DNA of 64,000 nt from Chondrosia reniformis (Eukaryota; Porifera; Demospongiae; Chondrillida; Chondrillidae), in contig OX359191.1 in NCBI GenBank assembly GCA_947172415.1, positions 558,001 through 622,000 on the forward strand. The letters run 5' to 3'. The translations under genes were made by a program, and so were the position numbers. The notes under the pieces are model-generated. The model searched no databases. It had not been told where the DNA came from and was given only the letters and a program-made list of their open reading frames with translations. Below are positions 1-64,000 of the stretch, in pieces. Each line of letters opens with the position of its first letter. Position 1 is the stretch's first letter.

Positions 1-24
1 CATATGGCATATTATGTACTGTAC

Positions 25-3000
25 CTTTGCTGTTAATGATACATTTTCTTTTTTTCGAAGAGCATCAAATTCACGATTAAGCTCTTCACATTGCTTTCTT
101 GCATGCCTTTCTTTATTCATATATTCGGTACATTCAGACTATACCATATTTAAGGATATATCATATTAAAAAGTAAGTACGTCGTATATACATTATAGTG
201 TGTATACACAATATTTCAGTGTATATACTGTGTATGCATACTTGGGGTATAATTTAAATAGCCACAAATTTGATATTGAGAACATACTCTAGCTTGTGAA
301 AGTTCTACAATTGCTTCTAAATGGAGTTTCTCCAATTCTCTATAGTCAGCATCTTGCTTAGATTGGATCCTCTTCAATTCTAACATGTCATACTCCAGCT
401 TCAGTACTTTCTCCTACATGAATACATAATATATCTGAAGTAATAATCAAGCCACAATCACATATGAAGAGGAAAAAAACATGAAAAAAGTACTTGTTGG
501 AAATCAAGCCGATAACAGCTGAGCTACAACTGCCACAGCAACACTCTCCATTCATGCTCCCCTCTCATATCAACTACTGTACAAAGTTAATAATAATTTT
601 CTCTATATGTATACTAATTGAAGTGATTTATCAGTACAAGCCGATAATCAGAGACCAGTTTCTTACTAATTGGTTGCATTATGCAGCCACATGGTCATTA
701 GATGTAGCCTAACTGTATTACTGTATTCTGGTTAAATAAAACTAACTCCATCCTCCTTTAAATTCTCTTTAGTTTGTTCTAATCCATTTTGTAGTGTGTC
801 TACTGTTGAGCGAAGGTTCTGACAAGTCCTCTTTTCCATATTGAGTTCTTTTGATACAGCATCAAGTTTTACCTACAGTTTGTGACATACAAAAGGAAAT
901 CATTTGTAATTATTTACATAAGTATATCAAACTGTCAATACTTACAATGTACTCTTCTTTTTCTTTCTTAAGTGTATCGATTTTTTCTTCAAGTATAGGT
1001 ACTTGACTTTCTCCTTGTCTAGCTACAGCAAGATCCCTGTTCAATTGCTCCATTTGTGTCTGATAATTGAAATATTTTTACTTGAGGCATATGTCAGCAT
1101 CCCCAAATATGTACCATGCAGTATGCACGTAACTAACCGGCCTAGAACGCAAGTCTCCTTCTAATGCTACCATTTGCAAAATTGAGGTATGTAATTACAA
1201 ATAAATTATAATTGTGTATGAACCTGTATAATATAATATATCTACGAGACGAAGGTAACAACCAGAAATCAGAATGAAAACAATATAGAATGCTATTGTT
1301 TTTTATGCATAACATTATGCTAGTTCAATTGAATTGAGTTTGAGTATACCCAATTAATATAATCTACATACACATGTATTGTAGATCAAGACTACCACCT
1401 GCTTCAACATGGATCAGGGAATCTCCCTTGATCCTATTTGGAATGACCTAGTCAATTAACTCCTTTAGCCTAGAATTCATTTTTATCTTAATTTAATAGT
1501 CAGCGCAATTTCACAATGACATCATCTTTTCACACCTCTCATCCAACTTCTATATAAACCTAAACCATTCCTCATTTATCATGTTTGCTGATGAAGACCT
1601 ACGGGTTGAAACGTACTACCGTAAATCTTCTAAAAATTCGTGAACTTTTGAGACTTTCAATTCTTACTTTTCGAAGTTTAGGAGGAAATATGTACCTCTT
1701 CGTTCGCGTCTTGCAAAAATTAGAGACTTCTTGCGAAATTAGAAGCGTTCTGACGCCATTTTAGGGAGGTACAAAATGGCTGCCTCTGGCTCGTTCTTTG
1801 TCGCGATATCATGCGTTATTCGTGGGTATCATGTCTACAAAGAGATTTGGAGCACCAATATTGGAGAGAACTTCGTGTGCTTCGACGAGGAAGAGAACGT
1901 TCATGACAGGAAAGCGGTAGCAGTGCCCATTTTACACGTGCGTTGCCGAAATTAGAGAGCGTTTCCGAACTTTAGAGTTCGCGAAGAGTTCGAATTTTTA
2001 GAGCGTTTCAGTGCAAGATCGCGAAATGTTTGCGAATATTAGAGTTTCGAATTTTTAGAAGATTTACGGTATTATCAATAATTTATGTTGCTGTTGCTCA
2101 ATAATACCTCTGGATTAAATCATGATCGCAACAAACAACCCTTATCACTTCACATGTATTCTACGAAAAGGGGAGTTTATAGCAAGTAAGCCCGTGTTGG
2201 GCTATCAATGCAAATAATAAACACCACTGGATATTATGCCAACAAAACAAGTGACAATTGTCTACTTGGCTGGGGGACCAAAGTCCTATACAATGACCTC
2301 CCAGTCATCCAATGATGGCAAAAACTTGGTTGGTTGCAATTGGTGTAATATCCAGTGGTGTTTATTATTTGCACATGTATTCTACGTATGTACAACCTAG
2401 TGTATACATAACTGTAATACATTTACAATGTATGTGATGGTATATGCAGTACTCAATAGGAGCTTTCATAATAAATAAGGTTACCATGGTTTCAGTCAGA
2501 CTTCTTGATAAGGTGTCTAGTTCTTGTTTGAACTTGTATTTTTCAAATGTTGCCTTTTCCAACTGTTTCTATTAAAACAGAGTATAAACCTCAAATGGAG
2601 ACTCTGACTTGAAACAAGAGCTAGGCAGCATGTAAGACGGCTAATTGCATACAGTGCTAGACCAATAGTAAAGCATGTAAGGATGACATGGATGTAGGTT
2701 CCACAGACTGGAATAGTCAGCTATGTACGTATATATATAGCTATAGTACATACGTAGCATTACATAGTATGTATACTAGATTGTCTTTCTCTAACTTTAC
2801 TTGTTCAATCTCTCCTTGGTGGATCACAGTTACCTTCTTCTCAAAGTCAGAAAGACCTTCCTCATTCTTCTATATATACAGTAATCAGTGATTGTTGAAG
2901 TTTACAATATATTGGTTTACTTTCTTGAATGTATGTACGTCATCATACGTATACTTTTCTGTTACCTTTTCCATGTCTCCAACTTTCTTCACAGCCTTTA

Positions 3001-5712
3001 AGTATTTCTTCTGTAGGTCATCTCTCTCACATTCCACTTGTGTCTTCTTCACCAAAAGAGCTTCATTGCTTGCTCTGATTGACTCCATATCAACCACCTG
3101 ACCTTGTAACCTTGCAAGGTCAAGATTCTTTTGTTCAACTGTCTTCTGCAGATGGGCAATTCTCTCCTGCAGTGAAATATAGTCCATTAAATTGATACAT
3201 TTCAATACTACTAAGGGAATGCCAAAAGATTAAAACCTGAAATTCAGCAATTTCTCTGTTCTTTGAAATGATGTCAAGCTTAGGATTTTCAACTGTCAAT
3301 GGTTGATCAGATAAAATGGCTTTTCTAGGTACAACACTTGAGCTCTTGGGATTGCATAAAGAGTTAGACGGACAGTAAATACATAAACAAACAGCTTTTC
3401 AAGATACTAACCTCCATTGCTTCAAAAAGAGTGTCCAACTCCATTTTCATCTGTTTTGTTAACAACTAATTTACATAGACAATGCAAAGAAGACATTTAT
3501 ATGACAATTATAGCTATAGCTATCATTGTGTTTAAGACATGTACCTTTTCCATTTCAGGTATAATGTTTGGCTGTTTCTTTAGATGTTGCAGTGTTTGTA
3601 GGCTCTTCAGCAACACTTCTGTAGATTTTGAACCTTTCTCAACTGAAATGGGAGCCGGAGTTGCAGAAGAAATAAAAGCATATTTAAATCCTTAACTGTG
3701 AATGATACAAAAGACAACTCACATGGATCAAACACTAGTACATCAGTAAAGAATCCTGAGGATAGCCGTGGCCTGTACTTCTGAAGAGGGAGACCTTTCT
3801 TCCCAGGAAGTGGAGGCTGCACACAATAACATAGGAGCTAACCAAATAATTACATTGGGGGCTGTGAGGAGGTTATTCACTGAACAAACAGAAATATTCA
3901 AAGAGCACTCTCACCATTAGATCTACTGCAGCTTGGAAGGTATCTGACAAGCCCTTCAGAAGATTAGAAGGTCATAATATTGTAAATGTCCTATAATACA
4001 TACATGGGATTTACCATATATGGATGACATACTTTGGTATTCCTGAACAAGTCTCTGCTGGTCAGAAGACTTTCTCTTATGGGAAGAGTGGCTGTGTTCC
4101 AGTTGACTTCAAAAATGAAGTACCCAGGGACCTCAATCCTTATCACCCTCAGCTCCAGCATGGCCCAGATGACGGGTCCCTTCTGTGTCGCCTCCATTAG
4201 GTGCCTGATGTACCTCTTGGGAATGTGGAAGGTGATGATCGAGCTGTTTCCAGGCAGAGCTGATCCACACTTGATCTGGTCTCTTGGAATGCCGGATCCT
4301 TCAGCTAGTACCACCAACCACAGATTATCACAGCTGTCATAACGCAGCTGAAAAATACTATCCTTGAGAGTGATTTTTGCCTCCACCTCATCTTGATTTG
4401 GCAAGGTTGCTGCACCCTGCAATGATTGCTTATTCTTTGTCATTTCCTTGACTCTGTGATATAATTCGAGGTGGCGATGGTAGTGATCCAAATTGGCAGT
4501 GACTGCCTGATAACATTGATTATCTACTACTTGCACAGCATCAAGAATATCACGCAGAACTGCAATATCATTCCATTCCTTTGGAATATCAAGATATTCA
4601 AATATTTCTTCAGTAGATTTGGCAGACTTCACATCTTCCTCTTTCTTTCCTTCAAGAAGGATACCATCATTAATTATTCCAATAGCTTCTTCAATAACTT
4701 CTTCCTGAAAGGGTTTTAGCAACTTCTGAATCAAAGACACAGTTGGTCGGTATAGTAATTTCATAACATTCTCTGCGCTTTTGACTTTAGAACTCCTTAG
4801 ATAGTATTGCAACCTTTCACGGCACGAATCAGGGGTTATAACATACTTTTCAAGATCTACACTCAGAGGTCTAGCTCCTTTGCTGATCCAAACAGGATTA
4901 GATTCTCTTAGTGCAGGTTCTAAAGGTTATTAAAAGGCAACGGAATAAAATAAAAGCAACCTATATTCTATTATTATTGATAGACTACAAACTATACAGA
5001 GTGCCAAAAACAGATTATCATTAATATAGCATACAACTATAGTTTACAGAGCTAGACTATCCTACCCTCCACATATGCCACTCCTCATGGATCTACCACT
5101 GAGTAAGAGGGAATGTTGGAATGATATGGAGTTTGTATACAACATATACGTCATATTTAAGTCTCATGGGGAATTACATCATCAATGACTTCACGTTAAC
5201 ACCTATAAATATATTGTCTGCATGTTATGCCGGTTATGTAGTATAGACAATCTATGGCTTCATTATTGATCGAAACACCATTGGACTCGCTTGGTGCAGG
5301 GTCTACATGTACAGGTTATTAAGAGTAGCGAGTAATACACCTATCGGTCCGTAGTAGGCTACAACATAATTGACAGACAGTAACTGTACAACTTACCTTT
5401 TGCCATGCTAACCAGGAACTGGTCGATCATCTTTGCCAGTGCTAGTTGGTTACTATGAGTGTCGTCTTCTTTTAAAGCTTCGGAGAGCACTTCGAGCTTT
5501 TCAATCGAAGGATCACTTTTAATCAAAGTAAGCAAACAATCATTCGCGTCATCGCTAGTGGATTTTGATTGGATCGATTTTAAATTGGCATCGTTAATTG
5601 CTTTTTTTCTAGATAATGTCGCCACCCATGTCCTACAATCATTGAATTTACGAAATCGCTGACAAAATTCAGGCTCATCCAGAAACTCTAAGATCTTTCG
5701 TGCCACCTCCAT
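25..5712 (-). CDS. Large coiled-coil protein, 5' part of gene (14 exons, 805 codons), runs off the left edge
   Basis: Not recognised. Exons in transcript order: 5712-5397, 4919-4033, 3952-3914, 3816-3723, 3642-3545, 3450-3412, 3344-3237, 3166-2966, 2869-2801, 2568-2485, 1059-946, 872-747, 413-288, 138-25. All have GT-AG borders and the phases stay consistent for 805 codons, which is strong support for one gene. Residues 1-105 are helical and polar; about 106-400 form a mixed alpha/beta region without a family motif I know; from about 470 on the sequence is heptad-rich and charged (Lys, Glu, Gln, Leu), a long coiled coil whose exons are nearly all in phase 0. The start is the first ATG of the most 5' open exon, shortly downstream of AT-rich sequence. 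A cytoskeletal, centrosomal or scaffold role is only a guess from the coiled coil. The 3' end lies outside the window. Confidence 0.8.
1588..1615 (+). ncRNA. Hammerhead-ribozyme-like motif in a repeat
   Basis: The core elements CTGATGA and GAAAC flank a short stem II (GACC/GGTT around a TACG loop), followed by GTA as the cleavage-type triplet. Stem I is poor (one clear pair), and one extra A lies between CTGATGA and the stem. Sequence after 2072 matches the sequence after the similar motif at 46749, so this belongs to a dispersed repeat that an inverted-repeat element interrupts here. Probably a degenerate relic. Confidence 0.4.
1617..2071. mobile_element. Non-autonomous DNA transposon, about 451 bp, with 24-bp perfect terminal inverted repeats
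   Basis: Positions 1617-1640 and 2048-2071 are perfect reverse complements. If the outer TA on each side is the target duplication, the element is 1619-2069, as expected for a Tc1/mariner-like MITE. The interior is richer in CpG than its surroundings and carries repeated subterminal motifs of the type cgaa(a/t)ttagag. It lies in an intron of the coiled-coil gene and splits a hammerhead-like repeat. No transposase is present. Confidence 0.8.
1776..1955 (+). pseudogene. HIRAN-like domain fragment inside the transposon (59 codons)
   Basis: An ATG in the context AAAATGGCTGCC opens a 59-codon frame. It contains GYHVYKEIW, then GENFVC and ENVHDRKAVAV. The pattern of a Gly-led strand followed by N-x-x-D-x-x-A-V-A-V resembles the core of HIRAN domains, which bind DNA ends in SNF2-type helicases and occur in many lineage-specific animal proteins. 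The C-terminal Gly-(His/Tyr)-(Val/Ile)-Pro part of the domain is missing: the frame leaves the homology after AVAV and stops at TAG. I read it as a captured first exon or fragment. Whether it is expressed cannot be seen. Confidence 0.5.
2210..2372. mobile_element. 163-bp MITE-like element with 27-bp perfect inverted repeats
   Basis: Positions 2210-2236 and 2346-2372 are exact reverse complements. A 14-bp direct repeat (ACATGTATTCTACG) occurs at about 2153 and again right after the element, so the insertion may be larger than the inverted-repeat unit. It lies in the same intron as the element at 1617-2071. No coding capacity. Confidence 0.75.
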
Positions 5713-5826
5713 ATTTGATCATCTGGTACCACGCCTCATAACACTAACACGCCCCATAATAGTCATCGCTTTATATAGGATATTACGAAATATGATTATT
5801 TATATCTAGTAGCTGAAACATAATTG

Positions 5827-6476
5827 TTAATCTAATGCGTCAAGTGTTCCCTTTGCTGGTACAGGTCTGTTTGTCCTAGTCACGTGATCTGCTATCAGGT
5901 CAGGAGGGTTCTCCATCTGGACAATGTGGAAAGGGTTAAGTGATAAAATTGTTACAAACAGTGATGAACCTGGGTGATCTTAACTGGAGGCTTATCAACT
6001 GAAGGTAGCTGCAGAGAGGGATAGAGAGGCTGACATACATGATATGAGGAACACATATGTACAATACATGTTTTTCTGCCATCTAATATAGATATAACTG
6101 ATGAAGACCTACAGATGAAGACCTACAGATATAACTGATGAAGACCTACAGATATAACTGATGAAGACCTACAGATATAACTGATGAAGACCTACAGATA
6201 TAACTGATGAAGACCTACAGATATAACTGATGAAGACCTATATATGATAATCCTCTGTTTGGAAAATAGTTGCTGATTGCTCAACCACATGCAGTATATA
6301 CATACGAGTATATATATGATCATAAGTATACAGCATGGGTCACTGTAAAGTGGATATAAACTTGTGAAATATAATTTATGAATAGTCCATAGTAGACTGG
6401 AGCTCTTGGAGTACCTCCTACTCCCAAGGGAGTTCACCATCAGAGGGGGCGGGGTCAACAAGTCCTTATCAGACAT
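5827..6476 (-). CDS. Tiny three-exon gene, copy A (55 codons)
   Basis: Not recognised. Three short open segments join in phase 0 through GT-AG borders: 6476-6438 (starts MSDKDLLTPPPLM), 6008-5970 (LPSVDKPPVKITQ) and 5916-5827 (starts MENPPDLIADHVT, ends in TAA). The same three segments occur in the same order at 8825-9889, and the intron-exon junctions are conserved, which is the main evidence that this is a gene and not chance. Compared with copy B the middle exon is cut from 61 to 13 codons, with a new GT donor in the right phase. The first intron carries the 23-bp minisatellite at 6088-6243. Further exons could be missed. Confidence 0.4.
6088..6243 (+). repeat. 23-bp minisatellite (about 7 copies) built from a hammerhead 5' half
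   Basis: The unit is CTGATGAAGACCTACAGATATAA in near-perfect tandem. It contains CTGATGAAGACCTACAG, which is exactly the 5' half of the hammerhead-like motifs at 18462 (minus strand) and 46749, but the GAAAC half is absent. It lies in the first intron of the small gene, copy A. Confidence 0.85.
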
Positions 6477-6824
6477 TCTGACTACAACTCCTCCCCTTGC
6501 AGTAGAAACCTGGCAGTTCAAATTAAAAACTTAGGTTTCATCCATATAAAACCTGAGATTTGATCCTCTGACACATATACACCAATGTTGATGCAGATTG
6601 TGCCATATATTTTCTTTTACATCTAATACATACTTTCAAACTTTCTCGTGTATAGTAAATAATTACTAATTCAATAATTTGATCAAGGTGTTATTTATAT
6701 TTACATTTGTGTGTTAACTAGTCAGTTTCACTTTGAAGATCTCTGTGTGGCTAGGTGTATTCATGCTTCAGAATCTGGAACTGCACTAGCCAAGGGATTG
6801 GGACAGATGTCGCTTGTCAATGAT

Positions 6825-6866
6825 TACCAAACGTTTCGACCCAATCTCGGGTCTTCATCAGTGGTA
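6825..6866 (-). ncRNA. Hammerhead ribozyme-like motif of a Penelope-like element
   Basis: Read on the minus strand: stem I 5' arm TACCA, then CTGATGA, one A, stem II GACCC/GGGTC closing a GAGATT loop, then GAAACGTT, then stem I 3' arm TGGTA. Stems I and II are perfect (5 bp each). Stem III would be the minimal, self-complementary ACGT, a form that favours pairing of two ribozymes. Cleavage would fall after GTT. Penelope-like retroelements are known to carry hammerhead ribozymes in their terminal repeats, and this motif lies just 3' of a GIY-YIG remnant on the same strand. The extra A after CTGATGA departs from the consensus core and may weaken activity. Confidence 0.7.
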
Positions 6867-7078
6867 GTGAGATTACAGGGCATGATGACTTATATATCGG
6901 TAGGGGGAGGGGCAGGTGAGATGGCTGTGGGCGGGAAAATAATGGGCGGGAAGCTGGGAGTGTGGGTGGTCACGTGAGGTATATTTTATGCAGTAAGATA
7001 AAAACAAACAGTGCAGTAAGTAAGGAATAAATAGTGAAAGTGTGTGACTGGATGGGTCAAGGGGTGGGTGGGGCTTGA

Positions 7079-7404
7079 CTACTCTGAGGATCGAGGCTGG
7101 CGGACGAGGAGGTCATAAACCGGGGGGAGGTTGCCTTCATCTCTATTCATTGTGTTCAATTCAGATCGGATGTGCCACGATTCCAGCAGGCATCTCTGGT
7201 GATATTGCTGCTGAACATCCATCACTGTGGCACCCTCCCAGTCAATGTCGTGCGACTCCTGTGCAGCATGCTCTGCCACTGCCGACTGTGCCAGGTGTCC
7301 ACTCACTAGAGCCCGTTTGTGTTCCTTCAGCCGTTGGCCCAGTGTTCTGCCAGTCTGGCCTACATACACTCTGGGGCAACTGTTGCACCTGGACCCCCTT
7401 AACT
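7079..7404 (-). pseudogene. GIY-YIG endonuclease domain, C-terminal remnant of a Penelope-like retroelement
   Basis: The minus-strand frame reads CNSCPRVYVGQTGRTLGQRL followed by KEHKRAL, the typical GIY-YIG nuclease segment at the C-terminus of Penelope-like reverse transcriptases, and ends in TAG at 7079. The rest of the ORF (fingers, palm, thumb) is absent: the frame is cut off upstream where the 105-bp tandem array begins. The Arg and Glu positions after the YVG segment are in place, but a truncated protein would not retrotranspose. In the intact element this domain nicks DNA for target-primed integration. The hammerhead-like motif at 6825-6866 marks the 3' flank of the same element. Confidence 0.75.
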
Positions 7405-8366
7405 GTCAGTTTGGGGCTTGCCGGTGCTTAGAGCAAAAAGTGACTTAAGCACCGGCAAGCTTATAAGATGGGCATAGGACAGTTGGCAGACACCTGGACC
7501 CCCTTAACTGTCAGTTTGGGGCTTGCTGGTGCTTAGAGCAAAAAGTGACTTAAGCACCAGCAAGCTAGCTTATAAGATGGGCGTAGGACAGTTGGCAGAC
7601 TCCTGGACCCCCTTAACTGTCAGTTTGGGGCTTGCTGGTGCTTAGAATAAAAAGTGACTTAAGCACCGGCAAGCTTATAAGATGGGCATAGGACAGTTGG
7701 CAGACACCTGGACCCCATTAACTGTCAGTTTGGGGCTTGCTGGTGCTTAGAGCAAAAAGTGACTTAAGCACCAGCAAGCTTATAAGATGGGCATAGGACA
7801 GTTGGCAGACTCCTGGACCCCCTTAACTGTCAGTTTGGGGCTTGCTGGTGCTTAGAGCAAAAAGTGACTTAAGCACCAGCAAGCTAGCTTATAAGATGGG
7901 CGTAGGACAGTTGGCAGACTCCTGGACCCCCTTAACTGTCAGTTTGGGGCTTGCCGGTGCTTAGAATAAAAAGTGACTTAAGCACCGGCAAGCTTATAAG
8001 ATGGGCATAGGACAGTTGGCAGACACCTGGACCCCATTAACTGTCAGTTTGGGGCTTGCTGGTGCTTAGAGCAAAAAGTGACTTAAGCACCAGCAAGCTA
8101 GCTAGCTTATAAGATGGGCGTAGGACAGTTGGCAGACTCCTGGACCCCCTTAACTATCAGTTTGGGGCTTGCCGGTGCTTAGAGCAAAAAAGTGACTTAA
8201 GCACCGGCAAGCTTATAAGATGGGCGTAACACAGTTGGCAGACTCCTGGACCCCCTTAACTGTCAGTTTGGGGCTTGCCGGTGCTTAGAGCAAAAAGTGA
8301 CTTAAACACCAGCAAGCTAGCTTATAAGATGGGAGTAGGACAGTTGGCAGACACCTGGACCCCTTA
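7386..8366. repeat. Tandem array of nine roughly 105-bp units, each with a 15-bp-stem hairpin
   Basis: Each unit holds the arms GCTTGCCGGTGCTTA and TAAGCACCGGCAAGC around a 15-nt loop (first copy: arms 7416-7430 and 7446-7460), followed by TTATAAGATGGGC and a spacer containing CTGGACCCC and AACTGTCAGTTTGG. Some units have a T in the left arm and the matching A in the right arm (GCTTGCTGG with CCAGCAAGC). Seven of nine hairpins are fully paired, one has a T/G (wobble) pair and the last has two mismatches. A short GCTAGC insertion follows several hairpins. No reading frame. Confidence 0.9.
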
Positions 8367-8824
8367 ACTGTCACCTTTTGCCATTCACCAAGCAAAAGGA
8401 ATAACTAAGGTGTTCTATAATGTATTGTTTTATTACGGCTACTTTAACACAGCTACGTACATATGTGTACGGAGTCTGTAAGCTGGTGCTTATCGATGTA
8501 CCGTTATACTTATAATTATATAAATGTAATATAATTATAATTCTTGATGGTGCCTAACCACTTTTGTATACACTTTAATAGCTCACTTTTTGTGTACCGG
8601 TACCAGCACTTTAACGCAATACGTTCCGTTACCAGTACTGTAATGTTACTCCAGCCACTGTGTAACTTTCACAATTATTCGCATGTAGGGGGTCCTACCC
8701 TGGTCCTGCAAAATGTGTTTATCTGAAATGTGCTAAAATCAGTACCATAATAGTATATCCATTATAAGGTTAAAACCCCAAACACACATGGCAAAAATTA
8801 AAAGCAACTGTTATTCTATTATTA

Positions 8825-9889
8825 TTATTGAGATGGTCTAGTGCGTCGAGTTCCCTTTGCTGCTACAGGTCTGTTTGTCTTAGTCACGTGATCTGCTATC
8901 AGGTCAGGTGGGTTCTCCATCTGTACAATGTGGAAAGGGTTAAGTAATAAATCAATTAATACATCTAATAATAGAGGTACAGTGTAACAATAGGAATGCT
9001 ATATAGTGGTTATACAATGCTATAGATGTGGGTGCAGGAAGGTGTGTTACCAGACCTGCGTGGTCCCCTGCACTGGTTCACAGCTCATCTTGGGTTGTCG
9101 GATTGATCTGGTCTTGCCAGTTAGGTTGTGATTGGTGCTTGGTAATGGCTGCAGCACATTTCTCTCCGCACAGTCCAGTTCTCCTTGATAGGACAGCCTG
9201 TGGGTGAGCTTAACTGGGGGCTTATCGACTGAAGGTAACTGCAGAGAGGAATAGAGAGGCTGACATACATGATATGAGGAACACAAATGTACAATACATG
9301 TGCACTTCATTTACTAGCTAGCTAGCGCTTCTGTTACTTTTCTCATCTCATACATGTGATCCCTATGGCTTAATTCTTTGTTTGAAGAATAGTTGCTGAT
9401 TGCTCAATAAATTTCTTCATCATTTATACATAATACAGTGTAACCACTATATAATGTGGACACTTGAAGAGCTGTCAAGCATGGTCTTTAAAACATACAC
9501 ACTCTCTTTTCAGGTTATAAGAGTGATATACAGTACATATATGTAGAAAGAGTATGAGAAATTCACGGCAGCTCACTTAATTAAAACGTTTTAGGTTGAA
9601 ATTAACATTTTGAATACTGAATTATTACATGTTTGTTAGTCAGTGGATCAGTATATCAGTTATATTTCACACTAACCATATGCATCCAGTATATATATAC
9701 ACTGACAGTATACCTATTATAAAATAACTGTATACTACACAAGTATACAGAATGAGGTCACTGGAAAGTGAATATATATAATATGACTATAAATAGCCCA
9801 TAGTAGGCTGGAGCTTATGGATTATCTATCTACTCCCAAAGGAGTTCACCATCATAGGGGGGCGTGGTCAACAAGTCCTTATCAGACAT
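8825..9889 (-). CDS. Tiny three-exon gene, copy B, with a frame change in exon 1
   Basis: Paralogue of the gene at 5827-6476. Segments: 9889 to about 9851 (starts MSDKDLLTTPPYDG), 9238-9056 (61 codons, starts LPSVDKPPVKLTHRLSYQGE) and 8920-8825 (starts MENPPDLIADHVT, ends in TAA after RRTRPSQ). Exons 2 and 3 join in phase 0. In exon 1 a one-base difference from copy A changes the frame just before the conserved donor, so exon 1 would no longer join in frame; copy B is either dead or uses another start or donor. Function unknown. Confidence 0.4.
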
Positions 9890-9920
9890 TTTGACTACTC
9901 TCAGGTAACTCCTCCCCTTG

Positions 9921-11660
9921 CATATTTGGGCACAATCACTACAAGCCTAAGTACCTTGTGGCTAACACTACATACAGTAAAGTTCTGTTGTTAAGGACCC
10001 CTATCCTGTAGTACTAGCCATTCCCTACCTATCCAGCTATCAGGTATGCTGCTTCAGTAAAATTGCACATATACATGTTCAATTTGCAAACCTGGACTTT
10101 ATCATATACTTTGGACAACCTAGTCTAGAGATACCACTACAAAAGGTACTACTTTGCTGGAAATCTATTATAGGTGACCGTTATAAGAGGTTATATAAAT
10201 TAGGGTTTCCTTCATAGGAAATTAGGAAGTGACTAGTAGCACTTACTAAGTGATTTTAACATTTCTGAGAAGTAGTAGCCTCTCAACTCTGACTTATGTA
10301 CACACTATTAGGTTAATCTTTTAGTCTGGAATACTAATGGAACTAAAATCATATATATATACACAAAATTATTACTTAAAGAGAGTCAGTTATACATAGA
10401 CCTTTCTGAGTGAGATTTAGAATGATCAACTTATAAAGTTCCTTCCTAAAGGATTAGTCGACTCACTAATTAATTAGGAAGCTTTCAGATCACTGCATGC
10501 AGAAAAGAATTCAAGGACTTATAGTTTACATAGCTGACATATATGAACTGTCACTCAACTCCACATACTTAGTGCCTCGGGTGACAAGCTGGCCACAGGT
10601 CCTTCAAAGATAGCCACTCCTAGTCTAAACAGTACCCAATGAATATAATGCATTGCAACAACTCATTTTTCTAGGGCATAGTTTTATCCAGTAATTAGAT
10701 TCATACCATTTGCCAATGAGATTCATTATAGTTAATTAATGAGATTCATTAGAGGTACTGTGAATATTATGGGTGGCCAGACTGAAGATACCCAAAGACA
10801 CAAAGTGGCTGTGGTTGCTGCTATCTCTAAGGACCACTTGAGCAATTAACCAAACCTTTCAAGAGCAAAGAGATCATTTATCACATGTACCCACCAATAG
10901 TCTAACAACATTGTATATATATAGATCAAGGGACTATAGTGAGCCACCAGGAGTATGTATACTATTACATCTATTGTAATACATTATTAATAATGAAGTG
11001 GCTATATGTCCAAATTAGATATAATCCTTGTACAAATTATGAAGTCTTCTATTCTGTCAAATGGAGCTATTAGATAACATCAGTTTGTGGTTGTACAGTT
11101 CAGTTCTATAGGTTGCACATACTACACTGTATCAGCTCTAGCGACCTTAAGGTGTCTGACCATCTTTGTTTAGTCTTAAGAGAGCCCTCTCTGGTTTCTG
11201 TGTTATTACTGTAGGAGTCTGGCAGTATAGAGGGCAAAGGACAGCCATGAGCAACCTCTTAAGGATCAAGCAGAAGAAAGTGGTGTCACTGATGAAGCTT
11301 GTATCCCTTGAGGTAAACAAAGATTTAACTCTGTTTACATGTTTTGATGTTTTGGTTAAATGTGTTAAAATTCACTGATCAAAACATTAGGTCACAGAGA
11401 GGAATCCACAGCATTTGTCACCACATGGCCCATGTCACCCTATGCCAGTTCCAGTGGGTCATAAAATGTGACAAGTTGGGGTCTTCATAAATAAACAAAG
11501 TCTATTAATCAAAATGAGAATTTTAAGTGTCTAAAACCCTTATAAAGTGTGTTCATGTATACAGAGCCTTCTTTATCAGTACACAATGCAGTCTTGACTA
11601 TAACAAATAGGCTGAGTCTGAGAGTAAACAACTGCTTGTGAAATAAATTTTAAATGTAGT
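9921..11660. other. Intergenic AT-rich sequence
   Basis: No coding region I can support. One segment at 11247-11312 has an acceptor, an ATG, 22 open codons (starts MSNLLRIKQKK) and a GTAAAC donor and could be a first coding exon on the plus strand, but no second exon is visible. Confidence 0.5.
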
Positions 11661-11667
11661 AGACCAT

Positions 11668-11673
11668 TTTATT
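11668..11673 (-). terminator. Poly(A) signal for the zinc-finger gene
   Basis: AATAAA on the minus strand, about 50 bases 3' of the stop at 11724. It supports the view that the reading frame ends here and does not continue in further exons. Confidence 0.5.
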
Positions 11674-11723
11674 AATAAGGCAGAGTTGCTTTGCATATAC
11701 ACTTGCTTACAAATCGAATGACC

Positions 11724-12737
11724 CTATAAACATAGTGGAATATACATCTGATTAATTACAACTTGGTCACTCACACTCCGGTGATGAGGTATGGTTCTAG
11801 ATGACTTTTTGCAGTGACACATTTGAATGTGAAGTAATAGCTTATAGCACTCAGAAAATAGCTTTATATTGTCCTGACACCCTCTCCACTGACACACCCA
11901 CTCTCCGTCCAGATGGGAGGAGTCCAAGTGATCCTCTTCAATGTGGACATACAATTCATTAGAGTTACGGAACCTGTGATTACACCCAAGCCAATGACAC
12001 GTCACTGTGTGCTTCACTTTCATGGCAGCAGAAGATTGAGGGTTCTCTCTGAGGGGAATGGGGTCCAGTTTATGTCTGGAGGGAGGGGTGGCCAGGAACG
12101 GAATTATATCCGGTGTAATCTCCATGTATTGTGGTAGCGGGTTTAAGTGGGTCCTCCTGGACGCTGGGATGAAGGTTAGATTACCGCATCTCTTTAAATG
12201 GCCTTTTAATGCCCTTTTCTGCTGTTCCTGAAATCTTTTGAAGAGTTCGTCAAGTCTAGGTTGGCTGTCATCCTGTGGAATGGGCGTTCCTCGACCATTT
12301 GTACCTCTTGCACTCTCGCAATGCGACAGGGATGTGATCTCTGTTCCGTGCGTGCTGAAAGCTGGGGTGGAAATTACTCGCGGCTCGATGGTGCCACGTC
12401 GAGGTAAAGACTGCAGTTCTTCCTCATCGACTTCTTCTTTTTCTCCCTCTTCATTATATAGTAACCACACAAGTGTGCGATTTTCTGGATTTAGGCGTGG
12501 TAAGGTACTGAGATAGTTTTCCAAACTTTCATTATCACCAATTTGCTCCTTTTTCTTTGCTAAAAATGAAACATTCGGCGCTTCTTCTCTCTCCTCCGCA
12601 ATCTGCCGTTGAGACTGCTGAACGCCTCCTAAACGACGTTTTAAGCCCTCACGGATACATAAGGTAATCGCGTTCTTCTTCGTCATAGTCTGAGATGGAT
12701 TTTCATTAGAGCTCTTTTGCGCACCAGACTCGGTCAT
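11724..12737 (-). CDS. Tandem CWCH2 zinc-finger protein (337 codons from the first ATG)
   Basis: The C-terminal part holds two linked C2H2 fingers with the extra tryptophan of the tandem CWCH2 motif: CHWLGC with a distal H-x4-H, then CQWRGC with a distal H-x4-H. This motif marks the GLI, GLIS, ZIC, ARID2 and AEBP2 group of DNA-binding or chromatin proteins. Only two fingers are present, unlike the five of GLI and ZIC, so it is not one of those in full. The rest is polar and low in recognisable domains. The first ATG is at 12737, but the same frame is open without ATG upstream to about 12842 and reads like protein (EWFYIGEFSVEQLAALQLC), so a spliced upstream exon is likely. A nuclear role is inferred from the fingers. 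Confidence 0.7.
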   Translation of the reverse strand: MTESGAQKSSNENPSQTMTKKNAITLCIREGLKRRLGGVQQSQRQIAEEREEAPNVSFLAKKKEQIGDNESLENYLSTLPRLNPENRTLVWLLYNEEGEKEEVDEEELQSLPRRGTIEPRVISTPAFSTHGTEITSLSHCESARGTNGRGTPIPQDDSQPRLDELFKRFQEQQKRALKGHLKRCGNLTFIPASRRTHLNPLPQYMEITPDIIPFLATPPSRHKLDPIPLRENPQSSAAMKVKHTVTCHWLGCNHRFRNSNELYVHIEEDHLDSSHLDGEWVCQWRGCQDNIKLFSECYKLLLHIQMCHCKKSSRTIPHHRSVSDQVVINQMYIPLCL

Positions 12738-12959
12738 ACACAATTGCAATGCTGCTAGCTGCTCCACGGAGAATTCTCCTATATAGAACCACTCCTTTAC
12801 ATCTGGAGCCGCTATGTCTGATTGTTCATTGTATTCATAGCCTTTTAGTTAATGGTATTCATAGGCCGTTCTGAATCAAATTTTGAAGACTACATATTTT
12901 GTATCATCTCTAACCAAACTTTTAATGGAAAATGCTTAGATGTCTGTGAGTATTGACAC

Positions 12960-15930
12960 CAAGATTTGGCTTAATATTTGCCCATTTGACAGAGTTATAT
13001 ATGGTGAGAGATAGGACAAAATATAAGTTTATAAATTTCAAAAACTTATTAGGCATGCTTTATAGATGTCTGTGAATGCTGATACTAAGTTATAAGCTAC
13101 ATATTTGCCCAATTACAAAACTAAATGTAGATAAATAAATGGTACATATATATATGCGTATACGAACTCAATACAGTATTTATATCGTGCGATAATATCA
13201 TAAAAAATCGGAACACCTCAAGTAAAAAAAGCTTTACATGCATAGGACCAACTATGGTAAAAACACATGGAGACAGTCCAAAACATAACTACCAGGAGAT
13301 ATGAAGCTATAATAAATGGTGAGATATAGGGCAAATTGAACAAAAATTAAAACTTCTAAAACTCTTTGGAAATGTTTTATACGTGTCTGTGAATGCTGAC
13401 ATTAAGTATTGGCTTCACAGCTTGCTGTTTGTTGGAGTTACGGCCCTAAATGTACATTAAAATCTGCCATACAAAGTTAATGTATGGTGAGAGATAGGGC
13501 AAATATGAACAAAAATTGAAACTTCTAAAACTCTTTGGAAATGTTTCATACATGTCTGTGAATGCTGAAATCAAGTATTAGCTTCACAGCTTGCTGTTTG
13601 TTGGAGTTACGACCCTAAATGTACATTAAAATCTGCCATACAAAGTTAATGTATGGTGGGAGATAGGGCAAATATGAACAAAAATTGAAACTTCTAAAAC
13701 TCTTTGGAAATGTTTCATACATGTCTGTGAATGCTGAAATCAAGTATTAGCTTCACATCTTTCTGTTTGTTGGAGTTACGACCCTTAATGTATATAAATT
13801 AAATTTATATACGATAATCGTACAATATTATAAATGGCCGACCGTGAGAAGGTACCAAATGCGTTACTAAATGTATGTATATTCGAGAAAATAGAACGCT
13901 ATCAAAGATTTCTTATACACATGGAAATGCCCTGTGTAGTATTTGATTGTTGTTGAAGTAGTGTCTGTCCATTTATAATATATGGATGTCGTTAAAGTGA
14001 AATTTCGCCAATCGACAGCCAACGAAACTCCAAAGAAAAAAAGTTGGACCATACCGAACGCTACCATCCACGACGCTCAGAGGCCGGGATCGGTGGTAAC
14101 GTTCAGCTTATCGAATCTGCCGAAGCAAATTACTACCGAGTTGAACTTTGGGTGTCACTTGCGTGAGAAGAACCAGTTCTTCTCGATATGGCCGACTCAT
14201 ATGAATCCTAAGATATCAGATGCCAATCCCACATTACGTGGAACCCCCCCGAAATCCGGATTATTGGTGAGCACGTCTCTATGGCACCAACCGATTAGGA
14301 GACAGCTTCAGAGTCTAAGCGCTACCAACCTCTATGGGAACCGCTACCACCATAGAGATGTGTCCAGGTAGGCCTACTTTATAAGGTTTTTCGCTTCTAT
14401 TTATATGAAGTTTTGTCCAAAGAAAACGGTTGTGGTTGGGGGATTTTTTTATATATTTCTCGTTATTTCCAGATCAATGAATTGTTCCAAGCAAGTTTAA
14501 AGACATAGGCAGTATTAGTGGTTCATCTGAAAACTGGGGAAAGCGGAAATCAGCCTGTAAGTGTCTTGATGGGCCGAGGAGAACGACTTTTCTGATCCCA
14601 ATTATTTTCGAGAAATCGTCAAATTATTCCACTTTAATTCCAGACCAGTGAATCGTTACAAGCATTTTTACACACATACGCAATATTTCCAATACATCTC
14701 AAAACTGTGGCAAATAGATAAAAGCCAGTATGTATCTTGATGGAGGGAGGAAAGCGACTTTTCTTGATGCCGAAAATTAGAGATATTTTGCGAGGACTGA
14801 TATTTATCGCCTCTACGATATTAATGTCTATGATCGATATTACCAGTAGGCTGGCTGTATGAACTACTCCATTCCTAACTTACGTAAATTTTAGAATAGA
14901 GAGAATGATGTACCGATAAAAATGGATTCTAATTTCTAGGCAAAATAATATAATGTTTTGAAAGCAACTGTAGCTCCAATAATATATTGTAGGATATACT
15001 CATATGTATGGTGGGAGATAGGGCAAATTTGAAACTCTTTGGAAATGTTTCATACATGTCTGTGAATGCTGAAATCAAGTATTAGCTTCACATCTTTCTG
15101 TTTGTTGGAGTTACGACCCTTAATGTACTTTAAAATCTACCATACAAGGTTAATGTATGGTTAGAGATAGGGCAAATATGAACAAAAATTGAAACTTCTA
15201 AAACTCTTTGGAAATGTTTCATACGAGTCTGCGAATGCTGACATGAAGTATTGGCTTCACATCTTACTGGTTGAAGGAGTTACAGCCCTCAATTTACATT
15301 GAATTCTGGTATACAAAGGTAATACGTAAATGCATGGTGAAAGATAAGGTAATTATATGTCCCATCAAAGTTTCAAGAGTTCATTGGACATGCTCTGAAG
15401 ATGTCTGCGAATGTTGATAGAGAGTATTAGCTACATAGCTTTCCTTTTGACAGAATTGCAGCACTGTATGTGTCTTAATTCATAGGCCGAGGAGAACAAC
15501 TTTTCTTGTCCCATGTATAAACAATTTTTGCGAGAGGTGTTTCGATATCAATGTTTAATACTATAACCAGCCACATTCAATTCCAAGTCCTGTAAAAGGA
15601 TGATGGCTGCCTACTTCTATATAGATATCTCCTGGTAGCTGTGTTTTGGACTGTCTCCATGTGTTTCTATATAGTTGGCTCCATGCATGTAAAGCGTTTT
15701 TTACTTGAGGTGTTCCGATGTTTTGTATGATATTATCGCACGATACAAATACTGTATTGAGTTCGTATACGCATATATATATGTACTATTTTAATCTACA
15801 TTTAGTGTTGTAATTGGACAAATATATAGCTTATCAGCATTCACAGACATATACTGAAACATTTCCAGTGAGTTTTAGAAATTTCAATCTATATTTAGCT
15901 ATAGATTTGCCCTATATGTCACCATTCATT
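12960..15930. repeat. Foldback satellite-like element with inverted arms of about 300 bp
   Basis: The segment at about 13000-13312 is the diverged reverse complement of about 15620-15925, sharing for example ATATGCGTATACGAACTC and ATCGTGCGATAATATCAT. Inside each arm lie direct repeats of about 175 bp with the landmarks GAGATAGGGCAAAT, TGTCTGTGAATGCTGA and TTGGAGTTAC (units near 13310, 13485, 13660, 15010, 15165). A second internal repeat, with GGCCGAGGAGAAC, appears near 14572 and 15484. The centre holds the open exon at 13982. No transposase. Confidence 0.75.
13982..14368 (+). CDS. Unrecognised 129-codon exon inside the foldback element
   Basis: The frame opens with ATG (MDVVKVKFRQSTANETPKKK) and stays open to a CAG|GTAGGC donor at 14368/14369; without splicing it ends one codon later. 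It is basic and Ser/Thr-rich, with no domain I recognise. Base use is more GC-rich and CpG-rich than the flanking repeat, which suggests a real exon, perhaps captured by the element. No matching 3' exon was found. It could also be a chance frame. Confidence 0.35.
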
Positions 15931-17340
15931 AATTTTATACTTTTAATGGACATTTTGTGCTGCAACAGATTGAATCTAATTACGTATATATAATTTGGTG
16001 TCAGTATCATCATCATTAGTTCATATAATGAGATATTGGACAAATATTTTCATAATTTTCTTAAACTCATGTAGGTATGCATGTACATTAATTTCTAGAT
16101 CTATTTCTCATCATAATGAAGAAACCATTAAATCAATGTTTCAAATTAATATTCTTATAATTTTGTTGGTAATAATTTTGAGTATGTAACCTTTCAAGCT
16201 AATATATTAATATGCCTCAAAAGTTTGAAATTGAATAGGTAATTAAAACGTTCATTGTCTCTGCAATTTAGACACTTTACTCAGCAGTTAGTTCAAAATT
16301 CCTGTACAGAGTGTATGTATAGTTCATAGTTAGTGATTTGTACTATGTAATATATACAGAAACATATATTAACTTTTGTGAACAAATTACATCAGAATAT
16401 ATGGCAACATATGGTATATACGCATATGCATATATAAGCGTTCTGTGGTTATCTCATTGTTGCCATAGTTACTTATAACCTCTGCATGTAGTTGTCTACA
16501 TGATAGTTTGAGTGCAGTGACCTTGTGTACACAACTACTCATATCGAGATGCTATACTCCTTTTGATAAAGTAGCACTTGACGTCATTGTTACTATGACA
16601 TTGCATGACCTGAAAGTGATTAGTTGATGTACATGCATTTGTTAACATATTTGTACATATATACATGCACCATTATTTTGTGTAAGCCATTAAGCAAACA
16701 GGAAGTACCTATTTAACTATCAGGAAACAATTATGCAGGTACCTTTTCTGATATATCAAATTAAAAACTAATTTAAAGAATTTAAGAAATCTGTACTGAT
16801 GCATATCGATATTATTTCCTACATAAACACTGTTTATCGTTGCTTGAACTTTAATTTTCAACAGACTTTAAGACTGTATATACACTATTTAAGCATTGTC
16901 ATATCTGTGGGAGAAACAACAATATATAATTAAAAATATAAAATTACAAAACAACCTGTACAATGACTTGCTTATATAATTAATATTTCACTATAATGTT
17001 GACAATGATTTTACTGAAACTTTGTTATACATACATACATCTGTATACCTTTAATAGGTTGTATTCACACATATGTATACTTCTTAAGCTTTCAATAGAG
17101 TTAGAACCACACTAACTGCCTACTCCTTTTTATACAAGTAGTTTCATACTATGACTGCCCATTGTTTTGTTTTGGTTCTTATATTCATCAGCTAATTAAG
17201 GATGGCTCGTTTGGTAACAGCTGGAGCTATAGGGCCTAATTGGGTCATACAGAGTACACAGCACAGGTTTCATGATGTGCCAAAACCACGTGTAACCTGA
17301 TATCTGTTGTAATCAAAAGAGGCTGACCATGCAGGGGGCG
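15931..17340. other. Intergenic AT-rich sequence, no gene seen
   Basis: Only short frames without codon structure or splice context. Many ATATAT and GTATAC stretches. Confidence 0.6.
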
Positions 17341-17359
17341 TGGTCTGTGGGATGGTTAA

Positions 17360-17367
17360 TATATAAA
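17360..17367 (+). promoter_or_regulatory. TATA box of the Ig receptor gene
   Basis: TATATAAA, 112 bases before the start codon at 17479, with a GGGGGCGTGGTC Sp/KLF-like box just upstream at about 17334. Spacing suits a transcription start near 17395. Confidence 0.5.
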
Positions 17368-17478
17368 CTGCAAATCTCCCACACTCCACTCATCATGTAC
17401 TTAGATCAACCAGTAATCAGATATTAGATACGTCTACACTTACCAAGTATTCCCATATACTTAGGATTTGGAAGAAAG

Positions 17479-20400
17479 ATGGTGATTTCTGAGAACTTAC
17501 TGATGCTGCCAAGAGTATTCCTACTAGTGGTAGTCCTGCTGACCCAGAGTATTAGTATAAAGGCTGTTGGTAAGCTATTATAAAGCTAAAGATTTCTACT
17601 CTTTGTCAGATTCTGTTATATTAATGGTGATGACCTATAAGACTAACTGGTAATAGTCTGGTATGCTGTCACCTGAACATTAGGATCTATATACTGCTGA
17701 TAATAATTATATAAAGAGTATTTCACCAAATAAAGCTCTTCAAAGCTTCAGATATTACATTATTGAAGTATGTAAGACTGGACAAAATGTATATATGATC
17801 TCTACATAGATTGTAGAATATAGCTAGTGCTATACCAAAATGTTAAGAATAAATTCACTGGTATATATAGCTTAAAGACAACTGTTCTATATTAATGGCT
17901 GTTTTGTAGAGTACTGGAAACTCTTTTACACTCCTTATAGATCAGCTAATGGATAGAGCAATGTATATTATATAGGTATAACTTGTATATTACAGTATAT
18001 GCATAGTATATATATGAGAGTACATACTGTAGTACTCTCTAAGTAGGATATATATACGTACGTATGTCTAATAGTGGATAATATGCATACTATGTATATA
18101 TAGACTGTACATGTGTTAGATTATTCACGTCCAATCCAAACGTAGCTATGCTTAAGCTCATCTAACTCATGGTACTGTATACATGTATTTGTATGTAATA
18201 CCTTTTATAATGTCAGTGCACTATCCTTTATTAATCACTTTATGGTGAATGTTTATTACTTGTTTTCATGTAATCTGTATCACATATGGTGATGTAGTTT
18301 ATGTACTGTGGTTTTAGTAGTACATTAAGTGGTCATTAACCTACATATTTGAGGGAGTAGTTATATAGCAATTAATTAAGCTATATTAGTAAAGTGATAG
18401 AGAGTAAGTTTAGTATGATAGATAAGTTTATTGGAGCTATCTGCAACAAAAATCAAGCTAGATTGAACGTTTTGACCTGTAGGTCTTCATCAGCAATAAT
18501 GCATCCATCTATCATAAGCCATTGGTAATGTATATCAGCAACTATAAATGATTTATGAAACTTTTACCTGTTAAATATACGTATAAGAATATTGTCACAG
18601 CTACTGTAATGTCATAGAAAGAGTTCAGTACCATCCTTAATTGATAATATATGCCCATTGGATAGTCCTATAATCCATGCATGCACTGATTATACAGGTT
18701 GACCCTTCAGCTTAATGAATTTTAAAGTGCAGGATTAGTGGCTCTTTAGATGAGTACAAGTAGACTCACGTCATTCATGTACTTTGTAATGTACCACATT
18801 CCTCAGTGACCTGATTGTCTATATTCGTATACACCAACAGAGATAACTAGAGTATACTAATTAATTAGTTGACGTTAGTGGGCGGATACATATATACTGT
18901 ATGACATACGTATATACATAAGGTTCATTTTCTAGATATGGTGAGTATAGATAGAGTGAAGTGTTGTTAATTTGCATCAGCACCTTAGCTACTTTAAACA
19001 AAATGCCTTCATTACTTGCCCATTCATTTCTGAATGATACATTTTGAAATTTTAGAGATTTGTATTAAGATGCTATTAGTATACAAAAGGAGTTACAGTT
19101 GATACAAAATAAACTATAAACCAGGTATGAAAACCAGCTCATACTGATGTGAGATCTCTGTATTATATAGATGAGATCTAGAGATGAGATGTGATGTGGG
19201 TATATAGAATTTGAACATACTCTTATCGGAATTAAATGGCATACGAACATACTATTATTAGAGAATACTGACTACATTGGTATTGGGTGTATATTAACAT
19301 AAGGTTTCAAGGTACATATATAGCAGATGGTCATTAGAAATGTGTTTTGTATGTAAACTTACTCAATGCAAGTCATTCAACTCTAGATGCCAATGACATA
19401 TACTGCATAGTTCACTGTATACTTTTGGAACACAACAAATTGTGAATGTAGTGGACTCCATGAGTATTTAAATACCTAATGCTCAGGAGAACTGATACAT
19501 TTGTATGCAGAAACAAATCTGTTAATTGCATAGTTTTTCTCAGTTCTGTTCTAACAAGTACCCTGGTGATGAATAAAGAGAGAGTGGCAGATAACAAACT
19601 AGGTGTAACAATGCGGCACCATTGATGATTTTGAAGTACATGTACCTCTTGTAGTAACAGACATATTAAATCCACAGTTTACATGTCTACTGTGTACAAT
19701 ATTAACCATCAACACATAACACTATACTCTTCATAGATTGTACACAGAAACGTGATCATGAGAAAGCTATATATACACCGGAGTAAACAACTTGCCAATT
19801 AGCTTTTTCTCATCCTAATGTACATGCTAGTAGTGGACAAACAGCTCTGAAGGTGGACAGTTAAATGATAAGTATATTAATGTCACTTGGTGAGGTTATT
19901 TTGTCTACAGGAACCCGACTCAATCTCGCTACATGAGAACCAAACCTCCTACTAATATCTGTAAGGTTGTTTTGATAAATACCACCTATTCTCTGTTCAT
20001 ACATTGTGATTCATGTAGAGGGATGGCCTACTCCCAAAACTGTAAACACATTGTTTATATATTGACCAGGTTCTTTAGAGAGATTGTGTATTGCTACTTA
20101 TGTACACTCTATGCCTTAATCACCTGCTCTCACAGTGTTGGGTTTGTTATCAATCGTAAGCTTGCTGCTAGGATTGCATTATGTAATCATGTGTGAAATC
20201 CTTAAGGTCTAGAGTGACTGTATGGGAAGTGATATCATTCCAAACTGCACTTTATACTGTCTTCTATGTCGTGTAGCATATGTTTGTCTGTATAGTTTAA
20301 TACAGAGGTCCTCCCTATTAGGTAGTTACTCATTGATGTGGATACAACTACCCATATTCTAACCTTGTATGAACTTGTGCTGTACTGATGTAGCACCTAC

Positions 20401-23400
20401 ATTCCTAGGAAGTGCTTTTATGTGTCAAAAGTGTTATTACATTACAGAAGTATTTAGTCTCTCTCTCCCTCTCCCCCCCTCCCCCTCCCCTCTCCCCCTC
20501 TCCCCCTCTCCCCCTCTCCCCCTCTCCCCCTCTCCCCCTCTCCCCCTCTCCCCCTCTCCCCCTCTCCCCCTCTCCCCCTCTCCCCCTCTCCCCCTCTCCC
20601 CCTCTCCCCCTCTCCCCCTCTCCCCCTCTCCCCCTCTCCCCCTCTCCCCCTCTCCCCCTCTCCCCCTCTCCCCCTCTCCCCCTCTCCCCCTCTCCCCCTC
20701 TCCCCCTCTCCCCCTCTCCCCCTCTCCCCCTCTCCCCCTCTCCCCCTCTCCCCCTCTCCCCCTCTCCCCCTCTCCCTCTCTCCTTTCTCTCTCTCTCCTT
20801 CTCCATCTTATATATATATAACTATCTATCACATAGGCACTATAGTATACATATAAGTACATTGGAAATGACATGGTACAGGATAAACACGGGGAGGTTA
20901 GAGTTTAGGACACTTAGACTCAGCTACAGTATATACATGTTTCCTTAAGCTGAATATATGAGCAAATTCTAATTTTAAAGTTTCTTGTATTGCACAAATC
21001 AGTCTTATACATATTACATACACAAACAATACTATACAAACTTGTAAAGGAGCACACAAGACAAGTGGATTCTATTCTTTCCATTCTATTCAGACATTGA
21101 AAGCTTTGTCCTAAGCTATTGTCTTATGAATGAAGGTGTATGTACGTATATGTACAGGTGTTCTATCGGCCCATAATTGTGTAAAGCTGTAGTCTTATCG
21201 GCCTAGTTAACTTCTCAAAACAATGCTCTTTAGAATGTCTTTGTAATTAATACTTGTATAGTACCATGGGAAATATGCATAGTTTATATTACAACACTAT
21301 TGGTGTTGTTTGATGTACCCAGTAATTGTCTGGACCTATGCCTATATATGTGCATACACACATACGTATGTACATATATGCATACGTAAACTTGCTGTAT
21401 TATTTTGATAGCCTCAAATGGAAAATTAAGTCACAGTTGAGCGATAAATGGACACCTTTTTAAAGTCTTGATTATGTACGTTATCTCTAGAGCTCTAACT
21501 GCTTGATGTTTTTAATGGTTGTAAAATTGAAACAAGTTTATTTAGGATGAATGATGGGTAACAGAATAAACATTAAATGGCTGATCGAGCTGTTTTATTT
21601 ATTGTAACAATGTGAGCTTTATGTGTCCTATATGTATTGTTGTACAAAGCAATCAATTCTCAGCTGTAGTATGCAAATATGTTAGTATAACAGCATAAAA
21701 AGTTAATCCTTAAGTTATATATATGCTTACATTAGTAACCTACTTCACTTATATATTTGAGAGATTCCTTACTCATTAATATTTGACTTGAAAAATGAGG
21801 TATATATGACACATCAGTAAAGTTTAAGAATGTTTTTGAAATGTTGTCATATAATGTAGCTTGTAAATGAACTGATACAGTATATAGAGATAAAATTAAG
21901 TCACAACACATTTGAATACTTCACATAACTTTTGTAGCATCTATATTAGGTAAAGCATTTAACTTGAAGAATGTGTTTACTGTATAGTATTAAACATAAA
22001 GGGGAATATATATGTACTTGACAGCTGTAGTTATAGATACCATTCTCAATAACTATTCTTAATATATACTTTATAATCAATCTGTAGGTAATACTAGAAT
22101 AATTATTCAAACATTTCCGATTCCAAGAGATGTTCAGGGTTCCATTTCAGTTCTCATTTTAACAAATGTAACTCTGACATGTAATATTGATCCAGTACCT
22201 GAGACTTATCACTACTATGAATGGACCACTACGGCAATAAATGGGTTTTACTCTTCACGCTATATGAATCACTCAAGGATTGAGTTACCATGGTTTAGAT
22301 CCAAGGACAGTGGAGTGTACAAATGTGCAGTTTACAACGAAAATGGTGGAGAATTAAGTAACGACTCAGTCACTGTTACACCAACAGGTAAATAAACTGT
22401 TAATTGAGACCATGCAACCTAATCTGTGCACTCATGTAGATTAATATGGTAAAGCTGTGTGAATCTATATGCAAATTAAAAGAGTTGTGGTTTGGTTATC
22501 TCTCCATAGGAAATGCCTTGGCGACCACATTTCCTTACTTCAGGAAAATAACTAATGGTAGCACCTTAGAGGTCAAAGGTCATTTCAAGATCTATTGCCT
22601 CTTTTCAGAGGGTGTCATGAATGAAGCGAGTGGGTGGTACAACTCTAGTGTGCTGCAAGTTCCAGAGGTACCATCGGTAGACTATCTCATGAAAAGCAAA
22701 AAGGATATTGCAGCGAGAGAGTTTGTGTTGATGACAAATCAGTACGTCTTCTCCTTCGCCAATAATGGTACTTACACTTGTGATCCCCTGGGAAGAGGAA
22801 CCAACAAGTTGTCAGTGTACCTCAAGCCATCTCCAAGTAAGCATGGCTTAAAGTTTATAGTTGTATTATACATATAACATATAACCAAACAATTGTACTT
22901 GATTTAGTTGTCTCTGGAAGCTATATTATTATTATTATTAACGTTAAAGTTCACATGTGTAGAAAACAGCACTACATACATACTCAATGAGGCACTGTCA
23001 AGTATAACACATTCATATCATAACTATAGTCCACAGATACAATCAGGCTGAATCAGCTATATTAACAGAATTAACCATTTTTATGTCCATCCATTCTATA
23101 CATAACATTTTAAACTCCTCTTCTCCTTATTATAATTCCATGCAGGCCCTCCCATATTAGGAGAATCCATTGAGGAAAGGATACTCTTTGCAGTTGACTC
23201 TAAAAGCAGGTTTGATGTCATCTGCACCACTCCAAACACATACAGTCCTCACCCCGATATCCTTTGGACCCATGATGGATATGAAATTGATGTACGGAAT
23301 AAAATCTATTCCATAACCTGCTACTCCGATGAACTCTCCGCCTACCAGACCCGCCAGTCAGTTTTGACCTTCAACTCATTTCCAGCAGAAGTGGAAGGTC

Positions 23401-25690
23401 TCTACACTTGCACTTGGCACAATGGCCTGAATCCACAGGTTTCACAAAACTTTCTTCTTGAGCCAACAGGTAACACTTCAGATGGAAATTATAAGTGTAT
23501 ACACAGTATATGTGTGTGTACTTACAAACATACATATATACAGTACACCCTGTATACATACATATATATAATACATACGTATATGTTCTTATGTGAATTG
23601 TGGTTTGAAATACTATATTCAATAAAGCTATCAAATTGTGTGGTAGAAGGAAGTTTACTTGCACCAACTCCCAGTTTTACAGTTTGTAGGCAGTTGATAA
23701 ATTAGCAGGGATACTGTACTCACTTCCCCACCATCCACAATATATATGTATAAATACCCTACTAATGTACATCATGTTATGTATATATGCACAGGTTGAA
23801 TGGTATATGTGTTATATATATACATATTAATACCTCTGGATTAAATATACATATTAAAACATTATCTTGTGTATATACGTATATATCCCTTATATGATGT
23901 GTTCCAGTATGTATAAGTTGATAGTTTACATAAAAATTTAATAATAACCCATTTCTTTGAAGGTCCACTGACTATCACAAGAAAGACTTCAGAAACCATT
24001 TCTCTGAACAAAGGTGATCCTTTAGACTTATCAATAGAAGCCTCAGGCTCTTATAGAGACATAGTGTGGTTTCTTAATGGCAAGTTCTTTGGTGTCTGGT
24101 TCAGTAACACTACTACATTCTTCATGGAGTGTCCGAGAGAAAAGTGTACATTTTCGGACTTTGGGAAGACACTTCACATTAAATCAGTTGCTAACCATCA
24201 CCATGGCAACTTCATTACAAGGATTGTCAAAAGCTTCACCAAATGTGACCAGGAGAGTTCAGATGGTTGTACAGGAGAGAGTATCTACTTTAAAGTTAAT
24301 GTTTTTGGTATGTGTTATAGTCTTAGAGTGACAAATCTACAATACACACATAACACCATATATACATGTAGTAATACATTATTACAATACAGTGTAAGAC
24401 AGTATCTTATTATGGTAATAATGTTGAGGTTTGAAGGTGGATCAGTCACAGGATGTTAAAAGTCTAGAACATCATTTTCCTAGCTCTGTCACTTAGAATA
24501 GATATGACACTGAAATTTGTATAATATATATAGAGCTACACATGAGAATATTATATACTGTATATATAATCATACATTACTACAATATATATTAGCATGA
24601 TATATACTGTAGCACTATGTTAACCTCTATATACAGGAGCCCCAGAGGTACAAGTTATTGAAGAGAATAACGGTTCAGAGATTATTCTAACATGTGCAGT
24701 GTCGGGTCACCCTAACCCAAACATCATTTGGATGCTAAACAACACAATCCTCACCTCTGACACCAAGTACACCATCAGCGAAGAGGGCGACAGACTTGTG
24801 GTGAAGAACCCATTAATAGGCAGTTACAGTTGCATGGCTACTAATACAAATCCTTATAGTGGTGATGACACCTTATACAGTGATAAGGATACATATTACT
24901 ATCGTAAGTACTATTGTTGTTCCTCCCTCTCATTCATATTCTCTCATACTCTCTCATATACTCTCTCGTATACTCTTGTACTCTTTCTTATTCTCTCATA
25001 TTCTTCCTTAGGTGTTCCTCCTCCATCCATTGCTCCAAGTGTAGATGGTCTTGTGACGGGAGTGGTGCCAGCTGATACTGGAGTAGTGGCTGCGTTGGGA
25101 GCTCTCGTTGTAGCACTACTCATCATTGTGGTCTTTCTCATCGGATTTATGATCATCATTCAACGGTGAGTATACAAGAGAATACTAGAATTAGTAATTT
25201 AGTTTCACATACCAGAGTATATACCTATAATAATAATAATTAATATAAGTACAGAAAAAATAGGGGAACTTTAAGATCTAATGCCAATCTTAAAGCATCG
25301 ATGTCATCATTTAACTCTGGGTATTACCCCTGGCCACTCATGTCCCCTTTAATATAAGTATATTGCCTTTAATTATTGCATTCACAATTCAATCATGTAA
25401 AGCCCTGACTACCCCTGCACTATTTCTCTCCTGTCCCTTTGATTAGTATGTCAAATGGTAAAATGTGTCCATCTATTGTAAGAGGTAAGAAGACTGAGAA
25501 CCCATATCAAGACACAGAAGTGACCAATCAGAATGGAGAGAATGATTACATCACAATGACTCCTGCTCTCAATCGTACTGCAACATCTGCCTCAGCCCTC
25601 CCCCTCCCCCCTCCTCCCCTCAGCAACACCCCGACAGTCTCCCTCAGTGGCACCTACGCATCATCACGTCTTCAGGAAGCAAATGTTTAG
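17479..25690 (+). CDS. Single-pass immunoglobulin-domain receptor (8 exons, 683 aa)
   Basis: Exons: 17479-17569, 22088-22387, 22510-22836, 23146-23469, 23963-24307, 24637-24903, 25012-25165, 25447-25690; all phases agree. Exon 1 encodes a signal peptide (hydrophobic core FLLVVVLL). Exons 2-6 each encode one Ig-like domain and are symmetric phase 1-1 exons, the classic Ig arrangement, with Cys pairs such as TLTCN/YKCAV, IYCLF/YTCDP and LTCAV/YSCMA. The fourth domain lacks the usual first Cys. Exon 7 holds a membrane segment ([19 protein letters not shown]). The tail contains NDYITMTP, a YxxM motif of the type bound by PI3-kinase p85 SH2 domains, and a PLPPPPLS run. Probably a cell-surface adhesion or recognition receptor; the ligand is unknown. 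The 4.5 kb first intron makes the join of exon 1 the least certain step. Confidence 0.85.
18462..18497 (-). ncRNA. Degenerate hammerhead-like motif in intron 1 of the Ig receptor
   Basis: Minus strand: ATTG, CTGATGA, A, GACC/GGTC around TACA, then AAAACGTT and CAAT. Stems I (4 bp) and II (4 bp) are perfect, but the core GAAA has become AAAA (the essential G12 is lost), so it should be inactive. Confidence 0.5.
20461..20785 (+). repeat. Octamer satellite (CCCCCTCT)n, about 38 copies
   Basis: Nearly perfect 8-bp repeat in intron 1 of the Ig receptor; the minus strand is runs of five G, so G-quadruplex formation is plausible. Open frames across it in both directions are artefacts of the repeat period. 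Confidence 0.95.
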
Positions 25691-25929
25691 TGTGTAAATA
25701 TCTTAATTTTGACTCACAAATCTACATTCACAAATGAATTTGTTAATGTTTTAAAATATATTATGTTTGTCTGTAAATGTCAAACCTCAAAATATGCATG
25801 TTCATTTAAATTACATGAGAAAAGCGAATATGCTTACGCATATATATTTCACTGTACACTTATACAGTGAGATAATTACATTACGCGTCGTTGTGACGTA
25901 ACGCATCAACCACTGACCAGTCCCTCCAA

Positions 25930-25942
25930 TTTGCGCGCGAAA
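25930..25942. promoter_or_regulatory. Palindromic E2F-like site at the TYMS start
   Basis: TTTGCGCGCGAAA reads as an E2F site (TTTSSCGC) on both strands and ends one base before the ATG at 25944. A CCAAT overlaps its left edge and a TGACGTAA CRE-like element lies near 25890. TYMS is a known E2F target in animals, so S-phase control is a natural inference. Confidence 0.75.
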
Positions 25943-25943
25943 G

Positions 25944-28197
<2,254 letters not shown>

Positions 28198-29028
28198 ATC
28201 TTCAAGCTAACTGCTGTTTGCACAACAAACTAAAGCTAGATCTGTATTTGGCAAAAATTGTTTATTTTGATTCATAAATATACATATACCATATATGGGA
28301 ATGTGACATTAAAATCATGAAATATATATAGTGCTGTGTCATTATATGTACGTACGTATGCCTTTGTCCACTAAATTACACTGACTTTAGCCTTATTAAC
28401 TAGTTAATTAAGTTAGTGTCTGATTTTAGCATAAGAACTACACATTAACAAGATGTACATTTATTTACTAAAATGACAGTGCAAACCAGCTAAGCGTTTT
28501 GCTATATCAAATGTACGTACGTAGTCTATCTAGATATGCTAGTACACACGAAATATATTTGGAGCTGCTCTACAAAGTTCTCCAAGTTGACAAATACTGC
28601 ATTTCAATTACCTAAGTGGAAAGGAAAAAACAGTATATATCACCAAATATATTCCCATTTTAAAATTAAAACTAATTAAATCACACTATATAAGCTACTT
28701 GAAAGTATCATTTTAATCAATGAGTGTGTGTGTGTGTGTGTGTGCGTGAGAGAGAAGTGGTGATGTAATTGCTGGTACACTTTCGGCAATAATAGTATAA
28801 AATAATTGTTTTACTGTGCTACAGAATGTTGAATATCAAACCAGACACATTACATATGAATGTACAGTCAATATGTACATATTTGAACTTTCAAATTAAA
28901 TCTAATTTCTCTATCTTTCTAAATCTAAAGTACATCACTTGTACAAGCCATGTACTTTTAACTTAATAGAGTAAGGAGAAAAACTGCATCCTTAGACACT
29001 CTAAAACCTTTCAAAAGATACTTTTAAC
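28198..29028. other. Spacer between convergent TYMS and myotrophin genes
   Basis: Holds an ATTAAA at 28308-28313, a likely TYMS poly(A) signal, and a (TG)n run at about 28722-28744. No gene seen. Confidence 0.6.
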
Positions 29029-30631
29029 TTACTTCAAGAGGGCTCTCATTTCATCTGATTCCGCAACCTCTAAGTAGGACCTCCCATCTGGGGCTTTCCC
29101 TGACTTGTCTGCTCCCTTTAAAGACAAGTATTAAAGACTGTATATCAGGTTAGCAATAGTAGATATGTGAGTCTAATTACAGCCCACCAAACAATATGAT
29201 CATATTTTAATTGGTCTCTCATCACATTTGTAATAAGTGCCTCAGAGGAGGGAGAGGAGGCATGGTGCTATGTGGTGGGTGTGGCTGGAGCAGAGGGGCG
29301 TGGTCAAGATAAAGAAGGTGTGGTCAAGGTAAAGAAGGTGTGGTCAAGGTAAGAAGATTCGGGAGATAGGAGTGATCCAAACAGAGTATGGCACACACTG
29401 CTACAAACACATGTCAAACTGAATGTATACATACCTTTAAAATGAGCACTTTTACAGCTTCTTCATGTCCCTCGTATATAGCTGCCAACAGTGGCGTTAT
29501 TCCATACTTGTCAGGCATCTATATACGTACATAGCAGATGTAACATCAAAAGGCATGATGATACAGTAAGATGTGAGTTGAGGCGTGAACAGGCAGATGT
29601 ACAGAACCACACAATAACCTCATTTTGATTGGACATTAGTCCCAATTGAGGTACCTCAGTAACTGCTGACTGAGTTGACACAGTTACACGAACCCATTGG
29701 TTCATGACTTGATTTAGTTTGTTTAGCTACTTTACATGCTTTTGATTTTCACAAAAAAGCTGCTCGCTTCATTAACTAAACTCTAATTATATACAAACTT
29801 AATTAATCAAATAATTGACACATACAAATTACTACTGAAATAACAAAAAATCAGTAAAAAAATGTGGTTGAATTTTAATTGTGTATATACCACATCATGC
29901 CAATCACCTCAAAGCAGACATCTAACATACCTCAAATAGAGTTTATCTTCCTTCATATCCATAATTACAGTACTCAAGTAATTAATTAGTAATGAGATTT
30001 ATTTAAATACATTTGTCATTATCAACTTAACCAGACACTTTAAGTGTGTTGAAACAGCATAAAACAAGTGTCAAGAGGAATCGAAATTAACTTACATTCA
30101 CTTTAGCACCTTTTGATAACAGATAGTCAATGACCTCTTTATGTCCATAGTCGGCAGCGAAATGAAGCGGCGTTCGCCCGCCAGTCAATACGCTGTTTGG
30201 GTCATTCTTGCCCTACAGCAACACAGTCAACAATAAACAATGAAAAGTGGACGCTCTATACTACAACCAAACATCAGTGGAATATTTTCAATTTCAAACA
30301 AATACTATAACTACTGTAGGTACTGTACGTTTATGGAATCACTTCCGATCCGATTAGTCAAGCGATATTACAACAATACTCTTTCCTCTTGTAGAATAAA
30401 ACATTTCTACGGTTAAATATCCGATATCGTAATCAATACGGGACAGATTTGTTGGAGACAAACCTGGCTGCTCTTTAATATAACTACGATAACAATATAG
30501 GCTGTTACTACACCTACAGACAACTGGGAAGGTTTTTCAAATCGTTACCTTACCGCTTCTACTATATTCTTGACTGCGTCAAGATCGCCGTTTTTGGTTG
30601 CCCACATTAGAGAGTCAGACTGTTCTGCCAT
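29029..30631 (-). CDS. MTPN: Myotrophin / V-1, ankyrin-repeat regulator of actin capping protein (4 exons, 121 aa)
   Basis: Exons: 30631-30554, 30212-30096, 29518-29435, 29115-29029, all phase 0. The product starts MAEQSDSLMWATKNGDLDAV, matching the N-terminal helix of myotrophin, then has ankyrin repeats (GGRTPLHFAADYGHKEVIDY, then KYGITPLLAAIYEGHEEAV) and the C-terminal GADKSGKAPDGRS. Length and order match the family (118 aa in human). Myotrophin binds the CapZ heterodimer and blocks barbed-end capping of actin filaments. Ankyrin proteins are common, but the MW-x3-NGDLD start and full-length collinearity make this assignment firm. The TAA stop is formed at 29031-29029 inside TAAGTT, so no further splicing is needed. 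Divergently arranged with the CARD-like gene. Confidence 0.93.
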
Positions 30632-30986
30632 TTTTAATTTCTAATAACTAGACTCGAAACCACTATTCCATAAAAATGGCTGCCTCAAGCAGGGAGTACC
30701 ATATGCGGCCACACGATGCATCCATGGTAACTCTGACTACTAAATGCTGTACGCGTTGTAGGTTTGCTTGAAATAATCGTTGTTGCAAAGATAAAGTTAA
30801 ACTACTGTAACGAGTATGCGCAATATTCAGATTTGGGTATAACTACACGCCCCTTTCGAGTTTAGAATTACGTCATTCTGAAAGCTGCTGTTTATGTCAT
30901 AGCGCTTAACTAGTTGTCTAATTCATTGTAGATAGTTTGCTCAAATTAAGTCGTAGAGATGAGTTTGTGATAATAGCTAAATTACT
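30632..30986. promoter_or_regulatory. 355-bp divergent promoter between MTPN and the CARD-like gene
   Basis: The two start codons face away from each other. The spacer is richer in CpG than its surroundings, has no TATA box, and carries AAAATGGCTGCC at 30673-30684 (YY1/TISU-like) and a TGCGCA near 30815. A 31-codon upstream frame starts within the YY1-like motif on the plus strand. Confidence 0.55.
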
Positions 30987-32510
30987 ATGGCAGAAGATAC
31001 AGTTCCGAATGTCATTCGACAGTGCTACCTGTCCCAGACCAAGTGGCTACAAGTGCACTATGTGTTGAGTGCCCTCTATCAATCTGGTATTATACCTAGG
31101 TCCCTTAAAGAGTGTATTTCTGCGGCTGAGGGACCGCATAGGAAAAGAGAACTTTTGCTAAGTCATCTGGAATGTCAGAATATTCATACATTAGAAAAAT
31201 ATTGCAAAATCTTGGAATCTTCAGCCTTTGAAGACTGCCTTCCCGTACATGGAAAGTTGGCTGTGGAATTGAGAGGTGCCATACAGAGCTGCAGTAGGTT
31301 ACACCAGAGTTCAGACTCTGATTTGGAGTCATTTCTGCATACATTGAGTGACGACAATGAAGAGCTTGAATTAATGAATATCAGAGGGTACAAGTTGGTG
31401 AGAGTGCCTAATAAGATCTGTGCCAGTGGTCCCCTTGTAGCCAGACAGGCCCTTCAGATGGGCAGGCTTCTCTTGGGTCTCCCTAGGAAGAAATCTGATG
31501 TGGCACTTGACGTCATCTTCTCCAAGCCACAAGTGCCACTTGATTTGAAGATTCAGTTGTCTCATTCGGCCTCTGGGGATGGTCAGTCTTACATTGGGAG
31601 ATTGGAGAATGTGTTGCAAATGTGCAACTCTGAAGATTGTCAAAATTCTGTTTTACTACAATTTAAACTTCACACTCATCTGGCATGGTGTTACTATGGA
31701 TACGATCAGGAACACTTTGAGAAGCACTACACAGCAGCTCTGCAGATGATGCAATTTGTTTCTATGGAGACATCATACCCGTTGCTATGGGAACTGCAGT
31801 CTGTAAAGTTGGCATTAGAACTGGCTGTTTCCAGCAGCATGTCAGAACCTCTGAGTGAAGAGGTTGCTAACGATCTAGAGAGAAGAGCAGTGCAGTGTTC
31901 CCTTCAAATGTTACATCTAGCAAGGAAGAGTTCACTTGTGTATGGATACGTCCATCTGGAGCTCTTTGCCATGCTGCACAGAGCTCTTGTCCATGCCTTA
32001 CTGGCTAAATATCACACAACCCAGGGCAACGTAGTCGCTAGCAGTTGTCACATGACGGTTACCAAGGAGATGCTTATTCAAGTTTATTCATATCCTTCCT
32101 GGAGGGGTGTGAGTCATTACACTGGGAAGGCCTGGTTTATGAAGTTTGTATCGCTGTTAAATCTCCCCCAGTGTAGTGCAGATGCAGTAGTGGAGAGGCA
32201 GTTTGACTCAATGGACCTGCTTCACGACATTGGTAACTTGGATACTAGGGTGCTCAAGAATTCTAATAAAGTTGATGAGTGCTTTCACAAAGATGACACA
32301 GAAAGGGGGACACTTGCTGCAGATAGCCAAGAGCCATGGTATGAATGTAGAGGGTCTCTGAATAGAGGCCCTACTTCTGAATGCCATTTTCAACATTTCA
32401 CCACATTCCATTACACGCATAGAATTAAACTTTTGGAAAATTTAATTATGTCCCTTTTTAAAATAGCCATTACCTTTGTCTTTTTATGTTTTATGCATTT
32501 TCATTTCTGA
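30987..32510 (+). CDS. Intronless 507-aa protein with a CARD-like N-terminal domain
   Basis: Function not known. Residues about 10-95 are all-helical with the CARD/death-fold pattern: a helix rich in Leu, then RKRELLLSHLECQN, HTLEKYCKILESS and a final HGKLAVELR. That matches the last helices of CARDs, which drive homotypic assembly in inflammasome and apoptosis signalling. Residues about 190-400 are alpha-helical and could be TPR-like (LAWCYYGYDQEHFEKHYTAA). The last 20 residues (LIMSLFKIAITFVFLCF) are hydrophobic and could be a tail anchor, but could also be read-through past the true function. The gene has no introns, unlike its neighbours, which hints at retroposition or at an exon-poor lineage family. 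No caspase or NACHT domain is present. Confidence 0.75.
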   Translation: MAEDTVPNVIRQCYLSQTKWLQVHYVLSALYQSGIIPRSLKECISAAEGPHRKRELLLSHLECQNIHTLEKYCKILESSAFEDCLPVHGKLAVELRGAIQSCSRLHQSSDSDLESFLHTLSDDNEELELMNIRGYKLVRVPNKICASGPLVARQALQMGRLLLGLPRKKSDVALDVIFSKPQVPLDLKIQLSHSASGDGQSYIGRLENVLQMCNSEDCQNSVLLQFKLHTHLAWCYYGYDQEHFEKHYTAALQMMQFVSMETSYPLLWELQSVKLALELAVSSSMSEPLSEEVANDLERRAVQCSLQMLHLARKSSLVYGYVHLELFAMLHRALVHALLAKYHTTQGNVVASSCHMTVTKEMLIQVYSYPSWRGVSHYTGKAWFMKFVSLLNLPQCSADAVVERQFDSMDLLHDIGNLDTRVLKNSNKVDECFHKDDTERGTLAADSQEPWYECRGSLNRGPTSECHFQHFTTFHYTHRIKLLENLIMSLFKIAITFVFLCFMHFHF

Positions 32511-32548
32511 TTTCTGATACTATTGCATAATATTATGCAATCCCTTTG

Positions 32549-32611
32549 TGACGTCATGAATAGTAATGACTTCCGCTTTCTTTGTTGACGGATGAAATTA
32601 AAATGGCTGCC
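32549..32611 (+). promoter_or_regulatory. CRE and YY1/TISU-like motif upstream of SEC31
   Basis: TGACGTCA at 32549-32556 and AAAATGGCTGCC at 32600-32611. The ATG in the second motif opens only four codons (MAAV, then TGA), so the SEC31 start at 32969 follows a short upstream frame if transcription begins here. Confidence 0.5.
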
Positions 32612-32968
32612 GTGTGAACACGAGTCGCGTTCATTTCCCTACAGGACGATATTAGTGGTAAGAGATCAATGCGTGACATTGACTGAAAATGGAATATACC
32701 ATTGTTTTCGTTATTAAATCATAATAAATGTAACACTTTTGAATTGTACTCGTTTATCTTCTGGTCTTGCTTACTGGTGTGTGTATTTCGATAATGCCTC
32801 TTGCGTGTCTGCATTATAAATACAAATGATGCTTTCGATTATAAGCGTAAGGTGTATTTTAAATCTTTACTTTTTATGAGGTATAATTACTATCATGAAT
32901 CTGTCCTATCTTTCAAAAATTATTTATTATAGTTTAATTTTGGAATTAAAATTTGAAATTGGAACGAG

Positions 32969-35900
32969 ATGAAGTTAAAGGAAATTAATAAGACAGTCAA
33001 CCTAGCATGGAGTCCGCCAAGACATCATCCACTCTACATTGCCATGGGAACTGCTGCCCAGCAACTAGATGCCACATTTAGGTACGTCTGTATGTGTACT
33101 TATGTGTAGGTATGTATAAGAAAACCTTTTTTATGTTTGTAAACATGTGAGTTTCATGAATGGAATGATAAAATGGAAAATGTGTTTGTTCATATTTTGA
33201 CATATGGCTTATTATGGAATCCTCATTTGTCCACTAAATGGTAAATGTACCCTCCTAATGGGTTATGTCACATGATATAAAATGGAGTCATTCTCTCATC
33301 TAGAACTCTACAGGTTATATAGTATGTATATGTCTGTATGATGTTAAAGGTTTAGAAAAACTGTTTTCTAAGCTAGGATCTTATTATTTTGTTACTAAAT
33401 ATTTTCCCAGGAATTTGTACATATTCATTTTATTGGAATTAGGAAGTGCCAAAGCATTAAGTGTTCCATTCTTACTGGTATTCTGATTCCTGTTTGAGAA
33501 TCTACAATTATAATAAATTATAAATTCTTCAAATGTCCAAACACTTTCTATTCAATACAATCTGGATGTGATTTGTACTTATGTATGTTTGTATTTCATT
33601 CCACCGACAGTACCAATGCACAATTGGAGGTAGCATCACTTGCCTTGTCAGAGAGCGGATATGACATGCCCATAGTCAGTACATTGGAAATACCTCAGAG
33701 GTAGGATCCATATAAATACATATAATATAGTGCTATACTTGTACATGTACACGCTACGTACATACGTACGTATGTGATATTATCGTTATGGAGTTTAGTC
33801 TTTAGATGTTACTGTGAACTATGGAGATGGTGGGTGTGGCTTGTAGGGATGGTGGGTGTGGCTTGTTAGGATGGTGGGTGTGGCTTGTGGGGATGATGGG
33901 TGTGGCTTTTGTGGATGGTGGGTGTGGCTTGTGGGGTTGGTGGGTGTGGCTTGTGGGGATGGTGGGTGTGGCTTGTGGGGATGAAGTGGAAATATCAGCT
34001 ACTACATACATGTGTGCTTGGTGTTAAATGGTTGTCATGGAGACTGTCCTAATGTTCCACCCCTTTAAGGTTACACTCTCTAGAGTGGAGTAGTCAAGGT
34101 CTTGGAAGTGATGCCCTTTCCAGTGGACTGCTGATTGGAGGAGCTGACGGAGGCAACATTACCATATGGAGTGCAGCTGCAGTTATCAAGTGAGAGCCAT
34201 TTTGTTGTGTATAAAATTTTGTTGAAATGATGAGGGGTGTTTGTTGTCATTCTTGCGGTTTATGGCTACTTTGAGCACCAATAACACTCGTTGAACATGC
34301 TTCAACAAGTGTTGTGTTGTATATCTAATACATTTTGATTGTACGTATTAGATATGTACATACGTATTACATATGTACGTACATATAAAGGAAGTCTTAC
34401 AGTACTATTAATGGAGCATAGGTTTTTCTGTTGTGATGTTTAAAGAGTTTTGTGTATACAATTTTAAAACTGAAATCTATATTTTGTTTCTGATTTAATT
34501 CAGAATGTGATTTGACTGTAAACAATGACGTGTCCTGGATAGTTGTCACTGGAAAGTCTATTGTATTATTACAGTGGAGGTACAAAAGAAATCTTTCAAT
34601 TCCTATACCCATTTACTTAGTAACGTAGATGCACTGGTATAAGTTGACTTGTACCTTCTGGGAATCGTAGATGATGTAATTGTGAAAATGCATTTGTAAT
34701 GCCTGGTACAGCCAACCTACATACGTACATCCATCCACCCATCCATCCTTCCTTCCTTCCATCCATCCATCCATCCATCCATCCATCCATCCATCCATCC
34801 ATCCATCCATCCATCCATCCATCCATCCACCCATTCTTCAACTGAAATTCATTTTTGAAGTTCAAAGATTTAAATGGAAATGTCATCTCTATATGTACCA
34901 CACATATAATTTTGTGTACATTCTTCAACGAGCTTTATACGTAGAATACAGAACTCCTTCAAGTAATTTAACAAGGAGTAGGATAGTATAGAGGATGGAA
35001 CAGAAGAAGCTTAAAATAGGGCATTCCATACTCCTTTGTGTTAAACAGCTCCTATTTCTCTTCTGCAGTGGGAGGGGTGATGCCATGGTAACGCAGATTG
35101 AAGGTCATACTGGGCCTGTGAGGTGTTTGGACGTCAATGCTTTCCAGCCCAACCTTCTCTCCTCCGGAGCCAGCGACTCTGAGATATTCATTTGGGACTT
35201 AAACAACCCTTCAGCTCCAATGTCTCCTGGGAATAAGACTCATGTGAGGCTTCTTAATAAGAGCACATACCTGTGTTAAGAGGCTTCTTAATAAGAGCAC
35301 ATACCTGTGTTAATAGTGTAGTTGAGGCTTCTTAATAAGAGCACATACCTGTGTTAATAGTATAGTTGAGGCTTCTTAATAAGAGCGCATGTGTCAGTAT
35401 AGAATTTATGTATTAAGCATACAAGTACTGTATGTACGTATATTGTATGTCTAATCTTTATTATAATTTTATCCCCTCCCCCTTCCCCTGCTCCTCCCCT
35501 TCCCCTCCTCCTCCCCTCTCCTCCCCTCCCCTCCCCTGCTCCTCCCCTTCCCCTCCTCCTCCCCTCTCCTCCCCTCCTCCTCCCCTCCCCTCCCCTCTCC
35601 TCTCCTCCCCTCCTCCTCTCCTCCCCTCCCCTCCCCTCTCCTCTCCTCCCCTCCTCCTCCCCTCTCCTCCCCTCTCCTCCCCTCTCCTCCCCTCCCCTCC
35701 CCCTCTCCTCCCCTCCCCTCCCCCTCTCCTCCCCTCCCCTCCCCCTCTCCTCCCCTCCCCTCCCCTCCCCTCCCCTCCCCTCCCCTCCCCTCCCCTCCCC
35801 TCCCCTCCCCTCCCCTCCCCTCCCCTCCCCTCCCCTCCCCTCCCCTCTCCTCTCCTCCCCTGCTCCTCCCCTCCCCTCCCCTCCCCTCCCCTGCTCCTCC

Positions 35901-38900
35901 CCTCCACTCCCCTCCCCCTCCTACTGTATAGCCGCCAGAGGATATCATCAGTGTGGCATGGAACAGGCAGGCACAACACATCCTAGGATCAGCCAGCCCC
36001 AGTGGGCGGAGTGTGGTGTGGGACCTCCGAAAGAACCAGCCAATCATATCCTTCAGTGATACAAGCCAGAGGGTGAGTCATAACTCACTTGACAGCTATT
36101 CAATATATATCTCCACTTATCTACATAGTATGTGTACATACTGTACATATGTACGTATGTAGATTCGCTGCAAGGCTATTGAGTGGCATCCGGACATAGC
36201 CACACAGCTAGTACTGGCCTCTGAGGAAGACAGAGCACCCATCATTCAAGTACGTCAGCACACTCTCCCTCTTTGTATTTCAGTCAGTGCCTTAGCTCCT
36301 GCTTGTATACTCTAGTTAGGGATCTGTATATTCTAGTATATTCTAGGTTACTTTATTTTTGGATCTCCTACAGTTATGTATGGGAGTTGCTTATTCCTGT
36401 ATATGCTTGTAATAGTGCCTGTATACTCTTTAATATTCTTGTATACTCTTGTATATTCTTGTATACTCTTGGATACTACAGTTGTGGGACCTGAGGTTTG
36501 CTGCTTCCCCGGTGAAGGTGCTGGAGAAGCATGAGAAGGGGATCCTCTCCATTGCCTGGTGTCCTCAGGACGCAGACCTCCTGCTGAGCGCTGGAAAGGA
36601 TAATAAAGTGTACTGTTGGAATCCTAACTCGGAGCAATATGGCGGAGAGGTAGGTCCAGTGGGCGTGGTGAGAGGTAGGTCCAGTGGGTGTGGTGAGAGG
36701 TAGGTCCAGTGGGTGTGGTGAGAGGTAGGTCCAGTGGGTGTGGTGAGAGGTAGGTCCAGTGGGTGTGGTGAGAGGTACGTAGGTCCAGTGGGTGTGGTGA
36801 GAGGTAGGTCCAGTGGGTGTGGTGAGAGGTAGGTCCAGTGGGTGTGGTGAGAGGTAGGTCCAGTGGGTGTGGTGAGAGGTAGGTCCAGTGGGTGTGGTGA
36901 GAGGTAGGTCCAGTGGGTGTGGTGAGAGGTAGGTCCAGTGGGTGTGGTGAGAGGTAGGTCCAGTGGGTGTGGTGAGAGGTAGGTCCAGTGGGTGTGGCTA
37001 AAGGCTTGCCTTGTTCATTGTACTCGATGACTCATCTGTCTTCTACTTGTGTATATGTAGATTGTGTATGAGGTGCCCTCAACTGCTCAGTGGTGCTTTG
37101 ATGTGCAGTGGTGTCCACGTAACCCTGGACTCATTTCTACTGCCTCCTTTGATGGTCATGTGACAGTATACTCCTTATTAGGAGGATCCAGCACCGGAGC
37201 CAGTGAAGAGGTACGTACGTATGTATACATAGTATTTATGGACCGCGGGACGTTGACCTCCTCCTGGATCCTGACCTTCTGGGCCCTGACCCCTTCAGGC
37301 AGGGACGCTGGACCCTGACCCCTGGGCCCTGACCCCTTCAGGCAGGGACGCTGGACCCTGACCCCTGGGCCCTGACCCCTTCAGGCAGGGACGCTGGACC
37401 CTGACCCCTGGGCCCTCTCTCCTCCTTTGATCCTATTGCTGTGTATTGATAATTGTGTCTGCTATGTTGTACAGGTTCCCTCCGCTGTTACTGATCCAAA
37501 TGACCCGTTTAGTGGCATCACATCAAAACCTGTTCAAAGAGTAACAGAACCTCTGAAGACACCACCAAAATGGCTTAGAAAACCTTGTGGAGCTAAATTT
37601 GGGGTACCCCTCCATCCATCCACCCCTCCACCCATCCATCCATCCATCCATCCATCCATCCATCCATCCATCCATCCATCCATCCATCCATCCATCCATC
37701 CATCCATCCATCCATCCATCCACCCATCCATCCACCCATCCACCCTCCCATCAGTCTGGTACTCATCTCAAAGTTGTATGTTTCTTTGCCCACCTAGTTT
37801 GGAGGCAAGCTGGTCTCATTTTCCAGCACGTCCCAACCACAAGTATTCATCCATCAAGTGACAACTGAAGTGGAGTTCCTGCAGAGGTCGGACATATTGG
37901 AAGAGGCACTGAACATAGACCAGTTGGAAGGATTCTGTGATACCAAATCAGATGCAGTGACAGACCAGCAGGAGAAGAATCTATGGAGCTTCTTAAAGGT
38001 ACGTACGTACCTACATACATATAAGTACATATAAGTACATACATATAAGTACATATGAGTACATATGAGTACATATAAGGAATATGAGTATGTATGCATA
38101 ATACATGGAAATGATTTCCATTGCACATACGTATAGGGGACACTTGATGTAGATCCAAGACGCCATTTTCTAAAGTTTCTTGGATACAATATTGAAGATC
38201 TAGAGGAACAAGTACGTACGTAGGATTGCAAACAGTTCATCATCACAAAGACTATCTAAATTTAAACACTTGTGGTTGAAATAAAGATACTCTCCCCCAA
38301 TCATAGTTATCAGCATACATTGGTGACTCCCTGCTGGCTAAGGTCAAAGGTGAGGAGGGTCTGGATATTAGAGCCCTCTCCAACAAGATGGAGCAACTTG
38401 CAGCAGCTAACAGCACTGAGGATGACAGCAACCTCCTACTTGATATATCACCTCCGCCCCCTCAAGTTACAGACACGCCCCCTCAGGTTACAGACACACC
38501 CACTAGTACTGGGCTGGTGATTCATACTGATGATGGTAAGAATGAATTTAGTTAAGACACTCCCACAGGAAGTGTTTTATGGCTAAGACACTCCCACAGG
38601 AAGTAATTTGTGGCTAAGATACTCCCACAGGAAGTGTTTGGTAATGCTCATCTTTGAATTATGTATGTCTGTAGATGTTGATGGTCAAGTAAGCAAGTGC
38701 TTGTTAATTGGTAACTATGAAGCAGCAGTAGATATTTGTCTGAAGGCAAACAGAATGGTGAGTAGCAGTGCTTTAGTAAAAAGTTGAGCTGCGTCATACA
38801 TACATTGTAATAATGCAATTACTTCTTTATATTCTAGTCTTGTTTCTTTCTTTCAATAATTCACTATGTATAATTATTTCAATGATAGGCCGATGCTTTA

Positions 38901-39971
38901 GTGTTGGCCATCGCCGGGGGCAACGACCTATTTTCCAAAACACAGGAGATTTACTTTCAAAAGAGCCAATCTAAAGTGTCTTCGGTGAGTTTGAAATTTT
39001 AAGGGACCAATTATTAAAACTAAAAGAATTGTAATTGTTTTGCAAGAAGGAATAAGATGTGTTTGTCTGTGTTTAGTTGATGTGTGCTATTGTGAATCAG
39101 AAGTGGACGGACCTCACGAGGTATGCAAAGCTGGCCCATTGGAAGGAGATATTGGCCACTTTGGTCACTTATGCCGGGAGAGATGAGTTTGCCTCTCTTT
39201 GTGGTAAGTCCTCCATTAGTACGTTTATAATATTCCATGGGCACTGTTATAATAATAACTATTACTATTATAATAATAGTAATAATAATAATGTAAACTT
39301 TCTTTATATTCCAGATATGCTAGGCGATCGCTTAGAGATGGAAGAAAATGGCCGATTGAAGGAGAATGCATCTCTGTGTTACATTTGTTCAGGAAATATT
39401 GATAAATTTATTAATTCATGGTGAGCACCCATATGTATGTATTAATGTATATCCTTCATACACCTTAAACTACTTAACTTTGTTCCACCTCAATATTTCT
39501 CTTCTCCTTCAATATGGCTCAATATTCTTCTTCTCCCCACCTCTCTCCCCCAGGAGAGACTCCTCACCAGATTGTTCCAGTCCAGCTGCGCTACAGGATC
39601 TAGTCGAGAAGGTTGTGGTTCTGAGGAAGGCGGTAGAGAGACAGAGGAAACACGTACCACTCATCAGTCATGCATTCTACCAAGACAAGTTGTGGTGAGT
39701 TTATATATGTACCTATGAGTGTGTATTATGTATTATATATGTATATGGGAGTAATTGTTTTATATGATATTGCAAATATAACTTGATTGAGCAAATTTGA
39801 CAAAATGATCTTTTAGCTTAACGTATGTTTTATTTGTTGTAGTTGCTATGCCAACCTGCTGGCCTCCCAGGGCAACCTCCAGTCCGCCTATGCTTACCTA
39901 CAACAAACAACTGGACAAGTAAGGAAAGATACGTAATCCAGTCCTATCACTTCTGTAGCACTCCTATACAT

Positions 39972-40003
<32 letters not shown>

Positions 40004-43000
40004 GAGGTACTTCTGTGAGAGGGACATTATCAAGTAGGTACATATATACATACGTACGTACATGTATCAAGTATGGATCGTACAACATTTTTGAACAATA
40101 AAGTAGCAGGAATTGATAAACAGGAACAAGAACATTACAGGACATTTTAACCACAAAGTCCTTTATCAGCTACGTTACTGTACTCTTGTGTGAGATAGCC
40201 TAGCGACACGTGTGTGTGAGTAATGGAAGTTGGGTGATGTTGAAACTGTTAGATATTTAGGACTTTAAACTTGTGCTGATGTGAACTACGTAGGTAAGTT
40301 TACCTACGTAACTGCATTGCTTTTATCCTGCCCAAATTCCAACATTGAGACTAGTAGCAATCAGACAGACACTGGTTGGCTTCCCTAACTGCAGTGACAG
40401 AGTGGGTGTATTTCCTTGACTACATTTTATTAGTAATAATTGGATCCTGTCAGTTGTTAGGTGAACAAGTATGCTAGGGTGTGCCTAGCTTAATACTTAA
40501 TATCAGTATCAGTTAGCTGATGAGTGGGCAGACATAACTCTTCCTTAATTACAATGTGAGCAAGAGTGGCAGTTACGTAGGCGTTAGTGTAGCTCTACCA
40601 AGATGAACTTGAAGAGCGGCAGTATATACACTTACAGCTCTAATTATATTAAGTTAATGACTGTAGTTATCATTTGCTATACATTTTATATACTATCCCT
40701 TCCCTGCCCCTCTCACTCCATCCCATCTCCTCCCCGCCCCTTCCTTCCCCTCCCACCTTTGTAGTTAATTCTATTGTAACCTTTGTAGAGTGCTGACTTG
40801 CTCAAGTTTCGCTTGTTTCATGCTCAAGGAGGGAAAGGGAATCCCCCTAGTCTACCCTTTGAACAGGTCCCAGTCGCCATGGCAACACCAATTTCAAGTT
40901 ACAACCCTACAACTTCTTTTGGTGCTTCAGCTTCAAACATTGGTTACCATGGTAACTCCTCCTATCAGCCTCAAGACCCGACCCATACAACCCCACAAGG
41001 TGCGTAGGTCTACCAGATGTACCATGCCTAATTTGGTAGAAGTACTCTGTCAAGATAGGGGGGATAATGCTATAAGTTCATTGCTGCAAATCACTTATAC
41101 CAGTAGTGTTGTTATTGTGCTCATTAACTCAATTCACAACTGGAACGAGGATAGTATAGTCTATGTCTTAGGTATAGTAAACATCTTATTGCGTCATACC
41201 AGTAATACTTCACTACAATCTTGTGCCATTCCATGACTGTCAGTGAACTGGGAGATTGCACAATTCTCCTGAATGATGATGGTGCAATAACTTGCCTAAT
41301 TTTCTGATACAATCCTTATTACCTTATATATACAGTACTCAGTCCTTCCTATGAAGTCTGTGGTATGCATACATAAGGAAATACAAGTTTTTGATTGTAT
41401 GACACTTGTTAAGAATCTATTACCTCAAATGGGAGTCAACTTTAGGGATTTCTGACCTGTGTAGCAGTAGTATGTGTTAATAGTACATGTTTAATAACCA
41501 GAACTGAAAGTTGAGCTATATTAGTCACACTCTTAGAGGTACTTCTCTGATTGAATTGAATTGAATTGAATTGATGGCCTGGGCTTGAACTATGGACATC
41601 CCATAATCACTGATAGTCTACTGATTTCATAATTACAAAGTTACATACATGTTTCTATAATGGAATGAGGGTAATGTGATTATCTATATATCAGTGTATC
41701 ACCTGTGAAGGAAGTGACTTAGAGGGAACTGAAATAATGAATACCTGGCATATACATGTGTTACGAGCGGTAACCAACGACAAAACTTGGCTACACAAGT
41801 GAACTCAAAATCAATTCAACACCACTACACACGTGTTATATATATAATGGAAGGTTCTAGAACAGGTCATTCAATAATAACAATTAAGAGTTACACATAT
41901 TAGAGACAAGGTCCTGTGTTACACATGTGCCTATATGTAGTCATGTTCATCATGTTCATAACTTCTTATCCTAATATTCTTATCTCCTAATTGTATTGTT
42001 AGGTTACTCAGTGTATGGCCCCAGGCCAGGTGTGGGCGTGTCTGCTCCCCATGGTGTGGGCGTGTCTGCTCCCCATGGTGTGGGCGTGTCTGCTCCTCAT
42101 GGTGTGGGCGTGTCTGCTCCTCATGGTGTGGGCGTGTCTGCTCCTCATGGTGTGGGCGTGTCTGCTCCTCATGGTATGAGGTCAACCGAACACCATACAG
42201 GCATTGCCCCGCCCCCTTTGAAGGAGACCCCACCCACCCAGCCAACAATATTCAACCCTATGCAGCTGCCCCCACAGCATCGTTCAATGGCTTCAGAGCT
42301 CAGACACCAAGGTATGACTTGGTACTGTGTATATGTACGTATATGTATACATTGACAGACATACCTATGTACATATACTGTAGGTTCTAGTAATAGTTAC
42401 ATTTATTCAAGTGGTACTGTCACATGGAATGATCCACCAATGCTTGCAAGCATGGAAGTGAGTTGTCTACAAAATGGTTGTGGTTTGGTCCACCTGTACT
42501 TGACTTGGCATATGTAGTCATGTTTTGGTTACCTAGCAACTAAGGTCTTGCTTACTATCATGTAATACAGTGTTCTGATTGGTATCCATTATGTATATAT
42601 GATGTGTATGTATATGTTACGCTGTGTTGGTTGTGATCTCATCCACTGTACACTGAAGACATTATCCTCCTGCATAGTTTTCACTTTATTGTTAAAGTAT
42701 TATTTACTAAGGAATTGGAACAATGGCTCATGCACACATAGTGATGGGAATAATATGGTACTTCACTAATACAAGTGGTTAATCTAGTTTTAAAAAGGAT
42801 GTTTTTAAACTGTTTTTTATGCAATTGGAACAATAAGTTACCTTTAATTTAACTTTAATTTGAGAAGTACTTTCAATTTTGTTTCCTTAGAAACCCAAAA
42901 CCAGCATGCAAAACCAACCCCCTGTTATGTCCCCAGTTTCCATGGCAACTGTTGTGGATCAAGGTCCTGCTGTAATGAATCCAACAGGTAGGTTTGTTGC

Positions 43001-46000
43001 GACATATGTAGTCTTGATTGCACAATAGTGTCTGGAAGCCAGACTAGGACATGTGTTGGATAATGTTGATTTAGTATTTGTTTTATATTATTCCCATCTC
43101 TATGTTATAGTGTATTCTAATCCAATCACACCTCCTGGTGTTACCACACCAGTCACCCCACAGGTTAGTTACCATGGCAACAAAATATGCACAGGTTCTC
43201 AAAGTTGCTAACACTGTATCCAATGTTTTGACTACTTGTGTGTCAAGTTCAACTGTGCATAAGTGAAGTAGCAATACCATATACCTCCTTACATGAAATG
43301 ATATGGATTGTTTATTGTGACCATAATGACAATCTAAATGAGCTCGAACACTTTAACCTGGTATCATTGCTGAATGATCGTCTGACAGTCATGTGATAAG
43401 TATCTGACAGTCATGTGATAAGTATCTGACAGTCATTTGATAAGTATCTGACAGTCATTTGATAAGTATCTGACAGTCATGTGATAAGTATTTGTTGGGC
43501 ATATGATAAATGTCTGATAATTATGGTATAAGTGTTTTCCATAATGTCAGATCTAACTTTGTACATCTTCCATCTGCACTTACTGAAAGTAGAGACTGTA
43601 AGTTCACTAGCTAGTCAGGCCTTTGTTGATTGTCAAGTTGACCTTTTCTTAATTAAGCATATAGGTACATATGTTGAGGCTGTGTATTGTATTGATGTCA
43701 TCCCATCTCTCTCAATATGGCCTTAAAGGTGATTTCCATATGCAAAGCTACAGAGATAATTGAAATGGCTTCTGGTCATTTCCCATTCTGTCACTTTAAA
43801 GGTTTATCTCATGACTTGTTGGTATCCAGAAAGCTTTCCTTTGACAGATTAATTGAGTAAAGGGGGCTTCCTTAGGTAGTCCCACAGAGAGGTCGGCCTA
43901 TTGATCATGCCTGATCCCTGGAAGTGTAACTGGTTGCTAAGGAAGGTAGTTACAGTATTGGTGGTTACCCTTACTGTAACATATGACATTATGACAATAG
44001 TCTTTTGTACAAGTACAAGTACATCTGTCTGCTTATATACATAGAATGGTCAGACTTGGTGAATAGTTTCCTCTGAAGGAACATGAGGGGGAGGGGTGTG
44101 AGGAGAGGGGGAGGGGTGAGGAGAGGGGGAGGGGTGTGAGGAGAGGGGGAGGGGTGTGAGGAGAGGGGGAGGGGTGAGGAGAGGGGGAGGGGTGTGAGGA
44201 GAGGGGGAGGGGTGTGAGGAGAGGGGGAGGGGTGTGAGGAGAGGGGGAGGGGTGTGAGGAGAGGGGGAGGGGTGTGAGGAGAGGGGGAGGGGTATGAGGA
44301 GAGGGGGAGGGGTGAGGAGAGGGGGAGGGGTGTGAGGAGAGGGGGAGGGGGGAGGGGTGAGGGGGAGGGGTGTGAGGAGAGGGGGAGGGGTGTGAGGAGA
44401 GGGGGAGGGGGGAGGGGTGAGGGGGAGGGGTGTGAGGAGAGGGGGAGAAAGCTCAGTAAATAAAGCTGGGAATAAAAATTGTTTAAGATTGCCATTTTCC
44501 CAATTGCTTTAGCAATAACACTAGCAAATCATACCTTTTTTATAAAATATTTTTTTACTGGTAGGTGTAGCACATATTGACTGTTTCTATGGTAACTTGT
44601 GGCTTTGTAATATTTCATTTTTCCATTGGTTAGTGGGCAGACATACCTCATTATGTAGTGATATCATACCAGTGTGTATATGTATAGGTACTGTATATAT
44701 AATATGAACTATTTAAAATTAATGTATTCATCTCTCCCACTGGGTTTAGAATAACTTTACAGTCACCATCTTTAAAAAATCTTTTATTAATTCCAATTGA
44801 AACCTTAGTCTCTCACCTGCTCCCAGGCAGTATTGTGAAGTGGTTTCTTTCTGTCATTTGTTTTCTTAACCCAAACTACTCCTGTGGTTAAGACTGTATA
44901 TATAATATATTAGCGTCAAACCCTGTCAATCACATGACCAGTGGGTGTACTTGATGTGGCTTCTGACTTGTTTCTTTTCTAAACCCAATTATGTGGCTGG
45001 TAATACCTTCCAACTAGAGGATTGGACCAGTTATGTAGGGAATACATACTTCCCTAATTGTGATACACCCCCTTTGTCCCTTTGAAGAACTACACACTAT
45101 TTGTATTTGGTCATTGAGAAGTGAAACTGTCAATGCAAGAACTTTAATCTCCCCTAAGTAGTAAAGGAATGTATTATAATAACACTCATCTGCATATTGT
45201 CCATGAAATCACTCTGCATAATATAGTTCTGAATCTTTGCAGTCTAAAAGTCAATTATGGTATATAGTTCTGATATACCATAGTAATGATATTCATGAGA
45301 TAAATACTGGGCATATGGTTTATGTCACAATTCCTTCCTATGCACCAGATTCACTTAAACATGAGATCAGTTGATATGGTCTCCATGGAGATCCACTTTC
45401 AGATCTTCCCTCCTTCCTCTGACATAATGTTTAGCTCCCTGTACAAGGGAACAGACATGTGGGAATGTTCTCTTGCTGTATGAAGTAATGTCAGTATGAA
45501 TATTCTAACACACCATTTTTCTGACATGCTACATCTACTTTAGAGTAAAGGCCTACAGGGAACTAAACCTAGTGAGAGTTTGGATAAGGATACAAGAGTC
45601 TCCTTCTTCATCTCTTCTTTACTGGGCCAGACAGCTGTTTCTGGGAATTCCATCCTTTATCAGTGGCCCTGGGAATCTTTGTCTTCTTGATCTTTGTGAG
45701 TAATTGGCTGTGAATTGACTCAGTTTCAAGTCTTCAGTGGAATTTAAGGATGGATTAAGAATCTGTTACAAATGCTGCATCTCCTAACAAAGCCATCAAG
45801 TGTATCCATGTGTATGTAATGTGTTACTGAAAATGTCAGCAAGACTTCATGATATTAGGGAGAGAGAGGAGAGAGAGAGAGAGGAGAGAGAGGAGAGAGA
45901 GGAGAGAGGAGGGAGAGAGGTTGAGAGAGGAGGAGGAGGGAGAGAGAGGAGAGAGATGAGGGAGAGAGGTTGAGAGAGGAGGAGGAGGGAGAGAGAGGAG

Positions 46001-49000
46001 AGAGAGACGAGAGAGAGAGGTTGAGAGAGGAGGAGGAGGGAGAGAGAGGAGAGAGAGAGGTTGAGAGAGGAGGAGGAGGGATAGAGGGGTGTTACCAAAT
46101 CCTGAGGGGTGTTGATGGTATTCATTACATCCTATCATTAATATTAATATTTTCATCAGATGTGTACTTTCATGTGCCATGTATAGCTGTACATTGGAAC
46201 ACAATGAGTCACTATTTACATGTACCTTGCCCTATGTCAGCCTCATGTATATATTCTGAATATTCTAATGTATATGGTACTGACACTTCACCTTAGTACT
46301 GTTCTCTGTATGAGGTTGTATGAATAATCAGAATAGAATATAGAATAATCTATGTGCATTAGCTGATATTTCCCATTAATTGTGAGTCTGGGCAATCTCA
46401 AGCCCAGCACATCCTGTTCCTCAACTGGTGTACACCCCCTTAAATGAAATTATGTTTTCTTTGAAGGATGTAGCAAGTTGTGTGTTTTCAGCTCTTTTGT
46501 GGCTGCCTTAGCCTGAAATAGTAGCAGACTTTAAGATTAAAAGCTGATCTTGAACTCCTGCAGCCTCTCCTCTTCCCTCCCAGGCATCCAACCAGTAGAC
46601 TCTTGTACTCTTCCTTAGGGTGTGTGTTAAGCTATGTGCTTGTAGCAAGCAGTGTTCACTGTTTGACATTCTTGAGTTGTAGTTGATTATCTCAAGTATG
46701 TAGGTCTTCATCAGCAAATATGAAAAATGACAAATGGTTTCATATTTGCTGATGAAGACCTACAGGTTGAAACATTCTGTTACTCAACAGTACCTCTGGA
46801 TTTCGTCATGATTGGAACAAGCAATCCTTATCACTTCATAGTTATTTATGTACTAGAACTTAAATGTGAATATTGTCTTGTTAATATTGTGTTTTACATT
46901 AAAAACAGAACATTTATTATATTTTTACTATTTTACAATTTTTATGTGTATTACACTTTACTGGTTTTCTTAACAAAATCTTCCTCAACATTCATTTCAT
47001 ATAAATATGTTATCTACTGTACCTATCTCTTGGATCATGGTTCATCCTTCGACTTTTTGAGCATCTAGAGATACAGTTTTCTTGTTAAACACTTTAATCA
47101 GATGTTTCGACTCTGGGGTCTTGTTTAGTGACAAAACGTTAAACAATTCGAAAAATGAACCATCCAAAAGATAAGTTAGAAGGAATCCTTATTGTAATGC
47201 TGTACCTATGTACGTATAGTGGCAGCTGATCTGGTCGACCACAAGTTTTCATACCTGATTATTTTGTAATAACCATTGATGTAATAACAGCTGGTTCTTG
47301 GCTAAATAAATTATCTTTAAGCAGTCTGTGGCTTCCATAACACCATTGGTCTATTGTTCAGCTTATCTTCAAAAGTCCAGCTGATTCTTGCATGCTGTTG
47401 TTGATCGTCGCATCTCTTCCCTCCCAGGCTCCTGAACCTCCTGCCCAACCAGTGGAGAAGCCTGCTGTCCCTCAGGAGTATGTGGTGATGCTGCAAGTGT
47501 ATGAAGATTTGCTTGGAAAATCAAAAACTGCTGCAGCTGGGAAGATGGTGAGTGGGTGGGGAGGGCATAGGGGGTGTGTCCACTACAAACGCATATTAAT
47601 ATTTTTAGGACAAATGTTCTAAAATTATAATTTATCTTATAAGTAAGATGTCACTTTGAAATAACCCTAAATAGTTGATTTAAGTAACATACGTACGTAT
47701 TAATTGCATATATCATCAAAGGATGTAATGTACATACGTACTTTCTTGATTTTTATTTTCTTAATGATTAAGGCTACTATTTAGATTGCGCAAGTTTTGG
47801 TATTCTAAGCTACTTATGAATATTAGCATACAAGTGCCTCCAATTCTTCATTTTCAAGTTATTTCTCACATTGTCTAATAAACTTGAGAAGATATAGTGT
47901 TTTTAATTTCCCAGTTTAGTTTCTTTTGTATGACTATTATCAAATAATTTCTCCATATGTAATAATGTATAATGTAATAGGTTTTGCTGTTGAATTTTTA
48001 TGTATTCATACCTTTAAGGGAACAATCTCTAATGGAATTGCCAAATATGCAATAACTTTAAGGGAACAATCTCTAATGGAATTGCCAAATATGTGTACAA
48101 TGACTCATCAAGTTAACTGAACCAGAACTCTACAGTGATCTTTTAAGGATTCCTCACACTTACTACTGAACATATGAATACATTGACCTGGTTATATATA
48201 TATTAAATTTAGTGATTGTGTTATGAGGTTTTCAATTGAATGACTTATCTCTGATGTGACCTCTCTCATATAATAATAAAGCATTTCATGTGATGTGGTA
48301 TGCAAGTGTTCTTCTTTTATTGCATTGCTTGGTTGTCTCTTCTAGGCAATGAAACGGAAAGTGACTGATGTAGACTCTAAAGTGGAAGCTCTAAAAGACC
48401 TTCTCAGAGATAGAAGGTTGTCAGTACCTGTCATTCAATATCTCAACTTTATTGCACAAGGTATTAAATCCATTAAACCATTAAATCAAAGAATTGTGAT
48501 ACCCAATTTAAATTGCACACATTTTAAACCTTACATTTAACACGACTTTAGCAAGGCTTCTGTTTTTATAATAATGTATATACCTACATGTGCTATGTGT
48601 AGAGATGGCACCGGAATCTACTTTTGTTTCTTTTTTAGAAAGGCTGTGTATACTTGTACATATATCAGGTATCTTAGCATTAGCACTTATGAAATCTATG
48701 GCCTATATGGTAAATTTGTTGGTATTGTGCAATTTCAAAATATTATGAATTGAATTCCATTTTAAATTTATTTCCTTTATTTCCTATATATGTACATATA
48801 CTGTACATATACTGCAATTGTTGCAATTGCAAGTGAAACTAGTGCTGTTACTGTTATTGTTGCTGCTTATTAATTGGTTTTTAGTGGCCATGGTGATTGT
48901 TTATATTCCTCTTCAAACTGCAGATATTCAGTCTCGGAATTATCCTGCAGGATTGGAACGTTGCAAGGCAATGGCTGATAGTTGTAATTTTAGTGAAATC

Positions 49001-49060
49001 TCCCCCTTCATGCCGGGCATCAAGCTCCTCCTCCAACTGGGGGTTCAGCTGGACCTCTAA
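32969..49060 (+). CDS. SEC31: SEC31, outer coat subunit of COPII vesicles (26 exons, 1140 aa)
   Basis: Pairs with SEC13 to form the COPII cage at ER exit sites. Exons: 32969-33081, 33611-33700, 34070-34189, 35069-35243, 35932-36072, 36163-36249, 36482-36649, 37061-37210, 37475-37603, 37798-37998, 38137-38211, 38307-38535, 38675-38757, 38889-38984, 39077-39203, 39315-39420, 39554-39694, 39843-39918, 40789-40999, 42003-42311, 42384-42457, 42891-42987, 43111-43163, 47428-47547, 48346-48460, 48924-49060. Every junction is in phase. It starts [16 protein letters not shown] like animal SEC31; WD repeats ([21 protein letters not shown]) make up residues 1-350, an alpha-solenoid about 390-770, a Pro-rich linker about 770-1020 with TWNDPP (the Trp-Asn pair that contacts SAR1), and the C-terminal helical domain ends the protein. 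Animals may have SEC31A and SEC31B; I cannot tell which. Introns are full of minisatellites. Confidence 0.96.
33823..33983 (+). repeat. 22-bp minisatellite in SEC31 intron 2
   Basis: About 7 copies of GATGGTGGGTGTGGCTTGTG plus two bases. Confidence 0.9.
34738..34832 (+). repeat. (CCAT)n microsatellite in SEC31 intron 3
   Basis: About 20 CCAT units with a short CCTT stretch inside. Confidence 0.95.
35468..35925 (+). repeat. C/T-only tract of about 460 bp in SEC31 intron 4
   Basis: Variants of CCCCT and CCTCCTCCCCTCT in near-continuous tandem, ending 10 bases before the exon 5 acceptor, so it also acts as that exon's polypyrimidine tract. The long frames over it are repeat artefacts. Confidence 0.95.
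36646..37004 (+). repeat. 25-bp minisatellite (about 14 copies) starting at the SEC31 exon 7 donor
   Basis: The unit is GAGAGGTAGGTCCAGTGGGTGTGGT. The first unit includes the exon end and true donor GAGAG|GTAGGT, so each later copy repeats a donor-like AG|GTAGGT. Confidence 0.9.
37284..37413 (+). repeat. 43-bp minisatellite in SEC31 intron 8
   Basis: Three copies of a unit beginning CCCTGACCCCTTCAGGCAGG. Confidence 0.85.
37608..37745 (+). repeat. (CCAT)n microsatellite in SEC31 intron 9
   Basis: About 34 units, starting four bases after the donor GGG|GTACCC. Second CCAT tract in the gene. Confidence 0.95.
42029..42172 (+). repeat. Coding minisatellite in SEC31 exon 20: six copies of an 8-residue repeat
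   Basis: Six 24-bp units, differing only at one silent C/T, encode GVGVSAPH in tandem within the Pro-rich linker. In frame, so the protein gains 48 residues of low-complexity sequence. Confidence 0.95.
43383..43500 (+). repeat. 22-bp minisatellite in SEC31 intron 23
   Basis: About 5 copies of CAGTCATGTGATAAGTATCTGA. Confidence 0.85.
44085..44448 (+). repeat. G-rich minisatellite in SEC31 intron 23
   Basis: Units of about 19 bp, GAGGAGAGGGGGAGGGGTGT, with runs of four to five G on the coding strand; a strong G-quadruplex candidate in the nascent RNA. Confidence 0.9.
45858..46085 (+). repeat. GA-rich tract in SEC31 intron 23
   Basis: Purine-only GAGAGAGAGG and GAGGAGGAGGG variants with a recurrent GGTTGAGAGAGG. 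Confidence 0.9.
46700..46763. repeat. 26-bp perfect palindrome arms of a hammerhead-like repeat
   Basis: 46700-46725 is the exact reverse complement of 46738-46763, with a 12-bp centre. The arms contain GCTGATGAAGACCTAC. Two copies of the same repeat end lie head to head in SEC31 intron 23. Confidence 0.9.
46749..46776 (+). ncRNA. Hammerhead-like motif in SEC31 intron 23
   Basis: CTGATGA, A, GACC/GGTT around TACA, GAAAC, then ATT where GTT is expected. The core is present, but the third-stem G is lost and stem I is weak. The downstream sequence matches that after 2072. Confidence 0.4.
47267..47393 (+). repeat. SEC31 intron 23 segment repeated in the tandem units
   Basis: Diverged match to about 53795-53900 and about 59700-59825, sharing GTGGCTTCCATAACA-like and AGCTGATTCTTG sequence. 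It shows that the duplicated units hold SEC31 intron material as well as the last exon. Confidence 0.65.
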
Positions 49061-49132
49061 CTCACTACTACCCTCTTAGGTTAGATTGTCTTTAGATGAA
49101 GGAATATTATTATTCATCTCATCACTCTAATA

Positions 49133-49138
49133 TTTATT
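49133..49138 (-). terminator. Poly(A) signal for the convergent gene
   Basis: AATAAA on the minus strand, only about 75 bases past the SEC31 stop. With the plus-strand signal at 49203 the two transcripts would overlap tail to tail by about 100 bases. Confidence 0.45.
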
Positions 49139-49202
49139 AACTTCAGAGATATAGTTGAAATGGTTATTTTCTTGTTATACTCATTCTAAATATAAGAATT
49201 AC

Positions 49203-49208
49203 AATAAA
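49203..49208 (+). terminator. Poly(A) signal of SEC31
   Basis: AATAAA, overlapping a second AATAAA, about 145 bases after the stop codon. Confidence 0.5.
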
Positions 49209-49488
49209 TAAATACACCAAATAATTTTGATAAAAAAGTAAATGGATTAGTGTATACTATAGTACTAACTTTATACAACAAAGAATAAATACGTGCAGAA
49301 TGAGGTATTAACGGTACTCGAAACCAATATCTAATAGTGTTATTGCTTAGGAACACACAAGTTTTGCAGAATGTACATTTACTGACACAATGCCACCAGT
49401 AAATGGACCATGTACTGCAGAAGATCAAATTCGGTATGAGGTCGTATGTCCAGTTCATCCTAGTCACTGACTGCAGGAGGTAGCCTAG

Positions 49489-50019
49489 TCAGGTCGGCTT
49501 TTTCTTACTAGTCTCTTCTGTAGACTCACGTAAGCTGTCGCCACTGGTATCGAGTTTTGTCTTACGGTTTGGCGTAGCACGTTCCTTGGACGAATCACAT
49601 ATTTTCTCAGTTGGCCGCTGCTGTGCGGAGGATGGGCGTGTCTCCCTCCGTGGTATTGTAGCGGATCTACCCACCTTCCTTTTTGGAGCTGCAGTTATGT
49701 TAAAACTTGCTGATTTAAATGGAAGAAGTTGGCTCTCTTCTGCAGCTTCGTACGGCTCTCTTTCCACTTTAAGTTCGTTCTCAGTTCCAACTAACGCGAC
49801 GGGTCTCTTCACCGGCAGACCAGTGACGATCGCGTCGTCGCTTTCGCAGACTGGTGAATTAGAATTCGATCGGGATACTATCAACTGTGAAGGGCTGTTT
49901 GGGTTAGTCTCCGGGACTGGTAGATCTGGAGGTAAATCACGCGAAGGAGCGTAGTGGTTGTTGCTACCTTCAGCCACGTTAGCTGGTCTCCGTTCACGAT
50001 TTTCTCTATTATTCTGCAT
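49489..50019 (-). CDS. Disordered Ser/Pro/Arg-rich protein, paralogue 1 (176 aa)
   Basis: Not recognised. A single-exon frame starting MQNNRENRERRPANVAEGSN, rich in Ser, Pro, Asn, Arg and Glu, with no hydrophobic segment and no known domain; likely intrinsically disordered. The two paralogues at 55766-56179 and 61789-62220 share most of the sequence. Differences between copies include several gaps that are all multiples of three bases, which points to a coding history. Only this copy has the C-terminal part after RRETRPSS (about 45 residues, basic). A TATA box lies about 75 bases upstream and a poly(A) signal downstream, so the transcription unit looks complete. It is convergent with SEC31. 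SATIPRRE-like basic Ser sites could be kinase targets; this is speculation. Confidence 0.65.
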   Translation of the reverse strand: MQNNRENRERRPANVAEGSNNHYAPSRDLPPDLPVPETNPNSPSQLIVSRSNSNSPVCESDDAIVTGLPVKRPVALVGTENELKVEREPYEAAEESQLLPFKSASFNITAAPKRKVGRSATIPRRETRPSSAQQRPTEKICDSSKERATPNRKTKLDTSGDSLRESTEETSKKKPT

Positions 50020-50090
50020 TCTGTCGCATAAATGTAGACAATATTACAACTCCTAGCCACTCTGTAAACTGAGCATGCTGTTGTACCCTT

Positions 50091-50102
50091 TTTATATATA
50101 TA
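50091..50102 (-). promoter_or_regulatory. TATA box of paralogue 1
   Basis: TATATATATAAA on the minus strand, 72 bases before the ATG at 50019. TATA-like boxes also precede the other two paralogues. Confidence 0.55.
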
Positions 50103-50163
50103 GCCGAGGACATTACGGGTACTTTCCCTGCAGTGTAACCATGGTTACCTGTCGACTTACATC

Positions 50164-50333
50164 ATAATTCCATCCCATTTGGTCATGGGCGTTCCTGGTG
50201 GTTTTATGATGGAATTATATTGTGAATCGACACGTGACTGATAAATGGCTTCCACCGGAGCGCCGTAAGTACTTTTAAAGTAGTCTCGCGTAACCCAGAT
50301 ACCGCTATAATAATAATTGCTACGCGAGACTAC
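50164..50333. repeat. Two nested inverted repeats present only in unit 1
   Basis: An 11-bp pair (50164-50174 with 50208-50218, ATAATTCCATC) and a 13-bp pair (50280-50292 with 50321-50333, GTAGTCTCGCGTA), both perfect. Units 2 and 3 lack the segment, so it may be a small MITE insertion upstream of paralogue 1. Confidence 0.6.
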
Positions 50334-50339
50334 GACCAC

Positions 50340-51059
50340 TCAGTACTTCAATGGATTTATTCCACGAGTGCTCTTTTGCAAGTAGGGCGTTTCCAAAAAT
50401 TGAATATATATATTATATTAATATTATTTAACTGACCTAGACCTGTATTTTGTAAGACATTTAATTATATTTGTAGCTATATTGTTAATTGTATTGTTAT
50501 CCTGATTTGTGACATAACTTCGTTATCAATTGTCCATCTTATATCCCCACCAAAAGAAGCTTGGTAGAACCTGTTTACTTAAATTAAAGCCGAATTAAAT
50601 CAATTTCCAGTCGACGGTTGTAAAGCCACAAATTGATTGGAGCATGTTCTAGAGGGGGAATACCCTGATAACACTCAAACTGAAAGTCATGCACAATGTC
50701 TGTGGACATCCTATGAACTTCCAAAGATATAAATTGCACATTTAAGATACCAGTTGACTAATAGATTAATATGCATAATGAATGGATGTATTCTTCATAT
50801 TAGATTCATGTAAATGGTGTATGCTAAACAAATGTACATATATAAATTGTATTGTATAAATTATGGAGGTTCCATAGTATTGTGTTATATATATATATAT
50901 GTATTCTTCAAGCTACACCTGCCTACAGAAAAACAAACATGATACATGTATATGATAATATTAATTAATCTACACTTCATCTACCATAAAGACTAGTTTT
51001 TAAACACCAAAGTGTTGTGCTATATAATGCACATAAATAACTTAACTTTAATAAAGTTC
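50340..51059. other. AT-rich spacer between paralogue 1 and the GC-rich block
   Basis: No gene seen. Similar to the corresponding spacers in units 2 and 3 but with many indels, so it is under little constraint. A plus-strand AATAAA lies at about 51048, just before the block. Confidence 0.6.
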
Positions 51060-51730
51060 TTGACACTGCAGGTCATGTACTTCTCTCAGCACAACTCAAG
51101 TAGAGTTGCCCCAGGGCACACCACGAGGAGGTGAAAGTACATCGTGCCCCACCCCACAGCGTTGACACTAACTATTGTGTAACAGAAGCTGTAACTGCGC
51201 AGTAATCTGCACTCATGGAGTTACTAGCCATGACATAGGAATCGATCAGCGTTAGCCTCACTTTCAGCCTATGCCAAGTCCGACCCTCCCGAACCGCAAA
51301 CTGCCCCGATGAGAATCAGTGTGTTGCCACACCTTTAACTCCTCAGGATCGGATGACGTCTTTGAAGTGGGGACTGGCGAAACAACTGCCCAAATCAGGT
51401 GTCGACAACCGACTTCAACTTACATAGTTACGTGATCACCTCAATCTCCGTGCCATCAGACCCCAGCCGAAGCCAGAGCTAGTGAGGACCAATCCCAAGC
51501 ACCAACCCTCCCACTGAGTTCCTCATCAGATTGCATATCCAACGTGACACCAGGCCGCATTCTCAGCTCGCTGGCGGAGCCGAGGGGAATCCTGGGTCTA
51601 CTTGTCTAGCGCTCCGAACAGGACTACTCGGGATAAGGAAAGACCACCGTCAGGCACAGAAACTTTAGCAATCTCACGCGTCAAGTAAGCCACTGGGGGT
51701 AAAATGAGAAAAGTTCACACCTCGCGCCTT
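51060..51730. other. GC-rich conserved block, unit 1; candidate structured non-coding RNA or regulatory block
   Basis: About 670 bp, clearly richer in GC and CpG than anything around it. It differs from the copies at 56921 and 63041 by only a handful of bases, while the sequence to its left has diverged with many gaps. No frame above about 35 codons on either strand. Hairpins are visible, for example CAACTC/GAGTTG with a 5-nt loop at 51092-51108 and GGGCAC/GTGCCC at 51114-51149. It does not match tRNA, 5S, U1-U6, SRP or RNase P RNA patterns I know. Read on the minus strand it would start about 25-40 bases after a TTAAAAGG element and a CCAAT/CRE/E-box cluster. Confidence 0.6.
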
Positions 51731-51817
51731 TTAATGCGTGAACATTCCAATCCGCCCCGCATATGCCCATAAAAGGAATTGTGACGTCAGTCGGCACGTG
51801 ACTGTAAAATGGCTTCC
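51731..51817. promoter_or_regulatory. Promoter-like cluster beside the GC-rich block, unit 1
   Basis: Plus strand: CCAAT in ATTCCAATCC near 51747, CATAAAAGG near 51769, CRE TGACGTCA at 51782-51789, E-box CACGTG in GGCACGTGAC, and AAAATGGCTTCC (YY1/TISU-like) at 51806-51817. The minus strand offers TTAAAAGG about 25 bases from the block. The cluster is kept in all three units. Direction is not certain; it could be bidirectional. Confidence 0.55.
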
Positions 51818-54800
51818 ATTGTGTAGTTGTCAAGTTCTTTCGAGTACAATTTTAACGAGTTGTATGATGTTACTGCGTTGAACACTTAACATTTCAAGCA
51901 ATAGCGTCAGTTATGAATTACCTAATGTAAGTTTTCACGTTGTACATTTGGTTAGAATATTTCTGTCTCTACTGACCGCTGACAATATTCGCATGGAACT
52001 TTCTTTCTCTTTTTTGACCCTTTTCTTCTTTTTAATCGAAGGTTTGTTGACTTGACTTTCCAGTATAAAGTATAAAATGGATGAAACTAGATTTCAATTC
52101 TGTAAAGTGATTCTTATTGGCAGATACTGATTTATGGCTCTCAGTCATTCAAGAAAAGTATGCTCCTACTAGTGGACACTTTTGAAATCCTTAGTTGTCA
52201 CCTAGCAACCACATTATAACATGTGTTAACATTTGCTCTGACTCTTAAAGTCTTGTCAAAGTTGTATTGAATAGTGTTCTTTGTTATACCTATTGTATTC
52301 TCGGCAGTGGATGTATATTGAAATGTATTAAGTGAACTAATAATGATTTATATTTAAAATGATACTTTTCCCTAAATACTCTTACAACTCACTTAGCAAG
52401 CTCCTATACCATGCGTACACTTAGAATATGGAATGTGCCACCCATTGTATGTGCCAGTAAAGTGTTTATGAGTCCTTGTGTAGATAGACCTGCATCACTT
52501 TGTGTATTACTACTCTTAGAGTGTTGGCATGGTCAATAGACAAACGGAAGCTATACTCTCCAAATTCCTAAATACATTCTTTAGTATATCATCGTTAAAA
52601 CTCTGGATATTAAAGTTCCCTATTTTTCCATCTCATTTGTAGTCACCTAGAAACCAAAATCTGCCATGTTTACCTGCTCTATCTATTTTTAAGATTGTAG
52701 ATTTATGTTGAGATACTCTTACAATTCACTGATTGATGAAATGATACTTAGTAGTTGTTGCATAATTATTTAATGATTGTTGAACTACAGCAACAGTAAT
52801 ATTCTTTAGAACTGAACGTTTCAACCCTAAGGACTTCATCAGCAATTTACTGAAGACCTATTACTGTTGCTGCAGGTTTAATAATCATCAACTAATTGTT
52901 TTTATTTAAGTTAGTGCTCTGCCTCACTAGTTCACTAAATTTGGTGGTACCTCTAGATTTGTTTCATAAAACTTTCACGTGTTTGCCTTCTAGACGCGTA
53001 CAGAATTGTGCTTTTTGAATTTTCACCAGATATATCTACAGTTGAGTAGATATATCTACATGTATATAAATTTGTTGCCATGACTACAATAAATGTAAAT
53101 TGATAAAAGGTGTTTTAGCTATGAGATAGGAAGTAGGTACAAGAAGTATTATTTATAGTACTATAGAAGTAGTATAAAGTCATTCCCTGTCCCTTCCTTT
53201 GTGGCTTCCTCTGTCTGACCACATTTTATGGACTGTGTTATATGTTTGTTTTGTTTATGTTGTTTTCATCCGAAACTGATGTATTTAGAGGTGTTTGTGG
53301 ATAATGCAAAATTTTGATCATTTCATTACGCAAAAAGCAAACTTATTAATGATATATGTTTTAATACTCTTTATCTGAAGAAATTCATTAGTTTCACTTT
53401 TAGGAATGTTTCACTGTTTAAGCTGTTTAGTTAATGGCAGTTTTTACTCTCTAAAGATTAAGCTGTTGTTACCATGGTTACTGCTTACATACTTTTGGTG
53501 GATAAATTATTAGAGAACAACTTCAAAGCTGCTCAGTAATCAGAAATGAGTTCACAGACTTAAGTGGATGTAATCATTGAGCATAAACACGATTGGTTAC
53601 TAACAAATCATTCTTAGATAAGCTAGTTAATTTCTTTAGTGAACACTGCTATAGAGTGGCCCTCAGTATACAAGATTAGATAAGAGATTATATATTGTGT
53701 ACTTAACTAAGCTGACCAATATATAGTGTATGGAATGGAAGGCCTCAAAACATGTGCTCTGACCACATGTTTTTATATTTTACTTATGTGTAATAACCAC
53801 TGATGTAAATAAATAATCTTTAAACTACCTGTAGCTTCCATAACATGATTGGTTTATGGTTCAGTTTCTTCTCAAAGGCTAGCTGATTCTTGTCAGTGTG
53901 TTTACTGTAATGTCACTCTAGTGGCTCTAATATTAGTTAGTTTGGCCTTCATATTGTATGTGTGTGAGGACATGTTTATGTACTATTTGAGTTTCATTGT
54001 CCCTTATGTCATTTTAAAACTGTATATTTCATTTCCAACACCATAGTGTGAAATGGTAGGACTTACCACTGCCTATCAGCTAGGTATGTACTAATTGAGT
54101 TTCATTGAAGTTATTGCATCATAAGCTCTTTCCATGGCAACTTAAACTCTTTTGTTACTCTTCCATTCCTTAGTTATAGAAGTATGACAAAGCCTTTCCA
54201 AAATATTTAATTGAATGTTCTGCATGAGGAATATGTTACCCAAGTAGTTACAAATATCCTTCCTTCAGACAGGTATATTTTTGTCTTTTAATATCTCAGC
54301 CAATCTGTGATCTCAGCCAATCTGTGATCTCAGCCAAGCACTCTGTAATAGGTTGTTAGAGTGGATATTATTTGTGGCATTTTTTCCACTCAGTTTTGTA
54401 TTGTGTCCCAGATGTGGTTTGTTATGCTAGCAAAACCTGTTGACATAACATTGATATATCTTCCTGTGTGATATCATACTATATGTCACAATTATATGTC
54501 ACATTTAGGATGTGTAGCAGACTATATCCTTTCCTCTGGCCACTGTCCCCAAATATCTAAGGTTCAGACTTCACAACTCAAAAGGACATATGCCAAAAAT
54601 ATTAACATATGCAAATGCCATTCATTTTTCTCAATGTTTTGTTATTATTTAGTCCGTAATGTCATAATGTGCTTGGCTTCTGTGGTTATTGAAATACACT
54701 AGAGAGGACTGACTCTAATAGGAAAGCTCTTGACCAGGGTAGTCTTTTCCTATAATTGCGTATATAATTACTTATATTGTTATAAGGATTCCTTATATCA

Positions 54801-55285
54801 TTATATATTTATAGGGATAAGTTACAGGAATTTTAGATTTGATGCCATAAACCAAGGATAAAGTGTAATTTTTATGTGATTGGTACTTCCATTAAATCAT
54901 CATAGAAATCAGATGTATGTAATTGTATGATTAAAAATTTTAAATTTATTAGGAAAATTCTTAAATCATAGTCAATATATACTAGAGATAGTCTTATTTG
55001 TACATATAGAGAATTTGTATAGAGACAGTGTAATACATACATAGATTTAGACATAGCCAGTAGTGGTATGCAATACACAATTTATATGACAGTTCTTATG
55101 TAAATAATTGTCTGTATACATTTAATATGATGTAATAGCACAAATATTGGAACTTACATTATCATGTGTTAATTCACATGTGTGGTGGTTACAATGAAAC
55201 CAATCAAATTTTAGATATGTATTTAATTATTAGAATGAACTGTAACAATACTTAATTATTTGGTTTGAATGTACAAACAGTATTT
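51818..55285. other. AT-rich remainder of unit 1
   Basis: Nearly identical to about 57681-61262, with scattered indels, especially over the last kilobase. Contains a hammerhead-like motif at 52810 and the SEC31-intron-like segment near 53795. Small frames at 53849-54046 and 54496-54702 are shared with unit 2 but have no other support. Confidence 0.6.
52810..52847 (-). ncRNA. Hammerhead-like motif with intact core, unit 1
   Basis: Minus strand: AATTG, CTGATGA, stem II AGTCC/GGGTT (with wobbles) around TTA, GAAACGTT, CAGTT. Stem I forms five pairs with one G/T wobble. The extra A seen in other copies pairs here as the first pair of stem II, so the conserved core is complete. Stem III is the minimal ACGT. 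Confidence 0.55.
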
Positions 55286-55322
55286 GCCGTAGTGATTGTT
55301 TATATTCCTCTTCAAACTGTAG

Positions 55323-55459
55323 ATATTTAATCTCGAAATTATCCTGCAGGATTGGAATGTTGCAAGGCAATGGCTGATAGTTGTAATTTTAGTGAAATCT
55401 CCCCCTTCATGCCGGGCATCAAGCTCCTCCTCTAACTGGGGGTTCAGTTGGACCTCTAA
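55323..55459 (+). pseudogene. Dead copy of the SEC31 last exon, unit 2
   Basis: Same 137-base length as the genuine exon 26 and clear identity, with the AG acceptor kept. Two Gln codons have become TAA (third codon, and within KLLL*LGV), so it cannot encode the SEC31 C-terminus. No exons 24-25 lie upstream. Confidence 0.9.
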
Positions 55460-55765
55460 CTCACTACTAACCTCTTAGGTTAGAGATAAAGGAATATTAT
55501 TCATCTCAGCACTCTAATATTTATTAACTTCAAATGAATAAGTCAAATTTATTTATATGATTAACTTTAGAAGATTATTCTATTTTTTGAATTTACTGTT
55601 GAATATTCAGTATAAATATGTTACACAAAACATATAAATTTAATAAAGCATAATATTTACCAGGTGTAGTGGGGTGAATGGTGAATGTATGACATTTCTA
55701 CAACTGTGTAAAATGTTTTAACTGTCTTGTGCGCACAATCCAAATTTGCATTTTCTCATCCGCTG

Positions 55766-56179
55766 CTAGGATAGGTTTGTCTCTCTCCGCGGTATTGTAG
55801 CGGATCTACCCACCTTCAGATTGGCTGGTTCCATCTTTTTTGAAACTGCAGTTATGGTAAAACTTGCTGATTTAAATGGAAGAAGTTGGCTCTCTTCTGC
55901 AGCTTCAACTTTAAGTTCGTTCTCGGTTCCAAATAACGCGACGGGTCTCTTGACCGGCAGACCAGTGACGATCGCGTCGTCGCTTTCGCAGCCTGGTGAA
56001 TTAGAATTCGATCGGGATAGTATCAACTGTGAAGGGCTGTTTGGGTTAGTCTCCGGGACTGGTAGATCTGGAGGTAAATCACGCGAAGGAGCGTAGTGGT
56101 TGTTGCTACCTTCAGCCACGTTAGCTGGTCTCCGTTCATTGTCAGTTTCCTGTGAAAGCGTTATCCTGTTATTTTGCAT
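55766..56179 (-). CDS. Disordered protein, paralogue 2 (137 aa)
   Basis: Starts MQNNRITLSQETDNERRPAN. Compared with paralogue 1 it has an in-frame insertion after MQNNR, lacks four residues (REPY region) and has an in-frame MEPANL insertion before KVGRSATIPRRE. It ends at a TAG that replaces the start of the C-terminal region of paralogue 1; the same stop is present in paralogue 3. A TATAAATA-like box lies about 70 bases upstream. Function unknown. Confidence 0.55.
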   Translation of the reverse strand: MQNNRITLSQETDNERRPANVAEGSNNHYAPSRDLPPDLPVPETNPNSPSQLILSRSNSNSPGCESDDAIVTGLPVKRPVALFGTENELKVEAAEESQLLPFKSASFTITAVSKKMEPANLKVGRSATIPRRETNLS

Positions 56180-56920
56180 ACTGTTACAAAATTAGAAAGT
56201 TCTACTGACTGCCTTCGGATGACACAATCAGCTCGATAGTACTACCCTTATTTATAATCGAATAGATTTCCGGTCGGCTGCCACAAATTCCAAATTTGTA
56301 GAGGGGGAATACCCTGATAAAACCCGGAAACTAAAAGCCATAAAACCGCAGTTAACTATATACGAGTTTTGATAATGTCTGTTAATGGAATCCCTATTTA
56401 TACCAAAGAAAAACTTCCATTGCACAGTTAGATACCAGAGTTTCATATAAATTTAGTTTTAATGAACAAATGATATTCTAAAATAGTTTTAAAATTGTTA
56501 CCTATGGAGGTCCCATGCATGAACACAGTGTTCTTTAAGCTACACCTTCCTATAGAGAAGTTAACTAATGATGTTGACATGTTTCTGGACACGTGCACCT
56601 TATGAACTTTCAAAAATATATAAATGAACGCAGTCAGGATTCCATTTGACTAATAAAGGTTCATGTAAATGGTGCATGCTGAACAAATGATATTGAATGT
56701 CAAAGTTGTTAAATAAGCATGGAGGTCCCATGCATAAACCAAGGGTGTATTCTTCAAGCTACACCTACCTACAGAAAACATGATATATGATAATATTAAT
56801 TAATCTACACTTCATCTACAATAAAGATTAGTTTTAAAACACCAAAGCTTTGTTATATAATGCACAATGTCATAAATTACTTAACTTATGCACATAAGTA
56901 ACTTAACTCGAATAAAATTC

Positions 56921-57593
56921 TTGACACTGCAGGTCATGTACTTCTCTCAGCACAACTCAAGTAGAGTTGCCCCAGGGCACACCACGAGGAGGTGAAAGTA
57001 CATCGTGCCCCACCCCACAGCGTTGACACTAACTATTGTGTAACAGAAGCTGTAACTGCGCAGTAATCTGCACTCATGGAGTTACTAGCCATGACATAGG
57101 AATCGATCGGCGTTAGCCTCACTTTCAGCCTATGCCAAGTCCGACCCTCCCGAACCGCAAACTGCCCCGATGAGAATCAGTGTGTTGCCACACCTTTAAC
57201 TCCTCAGGATCGGATGACGTCTTTGAAGTGGGGACTGGCGAAACAACTGCCCAAATCAGGTGTCGACAACCGACTTCAACTTACATAGTTACGTGATCAC
57301 CTCAATCTCCGTGCCGTCAGACCCCAGCCGAAGCCAGAGCTAGTGAGGACCAATCCCAAGCACCAACCCTCCCACTGAGTTCCTCATCAGATTGCATATC
57401 CAACGTGACACCAGGCCGCATTCTCAGCTCGCTGGCGGAGCCGAGGGGAATCCTGGGTCTACTTGTCTAGCGCTCCGAACAGGACTACTCGGGATAAGGA
57501 AAGACCACCGTCAGGCACAGAAACTTTAGCAATCTCACGCGTCAAGTAAGCCACTGGGGGTAAAATGAGAAAAGTTCACACCTCGCGCCTTTT
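56921..57593. other. GC-rich conserved block, unit 2
   Basis: Differs from the unit 1 block at a few positions by eye (for example GATCGGCG for GATCAGCG and GCCGTCAG for GCCATCAG). No long frame. Confidence 0.6.
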
Positions 57594-57680
57594 TAAGCGT
57601 GAACATTCCAATCCGCCCCCCAAAGATGCCCATAAAAGGAATTGTGACGTCATTTGGCACGTGACTGTAAAATGGCTTCC
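57594..57680. promoter_or_regulatory. Promoter-like cluster, unit 2
   Basis: CCAAT, TATA-like, CRE at 57645-57652, CACGTG and AAAATGGCTTCC at 57669-57680, with the same spacing as unit 1; minus strand TTAAAAAGG beside the block. Confidence 0.5.
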
Positions 57681-58711
57681 ATTGTGTAGTTGTCAAGTTC
57701 TTTCGAGTACAATTTTAACGAGTTGTATGATGTTACTGCGTTGAACACTTAACATTTCAAGCAATAGCGTCAGTTATGAATTACCTAATGTAAGTTTTCA
57801 CGTTGTACATTTGGTTAGAATATTTCGGTCTCTACTGACCGCTGACAATATTCGCATGGAACTTTCTTTCTCTTTTTTGACCCTTTTCTTCTTTTTAATC
57901 GAAGGTTTGTTGACTGGACGTTCCAGTATAAAGTATAAAATGGATGAAAGTAGATATTTCAATTCTGTAAAGTGATTCTTATTGGCAGATATGATCGCAG
58001 CTACTGATTTATGGCTGTCAGTCAGTCTTCAGTCTTTCAAGAAAGGTAAGAAAAGTATGCTTCTACTAGTGGACACTTTTGAAATCCCTTTTTCAGTTGT
58101 CACCTAGCAACCACATTATAACATGTGTTAACATTTGCTCTGACTCTTAAAGTCTTGTCAAAGTTGTATTGAATAGTGTTCTTTGTTATACCTATTGTAT
58201 TCTCGGCAGTGGATGTATATTGAAATGTGTTTAGTGAACTAATGATGATTTATATTTAAGATGATACTTTTCCCTAAATACTCTTACAACTCACTTAGCA
58301 AGCTCTTATACCATGCGTACACTTAGAATATGGAATGTGCTACCCATTGTATGTGCCAGTAAAGTGTTTATGAGTCCTTGTGTAGATAGACCTGTATCAC
58401 TTTGTGTATTACTACTCTTAGAGTGTTGGCATGGTCAATAGACAAACGGAAGATATGCTCTCCAAATTCCTAAATACATTCTTTAGTATATCATCGTTAA
58501 AACTCTGGATATTAAAGTTCCCTATTTTTCCATCTCATTTGTAGTCACCTAGAAACCAAAATCTGCCATGTTTACCTGCTCTATCTATTTTTAAGATTGT
58601 AGATTTATGTTGAGATACTCTTACAATTCACTGATTGATGAAATGATACTTAGTAGTTGTTGCATAATTATTTAATGATTGTTGAACTACAGCAACAGTA
58701 ATATTCTTTAG

Positions 58712-58749
58712 AACTGAACGTTTCAACCCTAAGGACTTCATCAGCAATT
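58712..58749 (-). ncRNA. Hammerhead-like motif with intact core, unit 2
   Basis: Identical to the motif at 52810-52847, as part of the duplicated unit. Confidence 0.55.
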
Positions 58750-61300
58750 TACTGAAGACCTATTACTGTTGCTGCAAGTTTAATAATCATCAACTAATTG
58801 TTTATATTTATGTTAGTGCTCTGCTTCACTAGTTCACTAAATTTGGTGGTACCTTTAGATTTGTTTCATAAAACTTTTACGTGTTTGCCTTCTAGACGCG
58901 TACAGAATTGTGCTTTTTGAATTTTCACCAGATATATCTACAGTTGAGTAGATATATCTACATGTATATAAATTTGTTGCCATGACTACAATAAATGTAA
59001 ATTGATAAAAGGTGTTTTAGCTATGAGATAGGAAGTAGGTACAAGAAGTATTATTTATAGTGCTATAGAAGTAGTATAAGTCATTCCCTGTCCCTTCCTT
59101 TGTGGCTTCCTCTGTCTGACCACATTGTATGGACTGTGTTTATATGTTTGTTTTGTTTGTTGTTTTCATCCAAAACTGATGTATTTAGAGGTCTTTGTGG
59201 ATAATGCTAATATTTTGATCATTTCATACATTACAGAAAAAGAAACTTATTATGATATATGTTTTAATACTCTTTATATGAAGAAATTCATTAGTTTCAC
59301 TTTTAGGAATGTTTCACTGTTTAAGCTGTTTAGTTAGTGGCTATCAGTTTTTACTCTCTAAAGATGAAGCTGTTGTTACCATGGTTACTGCTTACATACT
59401 TTTGGTGGATAAATTAACAGAGAACAACTTCAAAGCTGCTCAGTAATCAGAAATGAGTTCACAGACTTAAGTGGATGTAATCATTGAGCATAAACACGAT
59501 TGGTAACTAACAAATCATTCTTAGATAAGCTAGTTTAATTTCTTTAGTGAACACAGCTATAGAGTGGCCATCAGTATACAAGATTAGATAAGAGATTATA
59601 TATTGTGTACTTAACTAAGCTGACCAATATATAGTGTATGGAATGGAATAGCCTCAAAACATGTGCACTGACCACACGTTTTTATATATTACTTGTGTGT
59701 AATAACCACTGATGTAATACAGCTGATTCCTAAGTAGATAAATAATCTTTAAACTATCTGTAGCTTCCATAACACGATTGGTCTATGGTTCAGTTTCTTC
59801 TCATAAGGCTAGCTGATTCTTGTCAGTGTGTTCACTGTAATGTCACTCTAATGGCTCTAATGTTAGTTAGTTTGGCCTTCATATTGTATGTGTGTGAGGA
59901 CATGTTTATGTACTATTTGAGTTTCATTGTCCCTTATGTCATTTTAAAACTGTATATTTCATTTCCAACACCATAGTGTGAAATGGTAGGACTTACCACT
60001 GCCTATCAGCTAGGTATGTACTAATTGAGTTTCATTGAAGTTATTGCATCATAAGCTCTTTTCATGGCAACTTAAACTCTTTTGTTACTCTTCCATTCCT
60101 TAGTTATAGAAGTATGACAAAGCCTTTCCAAAATATTTAATTGAATGTTCTGCATGAGGAATATGTTACCCAAGTAGTTACAAATATCCTTCCTTCAGAC
60201 AGGATTGGTATATTTTTGTCTTTTAATATCTCAGCCAATCTGTGATCTCAGCCAAGCACTCTGTAATAGGTTGTTAGAGTGGATATTATTTGTGGCATTT
60301 TTTCCACTCAGTTTTGTATTGTGTCCCAGATGTGGTTTGTTATGCTAGCAAAACCTGTTGACATAACATTGATATATCTTCCTGTGTGATATCATACTAT
60401 ATGTCACAATTATATGTCACATTTAGGATGTGTAGCAGACTATATCCTTTCCTCTGGCCACTGTCCCCAAATATCTAAGGTTCAGACTTCACAACTCAAA
60501 AGGACATATGCCAAAAATATTAACATATGCAAATGCCATTCATTTTTCTCAATGTTTTGTTATTATTTAGTCCGTAATGTCATAATGTGCTTGGCTTCTG
60601 TGGTTATTGAAATACACTAGAGAGGACTGACTCTAATAGGAAAGCTCTTGACCAGGGTAGTCTTTTCCTATAATTGCGTATATAATTACTTATATTGTTA
60701 TAAGGATTCCTTATATCATTATATATTTATAGGGATAAGTTACAGGAATTTTAGATTTGATGCCATAAACCAAGGATAAAGTGTAATTTTTATGTGATTG
60801 GTACTTCCATTAAATCATCATAGAAATCAGATGTATGTAATTGTATGATTAAAAATTTTAAATTTACTAGGAAAATTCTTAAATCATAGTCAATATATAC
60901 TAGAGATAGTCTTATTTGTACATATAGAGAATTTGTATAGAGACAGTGTAATACATACATAGATTTAGACATAGCCAGTAGTGGTATACAATACACAATT
61001 TATATGACAGTTCTTATGTAAATAATTGTCTGTATACATTTAATATGATGTAATAGTGCAAATATTGGAACTGACATTATCATGTGTTAATTCACATGTG
61101 TGGTGGTTACAATGAAACCAATCAAATTTTAGATATGTACTTAATTATTAGAATGAACTGTAACAATACTTAATTATTTGGTTTGAACCAAATTTGGTTT
61201 GAAAATATTAGAATGAACTGTAACAATACTTAATTATTTGGTTTGAATCTACACACAGTATTTGCCGTAGTGATTGTTTATATTCCTCTTCAAACTGTAG

Positions 61301-61436
61301 ATATTTAATCTCAGAATTATCCTGCAGGATTGGAACGTTGCAAGGCAATGGCTGATAGTTGTAATTTTGTGAAATCTCCCCCTTCATGCCGGGCATCAAG
61401 CTCCTCCTCCAACTGGGGGTTCAGCTGGACCTCTAA
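61301..61436 (+). pseudogene. Dead copy of the SEC31 last exon, unit 3
   Basis: Shares the early TAA of the unit 2 copy and has a one-base deletion in AATTTTGTG (AATTTTAGTG in the genuine exon), which shifts the frame. The second TAA of unit 2 is absent (Gln kept). Confidence 0.9.
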
Positions 61437-61788
61437 CTCACTACTACCCTCTTAGGTTAGATTGTCTTTAGATGAAGGAATATTATTATTCATCTCATCA
61501 CTCTAATATTTATTAACTTCCCAGAAATAGGTCAATTTTTTTAATATGATTATAATTTTATTTATATGATCAACTTTAGAAAATTATTCTATTTTTATAA
61601 ATTTACTGTTAAATATTCAGTATAAATATATGTTACAAATCTACATAAAATATGTAAATTTAATAAAGCATGATATTTAACAGGTATAGTGGATGAATGG
61701 TAAATGTATGACATTTCTACTACTGTGTATAATGTGTCTAAAACTGTCATATGCACACAATCCAATCCATTTTCTCAGTTAGCCGCTG

Positions 61789-62220
61789 CTAGGATAGGCG
61801 TGTCTCCCTCCGTGGTATTGTAGCGGATCTACCCATGGCCACCTCCTTAAGATTGGCAGCTGGTTCCATCTTTTTTGAAGCTGCAGTTATATTAAAACTT
61901 GCTGATTTAAATGGAAGAAGTGGGCTCTCTTCTGCAGCTCCGTACGGCTCTCTTTCAACTTTAAGTTCGTTCTCAGTTCCAAATAACGCGACGGGTCTCA
62001 GACCAGTGACGATCGCATCGTCGCTTTCGCAGACTGGTGAATTAGAATTCAAACGGGATACTATCAACTGTGAAGAGCTGTTTGGGTTAGTCTCCGGGAC
62101 TGGTAGATCTAGAGGTAAATCACGCGAAGGAGCATAGTGGTTGTTGCTACCTGCAGCCACGTTAGCTGGCCTCCGTTCATGGTCATTTTCCTGTGAAAGC
62201 GGTATCCTGTTATTTTGCAT
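61789..62220 (-). CDS. Disordered protein, paralogue 3 (143 aa)
   Basis: Starts MQNNRIPLSQENDHERRPAN. Lacks three residues (PVK) that paralogues 1 and 2 have, and carries the longer MEPAANLKEVAMGRSAT form before the shared TIPRRET end and stop. Every gap is a whole number of codons. A TATAAAAA box is at 62353-62360 on the minus strand. The upstream region differs from the other copies, so its control may have changed. Confidence 0.55.
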   Translation of the reverse strand: MQNNRIPLSQENDHERRPANVAAGSNNHYAPSRDLPLDLPVPETNPNSSSQLIVSRLNSNSPVCESDDAIVTGLRPVALFGTENELKVEREPYGAAEESPLLPFKSASFNITAASKKMEPAANLKEVAMGRSATIPRRETRLS

Positions 62221-62352
62221 ACTAATACTATTACAAAAGTTCTACTGACTGCTTTTCAGCCTCGTTGTCAAGGTTGCAAAAAGATTTGTCTTGGACAACG
62301 CAATCAGCTCGATAGAGCACCAAACTTGTTCATTCACAGCCTCGAGTGAGCC

Positions 62353-62360
62353 TTTTTATA
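62353..62360 (-). promoter_or_regulatory. TATA box of paralogue 3
   Basis: TATAAAAA on the minus strand, about 130 bases upstream of the ATG at 62220. Confidence 0.45.
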
Positions 62361-63040
62361 GTGCGACGATATTTGGTAGGATACGATTGAACCATATAAC
62401 GGAAATGATGGCGAGTCATTGGTCAATTGAAAGGTCAAGTATAATCGATTTCCGGTCAGAAAAAGTCACAATGTCCAAATTTTAAAGGGGGAATACCCTG
62501 ATTAAACCCGGATAAAGCCATAAAACCGCAGTTTTGATATTGTCAATTAGTGGAATCCCTAATATACCAAAGATAAACTTCCATTGCACAGTTAGATTGA
62601 CTAATAGTTTCATATAAATTTAGTTTTAATGAACAAAATGATATTATTAGTATTCTAAAATATGAATTCGAAGTCAAAATTGTTACATATAGATACACCT
62701 TCCTACAGAGTCGTTAACTAATAATTTTGAAGTGCTTCTGGAGTCCTTATGAACTTTCACAAATATATAAATGAACGCAGTCAGGATTTCATTTGACTAA
62801 TAAAGGTTCATGTAATGCAGCATTCTAAACAAATGTCAAAATTCTTATATAAACATGGAGGTCCCATGCATAAACCAAGGGTTATTATGTATTCTTCATG
62901 CTACACCTACCTACAGAAAACATGATATATGATAATATTAATTAATCTACACTTCATCTACCATAAAGATTAGTTTTAAAACACCAAAGCTTTGTTATAT
63001 AATGCACAATGTCATAAGTAACTTAACTTGAATAAAGTTC

Positions 63041-63711
63041 TTGACACTGCAGGTCATGTACTTCTCTCAGCACAACTCAAGTAGAGTTGCCCCAGGGCAC
63101 ACCACGAGGAGGTGAAAGTACATCGTGCCCCACCCCACAGCGTTGACACTAACTATTGTGTAACAGAAGCTGTAACTGCGCAGTAATCTGCACTCATGGA
63201 GTTACTAGCCATGACATAGGAATCGATCGGCGTTAGCCTCACTTTAGCCTATGCCAAGTCCGACCCTCCCGAACCGCAAACTGCCCCGATGAGAATCAGT
63301 GTGTTGCCACACCTTTAACTCCTCAGGATCGGATGACGTCCTTGAAGTGGGGACTGGCGAAACAACTGCCCAAATCAGGTGTCGACAACCGACTTCAACT
63401 TACATAGTTACGTGATCACCTCAATCTCCGTGCCGTCAGACCCCAGCCGAAGCCAGAGCTAGTGAGGACCAATCCCAAGCACCAACCCTCCCACTGAGTT
63501 CCTCATCAGATTGCATATCCAACGTGACACCAGGCCGCATTCTCAGCTCGCTGACGGAGCCGAGGGGAATCCTGGGTCTACTTGTCTAGCGCTCCGAACA
63601 GGACTACTCGGGATAAGGAAAGACCACCGTCAGGCACAGAAACTTTAGCAATCTCACGCGTCAAGTAAGCCACTGGGGGTAAAGTGAGAAAAGTTCACAC
63701 CTCGCGCCTTT
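63041..63711. other. GC-rich conserved block, unit 3
   Basis: Matches unit 2 except for a few substitutions and one single-base deletion (CACTTTAGCC). No long frame. Confidence 0.6.
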
Positions 63712-63797
63712 TTAAGCGTGACATTCCAATCCGCCCCCGCAGATGCCCATAAAAGGAATTGTGACGTCATTCGGCACGTGACTGTAAAATGGCTTCC
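63712..63797. promoter_or_regulatory. Promoter-like cluster, unit 3
   Basis: CCAAT, TATA-like, CRE at 63762-63769, CACGTG and AAAATGGCTTCC at 63786-63797. Confidence 0.5.
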
Positions 63798-64000
63798 ATT
63801 GTGTAGTTGTCAAGTTCTTTCGAGTACAATTTTTAACGAATTTTAAGGTGTTGTATGATGTTACTGCGTTGAACACTTAACATTTCAAGTAATAGCGTCA
63901 GTTATGAATTACCTAATGTAAGTTTTAACGTTGTACATTTGATTAAAATATTTCGGTCTCTACTGACCGCTGACAATATTCGCATGGAACTTTCTCTTTG

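Follow-up and report, generated by a model that had tools for sequence, protein, structure and literature searches.

The HDV-like fold is a nested double pseudoknot composed of P1 (7 bp), P2, P3, P1.1 and P4, and its catalytic cytosine sits in J4/2 within the motif C-N-R-A. To our knowledge, HDV-like ribozymes encoded in eukaryotic genomes are known mainly as parts of retrotransposons or as rare single examples. In R2 and L1Tc/ingi, the ribozyme is described as freeing the mobile element from a co-transcript, at the 5' end in the case of R2 (PMC3774820, PMC4035085), while the CPEB3 ribozyme is described as HDV-like and located in an intron of one animal protein gene (PMC10919898). Theta ribozymes, also HDV-like, are found 3' of phage tRNAs and have been proposed to make that 3' end (PMC10879173). 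Retrozymes are described as dispersed non-coding repeats of animals or plants that carry a small self-cleaving ribozyme (PMC7761336, PMC7229834, PMC4918200); theirs is a hammerhead, with circular RNA intermediates and seemingly without promoters of their own (PMC7761336).

The window analysed here is a stretch of 64,000 nucleotides from the sponge Chondrosia reniformis. A preliminary description had noted in it three nearly identical GC-rich blocks without a reading frame, interpreted either as the gene of a structured non-coding RNA or as a regulatory element. We consider it likely, judging from the sequence, that the blocks are copies of multi-copy, Pol II-type genes for structured non-coding RNAs, which carry their own HDV-like ribozyme to cut the 3' end. 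The features of this gene, termed A, are as follows.

51151 to 51705, minus strand: predicted RNA body of copy 1, 555 nt; +1 is the A of an initiator-like TCA at 51705, and the predicted cleavage site is 51151/51150
51075 to 51150, minus strand: predicted HDV-like ribozyme of copy 1, 76 nt; 26.6 bits with Rfam HDV-F-prausnitzii (cut-off 44), 96.1 bits with model R1
51727 to 51734, minus strand: TATA-like box of copy 1, TTAAAAGG; TATAAAAG instead in many other A copies
51782 to 51789, minus strand: upstream motif TGACGTCA of copy 1, with CACGTG at 51795 to 51800; both part of the consensus from an alignment of 20 A copies, but absent from some
57012 to 57566, minus strand: predicted RNA body of copy 2, 555 nt; 553/555 identical to copy 1
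56936 to 57011, minus strand: predicted HDV-like ribozyme of copy 2, 76/76 identical to copy 1; R1 match at 56938 to 57011
57588 to 57596, minus strand: TATA-like box of copy 2, TTAAAAAGG, from sequence and alignment
63132 to 63685, minus strand: predicted RNA body of copy 3, 554 nt; 551/555 identical to copy 2
63056 to 63131, minus strand: predicted HDV-like ribozyme of copy 3, 76/76 identical to copies 1 and 2; R1 match at 63058 to 63131
63707 to 63715, minus strand: TATA-like box of copy 3, TTAAAAAGG, from sequence and alignment

The blocks at 51060, 56921 and 63041 (about 671 nt) are as alike as had been described, with pairwise identities of 99.70% (first and second), 99.11% (first and third) and 99.40% (second and third), although the conserved unit is slightly shorter than the proposed 670 bp or so, extending from about 51070 to 51725. 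Their higher GC content is also apparent, at 0.46-0.54 in 500-nt bins largely inside a block versus 0.29-0.36 in the bins next outside, except for two of the latter (0.39 and 0.44) that overlap a block end; observed/expected CpG is 0.67-0.74 in six A copies. When aligned pairwise, the parts of the three blocks predicted to be transcribed are identical at 553/555, 551/555 and 549/555 positions and the 76-nt 3' parts at 76/76 in all three pairs, whereas the 200 nt beyond the latter match at only 149/226, 174/222 and 156/211. The 250 nt on the promoter side match at 242/252, 232/261 and 222/261. Since the aligned flanks differ more than the part predicted to be transcribed, the reported contrast between alike blocks and diverged flanks persists after proper alignment. 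The blocks do lie in tandem units, but they are not confined to them, as the proposed search for further copies found 84 places genome-wide that match an A-body pattern. Away from the tandem array, little of the 1.5-kb sequence flanking the A copies resembles the window apart from short repeats, and a Pfam search at E 0.1 gave no match for the ORFs that neighbour the blocks within the 6-kb unit.

The TATA-like TTAAAA(A)GG had been placed on the minus strand where it would start transcription into each block, and this holds for all three, with an initiator-like TCA 22-30 nt downstream. Each A gene thus presents, on the minus strand, a TATA-like box, an initiator-like site, a body of 554-555 nt and a predicted HDV-like ribozyme. 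The body is exactly 555 nt long in 34 of the 38 anchored A copies, a set from which 5 of 43 distinct copies were dropped because their 5' anchor is missing. RNA polymerase II would start at the TATA-initiator promoter, and the RNA would be rich in GC, highly structured and about 555 nt long. At the end of the transcript, 76 nt would fold into the HDV-like ribozyme and cut directly upstream of themselves, so that the RNA would end in ...GUGGGGU with a 2',3'-cyclic phosphate and no poly(A). A closing helix is predicted between the two ends of the RNA, with ACCCC pairing to GGGGU.

The end of the block is a specific structure that the preliminary description had left unnamed. In copy 1 of A, the predicted ribozyme has a P1 of 7 bp with G1.U, a P2 of 9 bp, a P3 of 3 bp, GG in P1.1, the motif GCTGA and a P4. 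Two further families, B and C, appear to follow the same plan, and the spacing of the predicted TATA-initiator promoter, read by eye, is present in all three. The double pseudoknot (P1, P2, P3, P1.1 and P4) is found in A and B, being complete by script in 42/43 distinct A and 22/23 distinct B copies, a biased set since most were found by ribozyme pattern. It is also found in C when P2 is read by eye (AGTCAC/GTGACT in 9/10 copies); the script, which picked wrong P2 partners, gives 2/10 complete. The catalytic-cytosine motif is GCTGA in all distinct A rows except one (ACTGA), GCGAA, GCAAA or GCTAA in B, and GCTAA in 9/10 C copies by eye. Two C copies deviate in P1 or P1.1, with A.C at P1 pair 1 in L074 and GA at P1.1 in L082.

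Less biased checks started from the body. Among the 84 places matching the A-body pattern, 80 carry the ribozyme with at most one mismatch at the right distance and on the right strand, and 4 do not; all 20 loci fetched by body similarity (the best 20 of 40 scored) carry it. Conversely, 1 of 81 A-type ribozymes at this threshold is without the A-body pattern. As a separate observation, locus L062, counted among the decayed copies, has an A-type ribozyme without an A body.

The score of 96.1 bits with R1 is high by construction, because A copies built this model. With the Rfam model RF02682 (HDV-F-prausnitzii), named for a bacterium, A (26.6 bits) and B (27.6 bits) remain under the cut-off of 44, unlike the C copy L073, which reaches 47 bits over the whole model. 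Of the 61 places scored with RF02682, 59 pass the cut-off, with 0 in 14 control genomes, and 59 adjoin a C body on the same strand. RF00094 and RF01787 have no match over cut-off in the genome, and weak matches to them also turn up among the 14 control genomes, in 2 and 7 respectively.

The helices of the ribozyme show covariation among B copies and from one family to another. Among 19 distinct A and B ribozymes, 97.3% of the cells are paired and 18 cells have double changes, values that 0 of 500 shuffles reach, and slid controls are 34-54% paired. Two of the five measures lie within the shuffle range, namely the pairs with a double change (reached by 34/500) and the further pair types (487/500). 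The double changes in this set are all in P4, of which pair 47-65 is unpaired in 8/15 cells. Across the three families, P1 pairs 2-6 are altered on both sides, in a comparison that includes one B and one C row shifted by one or two bases as well as several decayed copies.

Family B has about 311-316 pattern matches (159+152 by pattern, 161+155 by an independent exon-1 pattern, whose agreement supports the count) and C has 80. These sizes come from short patterns with up to 2-3 mismatches, and therefore miss diverged copies and include decayed ones; reversed-pattern controls gave 0 matches. Out of approximately 475 places, 43 distinct A, 23-24 distinct B and 10 C copies were read. Eleven unplaced core matches fetched from the 100 listed of 191 revealed no further family, as all 11 belong to A, B or C. 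The mature RNAs are predicted to be about 570 nt in B, after splicing, and about 290 nt in C. In B, a divergent AT-rich stretch separates the exons in the alignment, and both intron marks, sought by GT and AG pattern, are present in 18 of the 19 copies with a 5' anchor; no intron was seen in A or C.

Conservation follows the predicted transcript. In the first 20 A copies, identity rises from 26.9% at -450 to -200 through 42.8% at -200 to -40 and 72.7% at -40 to 0 to 98.7% in the body and 99.0% in the ribozyme. High identity is limited to the stretch between the start site and the 3' edge of the ribozyme; the 50 nt that follow have 61.4%, and the sequence further out 26.8%. In 18 B copies, the exons are 91.6 and 92.2% identical and the intron 58.7%. 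Both contrasts, body versus flank in A and exon versus intron in B, point to selection on the mature RNA. The likeness of the blocks had been attributed to selection or gene conversion; selection fits better, as a B intron that has diverged between two conserved exons is less well explained by gene conversion. This bears on the idea that the block acts as DNA, as a regulatory or structural element whose copies gene conversion keeps uniform, and that the ribozyme-like fold is incidental. The near-identity of the three tandem copies, the promoter adjoining each block and a distribution of copies towards the chromosome ends would agree with it, yet it must also contend with sequence changes that keep the ribozyme helices paired, with a folding excess that is strand-specific in A and with one plan in three families, which makes it the least probable of the alternatives weighed here. 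A regulatory block is not needed to account for the features.

The clear hairpins that had been described pertain to the minus strand, where the block folds beyond 20 dinucleotide shuffles (z -3.59), and not to the plus strand (z -0.22). The A copy L004 behaves similarly (z -3.55 sense, 0.06 antisense). The spliced B RNA reaches z -3.95, and the B alignment folds at -180.5 versus -124.8 +/- 5.8 in 20 column shuffles, with 6 double-change pairs; C shows no structure excess (z -0.06). Together with the TATA-initiator, the conservation from start to ribozyme and the complete predicted ribozyme, the sense-only folding excess agrees with the structured RNA gene on the minus strand that had been suggested.

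A coding gene was rejected: as had been described, no stop-to-stop frame of at least 80 aa overlaps any of the three blocks in the window, and in the first six copies per family the longest sense ATG frames are 34 aa (A), 78 aa (B) and 66 aa (C), the longest antisense stop-to-stop frame being 125 aa, in C. A known RNA family of Rfam 15 was likewise discarded, as the window has no match at gathering score and 50800-52100 has only HDV-type matches on either strand (E<=5). The bodies of L073, L054 and L004 match no Rfam family at E<=1, with HDV-type ribozyme matches only. No second Rfam ribozyme was found in that interval or, at E<=1, in these three loci. A microbial or viral origin was rejected because the exact core patterns are absent from viral and genome contig collections, an exclusion that is weak since it covers exact matches only. 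Strong self-pairing, the lack of coding capacity, a predicted small self-cleaving ribozyme and ends predicted to pair would also befit an RNA released as a circle or a replicating viroid-like RNA, of which the genomic copies would be the DNA form. However, such an RNA is very improbable given the single ribozyme per copy, the TATA-initiator start and the intron in B.

Compared with the described systems, the structured RNA genes proposed here resemble theta ribozymes in having a non-coding RNA whose 3' end would coincide with an HDV-like cleavage site. Theirs are phage tRNAs, whereas these are large RNAs with TATA promoters and, in one family, an intron; ARAGORN found no tRNA in the window or in any of 7 loci, including directly 5' of the cleavage site, and a tRNA-derived repeat was rejected. 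Like CPEB3, they would carry an HDV-like ribozyme within an animal gene, but it is 3'-terminal in many non-coding genes. A small self-cleaving ribozyme in dispersed non-coding repeats recalls retrozymes, from which they differ by a single HDV-like ribozyme, a predicted promoter of their own and the intron in B; no hammerhead in LTRs or tandem repeats was found, the window having no Rfam match at gathering score. With R2 and L1Tc/ingi they have in common an HDV-like fold in a multi-copy sequence, but here the cut is preceded by the conserved sequence, which has the ribozyme at its end, and in A no conserved element follows the ribozyme.

These likenesses raise the question of whether the blocks are non-autonomous mobile elements of the retrozyme, SINE or R2 kind, which would use an HDV-like ribozyme during their life cycle and be nearly identical because they spread recently. 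Hundreds of dispersed copies with near-identical bodies, their greater density towards chromosome ends, the description of eukaryotic HDV-like ribozymes best known from retrotransposons and the occurrence of R2 in animals, with Porifera among the terms of one paper (PMC13188248), speak for such an element. We nonetheless regard it as unlikely. The promoter motifs, common to the copies yet diverged, lie upstream of the start, where a copied RNA would lose them, and the intron of B is kept, with intronless spacing in 0 of 86 paired copies (shortest 288 nt versus 260-266 expected). Moreover, homology fades at different places for different pairs rather than at a single sharp edge, the conserved unit has the ribozyme as its 3' end and there is no tRNA-like part according to ARAGORN.

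For the self-cleaving RNA genes favoured here, the presence of hundreds of copies whose likeness is maintained by selection on the mature RNA suggests that the product is abundant and acts in trans, probably as the scaffold of an RNA-protein particle. A broader proposal, on which we are evenly divided, is that these approximately 475 pattern-matched loci in three families constitute a new animal class of abundant structured RNAs, with 3' ends made by a built-in HDV-like ribozyme and not by poly(A), Integrator or histone machinery; A and B would be distant members of one RNA lineage with a common core domain, and C an independent recruit of the same 3'-end device. No description of HDV-like ribozymes at the 3' end of non-coding RNA gene families of sponges or other animals was found in the literature consulted, which included few subscription papers. 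Here, HDV-like ribozymes are predicted to serve regularly as the 3'-end device at hundreds of non-coding RNA loci of host type. If true, this would give them a natural role in an animal, provide another route to 3'-end formation for capped, even spliced, RNAs and add new large structured RNAs to an early-branching animal phylum. Some copies are decayed, as is the case of L076, a C copy with a truncated ribozyme, L078, with changes in P1 and P1.1, and L079 and L067, which have deletions.

As the preliminary description had it, the three blocks at window positions 51060, 56921 and 63041 are nearly identical (99.1–99.7% pairwise), GC-rich and devoid of a reading frame, with no frame of at least 80 aa. 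They read as minus-strand copies of one putative gene, family A, whose predicted RNA (the body) runs from start site to cleavage site and is directly followed by a predicted ribozyme of 76 nt. In pairwise alignments, the transcript parts of the three copies show 2, 4 and 6 differing columns of 555, and the aligned 76-nt 3' parts show none. The flanks, said to be more divergent than the blocks, are so when aligned, with 149/226, 174/222 and 156/211 columns agreeing in the three pairs over the 200 nt beyond the 3' part; on the promoter side, the agreeing columns number 242/252, 232/261 and 222/261. A ribozyme pattern search placed a fourth copy just beyond the window, at C3:629,696.

No Rfam family matches the window at gathering score, and a permissive scan gave HDV-type matches at 51152-51075 on the minus strand, the best scoring 26.6 bits against a cut-off of 44. 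Base-by-base reading of the family A ribozyme yields a complete predicted HDV-like fold:
P1: GGGGCAC/GUGCCCU, with a G.U pair at the predicted cleavage site
P2: AUGUACUUU/GAAGUACAU
P3: ACC/GGU, closing the loop UCCUCGU
P1.1: GG
P4: CAACUC/GAGUUG
J4/2: GCUGA

The genome searched comprises 117,379,552 bases in 15 contigs, and the window occupies C3:558001-622000 in it. Further copies of the block, whose search the preliminary description had suggested, are plentiful: a DNA search scored 40 of 435 candidates, these 40 being 98–100% identical, most over about 655 nt, and a 31-base body pattern with up to 3 mismatches occurs at 84 places on all 14 chromosomes, its reversed control at none genome-wide. 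Family A is thus a dispersed gene and more than a tandem repeat. With the sizes of two contigs taken as rounded table values from PMC12181767, 74 of the 84 places lie less than 2 Mb from a chromosome end, where a uniform spread would put 41.4, and none is in the central third of a chromosome. A 37-base pattern of the ribozyme 5' part, with up to 3 mismatches, has 311 places in the genome (reversed control, 0). A ribozyme with at most 1 mismatch follows 80 of the 84 bodies at the right distance and strand, and only 1 of 81 such ribozymes is without the body pattern. Locus L062 (C3:8242705-8246041) has, at 1273-1337 on its minus strand, an A-type ribozyme with the 3' flank but no A body upstream, possibly a recombinant or relic.

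The TATA-like box lies on the strand named in the preliminary description, as seen in the flanks of 20 copies, together with an initiator-like TCA(G); the consensus also has TGACGTCA and CACGTG further upstream. Mean pairwise identity, taken over the first 20 anchored copies, is 26.9% at -450..-200, 42.8% at -200..-40, 72.7% at -40..0, 98.7% in the body and 99.0% in the last 76 nt; it falls to 61.4% over the 50 nt that follow and to 26.8% further out. Of 43 distinct copies, 38 have a recognised 5' anchor (the other 5 were left out), and in 34 of these 38 the predicted start and cleavage sites are 555 nt apart.

Fetching 20 more places with weaker ribozyme matches brought up a different gene, family B, at 18 of them; it is built on the same plan of TATA-like box, initiator-like site, GC-rich body and ribozyme. 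Apart from the ribozyme (90.6% over 53 nt), the two families have in common a single 45-nt module (82%, E 1e-7), which by eye takes part in a similar helix in both predicted folds, around an internal loop where UUAAA or CUAAA faces GAUU. In the B alignment an AT-rich divergent stretch separates two conserved ones, consistent with a putative intron of 73–118 nt, TCAG|GTTRGTT ... TTCTTTT(n)YAG|TTC, both marks of which occur in 18 of 19 anchored copies (24 distinct, 5 without 5' anchor left out), L067 being without the second. Because the marks were sought by pattern, the GT and AG are given and lend no independent support; the contrast in identity between exons (91.6% and 92.2%) and intron (58.7%) is independent of the pattern choice. 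Genome-wide, the exon-2 pattern has 311 places and the exon-1 pattern 316. Among the 100 matches listed for each pattern, 86 of 93 exact exon-2 places have an exact exon-1 partner, the last seven lying past the end of the exon-1 matches listed; none of these 86 pairs has the intronless spacing of 260–266 nt, the smallest spacings being 288 and 315 nt. Among the same matches, B places are dense on the chromosome arms of C1 and C2, and broad middle stretches, such as 2.87 to 5.83 Mb of chromosome 1, are free of them; these stretches may correspond to centromeres or to regions of low recombination.

That these genes are a mobile element is disfavoured, since the promoter motifs lie outside the transcript and have diverged between copies, flanking homology tails off at differing places in differing copy pairs, and the introns are retained in all 86 B pairs among the matches listed.

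A third gene, family C, of about 290 nt, with TATAAATAG and an initiator-like TTCAGG, was found at the first five loci fetched with the Rfam HDV-F-prausnitzii model, which scored 61 of 4126 candidates in the genome, 59 of the 61 above gathering score, and had no match in any of 14 control genomes. A same-strand C body adjoins 59 of the 61 places, and the body pattern has 80 places, 60 of them less than 2 Mb from a chromosome end (39.2 expected, same contig sizes) and 5 in the central third. The 3' ribozyme has other helices than those of A and B (P1 GUCGAGC/GCUCGAC, P4 CAGCAG/CUGCUG, GCUAA), and at E <0.02 only a 15-nt P3/L3 core is common to C and the other families. This core occurs 191 times in the genome; among the 100 matches listed, visual comparison with the other lists accounted for 89, and the remaining 11 places, when fetched, all proved to be A, B or C.

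Covariation was measured on 19 distinct ribozymes of families A and B: 97.3% of cells are paired and 18 are double-change cells, neither value being reached in 500 shuffles; slid controls are 34–54% paired. The number of pairs with a double change (5, reached by 34/500 shuffles) and of further pair types (9, reached by 487/500) is not outstanding. All double changes fall in P4, one pair of which fails to form in 8 of the 15 sequences, and P1 is invariant in this set. Two B copies, L083 and L084, have the P1 GGGACAC/GUGUCCU, and because of these and the C helix, P1 pairs 2 to 6 show pair replacement, each swapping one standard pair for another between A, L083/L084 and C, if the C ribozyme is aligned by common fold.

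For the A body, represented by copy L004, the predicted folding energy is -216.7 kcal/mol, with z -3.55 against 60 dinucleotide shuffles (complement, 0.06). The corresponding z is -3.95 for spliced B (L054; complement, -1.82) and -0.06 for C (L072). Predicted pairing joins ACCCC near the A start with the terminal GGGGU and, in B, CAACUCUG with CAGAGUUG. The alignment of 18 spliced B sequences folds at -180.5 kcal/mol, compared with -124.8 +/- 5.8 when its columns are shuffled (20 shuffles), and keeps 99.6% of pair cells, matched by none of 500 shuffles; 6 pairs change on both sides, a number reached by 5/500 shuffles, and no shuffle attains the 12 cells.

By their fold, the ribozymes have the tested defining features of the HDV-like class, with the exception of the Rfam cut-off, under which A and B score, and they are predicted to be active. 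The anatomy of the three genes suggests that Pol II would start at the initiator, that the B transcript would lose its intron, and that the last part, on emerging, would fold and cut itself, leaving an RNA with paired ends and no poly(A). The ribozymes would thereby resemble in their working the theta ribozymes, located 3' of phage tRNAs according to PMC10879173, but no tRNA was found at seven sponge loci or in the window. Placement also differs from that of R2 and L1Tc ribozymes, and retrozymes were rejected as an identity, being hammerheads seemingly without promoters of their own according to PMC7761336. A literature search of incomplete coverage returned no description of such ribozyme-ended genes in animals. 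The conserved mature RNA, the strand-specific structure and the number of copies speak for an abundant RNA that would act in trans, for which an RNA–protein particle, at roughly even chances, would be the most likely setting.

Downstream of the RNA gene in each 6-kb unit of the window lies one of three related ORFs (184, 141 and 150 aa), none of which has a Pfam match at E 0.1:
49489-50043, minus strand, stop-to-stop frame
55766-56191, minus strand, stop-to-stop frame
61789-62241, minus strand, stop-to-stop frame

Two near-identical 24-nt strings, CACGTGACTGATAAATGGCTTCCA (50231-50254) and CACGTGACTGTAAAATGGCTTCCA (51795-51818), lie one upstream of an A gene and the other about 1.6 kb off beside the neighbouring ORF, as if an element were common to two promoters. 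At 7386-8373, a 105-bp unit forms a tandem array of about 9 copies and, by eye, also occurs in reversed orientation upstream of the C gene at locus L071. Long strand-asymmetric simple repeats (CTCTCCCC, TCCCC, GAGGGG..., GA) occupy 20461-20783, 35472-35917, 44085-44447 and 45860-46086, and GC skew is extreme in the first three.
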